The notes below the pieces were generated by a model. That model was not told where the DNA came from. It saw only the letters and a list, made by a program, of their open reading frames with translations, and searched no databases. This document shows positions 1 through 64,000 of a stretch of 64,000 bases of DNA, piece after piece. This DNA comes from Coptis chinensis. Lineage: Eukaryota; Streptophyta; Magnoliopsida; Ranunculales; Ranunculaceae. The DNA is taken from contig CM027380.1 in the NCBI GenBank assembly GCA_015680905.1, positions 56,065,001-56,129,000 of the forward strand. Direction: 5' to 3'. Numbering within the stretch: position 1 is the first letter of the stretch; each line of letters opens with the position of its first letter. The position numbers and the translations under genes were made by a program.

Positions 1-1329
1 TTTTGTGGCAGTGATTATTTAGGATTTGGTGATAATGAATTAGTTTTAATATGGACTCCATACATGTAGGGAGCGCTGAAATGCCAGGTCATGTACTTAT
101 CGTACGTGAAAGATTTGGCCAAATCATGATTATTAGACTAGAGTATTTGATGAAATTTTATATAGGAGAGAGATTTGGTTCCCAATAATAATGATTCACT
201 GGCATCGGCCTTTTGCATAGCTTTTTCCAAGAAAATGCCATGTGGATTTTTATTTTATTGCAATGTTTAGTACACACACACGTACAACTGCCGCATGTGG
301 GAGTTCTATAGGAACTCCATAATCGAAGTCATTTGTTTTTCCTCTAATAAGGCACATAGAAAGGTGCTCTATATGTTCTCATTGTTTGGTTTCTTTCTTT
401 TTTTCATCCAGTATGTAAATTTGTTGCTTGGGGTGTATATAAGTATTTACCAATGCCAAGCATCTGTTTCGGCTCCAAAGGTTAGTTTTATTGTTTTGCC
501 ATACTACTAAATAGTAGTTGAAAGTTGAAATCAAAATAAATTAATCTCATATATCGTATGTTGTATTGAATGGAATATATGATACATTTGCTATCTAGGG
601 TGAAACTTCTTTAGAACTCAGGCAATTGGCTTTACATCTTATTCATAATTCACTGAATAATTGATTAGGACTGTCATATGACTTGGTGTAACTCAGAATG
701 CTCACATGCACACTATTATTAAATACGGTCAACTCGATTACGATCCTTTGAATTCCAAAAATGAGGTTCACAATCATAATACTTCCAAGATCAAATAATG
801 AGGTCAATTCACGATCCTTTTTTTTTTTTTTTTACTGTACATCAGCAGTTTTTTTCCCTAACTTTGCTTTTGAATTCATTTGTTAATTGTTGTTGATTTT
901 CGTTTATTTCAGCTATGTATATGTAATCTTCAATCTTAATTACAATAATGCCCACTGATAAGAGTTTATTAGATGTTACTCTAACTCACACTTAAGTCAA
1001 GTACATTACTCTCGATTCATGTTGAAATTTAGTTCGAGTAAGGGAATTGTCCCATGCCTAAACATTAAAGCACTTGTTCATACCTTTGCTAGACTACTCA
1101 AGAGAGAACTTAAATGAGAGAAGGATTTTGTTTGGAAGTTTTTACACTACACTTGAATTCTTTTTACCTTAACTTATAAATTACATAAACTCAACTTTTA
1201 AACACTTATACAAAGAGAATTAAGAGAGAAAGAAAATTTTGGAGAGTTAAATCCACTCATGTAGGTTACTCCTACACTGCTTACAACTTGTCTTGCATCT
1301 CTAATCTCTCATTTGATTCATAGACAAAT
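1..1329. other. Spacer without a recognisable gene
   Basis: AT-rich sequence with short open frames only. None shows a recognisable domain or a convincing splice structure. A poly-T run lies near 819-833. I see no RNA gene. Confidence 0.6.
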
Positions 1330-2340
1330 CAAATGTGAGTTTTGAGTCGTGATCCCTAACACGATGAACTCATCTCTGAGAACATCCTGTTAGCATGAGG
1401 AGTTAAACACATACCTCATCTCTAAGAGTATTTTTCAACTCCTAGCGTAACTTTACACCTATCGTTCAAAGATCGGAGTCTACTCTTACAAACGAGTCGT
1501 GGGCGCTACTAAAGTAGTCACGCCCCACTATGGAATTCTGAATCCAAGTCCTCAAATTCGGCCGTTTGCTACCATTTTGTGATAGGATGTAAGATCAGGT
1601 TTGAACGCCCTGAGAAAATGACTAGAAGATAGAAGCAGAGTCGAATTCCTCACATGAGCTTCATTAACCCTCCGCAAGGAGGGTTTTAGCTCATGATCAT
1701 AGAATGTATGAACTAAATAAGAAGAAGAAGTAAGAGAGAAAATAGGTTGAGAGAGAAAAATTCCTATTTCCTATGGAGAAGACTTCATTAACAAGTTACA
1801 AGCTTTCTATTCTAAAACTAGAAAACAAAAAACCAAAAAAAGATGTTTTACAAAAACTAACTTATATCTAAAAATGGAAATTAGTACAAATCACAAGTGC
1901 TCTCTCCATTTCCTTTTGTGCTCCACTTATTCATTTAGTGCTCCACTTCACTTTGTCTTTAATTAGTGCTCAAATAATGGAGCAACCACTAAGTGATGGC
2001 CCCACATTTTTTGACCAATGGTGGGTCTATGTGGGCCCTGGTGATTTTTACAACTTCATGTCTTTGCGTAGAGCTTGCCGCACTGATCGTTTTGACAACT
2101 CCCATGCCAAATTTGGAGTCCATAATCAGAATATATAATCAACAGAAGTTCCACAACTTTTCTGCATCATTGTCTTGATTTGACCTGGAAATGGTCGGTG
2201 TTGAGTACACGGGCTTTATTCTAGCCGTTTTTGAGCTTCAAAAGGGCAGAGAGAGAAGACTTCATGTTCAAGCACTATTCCATACAACTTTTTCATGCTA
2301 AAATGCAGGTTTTGCTACAATTTTGTCGTTAACTGCGAAA
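1330..2340 (-). mobile_element. LTR-like remnant, probably Ty3/Gypsy
   Basis: The stretch contains a compact stem-loop near 1668-1688 (AACCCTCC, short loop, GGAGGGTT) followed by a sequence meaning 'CATGAGCTAAAACC' on the minus strand. The same arrangement, a purine/pyrimidine hairpin beside GCTAAAC and GATGAAGC-like words, occurs in the two certain Athila-like LTRs of this window (near 35290-35340 and 58700-58730). This suggests the R-U5 part of an old LTR read on the minus strand. No coding parts, partner LTR or target duplication were found, so the ends are approximate. It is a degraded fossil. Confidence 0.3.
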
Positions 2341-2987
2341 CCTGTGAAAGCACGAAAATACAATTAATTTACTTTTATTAAACATATAATCAACCAATAT
2401 GTAGTGTCTCTACAGGGTTTATAACACTGTTTTTGGTGCTTATCACCCACAACATACATACATTGAAAGTATGCTACTTCTCGCTTCCACCATGGTAGTA
2501 TTAATCACCAATGTATTTTTTGACGTAAATATCTTTGGTGATTGTCGATTTGGTCTTCTATGTAGCTATATGTTTGATTAATATTTACCTTTTCAGTCAT
2601 TTTTTAAATAAAAAAAATCATTCTACATTTACATTTATGAGTATGAAAGTTGATTATATATAATCAGGATTGAAAAACCTTGAATTGTAAATGGGAAGTG
2701 CTCTTGCTTTCTTGTAATATGTTATGATATTTTATGTTTAGTTTTATTGTATTCTTAGCTATGGAAATTGTTTTGTTTTGATTCCATAATTAGTAATATT
2801 ATTCAGCTTTAGTTCATTGAAATCATGTTTGCTATTGCTTAATTTGGACAAAAGCGGAAGTACGGGAGAATACAATAGTGTGTCCTATGATGTTTTTCCA
2901 AGTAAATACAGATGTGTTAAGATTATAGAAGGAATCTAAACATATGAGCAACTATTATTTATCTAATACTGAAAATAATTTTTTTTT

Positions 2988-3025
<38 letters not shown>

Positions 3026-3100
3026 TGTTATCTAGCCAAAATGACCTCAAGAAACAGCCCATAATAAGAACTCACTCAAAGTAATGCCTCCATCTATTGA
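2341..3100. other. Spacer with a TA microsatellite
   Basis: AT-rich spacer. A (TA)n run occupies roughly 2993-3022. No gene seen. Confidence 0.6.
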
Positions 3101-3109
3101 TAAAAATAA

Positions 3110-4422
3110 GGCTTAATTACATAAATATGCAATGTACTTAGGTCCTCTTAACACTTGTATCAACATACAATTTTTTTTAACAAATGTATCGACGTACTAA
3201 TATCAATTTAACAAAAATAGCAATCCATTAGGATCTGTTAGTTAAATGCTGATGTGTCTGGTTTTTTTTTTCAATTTCATTTTTTTGCATTTTCCGCCCG
3301 ACATAATACAAGGACATGATGTGGCAAAATGTTGGTTACAAAATATGGATCTTTTTAAAACCCACAGTTTGAGTAAGAATGGGTCTCAAACCGACCCATT
3401 TGTCCTTCTTCACCCATTAAACCTGTTTTCACCAACTCAGCAGATCTGACACACAGAGCATAATCCCCCAAAGTATGCACCTCTTCCCATTTTTTGCTGC
3501 CAAAATCCAATTTAAAGACTTTGAAGTAATAACAGCCCTCATCCTCATCGTCTTCCGAACCACGCGAATCTCATAACTAAAAAATTTCACAACCATATGC
3601 AGATCACCAAACAATTCCACAAGATAAAGGTTCTGACATTCATCTTTTATATCTTTGGGAGGTAAAGCGATTTCAATTCCAACACGCCTGGTAATGTCAA
3701 AACACCACAACACACCTTCCGTATCAATAATGTAAAACTTATTATTGAACAGTAAGATGTCTTCATGAGAAGTATTTGAGATTTTCATGGTTGTCTAGGC
3801 TCTATTAGTTGGTCTAGCAAAAGCCAATTTCTTGTCTTCACGAAAAAGTACAAAAGCAACAAATAGTTCTTTTAAAGGGACTGTTGATGAGGAAGAAGGG
3901 AGAATGACTAAATGGGTACTGTTAATACAATATGAGGGATCTGAACCAACAAAGTCTTCCAACATAGAGATTGGTGGGAGAAGAAAACTAACACGAGACA
4001 GTGGATTTAGAATTTCCATCTTTTGATTGCCGCATAGAAATGGGAAAAGGTGCATACTTTGGGGGATTATGCTCTCTATGTCAGATTTGATGAGTTGGTG
4101 AAAACGGGTTTAATGGGTGAAGAAGAATGACAAATGGGTCGGTTTGAGACCCATTCTAACTCGAACTTTGGGTTTCATAAAGATCCATATTTTGTAACCA
4201 ACATTTTGCCACATTATGTCCTTGTATTATGTCGAGTGGAAAATGCAAAAAAAATGAAATTGAAAAAAAAACAGACACATCAGCACTTGACTGACAGATC
4301 CTAACGGATTGCTATTTTTGTTAAATCGATATTAGTACGTTGATACATTTGTTAAAAAAACTTGTATGTTGAAACAAGTGTTAAGAGGACCTAAGTACGT
4401 TGCATATTTATGTAATTAAGCC
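3110..4422. mobile_element. Non-autonomous Mutator-like element with captured gene (Pack-MULE)
   Basis: The ends are inverted repeats of about 390-400 bp: 3110 to about 3505, and about 4017 to 4422, both starting GGCTTAATTACATAAATA when read inward. They are flanked by a perfect 9-bp duplication TAAAAATAA at 3101-3109 and 4423-4431. Long terminal inverted repeats with a 9-bp duplication are the hallmark of Mutator-like elements. No transposase is present. The core is a host gene fragment (DUF295 type, minus strand). The inner end of both arms contains part of that gene, so the inverted repeat has grown into captured DNA. The arms differ by scattered substitutions, so the element is not very recent. 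Confidence 0.92.
3425..4055 (-). pseudogene. Captured fragment of a DUF295 / F-box (SKIP23-like) gene
   Basis: Read on the minus strand, 4055-3795 encodes residues such as ILNPLSRVSFLLPPIS, and 3788-3425 encodes LVELFGDLHMVVKFF, KLDFGSKKWEEVHTLGDYAL and VSDLLSW. The order 'LNPL..LPP', then 'GDLLMV.R', then 'FKLD...W.EV.SLGD.ALF' is the DUF295 beta-propeller layout found in plant F-box proteins of the SKIP23/KIB type. The F-box itself and the far C-terminus are absent. A stop separates the two open parts near 3789-3795, and a frame change occurs near 3520-3540 before the KLDFGSKKW segment. It lies wholly inside the Mutator-like element and its 3' part is shared with the inner inverted repeats. 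This is a gene scrap, not a working gene. Confidence 0.8.
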
Positions 4423-4431
4423 TAAAAATAA

Positions 4432-6535
4432 CAAACAAAAGACACTATTGTCAGCAATTTCTTTTAATTCCTAGAGAAATGGACCAGATAATTTGGTAGA
4501 CATAGACCATGTATTTCGAAAAATAACACCATTAAACCCAATGAAAGTCATTAAGTTCAATCAAATGCACAAAAAAATAAACTCAAAACAATAATACGGC
4601 TGATTATCTAAAAATAATACAACATTTTTTTTATAAATGTTAACAATAATTTACTTGAATCCAGATCCAAGCTTTGGTAAAAGAGAAATAAAGTTAATAT
4701 TTTTAAGGAAACTCAAGTAGTGGGCAATACCAATAGCTATAAATCTGTTGGAGAGTAGTGACTGCAAATACAAATGTGTCATATGGATGGAAGACTACAA
4801 AACCCAAAAAAAATAACCAAATTTATCATGTAAACAATATTTTTTTATTTTATTTTAAAACATTAAACATTCAAAAGGCTAACAGTTTGACTAATCAAAC
4901 CCTACGAAATTAATCTACTGGAAACGAAAAAGGACTTGTACCTACGGAATCTCATTCCGTTAAAGAGGAGGCATAGTCGCGGCTCTTGTTTCTCCTTTTT
5001 CTCCAAGCTTCTGACGGTATCTTCAGGATCTCCGCCGTGTTCTAATGGTGGTCTCCGTTTGATTTAATCTGCAGTAAAACAAGAAAACATGAATCAATAA
5101 TTGCTAAAAAAAAATAAAAAAAAAAACTTGAAAACTTGATAAGAAAATAAATGACAAAGAATGAAGAAAAAAAGTTTAGAAATGGTTGTTTGTCTTCATC
5201 CTCTTCCCAAGCTCAGGTCCATGACGGCCGCGCCATTTGAAGTTTTGTGATAAGTGGTGAGTATTTGAAGTTCATCCTAAATCTTAAGATGGGAAGAATG
5301 GTTGATGATTAAAAACAAAAACTTTTTCAACTTTTCTTATTCATTGTTCTAGATTTAAAGGGTATGGAAAAACAAGTTGCTTATAAAGGAGAAAACATTG
5401 AAAGCATTGAAGTTGTTGTGGGATTAAAACATGAAGTAGGAAGAAAATAACGGGGATAACTTTATCACCAAGTCACACTCATTTGATGTCTTCAAATGAG
5501 TACAATTTGTGTTCTTGAGATTTAAATGACAATGAAGTAAAAACAAGTAGATTGGAATGAAAGATTTCAACAAGTATTAAAAACAAGTATTGAAAACAAA
5601 TATTAATCGCAATGAAGAATTGAAAACAAAGAAAAAGAAATATATTGAAATAAAAGAAATACCAAGACAAGAAAAATAAATTGCAATAATGTAAATCTAC
5701 CTAAGAAAACATGATAAAATTTGATCTCAATTTTTGGGTTGTCAAACCAAAAATTGGATAATGCTTTCTCTCCCTGCTATTGCTTTTATACTCCTACTTT
5801 TACAATGATTGATTTGCCCTCTACAATTGAGATACCTCACACATTTGTTTTTTCTTTTATGCTTTTGTTTTTCTTCTTTCTTCTTAAACAAGCTAGGGTT
5901 TGAGCAAGGCTACTTTTGAGACAAGGTCATCCATCTCTAGCCTTCTGAGTTAAGGACATAATCTTTCGTTTTCTGGGTTTGAGTCTTTTACCGTTGACCG
6001 TTGACTTTGACTTTTTAGCACTTTTTCATATAAGCTCGAGTCTTCATAAGAAGCATTAATAGAGCCCATTTTGGTGCTAAAATGCATCTTTTATGATAAG
6101 TGGTTTGAAATGGTATATAACCTGTAAAAACTATGAGTTGTTTGTTTATTATGCGTAAGAAAGACTGTAATGCAGTAATATAAAGGTAATAAAACACACA
6201 TTACAAGCCATAGAGCACATTTCAATACTTAGTGGTGGTTAATGATGAGGATGCTTTGTAATATGTCTATAGGTTCACACTTATATACCTTATGTAGCAT
6301 TTGGAAGACCCATCCATAATTACTATACTATTAATTGAAAGAAGGTGTTGTTATGATAGGCAATGTATCTCCTCTATTTTGCATTTTTTGTTTAACACAT
6401 ACTTATAGTAGTTGAATCACCATACCAGATCTTATAACATCTGGAAGACGAGTAGCATTTGGAAAATATATCCATAATTATTTTTCATTGAAAGAAGACA
6501 TTATTATAGATTTTGGAAATAATTTATTGCTTCTA
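4432..6535. other. Spacer without a recognisable gene
   Basis: AT-rich sequence. A GC-richer island at about 4920-5075 carries a roughly 43-codon open stretch on the minus strand preceded by a CTGCAG acceptor-like site, but I recognise no family. The stretch 5900-6110 resembles LTR or UTR sequence only loosely. No firm feature. Confidence 0.5.
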
Positions 6536-6539
6536 GGTG

Positions 6540-6985
6540 CGTGATGTGGTCAGCTCCTTCTATGTTTTTTAACTAGCATATCGTTAATGTAGATTTCCAT
6601 TGTTTTTCCCGGCATGTCATTGAAAATGTTGTTGACGAGTCGTCCAAATGTGGTTCCTATATTTTTTAGGCCGAACAGCAGTGTACGGTGCTGCAGTATA
6701 AACCGTCTTCAATGATGAATGTTCACTGCACCATAGCAGTCATTTTCAATGTTTTCTTTTCTTGGTCGTCTAAATAGAATTCGATTGTAACCATTGTATG
6801 CATCCATGAATGATAAGAGGGCGTAGCCGCATGTTTTGTTAACAAGCCAGTCGATGCGAGGTGAGGGAAAACTATCTTTGGTGCATGCTTTGTTGATATC
6901 TATGAAGTTGATGCATATACTCTAATTGTGCCATTCTTTTTTGGTATTGCCACAAGAAGTTATACCCATCCTTAAACGATCCCAA
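6540..6985 (-). mobile_element. Ty3/Gypsy reverse-transcriptase fragment (fossil)
   Basis: Minus-strand translation gives the reverse-transcriptase landmarks CINFIDINKAC, PSPRIDWLVN, LLSFMDAYNGYNRI, FGLKNIGTTFGRLVN and MEIYINDMLVK, in the order found in Ty3/Gypsy pol (substrate loop, catalytic FMDA, template grip, YINDM in place of YIDDM). Only the front half of the reverse transcriptase is present. The fragment is broken in several places, with no gag, integrase or confirmed LTRs attached, so it is an old scrap. Confidence 0.8.
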
Positions 6986-9364
6986 CAGGTTTCGGTGGCT
7001 ACAACAGGGCTGCGCACCTTAAGGAAGCTTCACTAAGGCCATCCCCAACCAATCAAAATGTTGAAGACACCACAGATGCATTAAAGCAAACAACCACCGC
7101 CAAACTCAGGTATTGAAGAATCAGATGACGCAAGGGCTCCTAGATAATCTGAGCTGACCGATCATACGTCCTGCATGGTCTACGTTCTACCTAGCTTCCT
7201 CACAACATGCTCTTCACTCAACTCACTGTTGAGAGAGCACAGTTTACACTACTTTAGTCACCCAACACACTACATAGGGATCATATATTGGATTCAAGCC
7301 AGCCTTCTCATGCCATGCAACCTAAGGAAGTTCAATATTACAAAGAATCCATGTAGCACATATTGCCTATCCCCCAGGTCGAATCCAACTATTGTGACTC
7401 CGCCATCAAAGAACACCTCATCTTTGCCTCCCCCACCACTAGGAAACGGTAATGAGACGACATTCAATCCCCACCACAAAATCCTCCTCTTCATTTTACA
7501 AGATAACCCACCAGCACTACGATCCCAAAAATTCCAATGAATATAAAAACAATTAATTACCACTCCGAACTTCGTCATCACTAGAAGAAAACAACTCGTA
7601 TACTCTAACAACAAACATCCTAGACAGACAAAGCGAGACAACATTAGTTTTTTCCAACAACGAAAACAAAAGAAGCAAAAGGTACGAAGGTGCATAAGAT
7701 AGAAAGAATGTTCCTCCTCCCACTTTATATAGAGAATACAGATGCAGTTCCAACCACATGATCAATAGACAGCCTAAGATTAGATCAACGACTACAAAAG
7801 CAGCACCTCATTTAATGTCTTCAAAAGCCAGCTCGGGACATTAAAAGTGACAATCTCAAAAGTTCAGAACAACTCAATCCAACGATTTAGAGCAAGTGCC
7901 ATAACCGCAAAAAAAAGAATCACGAAAAAATAGGCACGTGTCCATTTTCCTCTCAAGTCACTCAATTGTCAAATCACCAACGGTTATTGCCATAATTGCT
8001 TTTCCAAACGACCCTCCTTCAACAACATCCACATGTCCAACCCTTTCCATACTTTCTCGTCAGCATACCCTCTACAAAGTCGTCCTAACGAGAGAGGGCT
8101 ATGTAAGTATATATATATTTCCACATACACCAACCAAACATAGAAGGGCACGTGGCAAACACTTCATCAATATTCACCCAAGTATAAACCAAGACTCAAT
8201 GACTTACACTATAAGACGATCTACCAACATAAGCATTCAACGATTTATCAACAGAAGCTCGCTTCATACAAAGGACGTCCTAAGCACAGCCCAGGACATC
8301 CCCCTCTCTATCATACGTCTGCATGATGTTGTCATCAGCACTCCAAGTATCAGCATCACACTTTCCCATCGACTGCAACAAACACTCTTCTCCATTGCCT
8401 GAATCAAATCACTAGTTGTGACTCACCTCCTACTAGCTGACACAACTCAAAATATCTATCTACGACTCAACTCAAAATATTTATCTATGACTCATATCCA
8501 AAATATCTAAATCGTGACTCACCAGCTATAGTCATCATGACTCACACCACAACTATAAAAGCTAATCCCCATAATTATGTTGGCTTGATTCCAAGTTGCA
8601 TACTCTATACACAATTGGATATAACCATTACCACACTACCAAAACCTCCCCCTCCTAACCTGTCCTAATCACATATTAGTATAATATTAGATAGGGTCCT
8701 AAAGAGACTCCATTTTAGTATTTACAACCATATTGTAGAAGTAGTTACAAATTAACATGAGGTTTTTTTGTCAATTGCTTCAGAAAATGGGTTTAACATG
8801 TGTCAAATTCCGATTTTAGTCAAATATGGGTGTAGAAACTAAAAATATTATGCATCTGGATTTGGAGTCCAAACAATTATTAACCGACTCCCTTAAACTA
8901 ATTTTATGTTTTCTGATAATACCGGTCAAGTGCCTTATACAAAATACCATGATAGAACAATATTACGGATTTCTCAAACTCCGATATCTTTGGCTGGTTC
9001 ACTATGTAATGCATTGGCAAGTTGAGGTTTGGCAAAATTGATTTCCTGATAAATTGTCTAAATATCATAATTTATTAGAAAGTTTCGACGATAAGATGAA
9101 TTCTTAGAATTTAAAGAATTTCGCAAGTGATTTCTAAGTTTCTAAGTAATTTCTAACTAATAAAATGAAGGGTTCTCTTAATTCTTAAATGAAATGGAAT
9201 CTGGTTGCAAACATGTTTAGAATGAGAAAAAATCATCACAATGAAAAGTCCACAAACGCTCAAATTGAAATTTAGAATGAACAATTCAATTGAATTGAAA
9301 TTTAGAGTGGAAAGCAACAACTATAATGGAATGGTAATGCTTCTCAACTCAAGTGTGTGTTGTT
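6986..9364. other. Probable LTR/retroelement remains, unassigned
   Basis: No gene recognised. Two promoter-like spots hint at LTR remains: CTCTATATAAAGTGGG on the minus strand near 7720-7735, and ACTATAAAAGC on the plus strand near 8565-8576. Open frames of 120-155 codons (7175-7540, 7294-7695, 7938-8402) overlap one another, lack domains and look like chance frames in LTR-like DNA. The part 9060-9340 is AT-rich with the short word TTCTAAGT repeated. Confidence 0.35.
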
Positions 9365-10095
9365 GTAGTGCTAGGTATTTGTGAGGGACTAATATACACA
9401 ATTAATGTATCTTATACACGTGTCTAGCACAACTTATCAGAGAACACTTCTCCCGACGACCTCATTACGAACTCATAGCAAACTGACAGTCTCTCCATGA
9501 GATCGCCGAGCAGGTTGCCCGAATACTCATTCACGAACTGCTATAATGAATTGTCATCACAATGCGCCATCGTAACAGTCAGTAACGGACGAGCCAGCTG
9601 TCTCCATCAAGTCTAGAACTTCAGCTATGCTCATCAATACTTCGCCATCAATGCTCCATAAAGTTTCACATCAATACGACCTGACCGGACGGAAGAGAAA
9701 ATAAAGGATCACCAAGAACACTATAAAAGCAGACTCCATTCTCCTTCCAAAGGGGCAGGAGGAACTCCATCCATGGAGGCTGGATCCATTCCATCAGCTC
9801 ACCCCAAATCGACTCCATCCGCTGGGGCTGGATCAACTCTCTCCGAGAGATCACCAGATTTACTCCATCTTCCCCCTAGGCTCTCTAGAAGAGACCTCTC
9901 TATCTACCACACCAGATCTAATCACACCAAATCATGAACTATGTCTGACTTGATTCAGGTTCCTCATGGAGAATATGATACGTAGGCAGTTCGTCCAGAA
10001 CGAATTCAATCATATCCACAATCTTCCCCCAATTTCCCCCAAATCTATACATCTGTAAGGTTAGACCAAACTTAACCTTTACAGTATTACTGTAC
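9365..10095 (+). mobile_element. Probable solo LTR of a Ty3/Gypsy (Tat-type) element
   Basis: The segment has an LTR-like layout on the plus strand. A TATA box (ACTATAAAAGCAGACTCC, about 9720) is followed some 240 bp later by CTGACTTGATTCAGG and GATACGTAGGCAGTTC (about 9980), a U5 signature I associate with Tat-lineage LTRs. No coding region adjoins on either side and no target duplication could be fixed, so the ends are approximate. A single copy without internal region suggests a solo LTR. The sequence is moderately decayed. Confidence 0.5.
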
Positions 10096-10475
10096 TTGGT
10101 GCTTCTTCTTGCACAAGCTCGTTAATCGACTTGAACAGAAATAGAGAAATTATAAACAAGGTTGACTCAAACACATCACAAGAACTGTGAATTTGTTGAG
10201 ATATTTTTTGGCATCGTTTCACCATTTAAGACTTGAATTTTAGCCTTGAGAAAATCACATGTTTATAATGTTTCAGAAACATTTCGTAATAGAATGGAGT
10301 TTAGATTGTCGCGGGAGTGGAATAAAAAAATAGTGATATTCCACTTGTGAAGAAAGAAGCATAGTAAATTAGTAAGTTGTAAGTTAAACGAAATACGAAT
10401 ATTATATTGGGATATAATCTTAACGGTATATATTGTTATACCAATCCTTATATATATTCAGACATCGTAGTGATC
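10096..10475. other. Spacer between solo LTR and LINE
   Basis: AT-rich, no gene seen. Confidence 0.55.
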
Positions 10476-10499
10476 TTTTTTTTTTTTATGAAAATCATA

Positions 10500-13400
10500 C
10501 TACTTTATATTATCAACCATCAAACAACTACAGGAACGCAGTTTGCACTTAACATACACCTTGGAAGCTTAGAGCTCCCTAACTGTTGGTTAGTCCAAGC
10601 TGCTAGGGAGTCTGCATCCCCATTAAAGTCCCTACTAATCCATCTAAACACAGAAGAACTGAAGTTTGAACCCAAGGATATTATATTGGCTTTTACAGCT
10701 ACCCAATCCCATCTACAAGACTGGCCTTGCAAAGCTCTAATAACCTCTATATTATCTCCTTCAAACACAAAATATTGGAGCCTCAGCTGCTTTGCCAACA
10801 CAATTGCAACTTCTGTTGCTTCCAGCTCAGCTTCTTCTACCTCAATATGCCCTAAACCTTCTAACTGCTACTCCCACTATACATCCTTCACTGTCGGTAG
10901 CTATAGCCCCAGCTCCAGCCCATCCTATCTGCCTGTAGAAAGATGCATCAAACCTAATTACTATAATGTCGTTTGGAATAACAGGAAATAAATTCTCAAA
11001 ATAATTATCATCTGTATTTAAAGAAATGATAGGATTGAGATGGTCTTCTCTAAATGCCAAATAGCATTTGTCTGCCAGAGCTCTACTCTCCTCTCTCGAT
11101 TTGCCATTCTATTTTCAAACTTGAGTTCATTCCTAGTTTTCCAAATATGCTGTAATAAGCATGCTGTAAAGGTGCCAGCCAGCCTTTTATCTCTGTCTGA
11201 GCTGCAGCTCCAAGATATAAAGAGATCCACTCTTTCTCTCATAGTAGGTTATTGATCCTGCTGCATCGTTAGTCCCATTGGAGAGCTAAACCATATAGTT
11301 CTTGCCCATTCACAATTAAAGAACAAGTGTTATGCAGATTTAATCTCTTTTAGGCAAAAAGGACAAGAGAATTCTCCCTTTATCCTCCTCTCAGCTAGCA
11401 TATCCCCCATAGGAAGTATGTGCATGTACAGCTTCCATATGAAATGTTTGATATAGGCTCGAAGGGGAGCTTTCCAAATATGATTGAGAGTGAGTGGATT
11501 GCAGCTTGAGCATTGTCCCACCTCATCCTCTGGCTTGAGGAATTTATAAGTAGACTTAACAGTTAGGTAGCCATACTTATCCTTTGCCCATCTCATCTTA
11601 TCATCAGAGTTTGCCTTAGGTCTAACTTTGACCTCCAAAATTTTTTTGCAAATAAAAGAATCAAAATGATGACTAAGCTTAGCCTCATCCCAACCACTTT
11701 TATCTTGCAAAAAAAGATCAGATACAACACTATTTTGTAGAGAGGGCACTACCACCCCCAGTTCTGCCAGAGTAGTTGGTTTATCCTGGCATTTCAGCCA
11801 AGGATCTTTCAAAATGGAGGTGGTATCCCCTCTTCCAATACCCCATATCAGGCATCCACTTATGGTGTTGAAGACATTTGTGTATGCCTTTCCAAAAGTG
11901 GGAGGCTTCATCTGGTGGTTTGTCCACATCTCCAATCCAGTGTTTGCCATAGATGTTAAACATAGTTCTAGTCTAGAGGACCTGGATATTTGTAGCAGCT
12001 TTATAAGGCAACTTAGCCAACATTTCTACATTCATATCTCTAGCTTTCCTTAACCCTAAACCTCCAGTTTGTTTTGGTTACATTTAGAATGTTCCTTTCC
12101 ATACCACCAGAAATCTCTACATGCCTTATTAATCTTATTGCAAGTGGAGATAGAAAGCAAATAAGTTGACATTGCATACAGAGGTGTGGCCTGAATGACA
12201 GCTTGAATAAGGGTAGTTTTCTGCCTGGGACAACACCTTAGCTTTCCAACCTTTAATATTATTGTGAATTTTATCCACCAAATAATCAAAGTCCTCAGAC
12301 TTTTTCCTAGATAACATAATAGGGACTCCTAGATATTTCTCTTTGGGTGCAAAATTCCTAATGTTCCAGAATCTCTTAAGCCTGATTTTTTTGTCTGTAA
12401 TTGACATTCCTGCTAAAGAACACACTGGATTTCTCATAGTTTATCATTTGACCAAAGGCCCTACAATAATCATCCAGAATCTTCTTAAGCTTCCCACTCT
12501 CTACCACATTTGCTTTAGAGAATAATATCAGATCATCAGCATAAAGCAAATGAGTTAGAGCAAGGGAATACCTTTTGATCTTAATACCATGCAACTCCTC
12601 ATCTTGCTCTGCTTTTGCCACCATCCTAGACAAAGCCTCAGAGACCAAGATAAATAAATATGGGGACAGAGGATCCTCTTGTCTGATCCCTCTTTCAAGG
12701 ACAATCTTCTCAATAGGAGATCCATTTAGCATCACTTGAAAGGACACAGTAGAGACACATTGGTGAACCATATGTTTCCACTTAGTATTAAACCCAAGTT
12801 TCTCAAAGATGCTATCAAGAAAAGACCATTCCACCCTGTCATAAGCTTTAGCCATGTCCAATTTTAAAGCTATCCAACCCTCATTTTTAGTTCTCATGTT
12901 TTTCATATTGTGAAAGACTTCACAAGCTAGGCCAACATTATCTCTTATGTTTCTGCCTTTAATAAAAGCCCCTTGGAATGGGGATATAAATTTATTAATC
13001 AGACCTTTGAGTCTATTGGCAAGAAGTTTAGATATAATCTTGTACCCAAAATTACACAAGCTAATAGGTCTAAACTTGGAAGCATGATTTGGATTAGCAA
13101 TCTTTGGAATCAAAGCTATGTAAGTCTCATTAAAAACAGGATTTAGGATACCAGAATTGAAGAAGTCTTGAACAAAGGCAGTCACAGAATGGCCTATGAT
13201 GTCCCAGCATTTTTGGTAGAAGATCCCTTGAAACCATCATTTTAAGCTGCCCATTTTTTTTAACAGCCCATATATCCTCTTTGGTTGGGACAGCAGTGAG
13301 AATATCATTCTCTCTTGTAGTAACACAAGGTTGGAACAACCCCAGAATCTGCTCATTTCTCCCAAGGTGATCAGAAGTGAAGATCTCTTTAAAATATTGG

Positions 13401-14660
13401 TTTAAAGAGACCCTACTTCTGTTCTTCCCTCCTTCCAATCTCCATCATTGTTTTTAATTTTATCAATGGTGTATTTCCTTCTCCTGTAAATGGTGAAGAG
13501 ATGGAAAAACTTGGTATTCCTACCTCCATCTTTAAGCCAAGAGTTAGAGGACTTTTGTCTCCAAAAATTCTCATCTTTTGTATACCAACCCAACAAATCT
13601 TCTTTCAGCACCTTAGCCTTATTGTAATTATCAATGCTAAAAGGTATAGCCAACACAAAATCCAGCTTAGCTTGTGTAGCTTTTATGTTGGTAAAAATGT
13701 TACCAAACACATACTTATTCCATATAGTAAGATCATGTTTAGTCTTATCCAGCTTATGTTTGAGGTTTCTATCAGGAAGCTCATGAATAATAGAGTTCCA
13801 GTCTTTCTCTATGACATCCATGCACTCCTCATTGTTAAACCACATATCAAAGAATTTAAAAGGTCTAGGAAGTTTTTCCTCCCTCTTAGCCAGATTAATG
13901 AATAAGGAGATGTGGTCAGAAGTAGCATTAGCAAAAGTTCTGATCTGGGCATTAGGGAAAGCTGCAAGCCAATCAGGCGTGGCCGGAGCTCTATCAAGCC
14001 TCTCCAGAACATGATCACTAGGCTTCCTATTATTACTACAAGTGTATTTTGGGCCTTTGAAGCCCAAATCCACTAATCCCAGATCATTAATCAAACTGTT
14101 GAATTCATTCATGCTTTTGGTAATTCTACTTCTGCCCCCAATCTTTTCATCTAGACTAGATATAGTATTAAAGTCCCCAAACAAGCACCAAGGGCCGGGA
14201 ACCAGAGGGGCTACTTCCCTCAGTTCATTCCACACCTTATTCCTATTATGAGCAACTAGCTCATCATAAATAAACGAGAAAAACCACAGGTATTTATGAA
14301 AGTAATTTAAAATTTTACCTGTCACTTGGTTTCGTGAAGCCCCAAGGATCTCCAGCTCTACTCCTTCCTTCCACAAGATGGCCAATCCACCACTTAGGCC
14401 TATAGCTGGAACCGCAAAATGCCCACTGAACTTGATCTATTTTCCTAACTTAACTATTCCTTCCTTACTTGCCTTAGTTTCTACCAGACACACAATATCT
14501 ACATCAAACTTCCCAATCAGGTCCTTTAGTTGATGAACTGCCGTGGTGGTACCTATCCCAAGCAATTCCAGGCGTGTATCGTCATGGAGAGAAAGGTAGC
14601 TGTGTAGGGACAGCCACTGTGAACCCTGGAGGAGAATTGTACAGACCCCCACTGTTTGCT
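10500..14660 (-). pseudogene. LINE ORF2 (endonuclease-RT-zinc-RNase H), degraded
   Basis: Domains in order on the minus strand. The APE-type endonuclease covers about 14590-13500 with IVCLVETKAS, WCLFGDFNTISS and NATSDHISLF (catalytic E, D/N and D/H); an in-frame TAG lies between VKLGK and IKFSGHF near 14425. The reverse transcriptase covers 13185-12060 with KLDMAKAYDRVEWSFL and LLYADDLILF, so the YADD catalytic aspartates are kept, and frame changes occur at about 12430 and 12240. The zf-RVT-like region covers 11950-11330 with FSCPFCLKE. RNase H covers 11060-10520 with RFDASFYRQIG, EAELEATEVA, FEGDNIEVIRAL and GDADSLAAW, all four acidic positions present but split by a frame change near 10850. 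A complete family member would be one protein of roughly 1,300-1,400 residues. Confidence 0.9.
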
Positions 14661-15360
14661 ACACCAGCACTCTCTTCAGAACTCTTGAAATCTCCTGAAC
14701 TCTCTTCCCCCCTTTCTCCATTCCTTGTACTCCCTTGACCTTGCTCTTGACTACCATAGTTCTGGATCTTTTTCACCACTATGGAATCATCCATAGCTAG
14801 TGGTTCTGGTTGGAACTCGAAATCATCACTATCGTTTTCAAACCCAACCATGTCCTGGGCTTCATAATTTATCACTTCTTGTCCTAGATTCATAGCTGCA
14901 TCTTGATCATCATAAATTTGTATTTCTTCCTCCATCTCCTCAGATTCATCAGTCTCTTCATACACTTCAGACTCTGTGTCCAATTCATCTAATTTCGTTG
15001 ATGAGGGCTCTGGTGATGGTTCTGATGATGTAGCCATTCCATCATCTGTTGACGAACATTAGGATCCAGCTGAATCACTTGATATGGGTATGATGTTTGC
15101 CTCTGTTAGAATCAGTATATGACCCTCCCCTCTATTTCTCATATCATATGCTTGCCTCTTAGCCTGCTTTGATCTCTTTACAGATTTCTAATACTTCTAC
15201 GCAGCCATCCACCCCCTCTAATATTTGCTATAATTAACTTTTCAAATTCTTCCGAGCACCCCTTTCTTTTTTCTCCAATTTGAACCACTCCCCTTGACAA
15301 CTCTTCCTGACCTCTTCTATTAGCCACCCTACTTGCTTTGCCCTGCTTTTTCCTTTTTCC
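14661..15360 (-). pseudogene. LINE acidic linker between ORF1 and ORF2
   Basis: The minus-strand frame at 15037-14582 is very acidic (runs such as DELDTESEVYEETDESEEME) and ends with SPPGFTVAVPTQLPFSP, a proline-containing tail of the kind seen near the ORF1/ORF2 junction of plant L1 elements. No enzymatic domain. It may be the C-terminal tail of ORF1 or the N-terminus of ORF2; the breaks around it prevent a decision. Confidence 0.6.
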
Positions 15361-17040
15361 TCAAGAAACCATCGTCTTAACACCTCTACCACATGTTGCT
15401 TTGCTTTGGAACCGATATCCTGGTGTTGGATTTGGTAAGCTGGCCACAGCCATTTTGCTTGGTTGAATATCCTCAGCTATCGAGGCATCTTTCTTAGAAC
15501 TAGACGAGAGTAGGTGTGTAGAGCGGTTGAGCCTACTACCTCTACTCCACGTAAATATCTCCTCATTCGATCCATCTCCTTGGGCCCAAGTCTTGATCAA
15601 CACCCTGTCTCTTTGGCCCATCGGGACTATGGCCCAACTTCGATTTGGGTCTTCCTGTTCTTGTTCCTGACCCATAGGACTATCCGTTTCTTAGCCCATA
15701 TATCCCATCCTACCATTTATCTCAAAACTTGTTGCTAATCCCCTATCTAGGTCCAGCCCTAGAACTCCAGGCCCATCTCGTCTATCTTTACTTAGATCAG
15801 GCCCATGTCCTCCTGTATTCATTGAGCCTCTAGACACCTGGCTAATAGCCGTTATAGATACTTCCAACTGATTTCTAGCCGTTGTAGCTCCCGTTATTTC
15901 TGTCATTTGGGTCTCAGTCCTGTTATCTGCCTCTGACTCATGTTGTTTGTCTCTATTTGCAGGTGTCCCCCCCCCCCTCCCATGAACTTGCTCCATCTTT
16001 CTTGTCTTGCTCGTATATTGTACCCCCTACCACCGTGAGAGGAGGCTGCCGGTGTCTCCTCGAACCTGAGTTTCTGTGGTGTACCAGATATGGTGATAGT
16101 CTGTTTCTTGGAGTATGCAATACCATTGAAAAATTTATTTGCTTTCATCTGACTTGTAAAGAAAGGTTTGATATTCTTAGGTGAGCCTCCACATTTTTAT
16201 ATGTTGTATATGTGTTGCTCTCGATCCGGCATGTGTATTGACCATGTCCGATGACTCCGCAGAAGTAACAGAATAGATCCAGTTTTTCATATTTGAATCG
16301 TACCTCAAAAATGTCTCATGTTTCCAGTCTCACCTTCTGATCTTTTGACAATCTTTCCTTGATGTCCAACTCAACTCTGATTCTGGCCACTGGTTGATTG
16401 AAATCCGGAGGGCATGAAAGGTCAGCTTCATAGACTGTACCCAGATCAACTTCTATCTTCCATACATTCGCTTTATTTATGCGTGCTTTTGGAAGATCCC
16501 ATATCTAGACCCAAAATTTAACGAAATCGAAATTATACTCTTCCATTTTACTAGCTCCGATCCATTCCTTGATTGAGAAAATGTGTCCATACATCATCCA
16601 TGAACCGTTTTCCAGTACATGTTTTCTTTCTGTATCCTCTTCAAAAGTGATCCGAACATGCTCCCTATCAATCAATTCCAAACAGACTTCTTTTTTTGTT
16701 TGCCACGTTCTATGTAGATCCTCACTTAACCCCTCCAGGTCTATATTGTGGCTTCCATACAACTTCCCCATTAGAGTGAGTTTCCCATTGAATTGTTCCT
16801 CTACATTGAATTGTTCCTCTATATTAAGACAATCTAGTTCTACCACTCTGTTTCTTAGCAAAGAATAATTTGAACATATCTTTTTGGAGCTCTTCTATTT
16901 TACTGCTTCCTTCAGTTACTACTGTCATATCTTGTTGGTTATTAATTTCTGTTTCCATGTTGTAAACTGGTTCCTTGAACCTCAGCCCCCTTGGACCAAA
17001 CCGTGTACTTAAACTAAAAGGTTGTAGATCTTGAAACAAG
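15361..17040 (-). pseudogene. LINE ORF1 (DUF4283 and zinc knuckle), degraded
   Basis: The start is best placed at the ATG at 16958 (METEINNQQDM) or slightly upstream. A DUF4283 nucleic-acid-binding domain follows: RNRVVELDC at about 16850, then LTLMGKLYG, VRITFEEDTERKHVLENG and MEEYNFDFVKFWV. A CCHC zinc knuckle CYFCGVIGHGQYTC (C-x2-C-x4-H-x4-C) lies at about 16280-16235. The tail (15675-15361) is basic and serine-rich. DUF4283 plus knuckle is the usual plant L1 ORF1 and would coat the LINE RNA. A perfect short tandem duplication (EEQFN twice) sits inside DUF4283 at about 16785-16825. Frame changes near 16860 and a stop at about 16500 show the copy is dead. Confidence 0.85.
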
Positions 17041-17110
17041 AAAGAGAGATGAGAAGGAGTAGAAAGGAGAAGACAGACTCTAGAACCTAAGTTAAAAAGT
17101 CAGCAAGGAA

Positions 17111-17688
17111 GATGTTGGATTTTAGATTGCAACTCTGCTTTCACCCGCAGGAGAGGCCATTTCACTGATCAGGCACATAGCGATCGAGGATGACTTTACC
17201 ATGAAAAAATAAGAGAAAGAATAAATTGCCTGCACAAACGCTATACACATTAAAATACATTGTTAAGTTTCAAACATCCCACATCATACTGTAACTCCAA
17301 CATCATACTGTAACTTCAAATCCCGCAATCAATAAGCCGAAGCCAGTAGATGAATATCACCTATCTGGGCACTATATTAATTGGTCTATTCAACTTCTTT
17401 TTCAATTGGGAAATGGGACTTTTTTTTTCCAATTACCGTACTATCTATATCCTATCCATCTCTTACCATTCCTCTAAACACATTACAACATTACCAAAGA
17501 AATTATTCAGATTATAAAGTATGTGATCCCATAAAGTATTATACAAACTTCAGGAAAGGAGATTGCCAAAGTCACTTAATATACCGCTCAAGATATGAAC
17601 ATGATCTTGGTCGATTTGATTCGTATAATTATTTTGTACCGCAACAAGAAAGAGAAGTCACAGAATATCCTTTAAATGGTATGTCTTT
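17111..17688 (-). other. 3' flank of the deacetylase gene, likely 3' UTR
   Basis: This stretch lies between the LINE 5' end and the stop codon of the deacetylase gene (17689-17691). The 3' untranslated region of that minus-strand gene must begin here. No separate gene is recognised; the plus-strand frame at 17381-17692 overlaps the last exon and has no domain. Confidence 0.5.
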
Positions 17689-20600
17689 TTAGTTATCATC
17701 TTCTAACTGAGAGATGATGCTGACAAACACTTGGAAGCCTTGGCATATATCAGAGAAAAGACAGTATTCATTCTTTGCATGGTATGTGGCCATTAATCCT
17801 GCACGCAGTACAAAAGGTTCCAGTCTTTACAATCAAAGCATAAATGAAGTTCAGACGTCTCAAAATAGAAAATCATGCTATACACCATTTAATATGCTTA
17901 CAATCTTTTCCTAATTATTACTAGATACAAGGCAAGCAGCTTACGAAGAACTTTCTGTCAGAGATCGATATCAAGAAAATTGGGGAGTATCTCGCAGGAT
18001 AAAGATGCTATGAAGAACATTTTGTGAAGTTGTGGATGTACCCATATAATTTAGTGTTGCAGACTAACTAAAGCAAGTACCTATAATATTACTATAACAA
18101 CTGACGAGCATATACCTGCCAACATACAGTGTCTAAAAGAAGTAAGTTGTATGCAGTAATTTTATGAAAGTTCTTAAGCAAAAAGAAAAAAAGGCAGCTT
18201 CTGCAAAGATTGATCGAGTTTGTTTAGTCAGTGTTGGCACTGCCATTTAGTAAACATGCGAAACTGTAAACCTCAACCATTGAACGCTACATCGCTAAGT
18301 TGCTAACCCTAAGTTATGTTTGACGGGAACTTGCTAAATGTTTTGTCAGGCTATTACAGAATATGGACATATCAAAGCTCATATTCACTTAAAGAAGCAC
18401 AATTACCTGCATTTCTAGCAAAGGAAAATGAAGCTTGCCCAATTTGGGATAACTTTGACACGAAGTTAAAATCCAAACCCCAGTGACCAAGTCAAGTCGA
18501 GGAAATTTTGACCAAATAAAGTTAACAAAGTAATTTGAGGACCAAAAACCAAGAGTGGTTCCCAAACTTTGCTTGGCTGGAGACATAACGACCAACCAAG
18601 TAAGGCACAGCTGAAAGTCAGCCTGCAAGGACTGTTATCATGACACTAAAAGTGCCACCTCAGCAACAGTCTGATTTTCCAGTCCACCATCCCTTGTACA
18701 GTGGCAATTATCAATAACTTGTATAAAGTTCCTCCATGCATTGGCCATGCTCAGGGGAGGTATTTAAAGAAGGAAAATGGGTTTTTGGTACTTAAAGTGA
18801 TGCATGAGCATGGAAGTATATTTAATTAGTAGTTTAATTAAATTAGTAATAGGTTATTAGAGTTTCCTACTTGTTTTTGAACTGGGTTATTAGGTTATTT
18901 AGTAGTTTCTATTTTGGTTTCCTTTCAAAATTAGGAACAAAGATTATTATATAAAGGCATTTAGGCCTTCATTGTTAGATTGGTTATTATTGAATATTAT
19001 TTCTTTCTTCATGTTTGAAGGTTTAAACCCTAGTTTTAGGTGTTTTTTTTATTAATCGTGATTGATGTTCAACCATTGTTGAAGCTTTTGCCAACAAGAT
19101 ACATCACAAAGAGAGGCTAGATAGAGAAGGAATCAAGCTTAAACCCGTCTAGTGTTTCATTTAAGAGAACCTGTGCGGAGATAAATTTGCACGAGTGAGA
19201 ATTGAAATATAAGAATTAATTTTACTTTGGTCTTTTGTTACTTTAAAATTCCAAGTATTTACTTTCTGTTTTTCACTAGACTTGCCTTATCAAAACTAAA
19301 ACCCGTCTTGTGTTTCCTTACAAAGACTCCCGAGACTCCAGGGGGAAAGAAATTCGTACATGTGAGAATTGGAAAAGAAGAATTTATTTTACTTTTGTGT
19401 TATTACTTTAACATTCCAAGTTTTTCCTTTCCCTTTTTCGATTGACTTGCCTTATCCTTACTGATGGAGGGCTAATAGCTCCCCACCCCGCCCAGTGGAT
19501 GAACTTTTAAGACAAAGTGAGATACCCCACCAATATGTTTGCCTAAATTGTTCTAAGCAACTCCGACACAAGGACATAAGACCTTAAATGATAGTAATGT
19601 AGTTGGCATACTTATATATACCTACTAGCCTTATGCAACGTGCCAGGCACGTGGGAACAATCCCAAGATGGTGGGCCCCACCTCTTTTCTTATTTTTTAA
19701 AAATAAATTTATAATAGAAGTGAAATTACTATTTTGCCCCCCCATGTGTAAACCTTTCTCCCGACACAGGGGCCCACCGACACATTTGACAAAAAAAAAA
19801 TTTAACTGCGAAATTACAGCTTTGCCCCTTCAAAAAAAAATATACTAAAACTGCGCCTGTGAAGTACATGAATTCACTGTTGCTAAGACCGAAGATTCTT
19901 ATAAGTAGTTATATATACCATACAAATGACATAATATAAATATCTGGAGGATTGGAGGGTGATTTAGGAGTTGAGCTTGGTTCAGAGTGAGTGACAAAGA
20001 GATAGCGAGGTGAGAGTGAATTAAAGGGAACAAAGTTGGAAATGGAATGAAGTGTTATTAAATTATCCTACAGAACAATCTTGGAGGTGGATTAAAAGTT
20101 GATCAACTCTTATAAATTTAATACTCTCGACGCAATCTCACCAACTGGTTATCTCTTCAAGAAGGTCATCATCCATGCTTATGTGGGTCATTTGGCTTGA
20201 AAGTGGTCTACGGATCTTCAAAGACAAGTTTAGCAGTTTCCAAAAAGTTAGGTGTCTTATGTTCCTATTGTTAGAGGACTTAGACATGATGATTTGATGG
20301 CAAGATGGGAAGATACTATAATCTTCCATCTTGAAGATGGTTTTGTACTTCTGGGTCTGTTGTGTAAAATATCTCACACAACAGTTTCTATTAAAGGAGG
20401 GGTTCTAGGGACATATATTTCAAAAACACGTAAATAAACTCATGATTGTTAGAGCATTTCTAAGTTTTAGAATTGGCTAAGTTTTTGTACATATGATATT
20501 CAAACTACTTTAAACATTGTCACAAAAAATTATTCAAATCTGAAATTGTAACCCATCGAATGTTGTCAACAAATTAAGAATTGTGACCGTTCCATTTTCA

Positions 20601-23600
20601 TGATTCTTGATACTACATTTGACAAGTTTAATTTATTATTATTATTATTATTATTTGTGATAATGTCTAGAATATTTAAGAGATCATATCTACAAAAAAT
20701 TAGCCTAATCTATAACTTTTAAATGCCCTAAGGATTTTGAGTTTGTTTACGTGTTTTTATAAAATATGTCCCTAGAACACCTCCCTTATATTTATATAAT
20801 TATTGCTTAAAGAAGAAATAAAGTAAGTTAGAGCCAATAACATTCCCTTTCCCTGACAGAATCAGCAACAACATTCAACACTTGAAAAACGACAAACGGA
20901 TTACAGGATCTCATATAAACACACAAAAGCATTCTTCACTTTGAACTATCAATAACAAAGCAATGGAGTTATTTAAGAGAATCAACTTGTAAGTCCTCAA
21001 AGTAGGCTTTTCAAGTTCCCAAAAGATTTCAAGGTATGCTATGTAACAAGATTTGAAGATGCTCTAAAAACCTCATTTGAGTTATTTCAAACTTGTTACC
21101 TCAAAAGTCGAGGGTGCCAAAGAAGACTATTGCATTCTGATAAATGGATTAAGTATGGGCTAGGAATTACATATCAAGGGTGTGACAAGCTAAGCATCTA
21201 GTAATAACTACTTTATAATAAGCTAATACAACATCTTAAAAGGAGTATTATGAACAACATACCATAGCCTGCAGTTTGAACATCAAAACCTTCATCCTAC
21301 AGCACAATAAGTGACAGGGTAAGAGTCAATTTCATGTCAGAGAGATCTGCAAGGTAAACTTCAAAGTAAGCTGACAAACTGACCTGCAATTCTCGAATCA
21401 ACGGCAAACTGCCTGTAATCGAGTAGGGCTTCACATATCCAACCACATCCTTAGTTGCTTTGCATAACACATGGAAGCCACGTGAATCAAGATCACAAGC
21501 AACTCCAGACATCGGTGCCTCGCCATAACTAATTGAAATACTGAAAACAAACAAATGCATACTTGTAATTAGAAAGAATAAATACAGAGAACACTAGCAC
21601 ATAGCACTCATACAGAGTTCAACAGTTGTAATGACCCATGTTCATGGAAGCAATTGTTGTCTACTCCCACAAAGTGAGCATTTTTGCAATAAATTGGAAA
21701 GCAGAAAACGATCAACCTGTTATCAGTAAACAAATCAATGAAAGAGAATCACACCTTCCCCTGAGGTTTTCATCTGGGAGGACATATTTTGAAACTGGAC
21801 CTCGCACATCGAGCTTCTCTATGTTTGTATTTATATCATCCACGTAGTTCGTTAACATCTTTGTCACATCTTCTATGCTGAAATGGAGTATCAAGTAAAC
21901 AAGAGGAATCAGAACCTGAACTTACTTATTCTTATAGTGAGGGATATCTATGTTCTATTTTTCTTTTTTCCGTGGAACGTATATATATAAAACAAATGCG
22001 GAGCTGGAAACTTACTCGTAAAAAGGAGTTAACCTGCAGTGTATATTAGCAGAGTAAGACAGTCAGGCTTCGTTGTAAAAATTATAAACACAGTTTGTGG
22101 AGATTATAATAGCAAGACAAACCTGACATCTCCTGAAATTGTACATTCTCCTGGAATCTGATTGACCCCACCTCCTGGATCTGGCTCAACAAATAACCAT
22201 GAAACGTTTATGCGAGGAGACCTGACAATTTATCTTGACTGATAAAAAATGTTTTTTAATCAATTCATATATTTATTAATCTTATAATCTAACAATGAGC
22301 TCATGAAGGTAAATTCCATAGACCATGTAGATACAAACTTACAACTCCACTGAGTTGGTTTGATTGTTGATGGTGTCGCGAATCCATAGACCTCTTCCTT
22401 TGGATGGGGAGGGAAGTCCCTGTAGAACCGGGACTGAATCTCTTTAAGTGCTTCCATAGCTAATTCCAAAGGATTTATTGCCTGCAGAAACACATCATAG
22501 ACTTAAGCTCTCACTGCAAAGATTGAGGACAAGACACTATATCATTTTGTCAATTCTTCACCTGCAATGTAATATGGAGTATAGAGTCCTCGATTTCTCA
22601 GCTCTCTCTTCTTTTTCCTCTTTTTCTTTATACATTCAAGAATAATTGTGCTTCTAATACATGTAATTGTTTAATAAAATGGACCTCACTCCATAATTAT
22701 ATACTAACTTTAGGCGCTCAACAGATATGATGGCTCTACCAATATCATATTTCAAGAAAAGCTACAATGGAGATATTGAATATAAGTAATCTAATCAATT
22801 TGGTCATTTTTCCATTCAACATTTTAGTAACCCCGAAAAGAAAAAACTAAAAACAGAAAATAGAAATAAAATAAAATAAAAAGAAGGGAGGAAAGGTAAT
22901 AACACGTTAGAAAAAGCTAAATTCTTTTGAAATGTTCTCCATCCTTTACAAACAGAGTAATATAACCTAACTGTGTTACATGTCGTGTACATAATCCTCA
23001 TACACAGTGATTTGAACAGAAACAAGTATTCTCAAAAAATAAGAGAAAAACAGTACTTATCAAGAAGATCAAGCCTCGCATGGTCTTGAATCTGCTTAAC
23101 TGAACAAGCACCTAAGTGCTGAATAAGATTTTGTATATTCAATACATGTTACTATTGATTTTTTTTTTCTTTTATGTATGCTGGAGGTGTATTTTGAGAG
23201 TTCTGCAGATGCAAGAAACTGATTGTTGTGCTGGACTCTATCCTCTTATGATAGGCAACAAAAGTAATTATGCAATGGAGACTGGAGTACCTTGTGTGCT
23301 AGACCACTATGGAAAAGCTTCCCTGTTGCATGAAGATTCCAAGATAACATACCACCTGTCCCAACACAAGGTTGTTTGTCGGCAGTATCAATCCAAAACC
23401 TGTGCAGAGAACACGACATCGCTAACGAATCTTAGTTCCATGAAAAGTAACTTTGCCTTTCTCTGATCCATTTCAATAGCCTAATATCACATGATGTGAT
23501 CTACTTACAGAGGGCCTTTCTTAAGCTGGTTCAGCAATCCATCTTTGACAAGCATATCCACACCGATACCAGCAATCGAAGAGTTTTCTTCATTAGCTAT

Positions 23601-25995
23601 AAAGACAGCAACAACAGTTGATTTCAATGTCGGTTTTGTTTCTCCTAGCCGCCTCATGAGCTCAGTTACAAGAGCAACATGCCCCAAACAATCAGTTGTT
23701 CCACGACCTTGAAGTTTGTCCCCATCAATACTAAGTGAGAAAGGATCAAAATCCTGCAGATAAGACATAACAATACAAAGGCTCCTATAAGACAAAACGT
23801 ATAACGAGAACTTCAAACATGGCTTGCATGGGTTGCCATAATATTATCTGTCAGGGGGGCGAGGTGAGGTGAGGCAAAGCACAAGGCATTTACTAAACTA
23901 ACGCCTTGGCGCTGCCTTAGGAAACCCTTTGAAAACTACTTGCAAGTATTTCATTAAAATGCCGCCTTGGCCGCTGGGGCTTGGACCACCTGAGCACCTC
24001 CTTTGACAACATAGCCAAAACAATTACTGAGAGTCTGAGACCATAACATAATGTTCTCAAATATCAGCTACCCTAATTAGAGTAAGTTACATCGCATGGA
24101 ATTTCACTTATGCATTGTTATCTAAGCAGTTAACATGACCCCTAGAATGCAACCCACCCCTGCTTGGCTGCTCCTCATATAATGCATCTTCTTATGTTAT
24201 GTGCACTCACGCCAGGTGCCAAGACCGTGTAAGCCATTAAGTTGTCATAGTGTTTGTACTTTTATACGCATGTGAAGAAATAACCAAGTCACACTGATTT
24301 TGCTTCTAAATAACACTCTTTCCTTTAGATAACACTACCATGTCTCTCTCCACTCATGACATGTTCTTTTTCTCTCATTCACAGTATAATGGTAGTAGGG
24401 GCAACTTAGGATCGGATCAAAGGCTTTTGGAAAAATTTCCAGTTTTTTTCGGGAGACAAAATCCTCTCCGGTTCCAATCCAATTATTTTCGGATTCGGCA
24501 TTTCGGAAAATCCTTTTTTTCGCAACCATTTTGGACATGCTAATGAAATTCATTCAGCAACCATTTTGAACATGTTAATACATCCATTCAGCAACCATTT
24601 TGAACTTCTCAATGTATTGATTCGGTAAGAATTTTCAACATGTTATAACATTCATATTCATTTTGTCCAAAACAGGTACAACCCAAGTAACAGTCCAAAC
24701 CAATTCATGAAGTAATAACTAAAACATAACATGAAAAGCTGGTCAAACTAGACTTAAATAATATCATGGCTTTTGATTTGGTTGTAAATTATTTGTGGTT
24801 ATAAGTTCGTGTTAGTATATGACATGGAAAGTTAAGATGTGTATATGTTGCAACTTATAAGTCCACATGATTTCGTGAAAAATCGGAAATCGGATTGGAT
24901 TTTGAAAACTCAATCCAATTCCGATCCGACTATTATTTTTCGGAAAATTCGGATATTGGATTTTCATATATCGAAACACAGATATTAGTGCCAAAATTCA
25001 GAAAATTATCGGACCAGTTTTCATAATTTCGTTAAAAAAAACAGCACCCATAAATGGTGGCAAAGTAGGTTACTATGTTCATTCGAAAGTTAAGCAACAT
25101 GGACACTTCATATTCCTAATAAAATTCCATGTTGGACTCACTGACAGTCGTGTCGGGCACATAGATACATTGTGCATACGATTTCAACCTAGGGTTTCTT
25201 CCATACCCTAAAAGAATGAGAAAATAATCTACTAACATAGTTAGAAATCCATGATATGCCACTTTCATAGTTTATTTATTTGAAAGGAGGTGTTTTGTAA
25301 GGTCTTGAATCCAAGAATTAGCTGTGTAAGTAAAGAATAGCAACAATTTTCTTTTTAATTAGCTGTGTCCCCGTGTCCTATTCATATTGGTCACTGTGTT
25401 TGATACTCCGTATCGGTGTCAATGTGACTCACATACTTCAATAGTATGACCCTGACTGTAAAATTTGTTCAATATTCTAAATTATTAGATGCAAATAATA
25501 GTTTGTGCCACAACTTATAACAAGTTATCCATCAGATTTTCAATGTCAAATCATGAGCCAATCCCTAATCTGTTGCATTTACTTATTTATCAAAACAGGA
25601 ACATGTGCCCAACAATTCTATATTCCAAAGTTTCCTCTATCATATCAAAATAAACACAAAAAACATACCCAGTCCTGAGGATTAGCAGTAACAACATCCA
25701 TATGACAACCAACAAAGGAAACAATCTTTCCAGGAACAGTTCCAGGATACTCAACAATAAGATTCCCTCTGCCTTGGACGTAAGTAACATGGTTTACTAT
25801 GAGGGGTCCACCAGAAGTAGTAGTGCTATAAGGAAGGAGAACATCTAACACATGTTTAGCAACTCTGTCTTCTTCTGGAATAAGTTCAGGTGGATTGTTT
25901 TGAACATATTTGGATTCTCCAATTAGTTTTGAAAGAAATGGGACGTATTTTTCTCTCTTTAGATCACCGATTGTTTCTTTTAATAATGAAGCCAT
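17689..25995 (-). CDS. NAOD: Acetylornithine deacetylase (M20 metallopeptidase family), ten exons
   Basis: Removes the acetyl group from N-acetylornithine to give ornithine and acetate (arginine/polyamine metabolism). It closely follows the known plant enzyme along its full length. Exons (minus strand): 25669-25995, 23509-23753, 23291-23399, 22343-22481, 22123-22180, 22016-22033, 21755-21877, 21384-21540, 21263-21296, 17689-17798. They total 1,320 bp (439 residues), all phases agree, and every intron is GT-AG. Metal and catalytic residues are present: GCHMDVV (H98, D100), GRGTTDCLG (D130), ANEENSS (E164/E165), WIDTAD (D195) and ATYHAKNEYC (H410). PVSKYVLPDENLRG and KLFHSGLAHK are family signatures. 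The sixth exon is only 18 bp. The last exon lies behind a 3,464-bp intron full of repeats. I see no disabling change, so the gene looks functional. Confidence 0.95.
18780..19140 (+). mobile_element. LTR-like scrap in deacetylase intron 9
   Basis: TTATATAAAGGCATTTAGGCC (about 18938-18958, TATA-like) is followed by a T-rich leader. This resembles the promoter half of a plant LTR or TRIM. No partner LTR, coding region or target duplication was found. It lies in the large last intron of the deacetylase gene, on the opposite strand. Confidence 0.3.
19141..19460. repeat. Two-copy tandem duplication, about 160 bp each
   Basis: Units 19141-19298 and 19299-19460 both begin AAACCCGTCT-GTGTTTC, continue through GTGAGAATTG-AA and TTTACTTT, and end GACTTGCCTTATC. 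They are clearly homologous but diverged. They sit in deacetylase intron 9, directly after the LTR-like scrap. Confidence 0.8.
19625..19860 (-). mobile_element. Helitron 3' terminus in deacetylase intron 9
   Basis: On the minus strand the sequence ends with a hairpin (ACGTGC, loop CTG, GCACGT; about 19640-19654), then about 11 nt, then CTAG at 19628-19625, followed by a T. Hairpin plus CTRR next to T is the Helitron 3' end. Words such as AAATTACTATTTTGCCC just inside are common near plant Helitron ends. The 5' TC end was not located, so the right boundary is arbitrary. The element is non-autonomous here: no Rep/helicase is seen. Confidence 0.55.
20393..20806. mobile_element. MITE with about 48-bp terminal inverted repeats
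   Basis: The left end reads GGAGGGGTTCTAGGGACATAT and continues to ACACGTAAATAAACTCA (20396-20441). The right end (about 20740-20790) is its reverse complement with a few changes and closes with GTCCCTAGAACACCTCCC. TTA flanks both ends, so a PIF/Harbinger-type MITE is the likeliest class, but the exact ends differ by 2-3 bases. An ATT microsatellite lies inside (about 20631-20655). It is in deacetylase intron 9. Confidence 0.65.
23840..24010. repeat. GC-richer dispersed-repeat-like segment in intron 1
   Basis: This stretch contains GCGAGGTGAGGTGAGGCAAAG and GCCTTGGCGCTGCCTTAGG, base composition unlike the surrounding AT-rich intron. It resembles a dispersed plant repeat but shows no clear termini, so no class is assigned. 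Confidence 0.3.
24396..25052. mobile_element. hAT-type non-autonomous element in deacetylase intron 1
   Basis: It begins TAGGGGCAAC and ends GCACCCATA, short imperfect inverted termini. The 8-bp flanks are AATGGTAG (24388-24395) and AATGGTGG (25053-25060), a near-perfect target duplication of hAT length. Subterminal CGGAT/TTCGG words occur in opposite orientation at the two ends, as in hAT elements. No transposase frame remains. Confidence 0.65.
24518..24650. repeat. Short tandem repeat, about 45-bp period
   Basis: GCAACCATTTTG-ACATG recurs three times (about 24521, 24558, 24591), with a weaker fourth copy near 24630. It lies inside the hAT-type element of intron 1. Confidence 0.7.
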
Positions 25996-26033
25996 TATAA
26001 ATAATAATAACTTGCCCGTGTCGATTAGAACAC

Positions 26034-26045
26034 ATTTATATATCT
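26034..26045 (-). promoter_or_regulatory. Possible TATA box of the deacetylase gene
   Basis: GATATATAAATG on the minus strand lies about 40 bp upstream of the start codon at 25995. If used, the 5' leader would be very short. Location and motif support it; nothing shows it is used. Confidence 0.35.
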
Positions 26046-26470
26046 ACTAGAAAGATGTACCACGTACTATAGTATGCACGTGTTTCATATGCACACCTTT
26101 TGATTCCTCTTATTTCAGCCGCAATAGTCACACAGATTTTCGAATTAGAATATATTTTTATTGAAAATAAACCGAAATACGTTAATGAACAGCAATTATG
26201 GTGCATAAATACTTGAAAACTAAATGATCAAATTAAGATAGCCTCTTCACTTTGTGGTTTAGGATATTAATCCGTAATTTTCAAATGGAATTATCTTAAA
26301 CTCAATCTAGTTTATATAATATTTTTATTAGATTTATGGTGATTTAGCGGTAAATCATCACCGCTCGGCTTACGTACTAATGTTTACAAATCCCTAAAAC
26401 AGATTGATTGTTTCTATATCCTCAAAGAATACACTACTCCCATTTGAAAAGATTTATCACATGAACGTGT
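26046..26470. other. Spacer upstream of the deacetylase gene
   Basis: AT-rich, no gene recognised. This is presumably the upstream regulatory region of the deacetylase gene and adjoins the 55-bp repeat block. Confidence 0.5.
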
Positions 26471-26837
26471 CCTATAAACGGGTGCTGTTATATTAAATTA
26501 TTCTAAAAAATATTAGCAACTATGCATAGCTATGAGATATGAAAATTATATTAATTACTCATTTAAATTTCTTGCACCACTCTCTATAAAAAGGAAGCAT
26601 CAAACCTTGATAAAACTCATCGACTTCTTTTTATTGTTTAGGTTTAACAATAGAAGTTTGATTGAAGTTTTGTGAGAATGTCCAATATGGCGAAGATAAT
26701 ATTGAAGTTACTTGAATAGCAAACAGACATTCCTAATCAAAATAAAAGAATTATGATAAACATTACTTAAAATGCAAAACTATATTTGTCGAGACATTTA
26801 TTCCCCCTACATATAATCCAAATATGTTTTAGAGTTA
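26471..26837 (+). repeat. Leader 1 of the duplicated repeat block
   Basis: A non-repetitive leader directly before array 1. It is homologous along its length to 28410-28776 (shared words include TTTGATTGAAGTTTTGTGAGA, AATGCAAAACTATA and CGAGACATT). It carries a TATA-like CTCTATAAAAAGG at about 26582. No open frame. Confidence 0.85.
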
Positions 26838-28230
26838 TTAGTTCAATGCATTTGCATCAAGTTTCTGATTTTCCATTAATTATTCTTTGATGTTAGTTTA
26901 ATGTAGTACGTTGCATCCAGTTTTCAATTTCTCATTAATTATTCTTTGAGGTTAGTTCAATGTAGTTGTATCAAGTTTCCAATTTTCCGTTAATTATTAT
27001 TTGAGGTTAGTTCAATGCAATTGTATCCACTTTATAATTTCCTACTAGTTATTCATTAAGGTTAATTCAGTACAGTTGCATCCAGTTTTCGATGTTTCGT
27101 TAATTAATATTTGAGATTTGTTCATTACATTTGCATCCAGTTTCTAATTCCCCGTTAATTATTTTTCTAGGTTAGTTCGATAGTTTATAATTTATATACA
27201 ATTTGCATACATGTAAGAGTTTGTTTTTATAAACTCACTTTTGTTTTGGATTCCTAATTACTCGTAATTACTCATATGAGAAGGCTATGAAAGCAGACAT
27301 TTATTTTTTAAGGTTAGTGCGATACAATTACATCCGACTTTCGATTTCCAGTTAATTTTCCGTTAGTTAATTTCTGATTTTAGTTTAATGCAGTTGCATC
27401 CAGTTTTTGGTTTTCCGTTAATTATTCTTTGAGATTAGTTCAATGCAGTTTCATCCAATTTCTGATTTTATGTTAATTGTTTTTTGAGGTTAGTTCAATG
27501 CATTTGTATCAAGTTTTCGATTTATCGTTAATTATTTTTTGAGGTTAGTTCAATGCAGTTACATCAAATTTATAATTTCCCATTAATTATTCATTTAGGT
27601 TAGTTCAGTGCAGTTTCATCCATTTTTCAATGTTTCATTAATTAGTCTTTGAGATTAGTTCATTGCATTTGGATCCAGTTTCTGATTTCCTGTTAATAAC
27701 TCTTTAAAGTTAGTTCAATATATTTGCATCTAGTTTCTGATTATTTATGCTTTGAGGTTAATTTGATGCAATTATATTCGGTTTCTGATTTCCCGTTAAT
27801 TATTCTTTGAGATTATTTCAATGCATTTACATTTAGTTTCCGATTTCCCACAAATTATTCTATGAGGTTAGTTAAATGCAGTTGCATTCGGTTTTTGATT
27901 TTCTGTTAATTATTTTTTCAGTTTAGTTCAATGCATTTGCATCCAATTTTCGGTTTCATATTAATTTTCATCTGAGGTTTGTTTGATGTATTTGCATACC
28001 GTTTCCGATTTCCCTTTAAATATTTTTCAAGGATTTGCATCCAATTTATAATTTCCCGTTAGTTATTATCTGATGTTAGTTTAATGCAATTGCATTCAGT
28101 TTCCGATTTATAGTTAATTACTTTTTGAGTTTAGTTTATTGCATTTGCATAAAGTTTTCGATTTCCCGTTAATTACTCTTTGAACTCAGTTATGTATTTG
28201 AATCAAGTTTCCAATTTCCTTTTAATTATC
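26838..28230. repeat. Tandem array 1 of a degenerate 55-bp unit
   Basis: About 25 units of roughly 55 bp. Unit starts were read at 26838, 26893, 26952, 27007 and 27062. Consensus parts are TTAGTTCAATGCA, TTTGCATCCAGTTT, GATTTCCCGTTAATTATT and CTTTGAGG. The units are diverged from one another and several are truncated. No protein is encoded: the phase is not a multiple of three and stops are frequent. Confidence 0.92.
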
Positions 28231-28409
28231 CAATGTGGTGTGTAATACCAACTTCTACTGATCCATCTGTAGTATCTTTGCAAACATGACATAAAAAGTA
28301 AATTATGTTTGATTTACTATGTGGGATCATCGAAGATTATCCAGTTCCCGATTTCCCATTAATTATTTTTAAATTATGCATGACTCACTATGTGGAATCT
28401 TCAAAGATT
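28231..28409. repeat. Junction between the two repeat blocks
   Basis: It holds a small local duplication: GATTTACTATGTGGGATCAT and GACTCACTATGTGGAATCTT, each followed by C-AAGATTATC, about 70 bp apart, with a repeat-unit scrap between them. Confidence 0.6.
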
Positions 28410-29690
28410 ATCTACGAACAAGTGTTGTTATATTAATTATTCTGAAAAATATTTGCAAATATGCATAACTATTATATATTAATATTATATTGATCACTCA
28501 ACCAAATTTCTTATAATGTGAAAACCTCACTCTCCATTAAAAAAAAAAGAACTCGCATTTGATAAAACCCTTCAACATCATTTTGTTGTTTAATAAAAAA
28601 AGTTTGATTGAAGTTTTGTGAGATTGCCTAATAAAGTGAAGTTCATATATATTGAAGCTACTTGAATAGCAAGAAGTTCCCAATCATACGGAAGAGATAA
28701 GATAAACATCATTTTAAATGCAAAACTATACTTATCGAGACATTCCCACAATATATAACCCAACTATGTTTTGAGGTTAGTTCAATGTATTTGCATCCAG
28801 CTTCTGATTTTCCGTTATTTATATTTTGAGGTTAGTTCAATGCAGTTGCATCAAATTTCCAATTCCTGTTATTTATTTTTTGAGATCAGTTCAATGCAGT
28901 TGCATCTAGTTTTTGATTTCTCGTTAATTACTCTTTTCGGTTAGTTCAATACATTTGCATCCAATTTTCAATTTCCTATTAATTGTTCTTTGAGGTCAGT
29001 TCAATGCATTTGCATCCAGTTTATGATTTACCGTTAATTATTCTGTGAGATTAGTTTAATGCATTTGCATCCAGTTTCTGATTTCTCGTTTATTATTTGA
29101 TAAACTTGCATTTGCATCTAGTTTCCGATTTCCCGTTAATTATTATTTGAGGTTAGTTCAATGAATTTGCATCCAGTTCCCGATTTCCTGTTAATTGTTT
29201 CTTGAGGTTAGTTCAATGCATTTGCAACCAGTTTATTTTTTGAGATTAGTTCAGTGAAGTTGCATCCGGTTTTCGATTTCCCGTTAATTATTTTTTAAGA
29301 TTAGTTCCACGCATTTACATCATGTTTCCAATTTATAATTAATTTTTCTTTGAGGTTAGTTCAATGCAGTTGCATCCAATTTTAAATTTCCCGTTAATTT
29401 AATCTTTGAGGGTCAGCTCAATGCATTTGCATCCAGTTTCCGATTTTCCAACAATTTTTTTTTTTTAATTTTTAATTTTATGTTAGTTTGAAGTATTTGC
29501 ATTTAAGTTTTGATTTTCCGTTAATTATTCTTTGATGTTAGTTTAATGCAGTTATATCCATATTCCAATTTTTTATTAATTACTTTTTAAGATTAGTTTA
29601 ATGATTGCATTTGCATATAGTTTCTGATTTCCGTTAAATATTATTTAAGGTTAGTTCGATGCATTTGTATCCAGTTTTCGGTTCCCCATT
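28410..29690. repeat. Second copy: leader 2 plus tandem array 2 of the 55-bp unit
   Basis: Leader 2 (28410-28776) matches leader 1, and array 2 begins at 28777, 1,939 bp after array 1 begins. It has about 17 units of the same 55-bp repeat. Just beyond, at about 29818, the words AACTATGTTTTGAGG that end leader 2 occur once more, a trace of a third copy. Confidence 0.9.
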
Positions 29691-29880
29691 AATTTTTTTA
29701 CATTAGTTTCATTCAGTATTATATATTTTTTAAAATATTTGTCATTATTGCTTTGCCGTAATTTTTTTTTTCATTTTTCTATTATATATTTTGTGATGTT
29801 ATTTTTTGTATAATTGTTTTTAACTATGTTTTGAGGCCGTATTAAGGATATATTCGAAATAAGTTGGTGTTTTATCATAG

Positions 29881-30131
29881 ACACTAAAATTGTATGATTT
29901 GTAATAGGGAATTGGTTTCTACAAATCACCTATTTTTTAGCAATTTTTTTTATTTGATCAAATATATAAGAATTTGAACACTAAAAGTGTTTGATTCGTA
30001 ATAGGGAATTACCTTTTATAAATCACCTATTTTTTAGCAATTTTTTTTTATTTGATCAAATATATAAGAATTAGAAATACACTTAAACTCTCCAAATATA
30101 AGAATTAGAAATACACTCAAACTCTCCAAAA
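29881..30131. repeat. Nested tandem duplications (97 bp and 34 bp)
   Basis: Two copies of a 97-bp unit start at 29881 and 29978 (ACACTAAAA, then GTAATAGGGAATT, then AAATCACCTATTTTTTAGC). They are followed by two copies of a 34-bp unit starting at 30063 and 30097 (TATAAGAATTAGAAATACAC). No coding content. Confidence 0.85.
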
Positions 30132-30668
30132 AGATTCCATGTACGTGGGATTGTAGGCTATATATAAAAAAAACTATCTTTCACATTAAAGTACCACATA
30201 GGAGAGAGAAAATCTTCCATTAAAGGTGTTTTTAGTATATAGATAGTAGATACGAAAGTATATGGACAAAATAGTAAAAACAAACCTAAATAGGACAAAA
30301 ATGAACGAAGAGATTTAGAGTAACAAAACAAGTTCTAGAGTACGCCCTTTTATGGGTGCGCTGATTAAAGGCTGATTAAAGACTCTGCCATGCAATACAC
30401 TTTCCCCCTTGCCTGATGGAGGGCCCAGATGTGATAGTGCAGGTACAACCTGGGTACTCTAGAATTTGATAACAATAAACAATAGTATTTCACTATTTGC
30501 AGGACTGTAGATGAAGGTTGCGCTCTTTATAACAGTTTAGATGTTTTACAAGGTTATTTCTGTCATTTCAAATTTTACTTTAATTACACGTGTGGTGTTT
30601 GGAAAGTGATTAACAGATAAAACCTTTCCATCTATAGGGTGCTATGGGGATCCATTATTATGGATTAA
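30132..30668. other. Spacer left of the Helitron candidate
   Basis: No gene recognised. TATATATAAAAAAAAC near 30160 is TATA-like but leads nowhere identifiable. Confidence 0.5.
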
Positions 30669-30952
30669 CTAGCCATTTGGCCTGGCCTATGGCCGGACAT
30701 GCTACATAGATAGTTAATGACTCAAAAGCTTAAAGCCCACTTAAATAAATAATATATGTATATTGATAGCTAATGATTTATTGCATACTTTGTTTGAAGG
30801 GTTTATGTTTTTCTATTTTTTTTGAAGGGTTTTGACGAAGGGTTTTATTTCTATTTTTGGGTTATTATTGTCCTAGATAACAATTCTTATCATCCTCACC
30901 TATATAAACTATATCAAAATATAACACAACAATCAAGAAATAGAACACGTAC

Positions 30953-31440
30953 TCATACCATATGTTTAAGTGATTTTAACAAACTTGGGCTAGGAATGGC
31001 AACCAATGGTATTCTTTTCTTTAAAACAATCCCAAACTTCTCTGATAAATCCAGCTTAGTCCCTTCTGGCAAATTCCAATTAAATGAGTGCAAGAGTGAA
31101 ACCAATACAGATATTAACATTCTTTCACCTAAGGAATCCCTACACATATCCTTCTCCCATAACCAAATGGGAGATAATGAAAATCATTTCCTTTGTAGTT
31201 ACATCCTTTACTAACATCTAGGAATCTCTCAGGATCAAACACTAAGGGGTTCTCCTAAGCTTCGGGGTCTCTGTGCATCGCCCATACGTTGAAAAATACT
31301 CTTGCACCCTTAGGGACAGTATAACTGCCAACTACACATTGTTTACTTGGGCTATGATCGAGGAACCAAAAGAGGCACTGCAGGATGCAACCTGAAAGTG
31401 GTATTGCAACTGTGTCTTTGGCATTGAACCCTTTTTAAGC
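30953..31440 (-). pseudogene. Cytochrome P450 C-terminal fragment (CYP706/CYP76-like)
   Basis: Minus-strand landmarks in order: [44 protein letters not shown] (the heme-cysteine loop FxxGxRxC) and LDLSEKFGIVLKKRIPLVAI before a stop at 30953-30955. This is the last exon portion of a plant P450 of the CYP76/CYP706 type, which would oxidise small lipophilic substrates at the ER. The G after the heme cysteine region is D here. An in-frame TAG at 31255-31257 replaces the tryptophan of the usual EAWENP, and the N-terminal 300 or so residues are missing. It is a captured, dead fragment. Confidence 0.88.
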
Positions 31441-31904
31441 TAATCGATCTCCACAATTTCGCCATAAGATTTTGAGGTTTAATGCTTCCAAATCGCAAGT
31501 AAATAAATTTGATTTTGTATTTACTTCTTATTCCCAGTCTTTCAAATTGGGAGAAACTTTAAATCTCCTCCTAAATAATCCAAGTGCAAGTGTTAATATT
31601 AACAACTGTTAACTAATAGGAATGAATCTCACAGCCAATCTTAGACAGCAAGTTATAAGACCATATTGTTTTGTTAAAGACGATTCAAAATTAAGATATA
31701 CAACATCAACCTCGGTAAAATTCCTAGCGCAACATTTCTTTTTGTTAGTAACAGCATATAAAGAACTAACAAAGACAAAACATACATCATTCAATTAATA
31801 TTTAATTAAACAATGATTATAAAAAATTAGACAACATAAGAAGCAAATATGAAATATATATATTTGACAAAAAATACGAAATACAAATAAAGGACTTACA
31901 ATAA
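31441..31904. other. Unassigned segment between captured P450 and maturase scraps
   Basis: AT-rich with no recognisable domain. It may be intron or UTR carried along with the captured genes. Confidence 0.4.
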
Positions 31905-32352
31905 GAATTTTGCAATGTGGATTCTTGATGAGCATTTGTGTGTGCTTGTGTGGCATGGAACATTCTAAAACAGGGCTGTGGATCTGGATCACGACCCCCT
32001 TGAGAAATTCCAACTTCCTAAACTGCCTGATGCATTGCTTTAAGCTTGTTGTTCCTGATAAAATAGTACCCACACTTTTTCACTTATGATCTTTCCACCC
32101 GTGGCAGTGTATCTGAGAGTTGGATACACAACCCGATGGCATAGCACATGGTCAAGAAACATTATACCTTTTGTTATATGTTCAATTGGGAGGCTCTCAT
32201 TGTCAAGCTTGAGGAGAAACTTTTGATCACAAAACACAATCAATTGCTTTCTCAATGTAGCCGCATCTGCCCGAGGCCCCCTAACTCCAATCAAAATGTG
32301 ACCTCCATAACGGATATAGTCCATTTTCCGAGTCTTGTCAGGCCCGCTTAAA
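31905..32352 (-). pseudogene. Fragment of nuclear group II intron maturase (nMAT4-like)
   Basis: The minus-strand frame gives MDYIRYGGHILIGVRGPRAD, ATLRKQLIVFCDQKF, LPIEHITKGIMFLDHVLC, YPTLRYTATGGKI, then in a shifted frame SLKQCIRQFRKLEFLKG. This order matches the maturase/reverse-transcriptase-derived part of plant nMAT4, a nuclear-encoded protein that helps splice mitochondrial group II introns. Only about 150 of some 750 residues are present. At least two frame changes follow GGKIISEK and LEFLKG. It starts just after a TTGATAG acceptor-like site. A captured fragment, not functional. Confidence 0.85.
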
Positions 32353-33554
32353 AGCAACAAATCCTATCAATGTATAATCAATCAGTTTGTTATATTGACA
32401 TGCAAATATTATTTTTTCGCTTTAGGAAATTGATTTATCAGTGTCATGCAGCTCGAGCCCTCAAGCGCAAACCACAGGGTTGACTTTTGTGCATCAGTAA
32501 GCATGAAATAGCAATGCAAGGGAATTTAAAGGACAAACATGGTTTAGCAATAATGTTTCCATTTCAAATGGATTCCGAGAATATTGTTAGATTTACCAGA
32601 AAATTTGAGAAATAAGCTGAGATACAAAGAGTATTACCTAAAGTCCCAAACTAAAAATGAGTACTACTACTGCTGATAATTTTGAAGGGCTAAAATTAAG
32701 AAAGTTTGAAAAGTGATTTCTTCCCCAAGAATCAAAACTTGAATTAATGCCATGTGCCCGATATGAGCCAAGTAGAACATTTCCTGTCAAACCAACTTAC
32801 AACCAATGTAAAAAGCGAAAGTGTTCAACTGAAAGAAACAATTGTCCCTACGCTATGTTGATGAGGATGTCCTGGTGCTACGTACACCTTTATTATCTAT
32901 CTTCAGAATGTAAGAGCAACATTCTCATAGATACATGAAAAAAAAAAAAAAAAAAAAAAGAAACGCTCCTAATCGACTTACTGATTTGCACAAAAAAAAA
33001 ATTATAAAAAAAAACAAAAAACAAACAAACTGAGTACCATGTCCGGTGGGGAAGTCACAATCATGATGTCAATAGAGGCCCTTGTATGTCTTTATTGGCT
33101 GCAACTGGGAGAAAATCTTTTTGTGGTGTCATCACCCTCACCACCCAGTACTCCACATTAAACACTCGCTTCAGACAATTGGAAGAAACTTACAGAGAGT
33201 GCGAGAGCAAAATTCCCCTCTGATTCAATAGTCTCCATTTGCAAGGAAATAACAAATCTAAAAACGAATCAACTTTGGATCTTTTCATCCCAACGTTCAT
33301 TGGTCAGACACTCAGACTTCAGACCAAGAACATCTATAAATTGAACAGGAAATTTTCACAACCATTAAAGGTGCTCATTCTGGTGCCTGTGCAAAACACT
33401 CTACTCCTCTCGAACTCTGGTCAGTTCAATCATGCGGTGCATCCTTGCATAGGAATTAGGAAGCTAAGTGAATCATTCTCCATTGATTTGGGCCTCAAGG
33501 CTGCAGCTCAATGCCATTAGATTGTGCACATGCTCAACATAGATACTGATTTTG
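32353..33554. other. Unassigned segment between maturase and transporter scraps
   Basis: No family recognised on either strand. It contains A-rich runs (32938-32957 and 32992-33030). The plus-strand frame 33239-33520 has no domain and is antisense to part of the transporter scrap's 3' side. Confidence 0.4.
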
Positions 33555-33755
33555 TGTAACTTGTACACAGATTTGGAGATGTACTTGAAGAGAGGGATGA
33601 GAGCTAAGGTCCAAAAGATAAAAGAATGCACCCCATATACTTCCTAGGCTCAACTTTCCTAAAAAGTCGGTCTTGTAGACATAGAGGAGAGTTACTGAGA
33701 TCACCATAAACCACACCAAGACATTGGTAAGCCAATGATAGCACTGTTGAGCAGG
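33555..33755 (-). pseudogene. Fragment of a KUP/HAK/KT potassium transporter
   Basis: The minus strand encodes LSLAYQCLGVVYGDLSNSPL and VYKTDF, and, after a frame change, EVYGVHSFIFWTLALIPLFK. These are the first membrane segment region (LAYQSLGVVYGDLSTSPL) and second segment (FGVLSFIFWTLTLIPLFKY) of plant KUP/HAK potassium transporters. The rest of the roughly 780-residue protein is missing. Weak similarity may continue to about 33420. Captured, broken fragment in the same orientation as the neighbouring scraps. Confidence 0.85.
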
Positions 33756-34524
33756 AAAACTTCTTGAAACTTTGGTTCAATGCACAAAATGTTTTAGTAA
33801 ACAACACAAATATAGGATAGATTAACAATGTAGAGAAGCTTCCTTGATAAAACAGGAAAGTTCAACACTCAAAATCTAATAACTCAATTTAAGCAAACCA
33901 ATGACTAATTATACATTGTAATCTTGAACCTCTAACTTAGGCACCACTATGTATATGTCTATAGAAATCCCTCTAAACATTACAAACATATGATTCAAAG
34001 CTCCAAAGCTTGATAAAATGTCAAATTGGCGAAGAAAAAGTAACACTACTTAGTAGTCTATAAAAGGTCTTATTATGGACTAAGAGGTAAGAAAAGAGAA
34101 ATTATAAATAATGTATCTGACCAGGTTCAATATCAACTTTTGCTTTACCCACCAAGCTCTGTATGCACGATGGTTGCCACAATAACAACATCCATTGCAA
34201 TACAAACACACTCGCTGATGCAAAATTCCATACAGAATTTACATGGAATACTCGGACTACCCTAACAACTATGTATGACTAAGATTAGAAATCAAATTGA
34301 AAAGAGACTTGATCAACCAAATTATGAATGTGTTCAAATTTGTAAGGTATAAAAGAAAGATATTATTCTGACTAAATTATTTATTATCCACTGCAGAGTG
34401 TATACAGTTCAGTGTAGTTGCTTCCAAATCATGGTATCTAGTTAGTAGCCTAGATTTGCTATATCTACAGCTCTACCAACTAACTTGACTGGTAAGATCA
34501 AGCTAAAAATGCCAAGGAATTGAT
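33756..34524. other. Unassigned segment left of the LTR element
   Basis: AT-rich with no gene recognised. It belongs to the same Helitron candidate, directly left of the nested LTR element's target duplication. Confidence 0.4.
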
Positions 34525-34529
34525 AAGAG

Positions 34530-36172
34530 TGATAAGTGCTCAAAAAGTGCTATTTAACCCTCGATTATGCCTCTTGTTTAGCCATCTTAGTGGACTAATA
34601 GTATTTATAAGTTGTGTTTTAAGATTCTACAGGTGAAAAAGAGAGTTTTGTAGAATATTAGAGAAAAAGGGGTAAAATGAAGCAATTCGGAGCATTAATG
34701 ATCACATGGGAAGCCCGTGGACAACCATGGAGAAGGCCAAGGAATTGGAGCTATTAAAGATGTGACTTGGACCTATTTTAAAGCCTATTTGGAAGCCCAA
34801 GGCCAAAGGATTCGTTGCTTGGACCAAAGCATAAAAGATGATAGAAGGATAGAGCGAGGAAGAGAGAAAATCGGCTTATCGCGTGCGGGGGATGTATCGG
34901 CGTCGAGACGCATTGAGTGCATCGGGATGCATAAATTGGCGATCGAGGCGCATTAATTAAGTCCGGGGATGCATGAATGAATAATCGAGCAGCATGCCAA
35001 TTCTTTTAGCCAATTTTGAAAGTTTTGAAGTCGGACTCACGGAAGAAGAAATCTATTTGTATTAGGAAACAAATGACGGTTTGGAATGCTTCTAGAGCTT
35101 ATTGTAACCCCTATAAATAGAGGACCTAAGTGCCTCATGTAATTGGCCAATTCACTTATATTCTTGTCTCGAACTTTGAGAGAGAGATTAATAATAAAAG
35201 ATCGGTTTTAACTAGTCGAGTCTTAATAAATTAGTCTTTCTAGTCTTATGTTCTTCGACTCTTCTTCTTCTCATTCTTCGTGTTCTTCCTTCTATATGGA
35301 AGGCTAATCTTCTCCTTCAAGGGAGGAGATGAAGCCGGTGCTTAAGGTTTAATGATTCTTACGGTTTATGGTGTTCTTGTCGGGTTAGTTCTTTATGTTT
35401 TTAGTTATTAGTTCCATTGCCCACACTAGGGGATGGAAGTATAGATTAAGGTTTTTATTTATTACAATTGAATATCATGCTAGTTTAGGGTTTTATTTAT
35501 TGCAATTGAATATTTGCTAGTAACATGCTTTTATTTATTGCAATTGAATATAATGCTAGAATAGAGTTTTATTTATTGTAATTGAATATTATACTATTAA
35601 TCTCTACTTTTCTTCTAATTGTGTAGTGTTTTAGAGTAAGGGAAGTATTCCTTGTGTTTGCCTTAGATGGTGATTCATTGAATAGCTGCCCAAGCTCACA
35701 TAAAAGGAAAGAAGATACTAGTAACATGAACATAGGAACAAATTTAAGTAGAGTTAATTGTTAACGATGTTTCATCCAAAAGGGCATCGGCACTCGCTTG
35801 ATTGCCCAATTGTAGTCTACTTGGAGAACAACATGAAGCAAAAGGTCATTGAATCAAAAGCATTGGTGGATTTGAATCTCTTGAATCTATCTCTCTCATA
35901 TTCTCTCCCTATTTCCAATTCTTAGTTTTAGTATAAGTTTAGTTAGTTAGTTTAGTTTAGTTTAGTTTAACATTAGAATCTATAATATCTATAATAATAG
36001 TTTTAATCCCTCAAACCCCCTTTCCAATCCTGTCCTTCATATAAACATACATTTAAAAGTGGAACGATACCTTACTCATCCTTTACTTATTGAGGGATAA
36101 TTAGGTTTTGATATGCTTCTATTTTGTTCAACGACCATACATCATCTCATACACAAAAAGGAGGCAGTGTCA
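34530..36172 (+). repeat. 5' LTR of the Athila-like element
   Basis: 1,643 bp, TG...CA. It contains CCCCTATAAATAGAGG (TATA box, about 35110) and the hairpin region GAAGGCTAAT...GGGAGGAGATGAAGCC (about 35300-35335). A TTTATTTATTGCAATTGAATA word repeats four times (about 35450-35590). Confidence 0.95.
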
Positions 36173-36174
36173 AA

Positions 36175-36187
36175 TGGCGCTGCTGCC
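36175..36187 (+). promoter_or_regulatory. Primer-binding site of the Athila-like element
   Basis: TGGCGCTGCTGCC, two bases after the 5' LTR. It is one base off the TGGCGCCGTTGCC type typical of many plant Ty3/Gypsy elements. Confidence 0.75.
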
Positions 36188-36689
36188 ATTTTAAGTTGTT
36201 TATGTTTAACATTTTCTTTCAAGATTAGAAGTTTAGATCTTAAGGTAATTTTAGCCGTATCATCCATCTTTTTGAAAAAGAGAGAAGCTTGAAGGACATC
36301 TCAAAGACAAGATCTACCATCCAGGTTAGTCGAATCTTCATTCTTTTTATTTCATTCTTAGTTTAGTTGCATCATAATTAGTTTACTTTTATTGCTTTCT
36401 AGTATAATTGCATTTAGGATCTTTTCAACAATTGAAGTTGTAAGCCAACACAGCGAAATATCAAACTCTAGTGTTTCTTGTCTGAATCTTGACAAACGGA
36501 CTATCGATGCGTGGGGCGTGGTACTTAAGCAATCCAAGTGATTCACCATAACCCTAGAAGAGACTTTAGACAACGGGAGATACTAGCTGCAAAGCCCAAC
36601 CAAGTTGAAGGAAAGTAGTTTTGCATATTAGTATAATTTAGAATAGTTGCATATTAGTTTAATTGCATTCAAGCATAATAGGATAGTTT

Positions 36690-37700
36690 TCATCATCTTC
36701 GCAAGATAGCAAGAATACTAGGCAGGATTGATATAATGGCACTAATGATGGAGGTGTTTTGGACACCAATAATCCTGAAGCTATCCCACCCATGGAAGCA
36801 CAACAGAGGAAGAAGTTGGCGATTTCTATTAAGCCAATCATTGGAGACCCACCCAAAGTGATTGTCTTTCGAAGCGAAACTAACCAGGTTTGAGCTTAGA
36901 GCATCGGTAATCTCTATGCTTCCAAAGTTCAACGGTTTGAGATAATGTTGACCTTATGTTCACATGAACAAATTTCTATCGATCCTCGAGAACTTTCAAG
37001 AACCGAGAATATCGGGGATGAGATTATCAAAATCATTCCGTTCCCCTCTCACTCGAAGGTAAAGCATCCGAATGGTTAAGCGCAAAACCGATCAATTCAA
37101 TAGATAATTGGGAGAAGTTGAGAACAAAGTTTATGAACAAGTTTACCCCCCTGAGAAGACAGATGCCATGCAGCAAGCCATCAACAATTTCAAAGGGAAG
37201 GTGACTGAAGAATATCATCAAAGCTGGGAGAAATTCAATAATCTGCTAGTCTCATGTCCACATCATGGATACCATAAGAGCACACTTGCTCATTTTTTCT
37301 ATCGGGGACTCTCGATGATGAACAAGCAGATGATACAGTCAATGCACAAAGGCAAGTTTACATCGATGGATGGAGAGGAAGCTTACAACTTTCTCGAGAA
37401 TTTAGCTAAAGAAACACAACAGTAGACTACTAGCAACAAGGATGTCGCTATCATGGAGGGGGAGCCAAGGCAATTTGGCTACAAAGCACATGAACAATCA
37501 GATCAAGAACTGAAGTCTACATTGGCCCGGCCACCGGCGATTGAAACTCGAGTAAGAAATTTAATGGGTTCTCTATGAATCCCTCCAAGTTCAACAAGTC
37601 TCAAGCTAAATCTCTCCCAGTCATGCAAGTTAGCCAATCTGCGAAGTCTGTTCGGACACTTCTCATGCAACTCTAGAATGTCCTAGTTACTATCAACATG
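36690..37700 (+). mobile_element. Athila-like gag region (broken)
   Basis: The capsid-type gag signature KFYPPEKTDAMQQAINNFKG followed by SWEKFNNLLVSCPHHGY and FYRGLSMMNKQMI (about 37125-37340) is the Athila gag layout. The frame is interrupted a small number of times, so this part is a fossil. Confidence 0.85.
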
Positions 37701-37848
37701 CATTGGTTGGAGAGTACAATATAAACTCATTTCGGAGGCCCAACCAAGGTGGTAATAACTTTCAAGGCAATTATTGGAGGCGAGAATCTTTGGACCCCCG
37801 TGTTCTCAAGATCAAAGTTATATTCCATAGACAAGTCAAGTTTCACAG

Positions 37849-39360
37849 TTGGTCCCTCAACAACAATTATACTCTCAACAAAATTCCAATACAAGTGGAG
37901 AGTTAGTGCCTGATCCTAGGAGAAATTATGCCGCACCTGCCAACCTGGAGAATGCAATTACTTTGCTATCACAGAAAAATCAGAAGTTTGAAAGTGTTCT
38001 AGAGCTTATTGCACAGTCTCAGCTCAATCTCCAACAATTTCAGGCAAGTCAATGTTCTAGAATGGAGTCTCTAGAGGCTAAGGTCGACAAACTCACCACT
38101 GCTTTGCCTGTAAAGACACAAGCCACTCAACCTAGCTTATTGGAACCAATATTGAAGAGTGAAGATGTATGCCACATTGGGACAACTTCTAGTATTGATC
38201 ACCTCCATGATCATGTTAGCTCAGTTACTACTTTCAGATCAGGATTGAAGATAGACAACAAGGTTGACTTACCTTCTCATGATGACATTGCTACAGAGCA
38301 ATCGGTCAAGATTTCAAATAAAGTTCAAAAGGAAGTGGGGGAAATCCTTTCCACTCCCATTTGTCAAGACAACCAAGACAAGATATGCAAGAATGCCAAA
38401 GAGAAAGAAAAGAAGACACATGATGATGTGTTTGTACCGAAGGCACCTTTTCCTATGTTTTTTGCCCAAAGCAAAAAGGACAAGCAATTTTTAGAGATGA
38501 AGGAGGCATTTGAGAAAGATAACATCAATATCCCCTTTCTCAAAGCGATCAAGCAGTTGCCATCATATGCCAAATTCTTGAAGGATGCATGCAACATAAA
38601 GAGAAGTACTCATGTTCCAAAGCGAGCATTTCTAGCTGGACAAACAACATCTATTATCCATCAGCAAGCTCCAGTCAAGCTCAAAGATCCAGGAAGTCCT
38701 ACAATATCATGCAAGATAGGAGAAAAATTCACAGGTAATGCTATTTTAGACCTTGGTGCTAGTGTTAATCTCTTGCCATATCATGTGTACCAAGCGTTGG
38801 GCTTGGAGAACCTAAAGCCTACAAAAGTCAAATTGAAGTTGGCTGACCGTTCTACCAAGATTCCCAGAGGCATAGTTGAGGATGTTCTTGTTCAAGTAGC
38901 CAATTTCTACTATCTAGTGGATTTCATTGTGATAGACACCAAGGAGGCCTTTGATAAAATTCCAATTATTCTAGGCCGACCTTTCCTCGCTACCTCAAAA
39001 GCTTTGATAAATTGTCACAATGGTGAAATGAAGATAAACTTTGGTAAGATGTCCATGGACATAAATATCTTTCACCTGTTGCATAAGGATTGTGATGAAG
39101 CCGAAGGTGGAGAGGTGTACTTCCTTGATAGTATGATACAAGAATTCATCCCATTCGAAGATACAATTGAAAGTGCTCAATCTACAAAAAACTATGATGA
39201 ACCTGAGAACCACACCACAGAGGCGTTGCTAGCCATGTTATTAGAATCTCAGCAGAAAATTCAGGATTTAAGTGAGCATAATGGAAAATTGGCAGAGAGA
39301 GTATCATACCTTGAGAAAATGAACTTTACATTTCAGGATGAACAACAGACTTCTGCCTAG
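37849..39360 (+). mobile_element. Athila-like gag C-terminus and aspartic protease, open over 503 codons
   Basis: The N-terminal part is a helical linker. The middle is lysine-rich with KAPFPMFFAQSKKDKQFLEM. The protease domain has the active-site variant AILDLGASVNLLP, then KLADRSTKIPRGIVEDVLVQ and IPIILGRPFLATSKALI, the closing flap-and-IILGRPFL signature. A coiled-coil-like tail (LEKMNFTFQDEQQ) ends the frame. The active-site triad is DLG instead of the more common DTG/DSG; DLG is known in plant Athila-type proteases. No reverse-transcriptase domain follows. Confidence 0.88.
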
Positions 39361-41771
39361 AAAAATCAGTTACTAGAGAATCAGCTTAAAGAAGTTTTGG
39401 AAAACAACCAGAATCTAGAAACTGAAATGAGTCTTCTGAAGCAGAAAGTGGACCATATTGATAAGAAGCATTGCACTACTGAAGCTTTTTCTAAACCATC
39501 ATTGTCTGAACGAGAGAAGTATGTAAACCAGTCTACCACCCACCTTGAGCACAGTCAGCCAGACATCCATTATCATCACTGTGGTGGTAAATGACACATC
39601 AGATACTATTGTCCTGTTAGAAAGAATGATTTTCATCAATCTTCTATCTGAGAGGAACCACAAGGCCTATCACAAAATCATCGGACACTGAAATAGTTCA
39701 AGGTAGAGAAACAACTTCACCAACAATCTTTCCAAAGATATCAAGGAGTATTTTTGATGACCCACAAGGTGAGACCTCCTCGCCCCTCCAAACATTCGTC
39801 GATTTGGATGAGAAAATCTGATCTCCTCACTCCAAATTGATAATGCATGATATAAAGTCTTGAGAATATGACTTTAAAAGACTCACATTACGTCTTAGGG
39901 ATCGGCGTAAAAGACCTAAAAATTAAAGCATCAATGGTAACATCTTCCCTTTTTCTCATTCATTTCATTTACTTAATTTCTATACATTGAGGACAATGCA
40001 TATGTTAAGTTGGGGAGGGTGTACTTTGAGAAATGAATTTCAAAAATTAGTTTTCAAAAACAAAAATATTTTTGTTTCTATATTAGTAGCATGAGAAAAA
40101 TGAATTTTAATGATGAGTCTGGGATATAGATTCTATACTGCTTAGTGTTGAGTTTGATAGATAGTCGATATTATTGATTTCATTACCGCTTAGACTATTT
40201 ATTATGCTCGGACATAGTTCTTATTGATAGAATTCTTTATCAAGGCACCACCATAGTACTTGGTCAGTTTTGTGTACTTTTGCTAGAAGAGAGATTTAAA
40301 CCCCTAGTAAACTAGAAGTAGAATTTTTAGACTTAGCCGTGAGACTTGAGCTTTATACCCATTCTTTGGAGAGTTCTTACGAAAAATCTGAGTCTTAGTG
40401 ACTCAACATCTTTCAGTTCTTTATGTCGTTGTAATATAGTCTCATTATTCATTAATTTGGTTAATCACGAAGTGACATCAACTGGGGAGATAGCCATTAG
40501 GTCTTGTAGTCTATTCGAAACAGAGTATCATACTGATAAGCCAAGTAGTGAACCCATTCAGCCTTTATCCCACCTAGTAGGACCATCATGTTAAACCCAC
40601 TGCTTTACAATAAGCCATTTTCTTTCATAAAACCCCTACCCTTTACCCCAACTCGGACAAGGAGTATAGCCAAAATCATTATCATCCATACCCATATGTT
40701 TCTGAGAATACGAGGGGCACAAGGAGGAAGAAAGACCACAAAAGGAAGATTACAAGGAAATATCAGAGAGATACAATGAAGACCATCATTACGTTCAAAG
40801 TGAAAGAAGCTAGTGGAAAACAAGCATATCCGGTACTAATCAAGGATATACCATCGAAGTCTTAAAAAAAAAAAAAAAAAAAAAAAAAAGTTGAACGAAT
40901 GGATGGAAAAGCTAAGACAAAGGAAGAATTTTCTCTGCAATCTGAGAATTTGAAGAAATCTTCCAAAGAAAGAAGCAAAACCCTTAGTGTTTTTCAGAAA
41001 CAACCTTAGAATCCTTTTTACCTTTCCTTCATAAACCAATACCCAAGTCAAGTTACAACCCATGACTTATCACTACAGTATGGTAAGAAGTCTAGAATAA
41101 GTGAGAGGATGCTAAAGTGAAGGACCCGACACTTCATATGTGATTGACATTCTTTCCATGAGACTACTTTTATTCAGAAGTCTGTTTTTCAAGGTAGTAT
41201 GTGGGATGTTCGTATGCATTATTCTTTTCCCTACATACATGAGGTAAAATAGTAGACCATCTTCTGAGAGATTCTTTGTTGAGAGTATGACTAGTGAGGA
41301 TTGAAAGTCGAGATTATCTACCTATAGTAAACTAGGGATTCCATTTCTTGGATAGGAGAGTAAAGGAGATTGACTAAGTACACACATAAGCCTTGATTGA
41401 GAATTTTGTCAATTTTTACTATCTCCCATCATAATCTATGAGTCTTTGCAGCAATGTAGTTAGCAATGGATACCGTCTGTTGGAGTAAACACTAAGTGGG
41501 TAAGGAATTTCTCTCTCTGAAAAATACTATCATTCTTGAACATGCTATTGATTGATTTTGTGGGATATCACCTGAAAACCCTCAGGAGACTATAACTCGT
41601 CCTTTTTGGGGAACTTAAAGGTTTAAAGCCTTGTTGCATATGGTAAATACAATCGCGATGCCTGCGAAAATGAGTTAGGATTTTATTTTTGTTATTAGGA
41701 TGTGATTTTGATCACTTATCTATTTTTTATCTTATTTGCTAAGAGACTAGCAAATGGCTAGTTGGGAGTTG
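39361..41771 (+). mobile_element. Non-coding 3' interior of the Athila-like element
   Basis: No pol domains here. A CCHC-like HYHHCGGK lies near 39570, followed by non-coding sequence, a run of about 25 A at 40865-40889, and GGCTAGTTGGGAGTTG directly before the 3' LTR (weak polypurine-tract candidate). Confidence 0.7.
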
Positions 41772-43444
41772 TGATAAGTGCTCAAAAAGTGCTATTTAAC
41801 CCTCGATTATGCCTCTTGTTTAGCCATCTTAGTGGACTAATAGTGTTTATAAGTTGTGTTTTAAGATTCTACAGGTGAAAAAGAGAGTTTTGTAGAATAT
41901 TAGAGAAAAAGGGGTAAAATGAAGCAATTCGGAGCATTAATAATCACATGGGAAGCCCGTGGACAATCATGGAGAAGGCCAGGAATTGGAGCTATTAAAG
42001 ATGTGACTTGGACCTATTTTAAAGCCTATTTGGAAGCCCAAGGCCAAAGGATTCGTTGCTTGGACCAAAGCTCGCAAAAGAGGATAGAAGGATAGAGCAG
42101 AAAAAAGAAAATCGGCTTATCGTGCGTCCCGGGGACGATGTATCGAAGTGTCCGCATTGAGTGCATTGGGACGATAAAAAGCGATCGGGGACGATTGATT
42201 AAGTCCGAGGGCGCATGAATAACGTCACGCATGAATCGACATAATCTTGAGCCAATTCCTTCTCGGTTTTGAAGGCGAAGTTGGACTCTGGAAGAAGTCT
42301 ATTTGTATTAGGAAACAAATGACGGTTTGGAATGCTTCTAGAGCTCATTGTAACCCCTATAAATAGAAGACCTAAGTGCCTCATGTAATTGGCCAATTCA
42401 CTTATATTCTTGTCTCCAGAACTTGAGGCAGAGAGAGATTAATAATAAAAGATCGGTTTTAACTAGCTGAGTCTTAATAAATTAGTCTTTCTAGTATTAT
42501 GTTCTTCGACTCTTCTTCTTCTCATTCTTCGTGTTCTTCCTTCTATATGGAAGGCTAATCTTCTCCTTCAAGGGAGGAGATGAAGCCGGTGCTTAAGGTT
42601 TAATGATTCTTCTGGTTTATGGTGTTCTTCAATCAGGTTAGTTCTTTATGTTTTTAGTTATTAGTTCCATTGCCCACACTAGGGGATGGAAGTATAGATT
42701 AAGGTTTTTATTTATTACAATTGAATATCATGCTAGTTTAGGGTTTTATTTATTGCAATTGAATATTTGCTAGTAATATGCTTTTATTTATTGCAATTGA
42801 ATATAATGCTAGAATAGAGTTTTATTTATTGTAATTGAATATTATACTATTATTCTCTACTTTTCTTCTAATTGTGTAGTGTTTTAGAGTAAGGGAAGTA
42901 TTCCTTGTGTTTGCCTTAGATGGTGATTCATTGAATAGCTGCCCAAGCTCACATAAAAGGAAAGAAGATACTAGTAACATGAACATAGGAACAACCTTAA
43001 GTAGAGTTAATTGTTAACGATGTTTCATCCAAGAGGGCATCGGCACTCGTTTGATTGCCCGATTGTAGTCTACTTTGAGAACAACATGAAGCAAAAGGTC
43101 ATTGAATCAAAAGCATTGGTGGATTTGAATATCTTGAATCTATCTCTCTCATATTCTCTCCCTATTTCTAATTCTTAGTTTTAGTATAAGTTTAGTTAGT
43201 TAGTTTAGTTTAGTTTAGTTTAACATTAGAATCTATAATATCTATAATAATAGTTTTAATCCCTCAAACCCCCTTTCCAATCCTGTCCTTCATATAAACA
43301 TATACTTAAAAGTGGAACGATACCTTACTCATCCTTTACTTATTGAGGGATAATTAGGTTTTGATACGCTTCTATTTTGTTCAACGACCATCATCTATCT
43401 ACATCACCCATATAACATCTCACACACAAAAAGAGGAAGTGTCA
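41772..43444 (+). repeat. 3' LTR of the Athila-like element
   Basis: 1,673 bp, colinear with the 5' LTR including the TATA box, hairpin and four-fold TTTATTTATTGCAATTGAATA words. It ends GTGTCA before the target duplication AAGAG. Confidence 0.95.
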
Positions 43445-43449
43445 AAGAG

Positions 43450-43925
43450 CTTAATGTTCGTTTTGAGTTCCTTGCTAAACTGTCAAGTTGGGATCTTCCA
43501 ATAATCCAAACTTTAGTCTCCAAATTTCCAAAAACAGTTACAATCTGTATTTGATGAAAGCCTATACACACCTTATATCCACTTTTTATCATGTATTCAA
43601 TATAGAGTAAAACAACAAAATAACTAAACAAAGGTTCTTCCTATTAGTTGGATGAGCTTAAAATTTATTAATGTGGATGTTGTAGATAGTTTAGTATACA
43701 CAATCTATCTATGCACAAACAATAATAGCAATGAGATTAATGTAAGTGAGATTTTCCTTACTTTGCTAATAATTCTTGATGATCCTTTCCAAACTTTTTA
43801 GCTGCACCCTATAAGAAAGTGCGAGAATAATACGTTGAGAAACAGCTCAAATCAAACTTATTCGACTGCATGAAATTCGTCTTTTTTTCTAATTTCAACT
43901 TTCAACTGTAACAAATATTGCTTAC
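43450..43925 (-). other. Segment with a small exon-like unit of unknown origin
   Basis: The minus-strand segment 43808-43762 is bounded by a TTATAG acceptor and a GTAAGG donor and reads GAAKKFGKDHQELLA in one open phase. That phase does not fit the preceding ABI5-like exon, so it probably comes from another gene, which I do not recognise. The remainder has no feature. Confidence 0.35.
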
Positions 43926-44200
43926 CTTGACCGAATTTAAATGTTGAAGATATTTTAGGCCCAGTTTTGCTGAAAAGCATTTGTGATTTGCTAACAGGTG
44001 CTGCGGCTTTATCACCGAAAGGCCCCTGAGAGACAATCCCCGCTTTGACCAGGAAATCTTCGAGAGTCATCTCACCGAGAGTGGGTTGCCTCTCCTGAGA
44101 TTTATTCCCTTGATTACTGCTAGTATTGTTGTTGTCTTGACCTTGCTGAATATATCTCCATACCTCATCGACGGTTTTTTTGCTGAGGCTGGGCTGATGG
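43926..44200 (-). pseudogene. Fragment of an ABI5/AREB-like bZIP transcription factor, first exon part
   Basis: The minus strand encodes SLSKKTVDEVWRYIQQGQ followed by ERQPTLGEMTLEDFLVKAGI. These are the conserved C2 and C3 phosphorylation blocks of group A bZIP factors (ABI5, ABF/AREB), which bind ABA-response elements in the nucleus. A proper donor GTAAGC follows at 43925. The basic-region/leucine-zipper exon is absent from the neighbourhood and the usual N-terminal block upstream is replaced by unrelated sequence. The frame itself is open. Truncated fragment in the same orientation as the other captured scraps. Confidence 0.88.
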
Positions 44201-45208
44201 TTATCTCTATCAATCGAAACAAAATCATACCTTTCTTCTTTCAACAATGTTTCATGACACAAAACATTGCATCTTTTTTTGTGTGTGTGGAGGGATTGAA
44301 GGGATGACCTTAGTTTAATTTTGGAAGAAAAATAAGAGAGAAGATTTGAAAAGATGATTTTTTTTTTCCAGAGTTGGGGTGTTTTGTACAATTGAAAAGA
44401 GTGGGATTTTGGTTTTTATCTATTTTGAGTTACGAACAATTGAAATTTGCAAAAAAGGGTGTAGATTTACTTTTTTTATGACGAATTATTGTAAAATCTA
44501 ATGTGTCAGTCTCAGAGAAAAAAGGGGGGCTGACGTGGGTCACTGGGAGCATTCTCAATTACTCAGTATTAATGGTCTTTGATGGATTGCAGTTTGGTGT
44601 ACATTTTGTAGTACTAAACAAATTCCGAAAATCTATGGATTTGCAGCATCTTATTTTGACAGATACAGAACAACGATTGGAATGTTGGAGAAGCAACTGT
44701 TACTCTCTTGCTGTTAAGGCCTTTTTGCTTATGCATCAAAAAGAAACACAACGAGCAACAAGAACTAAAATACCATAATCTGCTAAGTACAAGTCAGAGA
44801 AATCACGTAACCATTATAAAACTCAGTTCAATCCCAACAAACAAGAATTATCAAAAATTATAAGACGCTATCATCAAAGCTATACTCAGTGCCATACAAA
44901 TCAGACAGAGAAAAGAGATTGCCTAAACTGGGAACTAGCTGACAAAAAATAACACAGGTTGGATCCCTTTTTTGTGCTGTATAACAGAATGACTTGGAAG
45001 GATAATATAGGGCAAGAGAAGAATGCAGTAACTATCTACTATCCCAAGCCCACGACATGGACTTCATAGACTACAAGTTACATTATGAAAAGGACACCAG
45101 ACGAACATAGATAAGTTGAAGAGAGAAAAAGGTTTGCTAAACCGTATATCTTTGTTCCAAAAAGAACTGATTATGCAAATAAATGCAGAGTACCGTTTTT
45201 GCTTTTTC
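44201..45208. other. Segment between bZIP and rpS9 scraps
   Basis: No domain recognised. Part of it (44800-45208) reads like 3' UTR of the rpS9 fragment on the minus strand. The plus-strand frame 44503-44778 has no family signature. Confidence 0.4.
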
Positions 45209-45302
45209 TCATTGCTTGACCCATTGGAAGCTTTTCCTTGCCTTTGCCTTTCCAGGTTTCTTCCTCTCCACCATACGTGGATCCCTCGTCAAGAAACCAA
45301 CT
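45209..45302 (-). pseudogene. C-terminal exon fragment of mitochondrial-type ribosomal protein S9
   Basis: The minus strand reads [20 protein letters not shown] then RKSFQWVKQ and a TGA stop at 45209-45211. This is the C-terminal tail of bacterial-type ribosomal protein S9 (LTRDPR-VERKK-GKAKARK-FQ), here most like the plant mitochondrial version. The reading frame begins after a GAATGAAG acceptor-like site. Only the last 30 or so residues are present, with the 3' UTR apparently following, so it is a captured last exon. Confidence 0.85.
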
Positions 45303-45376
45303 TCATTCAAAGAGAAAAATAAATTAGAACTGGAGTGTAAATTCAAAACTGCAATATTTGGTTCATTAATAGAATA

Positions 45377-45695
45377 TAGGATCTTTTAGTATTATCCCCT
45401 ACTAGATGAGCCAATTAGGATTTCCCCCAACTAGATGGAGAAATTAGGGTCTCCCTCCTGAGTACACACAAAAAAAAGAAACCATGTTTTTTTTTTGTGT
45501 GTACTCAGGAGGGAGACCCTAATTTCTCCATCTAGTTGGGGGAAATCCTAATTGGCTCATCTAGTAGGGGGGGTAATACTAAAAGATCCTAACCTACCGT
45601 GTTTTTTTTTGTGTGTACTCAGGGGGGAGACCCTAATTTCTCCATCTAGTTGGGGGAAATCCTAATTGGCTCATCTAGTAGGGGGGTAATACTAG
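45377..45695. repeat. Foldback repeat: inverted pair plus a third direct copy
   Basis: Arm 1 (45377-45477) and arm 2 (45486-45591) are near-perfect reverse complements of about 100 bp around an 8-nt loop. Both contain CTCCATCTAGTTGGGGGAAA and GTGTGTACTCAGG when read in arm 2 orientation. A third copy (45601-45695) repeats arm 2 directly. The copies differ at only a few positions. A transcript would form a long hairpin. Confidence 0.92.
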
Positions 45696-45722
45696 TTAAC
45701 CCTAGAATATATATAAGAAAAA

Positions 45723-47128
45723 GGGTTATTTAGCTTTTAGCCCACTTTATATATGGATATTTGGGTTTGGCTTTTCTAAGTTGGTTTATTCGTTTTTGGC
45801 CCCAATTCCGTTAGTTGACTGGGTCAACTTTAGCTGCTCCGTAGTATATTTTAAAATGGCAATTTTACCCTTCACATGAGTTGTGCGTGGATTTTGTACA
45901 TACTAGTTTCGTAAAATTTTGATTTTGAAATTCAATACAAATTTCGAAACATAAAGTTAATAAAGTGGGGCGACATGATTTTAATCGGAACATCCAACGC
46001 CAACCCCCTCAAAGTTTCCCAGAGCAAATTTTTTGGAATTAGATTGGTGAGAACGCGCTCTTGCAATGTTGCATTTCTCATTCCCTCATTTTCCCTCAGT
46101 CTAAAATCTTCCCTCTTCTACATTTTCCCCAAATCTGAAACCCTAGTTACATTCTTACACCCAATCTAACGGCTGCTGCTCTTCCAAGAGCTATATCCAA
46201 TCTAATGTCGGTCGTCCACTATTCCCTAGTTTACGGAATCCGCCAACTATACCTTCGTTATCTTTTGCTACATCAAATTACCCATCTTTCTTCCAGATGA
46301 AATTCTAGAATTGTGTTTAGTAAGGCTTCTTATGATTACTCTCATGACTGCAAGAAATGGAGATGCTTGACATCCATAGGTAGGTTCGTACGTTTGAGGT
46401 GAGAATTTCAGACACCATGGCTGTTCTTCTTTGTTGTTATAAAAGATGGTTACTATTCTGGACAAATTCAGGCATTGGACACATCTCTCGATCGATGGCA
46501 TAAGATCAACTGTGATATTTTAAGGGGGGAGGTTTCAGTTCTCTATTGCTAGCATTGGGGAAGATGTTTATGTTGTTGGAGGTTGTTCTAGCTTGATGAA
46601 CTTTGGGAGGGTTGACCAGACCTCTTTTAAAACACACAAATGGGTATTAGTGTTTAATTTAACCCCATAGCTAGATTATGGCTTAAAGTTGCACCAATGA
46701 AGTTAACAAGAACTTCATCTATTCTTGGAGTGCTTGAGATCACTTATTGGGGTCTCTTTGGCAAGATTTTGAAAAGATTTGGTGAGATTTGAGAGATAAA
46801 CAAGATTTGGTTCAAGAGTAGCAGTAGTTGTTGGATGGAATTTAACTGAACGAACAAGATTACACCACTCCTATTTCTTTTAGCCTTTAGTAATTTACTT
46901 AATCAGTTCAATAAAAAAAATAAAAGATAAATTAATGAAAAACAAAATCACATGTGGCACGTGTGAGGGGTATTTAGGCCATTTTAAAATTATGATGAGC
47001 AAAACATACTGAGGAGTTAAAGTTGACCCAGTCAACTAACGGAACTGGGGCCAAAAATGAATAAACCAACTTAAGAGAGCCAAACGCTAATATGTATATA
47101 TAAAGTAGGGCCAAAAGCTAAATAACCC
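45723..47128. mobile_element. Second gene-carrying Mutator-like element (Pack-MULE)
   Basis: Inverted ends of about 170-180 bp start GGGTTATTTAGCTTTT (45723) and mirror at 47128. Shared inner words include GTTGGTTTATTC, GGCCCCA-TTCCGTTAGTTGA and CTGGGTCAACTTTA. A perfect 9-bp target duplication TAAGAAAAA lies at 45714-45722 and 47129-47137. There is no transposase; the core is an F-box/kelch gene scrap on the plus strand. Its inverted repeat is unrelated to that of the element at 3110-4422, so these are two different MULE families. Confidence 0.93.
46290..46770 (+). pseudogene. Captured F-box/kelch-repeat gene fragment
   Basis: Plus-strand pieces: LPDEILELCLVRL (F-box start), ARNGDA replacing the usual CKKWR through a frame change, then HGCSSLL, LDTSLDRWHKINCDI, GRFQFSIASIGEDVYVVGGC, SSLMNFGRVDQTSFKTHK and LVFN. 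The order F-box then kelch blade VYVVGG...V.VFNP matches plant F-box/kelch proteins, which select substrates for SCF ubiquitin ligases. Several stops and frame changes are visible and the C-terminal kelch blades are missing. Carried inside the MULE. Confidence 0.85.
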
Positions 47129-47137
47129 TAAGAAAAA

Positions 47138-47284
47138 TAAGACATGCTATATGCATTTATTTCTTTTATCATCTATAATGATGTTTGCTTTAATTGATCA
47201 GATTATGGAGAACATCCTCATTCAAATTATGTAGAGTGGAGAGAATCTTTCAAATTTCAAGGACGGCCAAGCTAAGTTTGTTGG
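47138..47284. other. Short spacer between MULE and hAT element
   Basis: No feature other than the left copy of the hAT target duplication (47277-47284). Confidence 0.5.
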
Positions 47285-48225
47285 TAGGGCTGGTCATCGA
47301 GTCGAGCTGCTCACGAGTAACTCGAGCTCGGCTTGTCAAAGGCTCGACTCAAACTCGTCCGCGCAAAAATATGAATCAAGCTTGAGCTTAATTTAAAGCT
47401 CGTTCTAGATGGCAAGTAACTTGAGTTCGAGCTCGAGCTTGAGTAGCTCGTGAGCTACTTGTTTTATAAGCACATACCCATACCCATACCCAGTTTATAT
47501 CCCACAAGTCCACAACCCATAAAGCTATGACCCATTGAACCGTACCCACTTGCCCAACGCCCCAACATACTTAAAAGAATCAATAATGGAATACACAGGT
47601 CTGTCACCATCAACTTTCTTCACGGTTTTAGGTATAGCAAATTAGCAATAGCTTTCTATTATCTTACTTCTAGGTTATTTGCTTCACCACCTCCACGTCT
47701 CCACCACCAAGAGTCCAAGACCAAGGTCTTATGAAGTTGAGATGGAACCTTTAGCACCACCTGTACAACTTAGGAAAGCTACTGAAGAAGAGTTGAATGT
47801 TTATGATGGATCCGATTCTAAAAAAACTTTGCTTATGGCTATTAAGGACATATCTATTCTGTTTCTGGGTTTTTTAAGTCAATTTCAAGTGTTGGGTATT
47901 TGTTAGTTTTCATTTTTATGCAATTTTAGTAGATTAGATTATGTTGTGTGTCTTTTTGATTATATAGAGATGTTTAATCAAAAAATTTGTTCGAATTCAA
48001 ACGAGCATAATTTGAGCTTGAGTGTTTGCTCGAACTCAAGCTTGTAGTGAAAAATGAGTCAAGCCGAGTCGAGCTCAAGCTATTAGCACAACCGAGCGAG
48101 TCAAGCTTGATCCCTATATTAAGCTTGAAATAGAGTTCGAGTCGAGCTCGAGCATGCTCACTGAAGGTGCGAGTCGAGTTTGAGCATGACAATACTCAAC
48201 TCAGATAACTCGATGAGCAGCCCTA
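47285..48225. mobile_element. hAT element carrying a host gene fragment
   Basis: The ends TAGGGCTGGTCATCGAG and CTCGATGAGCAGCCCTA are inverted repeats. The 8-bp flanks TTTGTTGG (47277-47284) and TTTGGTGG (48226-48233) match at seven of eight positions. The subterminal zones are packed with GAGCTCGAG/CTCGAGCTC words on both sides, as in hAT elements. There is no transposase frame. The core holds a fragment of a membrane steroid-binding protein gene. Confidence 0.85.
47690..47852 (+). pseudogene. Captured fragment of a membrane steroid-binding protein (MAPR/MSBP) gene
   Basis: The plus-strand frame has PRPRSYEVEMEPLAPPVQL and ATEEELNVYDGSDSKKTLLM then AIKD. Plant MSBP/MAPR proteins have a TM segment, then a PPVQLGE-TEEELKAYDGSD-KKPLLMAIKGQIYDV block opening the cytochrome b5-like domain. 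The match stops at MAIK, where the domain would continue, so only the N-terminal part of one exon was taken. The frame is open across the fragment. It sits between the two subterminal zones of the hAT element. Confidence 0.83.
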
Positions 48226-48233
48226 TTTGGTGG

Positions 48234-49104
48234 TGTAAAGTGAACATTCACAAAGCTATAAAAAGGAAAATATGGTGTCTACAGGGTAATATCTCCTTAG
48301 TGCCCAACAAAGACGGTGTTCACTTTGACATCAAATCAGATTTAGTAAACACCCTTAAAAAGGGAATTAAAAAAAAATAACAACAACAACAACAACAACA
48401 GTTTAAAGGAAACCTTCGTTTGAAACATTATGCATAGTGTGTTCATGTGTCCGACACGAGTGTCTATAAGTCCATGTGTTGGACATGGATTTGTTTAAGA
48501 GTATGAAATGCCCATGTTACTTAGAAAACAAATATAGAAATACAAGTTGTCGGCATAGAAATACAAATTGTGGCCATGCTTGCATTATTTCTCTTGGTTA
48601 TGTTGATGACATCAACCATGATACACCACATCAGCTTGTGTCAACAGTTGACAAATCCTTTTCAGACAACCTTTGACTAAAGGCAAGCTCCCCTGTAATG
48701 TGTCAAAAGTGGACAATGCAAGGAATTTGATAGCATTGGCTGGAACTTTCTAGACTACTAACTAGTAAGGATGGGGTTTGGTGAGCTATGAAGAGGACGT
48801 AGCAATTTTGTATCTCAACGACATCCTTTTGGGTGATCATTGACCATTGTATTTCAACAACATTCTTTTGGGTGATCATTGACCATCAACCTAGTTGTTT
48901 GCCATTGAAATGGAGACTTTTAGTTGCTTGATCACTAAAGCTATGAACCTTAGACTCTTCCACTGTTTCAAGACACCCAATGCTTAGGACACTCAATTTC
49001 ATGGATTAACAAGTCAAAGTGCTCATGCTCAAGTGTACTCTCCTAATTATTGAAGCAGTTCTGAATTGAGAGCTAATTTTGCTAAATCATTGCAAGGATC
49101 ATAC
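48234..49104. other. Spacer with AAC microsatellite
   Basis: An (AAC)n run lies at about 48378-48400. GTGTCCGACACGAGTGTC near 48450 is a dispersed-repeat-like word. No gene recognised; the part nearest 49104 may be decayed LINE. Confidence 0.45.
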
Positions 49105-49508
49105 GTCATGAGGTTGGTATATCCCTTCTAGATATTCGGGCCTCCCCCTTGGTGTTTCCTTCAAGCTCAAGTCTATGTGAAGTTGCATGGTCAGATCATT
49201 TCAAACTAGGTTAGGAGGTTGGCAAACAAAACTGCTGTCTAAAGGTACAAGATTGATCCAATGTGAAGAGCACCCTTGCAAATCTACGCATCCACTACAT
49301 GTTCCTCTATACTATTCCAATAAAAATACCCGAGACAACAGAAAGAAATATGAGGGACTTCTTATGTGGTTTAACCAAAGAGAACAAGAAAATTCACTTA
49401 GTGGTGTGGGAGAAATAAAGAGCGATGGAGAGTGGACTTGGCCTTAGAAGATAAAGCCTATGAACCAACTTCTTCTAGGATACTGGTTATGGAGATAAGG
49501 CCAGGAGC
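49105..49508 (+). mobile_element. L1-type LINE fragment (end of reverse transcriptase)
   Basis: The plus strand encodes SGLPLGVSFKLKSM, FQTRLGGWQTKLLSKGTRL, RDFLCGLTKENKKIHLVVWEK and NQLLLGYWLWR in different frames. These are the post-catalytic reverse-transcriptase landmarks of plant L1 elements (LGLPLG, WQ-KLLS-GGR, FLWGG...HLV-W, ALLGKWLWR). Both ends are cut; the right end adjoins the LTR candidate of the Tat fossil. Multiple frame changes. Confidence 0.8.
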
Positions 49509-49510
49509 AC

Positions 49511-49966
49511 TGTATTGACCTAAAAACTCCACTGTTCAATCACTTCGAAATAATGGACTCACAACACTCCTTTTTCTCTCTCAATGTGCATCCCTCTTTT
49601 CTCTTCCCATCTCCTTCTCTTTATACTGGCTTCTTCTCACTTCCTGACCGTCCAGCTATCTTCCTATCCGACTGATCCCCTTCCTATCGTACACTTGTCA
49701 CGTCCGCGATCTAGGGTTTCTCGGCTAGGATCGCATACTTCCCAGTTTATATTACTAAGATGCACCCCACTCGGTGTCCCGCTGACCTGGTCCTTTCCCT
49801 GGCTTGGTTCATATGCTTCTGCTTTATCATATTACTTTGACTCCCATATGACGTCCGTTGACCTGACATCCTTTTCATAATTGGGCCTATACAAATGCCC
49901 CTTCTCGATTTCGCGGTCCTAATTATGGACCAGGGGTCGAGAACCCACTTTTCCTCATTTTCCTTG
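49511..49966 (-). repeat. Probable 3' LTR of the Tat fossil
   Basis: The minus strand carries a TATA box CAGTATAAAGAG at about 49620 and would run TGCAAGG...AATACA, with a purine run GGGAAGAAAAGG just before it as a polypurine-tract candidate. It lies between the LINE scrap and the antisense ORF. The partner LTR is outside the window, so both ends are inferred. Confidence 0.35.
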
Positions 49967-50174
49967 CACCTTTTCTTCCCACTCCTGGGATTGCGTAAGA
50001 GAGTGAATGCACTCATCACGCGCGTTTTCCGCCACCTCTCGAACTTCGTGCTGCCATGTGTCTCTTTTAGGCTGGCTCGCTGTCTTATCACCTCAGTTTC
50101 CTCATTCCTTGCAATTACCCTTCTACCCCCAGTCCCTTCAATCTTTTTGCCCCCTCAAAAATACGCTTTTACCC

Positions 50175-50190
50175 CTCCCCTATATAATCC
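50175..50190 (+). promoter_or_regulatory. TATA box facing the antisense ORF of the Tat fossil
   Basis: CCCCTATATAATCCCC on the plus strand, about 270 bp before the ATG near 50449, in a pyrimidine-rich leader. A position consistent with a promoter for the antisense ORF. Confidence 0.45.
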
Positions 50191-50448
50191 CCTCTCCTTC
50201 TTCTTTTCCCCATTTCATCTTAGTTCTTTTCTTTTCCACCTTGCTCTCGTTCTTCACTCCGGCCAACATCCAGTTCGTGACTACCCTCCCTTTCTTTCCT
50301 CGGTGAGCTTTTTCTTCCTTAAGCATTCTACTTGGGCAACACACTTCCCCACTAGCTTTCCTTGGTAAGTTTCTCTGTGCTTGAATCTTTTTAATTTTCG
50401 CTTTTATTTGAAATATTCAACTTTTCGAGCCTGTTCATCTTTCCTCGA

Positions 50449-52777
50449 TGTCGGTTTCTGAATATACTGACTTCTCGTCTTCCCAATCTGGTAGGGTAGC
50501 GTCGCCGCCCCCTCCGGTTCCTGCTGCGGTCCCTTCAACCTCTGGTCGTCTGGCCTCCTTATTGCCGCCCCCTTCCCGATGACGTAAACCTAATTTGGCC
50601 GCAATTAGGGTTGCCTACGGTATTCCGGCCGACATAGTTTTAGAGCACGTGCCTGCTATCACCCATTACCCTCATCTAGTTCCCCGACGTCCGGGGTACC
50701 TTGTAGTCACAATGGGCCAAATTGTAGCCGGATTGCGACTACCTCTCACTTTGTTAGACGTCGAGGTATGTAATCATTTCCACATTCCTCCCTGCCAAGG
50801 CATAAGGAATTTTTGGAGAATTATGTACGCTGCGAACTCCTATAATAAGTCCGGGGACCCCAAGATCATGAGCCGTGACATATTTTCTCAGTACTATATC
50901 AAAAAAAGTACCAAAGACGTCGGGGTAGGGTACCAGTCTTTTTGTGTGCGTCCTCACAAGAAGAATTTCCTACTTCATATCACCTCCTCGGATAAAGTAT
51001 GGCACCACTACCCGTTGTACGTGTCAGGCCAATTCCTGTCCGCGGATCTCCCTGACGATTTAACTCTTAACCATCTCGCCTTCAGATCACGCGATGCGTA
51101 TCTTGATTTTCCCCTTCTCTCTAGATGTATTATTTCATTTTTTCCTAACTGTGGTTTCTCTTCCTTATGCAGGGTGGCGGTCAGATTCCAAGTCCCAAAT
51201 CTACTCTGGTATTTCAAGTCCTATCTTCCAAAGACTCTGCGACCTCGGACCTGACCAAGCCGCACACTTGGGTATTCATCCTACCACTGCGACCCCACTA
51301 CTGCAAGTTCCCGACTTATACCACATAGGTGGTTTATCAGCTCCTTTTTACCGCCCTCCCCCTCCAAAAGAACACAAACCCCAAGCATCCCCGGCAAAGG
51401 CCTCACCCCCACGCACCACGCCGCAAACGAACCAGGTTCGCTACCCCTCCACCCGTTTCCCGCAGATCTCAAGACACTCCCACCTCCTCTGCTCCGGAAG
51501 GTGTCCCCTCATTCGCTCTATCTCTGATTGGGACGATCAATACCATAACTCTCCTATAGACGACATGGATGTTCACAAGCAGAAGCTGTTTGACAGTGAC
51601 TCTGATGATGAAGCAGTCATTGAGGTTTCCCCCTCCGACATACAGACTCCCACTGAACAGCCGCCCTTTAAGAAGCCGCGGACTGCATGCTCTGCAGAGC
51701 CCGACCTCTCCACGCATCAAGCCCCTGCCTTCGGGAGACCTTGCATCCAACCCTTCAACTCGGTCCCAGGCCGTTTCACCACCCCCCTTCCATTGGGTTG
51801 GCAAGGAACCCGCCTCCGCGCCCGCACCCACATATGCCCCAGCATCCGCCTTTTCTACTGCAGAAGAATTTTGCCCGTTCTTTAAGGTGCACAACCGCCG
51901 AGTCAATATTGATGACTCTGCTCTAGACAATGCCGAAGTTGCCTCCTCCCTGTTTTACAACTCTCATTTGCCCCAGGACATTGCGTATGCAGATGGAGGC
52001 ACGTTCGATTCGCACCGTACTTCGTTGTACACTAACTGGGAAAAGGTGCGTTTTTTTTTTTGTTTAACCTTCTCCTTTGGGTCTCAGGTCAGCTTGGATA
52101 TCTCTTTTATGATCCGCGACCTGCTTAGTGCCAGAAACAAGCTGACTACCTTGGAGAGGGAGTTGGATGGCCCCCTGGGATTGAGAGCGGCCTATGCGGG
52201 CCTTCAATCCGAGTTAGAGGCTGCCAACTTGGCCAAACTCAAGGCTTAAGACGAGCTCCAGACCGCAGAGAGTTCTCATCAAAGGTATATGGACCAAGTT
52301 AATGACCGTCTAAGCCAGCAACGGGATTCCCTTCTCCAGCACCATCAGCTCAACTTGGAATCCATGGCCCAACAACATCAGGATGCCCTAGTGGCACTCC
52401 AACAGAAGCATCAGGAGGCTTGTGCTACAGAGTCGCAAAAGAACTTGTCCGACATGAATACACTCCGCGACCACTTCAAGCTTCTGGACGACAAGAGGGT
52501 GGCCCAGAAACTCCAAGAAGCAATGGATAGGCTCATCCAAGAAGGTCTCCTTCTCCCAGAAAAGCCTGCCCCTCCAGCGACCGACCCTTCTGAGGCCACC
52601 GGGGACGTGCTGCCGGCTCAAGAGGTCCTTTCTGCTCAGCTGGAGTTGGAGGAACGTACCACCTTGGAAGCTGCCATGGCTCTCTCTGCAAAAATCTCCG
52701 AAGATGTCATTACCGCCCATGATCAACCGCCCTACGATGTGTTACCTGTTAATGAATCTGTTACCAAAATGATTTAG
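50449..52777 (+). mobile_element. Antisense accessory ORF region of the Tat fossil
   Basis: The plus-strand coding region runs opposite to gag-pol. Its N-terminal part has a proline/serine-rich head and then GIPADIVLEHVPAITHYPHL, PLTLLDVEVCNHFHI and IRNFWRIMYA. The middle is proline-rich. The C-terminal third is a glutamine- and leucine-rich coiled coil (about 52090-52560) ending in an acidic tail. A pyrimidine-rich GT-AG segment at 52046-52087 looks like a short intron. Antisense ORFs between integrase and the 3' LTR are known in Tat-lineage elements; their role is unclear. This copy is broken a few times. Confidence 0.75.
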
Positions 52778-52989
52778 TGACCCTTGTGTTGTAATAAGAC
52801 ATTTTTGCTTTCCTGGCCTTGTGATTGGTCATATTTCCTCTTTAGCATGATATTTTGTATTTTGTATGTTATACTATTGTCTCTTTATCATTTGAGGATC
52901 CTTATCAGTTTGATCCACAATTTTTCTCTTTATCTAGATCTCTGCTTCCTTTTCGATTCTTCTCCAAGTTCTCTTCCTCTCTAGCGTCA

Positions 52990-53800
52990 GTGAAGGGCTC
53001 AACCCCTCCGCTGCCTCTTCTCCTGAGACGCTCTGAAACAGGCCGGGGACACTCTCTTTGCCCCATGTCTCTTGCGCCTCTGGTCTGTGGGACCCAGAAG
53101 GCTCTCTGCGCCTACCGTATTCGCTCTATTGCGCCTGACATCTCTGATCCGCGAGGGGCTCATCCCGCCTCGCGGCTCGCTCATACTCTTACACCTGTTA
53201 GGGACACTCTACTACCCTATGTGTCTCTGACATCTCTGATCCGCGAGGGGCTCACCCCGCCCCGCGGCTCGCTTAGGCGCTTACACCTGTTGGGAACACT
53301 CTATTGCCCCACGTGTCTCTGATATCTCTATTTCCGCGGAGGGTTCATCCCACTCCACGACTCACCAGGCTTTTACCCCTGTTGGGAGCAATTTATTGCC
53401 CCACGTGTCTCCGGCATCTCTGATTCGAGGAGGGCTCATCCCACTCTGCGACTCATCAGGCTCTTACACCTGTTGGGAGCACTCTATTGCCCCACGTGTC
53501 TCTGACATCTCTATTCTGCGAAGGGCTCATCCCACTCTGCGACTCACCAGGCTTTTACCCCTGTTGGGAGCAATTTATTGCCCCACGTGTCTCCGACATC
53601 TCTGATTTGCGGAGGGCTCATCCCACTCCGTGACTCATCAGGCTCTTACATCTATTGGGAGCACTCTATTGCCCCACGTGTCTCTAACATCTCTGATCCA
53701 CGGAGGGCACATCCCACTCCGCGGCTCTCTCAGGCTCGTACGCCTGTTGGGGCACTCTATCGCCCCATGCGTCTCTTCTCTCTCCGCTGGTACACGGTTT
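52990..53800. repeat. Tandem array of about 91-bp units in the Tat 3' region
   Basis: About eight units. GGGCTCATCCC-type words occur near 53158, 53248, 53342, 53428, 53525, 53617 and 53706, i.e. spacing 86-97 bp. Each unit also has GCTCTTACACCTGTTGGGAG and TTGCCCCACGTGTCTCTGA. It lies between the integrase end and the antisense ORF. Tandem repeats in this hypervariable 3' zone are known for Tat elements and can seed satellites. Confidence 0.9.
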
Positions 53801-53931
53801 ATACTCTTCCCTAAAACATTGCAGGTGACAAACACAATTCCATTAACAAAAGTGTTGTGGTTTTATACATTTACATACAGCTGTCATCCTCTATTTTGGA
53901 CCTCCTTACATTGCTCGGGATTTCCTTACAT

Positions 53932-56900
53932 TCAATTGTAAAACTTTTTTAACAGTCTTACATTCCATGGCTTCTCTACCCGTTTACCCTTTATGGTCTG
54001 TAATTTGTAAGTTTCTGACCTTCCCGACTCTACCATGGTGTACGACCCCTCCCAGTTAGGGCCAGATTCCCATCCTTCTCTTCTTTTGTACTTGGGGGTC
54101 ACCCGACGCAGCACCAACTCCCCTATCTTGAAATGTCGTGGTCTGATCCTTTTGTTGTACTGTCTCTATAACCTCCTGTGATATTCCTCCAGTCGGATCG
54201 AGCTGAGTCCCTTTTCTCTTCTATCAGGTTCAAGTCCCCTGCCAATATGCGCCAATTCGACCCATCCTCCATAGCCTTGGTTCTCATTATAGCCGCGATC
54301 ATCTCTGAAGGAATCACGGCTTCCACTCCGTATGCCAAGGCAAATGGTGTCTCCTAGGTGCTCGTCTGCAGAGTGGTTCGGTAAGCCCAGAGCACATGGT
54401 TTAGCTCATCGGCCCACGTGCCCTTCTTATCCTCCAATTTCCTTTTCAGATTGTTCATTATCATTTTGTTGGAAGATTCCGCCTATCCATTGCCCTCTGG
54501 ATTGTAGGGGGCTGAGAATCCTTGTTTCACTTTGTAGGCCTGTAGAAATGCTGCCACTTTAGCTCCCGTGAACTGTGTCCCATTATCTGCGATGATAGCA
54601 TATGGCAACCCAAACCGACATATGATGTTCTCCCATATAAACTTAATCACTTGTGCTTCCTTGACTTGCTGCAAAGGGATGGCTTCAATCCATTTAGTAA
54701 AGTAGTCTGTGGCTGGGAAGCGGTCCCACAATATCCATAGCCCACATGGCAAATGGCCACGGGCTCGACACATTATGCAGGGGTTCTGCGGGTGCGAATA
54801 TCCTTTGCGAGAACCTCTGGCACTTGTCTCACTTCTTGGCGAAATCCACCGCGTCCTTCTTCATATGGGGCCAAAAATAACCCTGCGTCAACAGCCGGTA
54901 CGCGGTGGTCCTCCCTGCCGAATGGCTCCCACAGTCACCTTCGTGCAATTCTCCCAACACCTCTACCGACCGTGGCCCTAGCCACTTTAACAAGGGCCCG
55001 TTGAAGTTTTTGGTACAATTCACCTTCCACTAGGATGTACCTTTGGGACGTCTGTTCCAACCTTCTCTTTTCTTTCTTGTCTGTCACCTCCCTTCCCCCC
55101 AAGAAGTCTCTAATGAGATCCATCCAACACTCTTCCTCCTCAGTAACCTGATACACCTCTACCACCTCTTCTGTACTAGGCTTGTCCAATCTTCCTACCC
55201 GTATCGTCCTTTCCTCTGACCCCGGCATCGCTGCCGCCACATATGCCAACGCGTCTACATGCCTATTCTCTCCGCAACCCAGGTAAACAAATTGAATCTT
55301 CTCGAACTTGCTAGACCTCTCGCGCACCACCTTCAAATACTTTGCCATTCTCGGGCATCGAGCTGCGAACCCACCATTAACTTGGCAAACCATGAGATTC
55401 GAATCTAAGTACACTATCAGTTATTTGACCCGCAGATCCTCGGCCATCCTCAATCTCGCTATCACTTCCTCATACTCCGCTTCATTACTGGATGCCGTAA
55501 AACCCAACTTTGTAGTTAGCTCTATTCTATGGTTATCGGGTGTAACCAACACCACCCCTATGCCGCTGCTTTTGTCAGTGGCCGATCCATCCGCAAACAC
55601 CCTCCATCCATTTCTCTTATCCCAAGGGTCCAACACGTTGGGCTCCATATCTCTCTCTGGTTCCATAACCATCTCTTCTCCCCAATTAGGATCCTCAGCG
55701 GGGAACTCTGCTAGAAATTTTGCCACTGCTTGCGCCTTTTCCGCGGTCCTTACTTGATACTGTATCTCATACACGCTAAGCATCACTGCCCATTTCAACA
55801 TTCTCCCAGAACTCTCGGTCCTTAATGCCTGTTTGAGGGGTAGGTTTGTGACCACTACGACGGAGTGAGATTCGAAGTAGGGCTTCAGCTTCAGTGCCGA
55901 GAAAATTAGTGCCAGGGCATACCTCTCGATTATGCCATATTGCATCTCTGCATCCAGTAATGTTTTACTTTGAAAGTACACCGGTTTCTCCACTCTATCC
56001 ATGAGGCGGACCAATACCGAACTTACCGCATAATCGGAGGCCCCCAAATACAAGTACAACTTCTCCCCCTCTTCTGGCCGGGATGATAAAGGTGCCTTGC
56101 CCAAGTATCCCTTCAACTCCTGAAATGCCTTTTCACACTCCGCGGTCCATAAGAAATCCGGGGTACTTCTCAACAGTCAGTACAGCGGCTTGCATTTGTC
56201 AGATGATTTGGAAATGAACCTATTCAATGCCGCCACCCTTCCTGCTAGCCGCTATACCTCCTTTACATTCTGTGGGGATGGCATTTCTATCAAGGCTCTT
56301 ATCTGCTTAGGGTTGGCCTCTATTCCTCGATGAGTCGCGATGTAGCCCAAAAACTTGCCCGTGGTCACTCCAAAAGTGCACTTCTCTGGATTCAACTTCA
56401 AATTATACTTTCGCAGTATACTGAATGTCTCCCGTAAGCCCTCCAAATGCTCCTCCTCCGACATGCTTTTCTCCACCATATCATTTATGTATATCTCAAT
56501 CCCTTTTCGAATCTTGCTCTCAAACATCTTCTCCCCCAATCTCTGGAACGTGGCTCCAGTATTCTTCAACCCGAATGGCATCCTTGTATAGCAATACGTG
56601 CCGCCTTCTACCACAAATGATGTTTTCTCCTGATCTGGTCCATACATCGCAACCTGGTTGTACCCCATAGACGCGTCCATGAATGAGAATACCTTGTACC
56701 TCCGCGGTCCTATCCACCAACTCATCTACCCGCGGCATGGGGTAACTATCTTTTGGGCACTTTCTATTCACATCCTTGAAATCGATGCACATACGTACCT
56801 TGCCATTCTTTTTAGGTACTGCGACTATATTGGATAGCCACTCGGTGAACTCCGTCTCCCGTATTATGCCAGCTCTATTCAACCGCAATACCTCTTCGCG

Positions 56901-57700
56901 GATGTCCTCCGTATACTTTGGTCTTATGCTCCGCATCCTCTGCCTTACTGGCTTGGCATCTTCTCTCATGTGTAACCTATGGCATGCAAATTCTGGGTCT
57001 AATCTCGTAACGTCCTCAATTGTCCAAGCAAACACATCCCTATTCTCCGAAAAAATTGTATTAACTTACTCTTCCAGTCATCCGGCAGACTGGATCCTAT
57101 TGATGTGAGCCTTTCTTCCTCCTCATCCCCTATATTCACCACTTCAATTTCATCCAGTGTCTTTGTACCCTCCACAGGTTCCAACTTACTTTCCGCAGAG
57201 GCACTTTGTAATTGCTATGCCTGCCTTTTCCTTGGATGGGAACTTTCCTCTTCTATTCCATGTACCAATCGTTTCACTGTTCTTGGCTGTCACCTGATCG
57301 ACGCAAACTTCATACGTGCCCGTTGGAGTAGGGAACCGTATCACTTGATAGTACATAGATGGGATGACCTTCATCTCATGAATCCATCTCCTCCCCAATA
57401 TAGCGTTGTATTGGGAGGCAGAATCTACCACCATGAACCGTGCGAATACTGTCACCGGTCTGTTGTTACCGGCAGCAAGAGCTCCCCTAAAGGCTCTGTC
57501 ATACTTCTATTGAACCCGTATAAATTAGTGCGCGGAGGTCTCAGTTGCCTAGGATCCATTCCCATTTCTTCCAAAGCTCCTTTGAACAACAAATCCACCG
57601 CATTGCCACAATCCACTAACACTCTCTTCACCAAGTAATTGCCCATTGCCACCGTGATAACCAACGCGTCCTCATGGGGGGAGTCCACTGCCCCTAAATC
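53932..57700 (-). mobile_element. Tat fossil pol region (protease, RT, two RNase H, integrase)
   Basis: The protease part is at about 57690-57190 (VDCGNAVDLLFKGALEEMG in place of the DxGSS site; NAILGRRWIHEM). Reverse transcriptase covers 57035-56250 (KVRMCIDFKDVN, PYCYTRMPFGLKN-like and IYINDM landmarks). The first RNase H covers about 56170-55750, and the second about 55600-55421 with VFADGSATDKSSGIGVVL. The integrase zinc region is at 55023-54829, the catalytic core at 54773-54483 with DYFTKWIEAIPL and IADNGTQFTG, and the C-terminal GPNWEGSY block near 54050. Broken in many places. Confidence 0.9.
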
Positions 57701-58138
57701 TGCCTTGTTGAAGGTGATCGTGTCTTTGTCCTCGGCTGACTCCCCTTTTGGTCATGGCATATCAGTCCTGTCATTGATTTGTTGGATGGTCGCGGTCCTT
57801 CTTACCCTGTCTCTATGTGCATTATGACTTAGTACCTCTCCACTGAAGATCACATGTATAGTCCCCAATAACTGATCTTGTCGCGGCAAGCGCTCATCAT
57901 TCTGCGCATCCCTCACAAACTCCTTCATCTGGCCCTTCTCTACCAATCTCTGAACTATCCACTTCAAAGCATAATAGTCATTAGTCTCATGGTTTCACAT
58001 CTGGTGATATGCGCAGAAAGGCTTATCCGGCAGCTCTATAGGTGTGTTTCGCGGTCCTTCATACCCCCGCAAGTTTTTAATCAAAGACAATATTTTTCTC
58101 AACGGTCTATTCAATGGCGTCACCTCTGTCTCCCGGTA
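57701..58138 (-). mobile_element. Tat fossil gag C-terminal part
   Basis: The minus strand has FCAYHQM, NHETNDYYALKWIVQRLVEK and GQMKEFV, matching the gag zinc-like box of Tat elements (CxFHxxxGHxTxxCxxLKxxIExLIxxGxLxxFV). It is cut on its 5' side at 58139 by the LTR of the next element. Confidence 0.8.
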
Positions 58139-59649
58139 TGTGATATACATAAAATTGAATAGTTTACCTACTAAATGAACGATGAACTCAAAACGTAAGT
58201 AAACTAAAACTATCTTATGAGCCTATATGTTTATCAAAGTTTCTACTTTCAATTCTATCGAAATAGAGTGGAGTAACAAATTCGTTCCACTTCTAGTGCT
58301 CTAGCATGGAATGTTTTCTAATCTAATTAATCGGTCTTAAGTCTAATGAGAGTTTTACGAGGGGGAATTATACTACGATGCAACTACCCACAAGATACAA
58401 ACTATAATTGATTCAACTACGAAATACTACATTGATTCTATAATAAGGAATTAGGGGATTGATTCCACCTTAACTCAACTTAACTCACTAACGATTTATT
58501 TAATCGTCAGTAATCCAAATTGAACTGCTACGCAAAACAATTGGTTCTTCCTAATCCCTAATTACACATGACATTTCTACCAATTCATAACTAGCATGTG
58601 AACAATTAAACCCATTCTCATGGCGAATTAATCGTTTCTAGAGTGGAATAGAAATTACGATGACTCTACGATAATTGGAATCAAGCTTTCATCAAGGCTT
58701 CTTAACCCCCTCTAATGGAGGTTTAGCCGAGAATCATTCCGCAATCATTTTCATATGAATCTAAACTAAACATAATATCAAGATTCGAAATTTACTAATC
58801 TAAATTAAACAATAATTAAAATTTAATTAACAACTAAGAAATGGTAACCAATAATAATTAAAATTAGATCTATAAATTGAAATACAAAAACCGAAATGAC
58901 AAGAATAATCACTATTTTATTTATCTAATGGATGATATTCAATGATTCAAGAAATTAATCTAAAACAAGAAAATGAAATTCTAAAACTAAGTTCTAAAAC
59001 TTATTAATGGAGGCTAACTAATCTAATTCTAATCTAGGTCTAACTATCTACCATTAACAAAGAGTGAAGCTTTGGTTTTTATACATTCAGATCCAAAAAT
59101 CGTGAATGGGCTTGGAGCCATGTTTTGGGCCAAAGAATCAGGCCCAAAACCCAATTCTTTCAGTCCAAAAAGGCCTCTTCAGCTGCAGTTGGCTTCAACA
59201 GACTTTTCGTCCACTTCTGCTCCTCTGATTAGGTCAAGGCTTGGACCATTGGAAAGATCTTTCCGAGCTGGTCGTTTTGACATAAGGTAGGCTCCATTCC
59301 GAGGTCTGAGTCCAAAGATACGGCCTTCGGAAGTTCTGCTGACTTGTGTGCTGTTTCTACCCGCGTCGACTTTTCAGCTTTTGACCGGGCTTTAGAAAGG
59401 CTTTATCTTCTTGAATCTTGGCCTTTAATCACGGAACTCCTTAGTAACTAGACAATGTTTTGCTCCTTTATCTCGAGTTAAAGTGGCACATTTATGCACA
59501 TAATGGACTTTGATTGGTTTTAATTATGAAATGCATAAAAACACGTGAATCGGTGTTAACTCTTAATTATTACTCACATAATTGGTCTAATAGTATGATG
59601 ATGTCTATAGTTTATATGGGGTTAAAACTACAGTTTTGGGCTCTTATCA
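58139..59649 (-). repeat. 3' LTR of the second Athila-like fossil
   Basis: Read on the minus strand it begins TGATAAGAGCCC (59649) directly after the polypurine-type tract GTTTGGGGGTGGTT, and ends ATATCACA at 58139, where Tat gag sequence starts abruptly. It holds the hairpin AACCCCCTCTAATGGAGGTT (about 58705-58725), as in the other Athila-like LTR. Confidence 0.8.
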
Positions 59650-62600
59650 AACCACCCCCAAACAACATTTTGCTTGTCCTCAAGCAAATATGAGAAATTA
59701 GCATAAGTGACCAAAATTGGAGTTCTATCTACTCTCATTTCGTTGAGTGCGATTGCATTGACCATATGCAACAAGGTCTTTAAACCACTAGGAATTCCCT
59801 AGTGGACGAAGTTATAGCCTCATGAGAGTTTTCCGGTGAAGGTACTCACAAACTTCATCTATACTACAACGACTAAGAAAGAAAACTATTGTTTCCTTAT
59901 TCATGCTCCAAATTATCTATACATCTCACTAGCTATGAACAAGAATAACCAAGTCAAAACCTAAGCTAATATATGCATAATAATCAATCATCTACAATAA
60001 ACATATATACAATGAGTAATACTATGCAATAGCAGGTCCGTTTAAACTTCGGAATAAGCGTCCTTAAGTAGGTTCTCACAATAATAGTCAAGATACAACA
60101 CTGATTTTTCCACTCAAGTTTTTACTCTAGTCAAGCTTGATGGGCACACTTTACCTTACAATCTCAATGACACACAAGGAAGCCGGAGTCGATCAAAACA
60201 CATCTGCCACTTACTATCACACTAACCTATTCCCGAATGAGCTAGAGTCTTTTTATTAGGTGTTTAGGGGGATTAGGAGATGGTTTAAGAAGGAAGGAAA
60301 TGAATATTCAAAGCGGACAAGTCTGAGATAAAAGAGTCTTCATATTATGTAACTAGAGAAAACCTTGTTATTTACTTTTGCTTCTATACTTTGTTTCCAT
60401 CCTTAGCCATATTTTTTTTCTTTGGCTTTTGACTCCTTTTATTCTATTTTTTTGGAGTTTTTATTTTATTTTTATTTTTATTTTTATTTTCTTTGGATGG
60501 AAACTTCTTTTTTTTTATTTCTGAAGCAACTAACTAATATTTGTTTACATAGGTTTTTCTCTTCTTCTTTCGTCCTCATTCTATTCTCAGACTTATTCTA
60601 AATTGGGTAGGTTGATTTTTTTTTTATTTTTGATTTTTGATTTTTTTTTGATTTTGTTTTGTTTTTGTAACAGGGTAAAGGATTTGTGGTTTATGAAAGG
60701 CTAAAGAAAGGCTCAGAGGGGCGACTAGCGGAAAATAATTCATAGGTTTGAATTTCGGCTATATCGATCCAAAAGAGGGCCTAAATTCTCGCTTAGGATA
60801 TGGTTTAGTGATCAAACAAGTGGGGCGTGTGATTTCTCTATCCGGATTTTACTTCTCCCTTGTGACATTTCTCAAATGTTTCACTCTTATAAGGCTTTAG
60901 GCTATATTCTCACGGGATTTGTAGAATAAGTACTCTAGCCTAGATTTCGAAACTTCTCGCTAACAATCATAGATACTCATATAATATATTTATAGATAGA
61001 TACAAAGATTATTACCTACATATTAACCTAAGTTTCTAAAAATTATTCTAATGCAAAAGCTACATTGAGACTTCTAGATTGTTAAGAGCATAGAAAGAAA
61101 ACAATACCAATATTCCTAAGTGTATAGCATAACTTATTTATTTATATTTTTGAATTTATGAAATTTTAACTAGAAAACAAGTGCATATTATAGATATCTA
61201 TATCCTAACGGATGCCTTTAATTACCGTGTTTCTATGCCCACCCCAAACAAGAAGCATGCTTTGTCCTCAAAGCATTTAAATAAAGAGGGTAGAAAAGTA
61301 CCATGGAAACGCTGGAACATCTGGAAAACAAGGTTAAAACATACTAATATAAAAACTGACGCAACTCTATAAGAGTTCCACCCATTATGGGGTTAACATA
61401 CTTAAATTGCTTGGGACATAAGCAGACACTAAATGGAATTAAAAACTTACCTTATCTCCCGGACATGCATATTATCTACCCAATAGCACCATGGGTCTTG
61501 TATTTCAGTGGGCATGGCAAGTCCAAGAACAAATGCTAGCAAGAACCATAAGCGGTTCCCAGCCTACGTGTGTGATCACCTCGCGAGTCCAAGCACCATA
61601 AGTAGTGCTTGGGAACAAATCTTCGAAAGACTGTTCCAGTATTATTGTAGGATATGTCATCTCGAAACTACGCTCTGGAATAGCTACAAATGACCCGGGA
61701 ACAACCCGCAGAAAACTAGAAATTTTCTGGTCTACGGAAGTCGGTACAGCGGTAGCTTTCTGGCTTAGTTTTTTTTTTTTTTTTTTTTTTTTTGACAAGG
61801 GAGCGAGGTGGGGGTAAGAATAGGAATTTGAGTGATCAAGAATGGAAAAACCAACACCCCACCCCCAAACAAATTTTTGAAAACAGGTTTGTAAAAATTT
61901 GTTTTAAAACGTGGGTCTTTTAAGGTCAGATTCTCGAGACTTGCTAGATTACTAATTTTATAGCTTTAAACTTTTTTACTTTTTATGAATTAGGTTTAAT
62001 ATAAAGGAAAACAATAAGCAGTAAAGACATAATTCACACCATAGAGAAATATGACTCAAAAACCAAGAAAACATGCAAGAGTGGAAAACGTGAATTATGT
62101 GAGCCGTGGACTTAGGATCCGGTACTTACAACCACACATTCCATAAGGAGGGCCCGGTTACCTGAATGGTGCATTCACCAATATATGGAAATAAAAGGAA
62201 ATGCACCAAACACAAAAATTGAGTAGTTTATAGTCAGATACTCGAGACTTTATCTAAATATATGTATGAATATGCAGTTTATCATATATCAACAACCGAA
62301 ATAGTTGTGGATCGTTCTATAAATAAATATCACAGAAAACATATCCAAACACAATCAAGCACCAAGATTTCCCTCTGGACGTAGCCTAGTGGAATGAAAG
62401 CGAAGTCGGATAGACCTATAACATAACCGAAAGCATGCACCTTATGTTTCATCTTTGAACGAGAGGGTGTCCTAGTGAATAAGTGTGGAAAAGTGAATGG
62501 TTGTGGAAGATACTGATGGATTGGGATAAGTTTTAGAGAAAAAGCATGAAAAAATGAGGATGCTGGGTTTAGCACAAAACTCATTCATGGTGTAGTCGGG

Positions 62601-62655
62601 GACCTATCTCAAGTCTGAAAATGAAGGTGTCAAGTGGTTTATCCTTGGGAAGTAT
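59650..62655 (-). mobile_element. Non-coding 3' interior of the second Athila-like fossil
   Basis: No coding domains. CACCCCAAACAAGAAGCATG-TTTGTCCTC near 61240 repeats the motif found beside the 3' LTR (ACCCCCAAACAACATTTTGCTTGTCCTC at 59654), a tract-like repeat. AGTCAGATACTCGAGAC-like words recur at 61926 and 62232. A 25-base poly-T run lies at 61769-61793. Confidence 0.65.
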
Positions 62656-64000
62656 TTGTTTACTAGGTGGATTTAAAAATCATGAAGCGCAGGGAGAAAC
62701 TAAAGGATCGAGTGCAAACTTCGAGGTTCCTTTGAAAAGGTGGAGTGTGGGGAATATTGGTGATGGAAGGTGAATGATTCTCAGCTAGAGCTCTCAAGTC
62801 CATATCATCAGAAATCTTGATATATGCAAGACATTCCTCAATAGGTGGGTCAAAAGGATCACTGGGATAGAGATTGAAAAATTCATCTTCCGTCATAGCA
62901 TCAAGGGATGAATGGTTATTGGCAAGGGGGGACTCGCGAAGTGGTAAAGAAGCGGTGCAAAAGAGTTGCAGGAATTCTTCTTCGATTTCGTCTACTACCA
63001 GGGAGTCATTGTTAAAGTTGGAATTTCCGAAGAAAAGGAATTTGTTAATCTGTTTCTCGAAACATGTTTTGAAGTAATCTTGAGCTAAGCTCTCGATCAT
63101 GCTAACCTCGCCATTTATAGATGAATCGGGGATCTTTGTGTCCTCGTTTTGAAAACATTTACCTCAACGGAAAGATGGCCAAAGGACAAGGACATCGAAC
63201 CATCGCTGGCGGTTTATGAGCGTGTTGGCAAGATGCCAAAGAAGCGGAAGGGGCTAAAATGATAGGTCTGAGTCGTTAGTGACTTCGCGGTCGAGGATAA
63301 CGAAGTCATTTGGGTAGTAAAATTTTGGACTTTAACCAAAGACGCGTTTTCAACCACACCCATAGGATACTTAATAGACCGATCGGCTAATTGCAATGTC
63401 ATTTTAGTAGGTTGCATCTCCTCTAGACCTATTTGTTTATACAAATAAAAGCGGAGTAAGTTAACACTAGCCCCGTGTGTCTAGTAGTGCGGTCGTCGTG
63501 TGAGAATCTCCTTAGGTGCATTATGCGATGGGGCGACCGGGGTCCCTTTACTTAACAATTCCATTATTTTCGGATAAAGTTGGGAACTGTTCAGGTTAGA
63601 AAGGCGTCTTTAGGTATGTTGGTCTTACGCCTAGTAGTGCACAACTCCTTAAGAAACTTTAGCGTGGTTAGGTAGCTTTTTATAGCTTTGAGAAAAGGAA
63701 GGTTTATCGTTAGATTTTTGAAAAGCGTTCCTAATCTCCTCAAAGTTAGTATCCCCGGGTTAACATGGCTAATTTATGAAGGAGCGGTGGTTTTTGCTCT
63801 ATATTTAGCGTATGGCTTGACTTGATGTGTAACCTTGGCTTTTCTACGTTTCTTAGGTTGTGGTTTAACCGGTACCTTTACTACAATGGTAGGTTCTTGG
63901 TTTCTATTTCGGTATCTAGTTCGATATCCGGTGTAGGGAGTCTTGATGGGGTAACTATAGGCATAGTTACTTTGTTATCAACCACTCTTCCGCAAGCGGA
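62656..64000 (-). mobile_element. gag/protease part of the second Athila-like fossil
   Basis: Minus-strand frame 63100-62663 (acidic; DEIEEEFLQLFC, EEFLNL-like) belongs to the linker. Upstream at about 63490-63300 the protease signature reads GASVNLL, YKQIGLEEMQPTKMTLQLAD and RSIKYPMGVVEN, closely parallel to the protease of the element at 34530 (KLADRSTKIPRGIVED). The front part continues out of the window. Broken. Confidence 0.75.

Follow-up and report, generated by a model that had tools for sequence, protein, structure and literature searches.

A non-autonomous Helitron of Coptis chinensis holding sense-strand pieces of six host genes, with signs of nested, stepwise assembly

The gathering of gene pieces by plant Helitrons is already well known, and the case reported here is one with an unusually readable history. 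How the pieces are gathered is a matter of debate, one proposal being internal repair or template switching. Passages of Dong et al. (2011, PMC3288121) describe stepwise capture for the gene-fragment Helitrons of maize, and passages of a second paper (PMC4778049) report that a reconstructed bat element was shown to capture by 3′ read-through in cells. We analyzed a window of 64,000 nucleotides of the Coptis chinensis genome, to which all simple positions refer (Table 1). Taken as a whole, the observations are best explained, with a probability of roughly 0.88, by a non-autonomous Helitron that belongs to a large family and whose cargo was assembled stepwise from two sources.

The genuine Helitron runs on the minus strand from 44582, and not from 45381 as an earlier note on this DNA had proposed. 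Most family matches reaching the 5′ side end at query positions 883-892, chiefly at 883-884, which correspond to 44582-44583, and the 5′ family pattern occurs 883 times in the genome compared to 0 times in the control. The comparison of 5′ ends did not include L025, nor L015, whose locus is that of L012. Among the 17 other copies shown, 15 start with TC and 14 have a host A before it; TCAAAGACC, the reading of the copy at 30669-44582, also occurs in 14 of them. The 3′ end at 30669 with its hairpin, CTAG and T had been placed correctly, as the corresponding pattern yields 557 genome matches with up to three mismatches compared to 0 for the reversed-pattern control. Recurrence of the last 30 bp as a terminus elsewhere had been set beforehand as a test of the assignment, and they do recur: of 661 first-look candidates 40 were scored, and the 39 matches other than our copy start at 30656-30668, on the host base adjoining the 3′ end or up to 12 bases past it. 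CTAG and the following host T are present in our copy and in seven of the seven others shown; CTAA is read in a copy at C7:90.51 Mb.

Folding predicted a 6-bp stem in both of the two other copies folded (z −2.45 and −2.54). The hairpin stem of our own copy contains one change, and its predicted fold is different and poorer (z −1.51; 22 of 200 shuffles were as good). Pairing of the termini was assessed on lists of exact matches from C1 to C3. A listed 3′ end lies within 15 kb, on the same strand and in the right order, for 33 of the 100 listed 5′ ends; these pairs span 3574 to 13893 bp, and among the ends listed wrong-strand and wrong-order pairs both number 0.

Table 1. Positions of the Helitron, its cargo and neighboring features in the window (identities of the C2:90.02 Mb gene and nMAT4 fragments ungapped).
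Feature	Position	Strand	Basis or remark
Helitron, 5′ end 44582, 3′ end 30669	30669-44582	−	Termini common to hundreds of genome places
5′ terminus, host a followed by TCAAAGACCATTAATACTGAG...	44543-44582	−	Side-by-side with 17 other copies
5′ family-common region	44241-44582	−	Most listed matches span query 541/589/610 to ~884
ABF/AREB/ABI5-type bZIP fragment, sense	43992-44201	−	Donor-like gene C9:83.92 Mb, 93.8%
C2:90.02 Mb gene fragment, part 1	43450-43887	−	Identity 95.4%
LTR retrotransposon inside Helitron	34530-43444	+	LTRs ~34530-36172 and 41772-43444; ORF 37831-39360 with aspartic protease
C2:90.02 Mb gene fragment, part 2 (directly adjoins part 1 in donor)	34201-34529	−	Identity 96.0%
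KUP/HAK potassium-transporter gene fragment, sense	33488-34200	−	Related loci C8:8.008 Mb, C4:96.4 Mb
Non-coding LBD-side stretch	~32383-33493		Copy at C7:90.067 Mb, downstream of intact LBD (LOB-domain) gene
nMAT4-like maturase fragment, sense	31929-32349	−	Identity 97.1%
Polygalacturonase (GH28) gene fragment, sense	31411-31947	−	Exon end, GTAAG splice site, intron
~12 bp from far side of bZIP fragment, past polygalacturonase interruption	31399-31410	−	Copy/donor comparison
Cytochrome P450 fragment, sense	30975-31399	−	Matches and domain scan
3′ family-common region	30669-30974	−	Many matches span query 1-125 only
3′ terminus, hairpin CCGGCCATAGGCC(A/G)GG, then CTAG and host T	30669-30698	−	Pattern matches and folding
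rpS9 last exon, organelle-type, outside Helitron	45209-45302	−	PF00380

The element lies between a host A and a host T without target duplication, as is characteristic of Helitrons. An empty site, whose search had been suggested, was not found in the same genome through either flank: the right one (44583-44834) gave no second match, and the left one (30100-30668) matched elsewhere only short pieces of dispersed repeats (40 scored of 1631 candidates). The nested LTR retrotransposon, which makes up 8.9 kb of the unit claimed earlier, is flanked by the perfect 5-bp target duplication AAGAG (34525-34529 and 43445-43449) and is missing from the copy at C1:81.64 Mb. If it is removed together with one target duplication, the Helitron proper comprises 4994 bp.

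Scanning the three minus-strand frames of the 30669-44582 element revealed no Rep/helicase domain. The genome contains at least 157 Rep matches (150 of 2000 candidates scored). We compared 61 of these, on C1 to C3, to the listed family ends, namely all 100 of the 5′ ends and 82 of the 3′ ends. The remaining 18 of the 100 listed 3′ ends lie beyond C3:64 Mb, where the 5′ list stops, and were dropped. None of the 61 was located up to 25 kb inward of an end compared.

The Helitron holds pieces of six host genes, all in coding sense, and one LBD-side stretch. GT splice sites are retained after the exon ends of the C2:90.02 Mb gene and of polygalacturonase. The cargo is copied from host genes that persist elsewhere in the case of nMAT4 (parent-like gene at C2:217 kb, ORF of 723 codons, PF01348), bZIP (an ORF of 323 codons, in which the captured part is unbroken), the C2:90.02 Mb gene and polygalacturonase (matches at C6 and C2). 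A P450 donor was not found; six of its seven nearest matches examined, two of them weakly, carry the family 3′ sequence themselves. Part 1 of the C2:90.02 Mb gene consists of the end of a long first exon, a GT splice site and intron. This exon end is the “sixth exon” (43808-43762) for which the earlier note saw no known parent. We leave the gene unnamed because Pfam gave no more than a below-cut-off match for its first exon. Of the five fragments named in that note, those of nMAT4, KUP, the ABF/ABI5-like bZIP and P450 are cargo and rpS9 is not; the minus-strand coding sense proved right for all five. The polygalacturonase piece, the LBD-side stretch and the retrotransposon had been overlooked.

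Relatives in the same genome suggest a nested, stepwise assembly. The C1:81.64 Mb copy possesses every cargo piece (bZIP shortened) and its own 5′ flank, and is devoid of the 3′ end; it has seemingly been hit by another Helitron. The copy at C6:92.98 Mb is without the 5′ part and contains the mosaic from 34469 through the 3′ end. Since the mosaic is found again at these two loci, for the most part or partially, it would have transposed after assembly. Two further copies at C7:90.51 and C1:9.96 Mb represent the frame: their bZIP part is split by polygalacturonase, the P450 piece is present, and the block formed by the C2 gene, KUP, the LBD-side stretch and nMAT4 is absent. The first bZIP part at C7:90.51 Mb has a similarity of just 72.9% to the donor across 210 columns, and Pfam gave no match in the one frame scanned at C1:9.96 Mb (L070 5100-6900). 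At C3:99.46 Mb the first bZIP part and polygalacturonase occur, again without the block; the 10 kb examined there showed neither the second bZIP part nor P450 or the 3′ end.

A further hint arises from C5:96.70 Mb. This locus shares the junctions of the C2 gene with KUP and of KUP with the LBD-side stretch, as well as the filler before nMAT4. It reaches deeper into both outer donors (C2 gene 427-1865 compared to 1071-1865; nMAT4 to 2142 compared to 1923), differs by 404 bp beside nMAT4, and is without 21 bp of nMAT4 that are kept in the 30669-44582 element. We call it a composite rather than a Helitron because no family termini were found in the 7.9 kb examined. The four-donor block seems to have entered as a unit, so that the cargo would not have been gathered scrap by scrap only. 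The earlier proposal of a gene-capturing Helitron with serial capture stands as to kind and single orientation, falls as to 5′ border and rpS9, and seems too narrow as to purely piecemeal gathering.

From the internal junctions common to the copies we infer the following steps. A bZIP gene piece of ~0.9 kb would have been captured, and polygalacturonase sequence would then have entered it; the P450 piece may by then have been present close to the 3′ end, where several other copies have one as well. The block, which C5:96.70 Mb has in a longer form, would have replaced what separated the bZIP part from the polygalacturonase part, and a loss of 4.1 to 4.7 kb would have occurred ahead of the P450 piece. 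The completed mosaic would have transposed to several sites, and the LTR element finally landed in the copy at 30669-44582. The order of the steps rests on few copies.

Within this explanation the authors consider it probable that the cargo was built by template switching at short homologies in the course of repair or replication, or by an exchange between two Helitrons, and that Rep/helicase of other elements moved it in trans. Junction homologies, judged by eye, amount to 6, 6, 2, 1 and 0 bp, and one junction contains filler. It is conceivable, if rather doubtful, that family cargo spreads mainly as ready-made blocks exchanged between composites via internal template switching, orientation being inherited with the block and not selected per capture. 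If so, Helitrons would together form a pool in which gene pieces are shared and recombined.

The block could instead be a nested Helitron or other transposon within another Helitron, its ends having decayed since. Helitrons inserted in Helitrons are described for maize in passages of PMC3288121, and the apparent hit on the C1:81.64 Mb copy points the same way. We regard this as improbable, as both block borders lie inside donor genes (C2 gene and nMAT4, with overlaps of ~6 bp and 2 bp) and a search for family termini found none at these borders. Still less favored is capture by 3′ read-through, in which transposition continues past the 3′ end to a later terminator and cargo accumulates towards the 3′ side. 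Helraiser in cells captures flanking DNA in this way in ~11.7% of transposition events with an intact element, according to passages of PMC4778049. Against it, the bZIP part is unbroken in the ORF of the donor-like gene and split by polygalacturonase in the frame copies of C7 and C1, the four-donor block lies in the frame and has its borders in cargo captured before, and the 30669-44582 element has no internal family terminus (up to 8 substitutions at the 5′, up to 6 at the 3′ pattern). Internal capture by template switching or inter-element exchange is likely the better fit. A single unit of 45381-30669 with five serial captures, rpS9 included, is hardly credible even though all five gene pieces exist with minus-strand coding, since family copies have their 5′ termini at 44582, rpS9 lies ~630 bp beyond the Helitron in a separate stretch (44835-49510) paralogous to C6:92.396 Mb, and the one other genome match of 45130-45400 stops at 45378, the edge of a foldback repeat. 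We rejected rpS9 as cargo and 45381 as 5′ end on these grounds; the foldback has its edge at 45379, and its arms (45396-45477 and 45489-45570) are 100% complementary.

Pack-MULEs and gene-carrying CACTA elements, as far as their descriptions were covered, resemble the Coptis element in being non-autonomous and carrying several gene fragments. They possess terminal inverted repeats and target duplications, whereas the Coptis ends are TC and a hairpin with CTAG, located between A and T. A family with hundreds of termini, donor-like genes and intermediates with readable junctions would allow the order of events to be resolved and the models to be distinguished, and it shows a route by which one element holds sense-strand pieces of six unrelated genes. 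On the sense orientation of Helitron cargo no usable literature was found, the passages of PMC2575219 and PMC13317346 being silent on it. Helraiser and Helibat, in passages of PMC4778049, share the 5′ TC, the 3′ CTAG, the hairpin upstream of the 3′ end and the capture of host sequence. Helraiser encodes a transposase and captures by 3′ read-through, whereas no Rep/helicase domain was found on the coding strand of the Coptis element and its captures look internal. The maize Helitrons in the passages of PMC3288121 also agree in the CTAG 3′ end and in carrying several gene fragments per element; for them, too, comparison of related copies pointed to stepwise capture, and nested Helitrons and internal loss occur. 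The Coptis element differs from them in plant and termini, in having donor-like loci mapped within its own genome, in a capture lying inside a previous one, and in a four-donor block that recurs in a second composite.

The window corresponds to C4:56065001-56129000. Its Helitron runs on the minus strand from 44582 (5' end) to 30669 (3' end), and the cargo can be divided into a frame, namely a bZIP piece split by a polygalacturonase piece plus a P450 piece, and a block of C2 gene, KUP, LBD-side and nMAT4 pieces. The order of assembly was inferred from the comparison of three kinds of relatives: mosaic, frame and block copies. The frame copies at C7:90.51 Mb (3' end CTAA) and C1:9.96 Mb possess both ends, the split bZIP and the P450 and contain no block; C3:99.46 Mb possesses the 5' end, the first bZIP part and the polygalacturonase, again with no block. 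The block copy at C5:96.70 Mb shares its internal junctions with the window, retains more donor sequence than the window at either outer edge, and shows a 404-bp difference next to nMAT4. From this comparison of frame and block copies we conclude that the window lineage carries an inner segment of a C5-type block, set within the frame. Between the bZIP remnant and the P450 the window is short of 4.1 kb (compared to C7) or 4.7 kb (compared to C1), as calculated from match coordinates.

Cargo pieces, nested element and junctions of the Helitron, 5' to 3' (window positions; junction homologies read by eye)
Feature	Position	Strand	Donor, evidence or homology
bZIP (presumably ABF/ABI5)	44201-43992	minus	donor-like gene C9:83.92 Mb, uninterrupted 323-codon ORF, bZIP profile match under curated cut-off
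Unassigned stretch, ~110 bp	43882-43991		common to frame copies
C2:90.02 Mb gene	43887-43450 + 34529-34201	minus	two parts contiguous in donor
Nested LTR retrotransposon	34530-43444		LTR pair (92.2% over 1695 columns, 62 mismatches, 23 gap openings); aspartic protease (PF13650); AAGAG on both sides; absent from C1:81.64 Mb mosaic copy
KUP	34200-33488	minus	related locus on C8, PF02705 under cut-off (E 0.0007)
LBD-side stretch	33493 to ~32383		copy at C7:90.067 Mb
Maturase (assumed nMAT4, as in the earlier note)	32349-31929	minus	parent-like ORF, 723 codons, PF01348
Polygalacturonase	31947-31411	minus	longer copy in locus L069: PF00295, 2.9e-8
P450	31399-30975	minus	PF00067 in window itself, 1.3e-22
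Junction frame/C2 gene			6 bp (A run)
Junction C2 gene/KUP			0 bp
Junction KUP/LBD-side			6 bp (GCCCAA)
Junction LBD-side/nMAT4			~30 bp filler
Junction nMAT4/polygalacturonase			2 bp (CA)
Junction bZIP remnant/P450			1 bp

The mosaic copy at C6:92.98 Mb kept the 3' end and lost its 5' part, while that at C1:81.64 Mb kept the 5' end, lost the 3' end and lacks 66 bp of the bZIP region. The latter (L068, C1:81.633-81.643 Mb) is interrupted just beyond the base matching 30912. The interrupting sequence, reversed, resembles in our judgement a 3' terminus from a different Helitron family, with the hairpin GTGCCGTACGGCAC followed by CTAGT, and a same-strand 3' terminus of the window Helitron's family is located at C1:81599695, approximately 42 kb from the break.

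In the search of the 935.6-Mb genome 30669 was found to be a repeated 3' terminus: the 39 other matches scored all begin at 30656-30668, and in an alignment of the ends of seven further copies the hairpin and CTAG, then T, are common to all. A 30-base family pattern, from which the window copy differs by one mismatch, occurs 268 + 289 times in the genome (up to three mismatches) and 0 times in the reversed-pattern control, which confirms the 3' end proposed in the earlier note. The 3' end of the window copy has one stem change, and its predicted fold is different and poorer (z -1.51) compared to two other copies (z -2.45 and -2.54).

The 5' end had been placed at 45381; the family termini lie at 44582 instead, and 45379 is where a foldback has its edge. 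Most of the matches to 43700-44600 extending to this side stop at 44582-44583, and a few continue for up to 9 bases. With the frame moved by one or two bases in five copies for register, 15 out of 17 other copies start with TC and 14 out of 17 have the preceding A. The 34-base 5' pattern occurs 434 + 449 times versus 0 in the control. In the exact-match lists for C1 to C3, 33 out of 100 5' ends can be paired with a correctly ordered, same-strand 3' end no more than 15 kb away, and wrong-way pairs number 0. Near position 1593 of locus L006 a family 3' end is followed directly by sequence 79% like the family 5' end, as if two family elements were arranged head to tail. A 55-bp tandem repeat array (26838-29709) is found about 1 kb past the 3' end of the window Helitron, and a related array (L070, 8211-10000) about 0.6 kb past the 5' end of the C1:9.96 Mb frame copy.

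Outside the Helitron, 44835-49510 is paralogous to C6:92.396 Mb, the window version being broken up by insertions. The last rpS9 exon, formerly counted as cargo, sits in this stretch. For 44583-44834 a second genome match was not found. A foldback repeat with an additional partial copy (45396-45684) and a segment of 1.4 kb bounded by inverted ends of 103 bp (45741-47109) both lie in 45379-47128, an interval missing from the C6 paralogue. The G+C-rich region 49700-57600, with a minus-strand reverse transcriptase fragment and a 91-bp tandem repeat (53135-53776), is perhaps a second LTR element, and minus-strand reverse transcriptase and DUF4283 pieces at 12376-13236 and 16505-16894 are probably parts of a LINE-like element.

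Ungapped identity to donor-like loci ranges from 93.8 to 97.5% for the bZIP, C2, KUP, LBD-side and nMAT4 pieces. A "sixth exon" reported to have no known parent is the end of the 251-codon first ORF of the C2:90.02 Mb gene. The best KUP match (L059, C8:8.006-8.010 Mb) adjoins sequence with a TIG-domain match under the cut-off, which we take to be reminiscent of CAMTA factors; this locus may itself be decayed or composite. The polygalacturonase may have been donated by loci that match it at C6:86.29 or C2:98.13 Mb. Its intron piece 31512-31858 also occurs at C2:110.6, C5:95.5 and C7:35.4 Mb with the neighbouring exon unmatched, and therefore may contain a small repeat.

The coding sense equals the Helitron sense in 6 out of 6 genic pieces, so the single orientation noted earlier holds for these, with rpS9 outside. 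At C7:90.067 Mb the LBD-side copy is found ~0.2 kb downstream of an LBD gene, an ORF of 184 codons that includes a LOB domain, and as this gene reads opposite to the Helitron the stretch was left out of the count. The chance of 6/6 is 1 in 64 if the pieces are independent, which they may not be, since three arrived with one block. The cargo consists of gene fragments with stops, the window copy also having an 8.9-kb insertion, and the longest frame across the bZIP piece has 185 codons with its first ATG well within the bZIP part. Chimeric transcripts are possible.

Read-through of the 3' end, reported for Helraiser (in an excerpt of PMC4778049), leaves no captured piece within an older one. 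Such nesting would arise through template switching at short homologies or from an exchange between two elements, and we favor these over read-through. None of the at least 157 Rep-domain matches in the genome was linked to the window Helitron's family. In our literature search, with most subscription journals outside its range, nothing was found on block exchange or sense bias of Helitron cargo; stepwise capture is already published for maize Helitrons (excerpt of PMC3288121).
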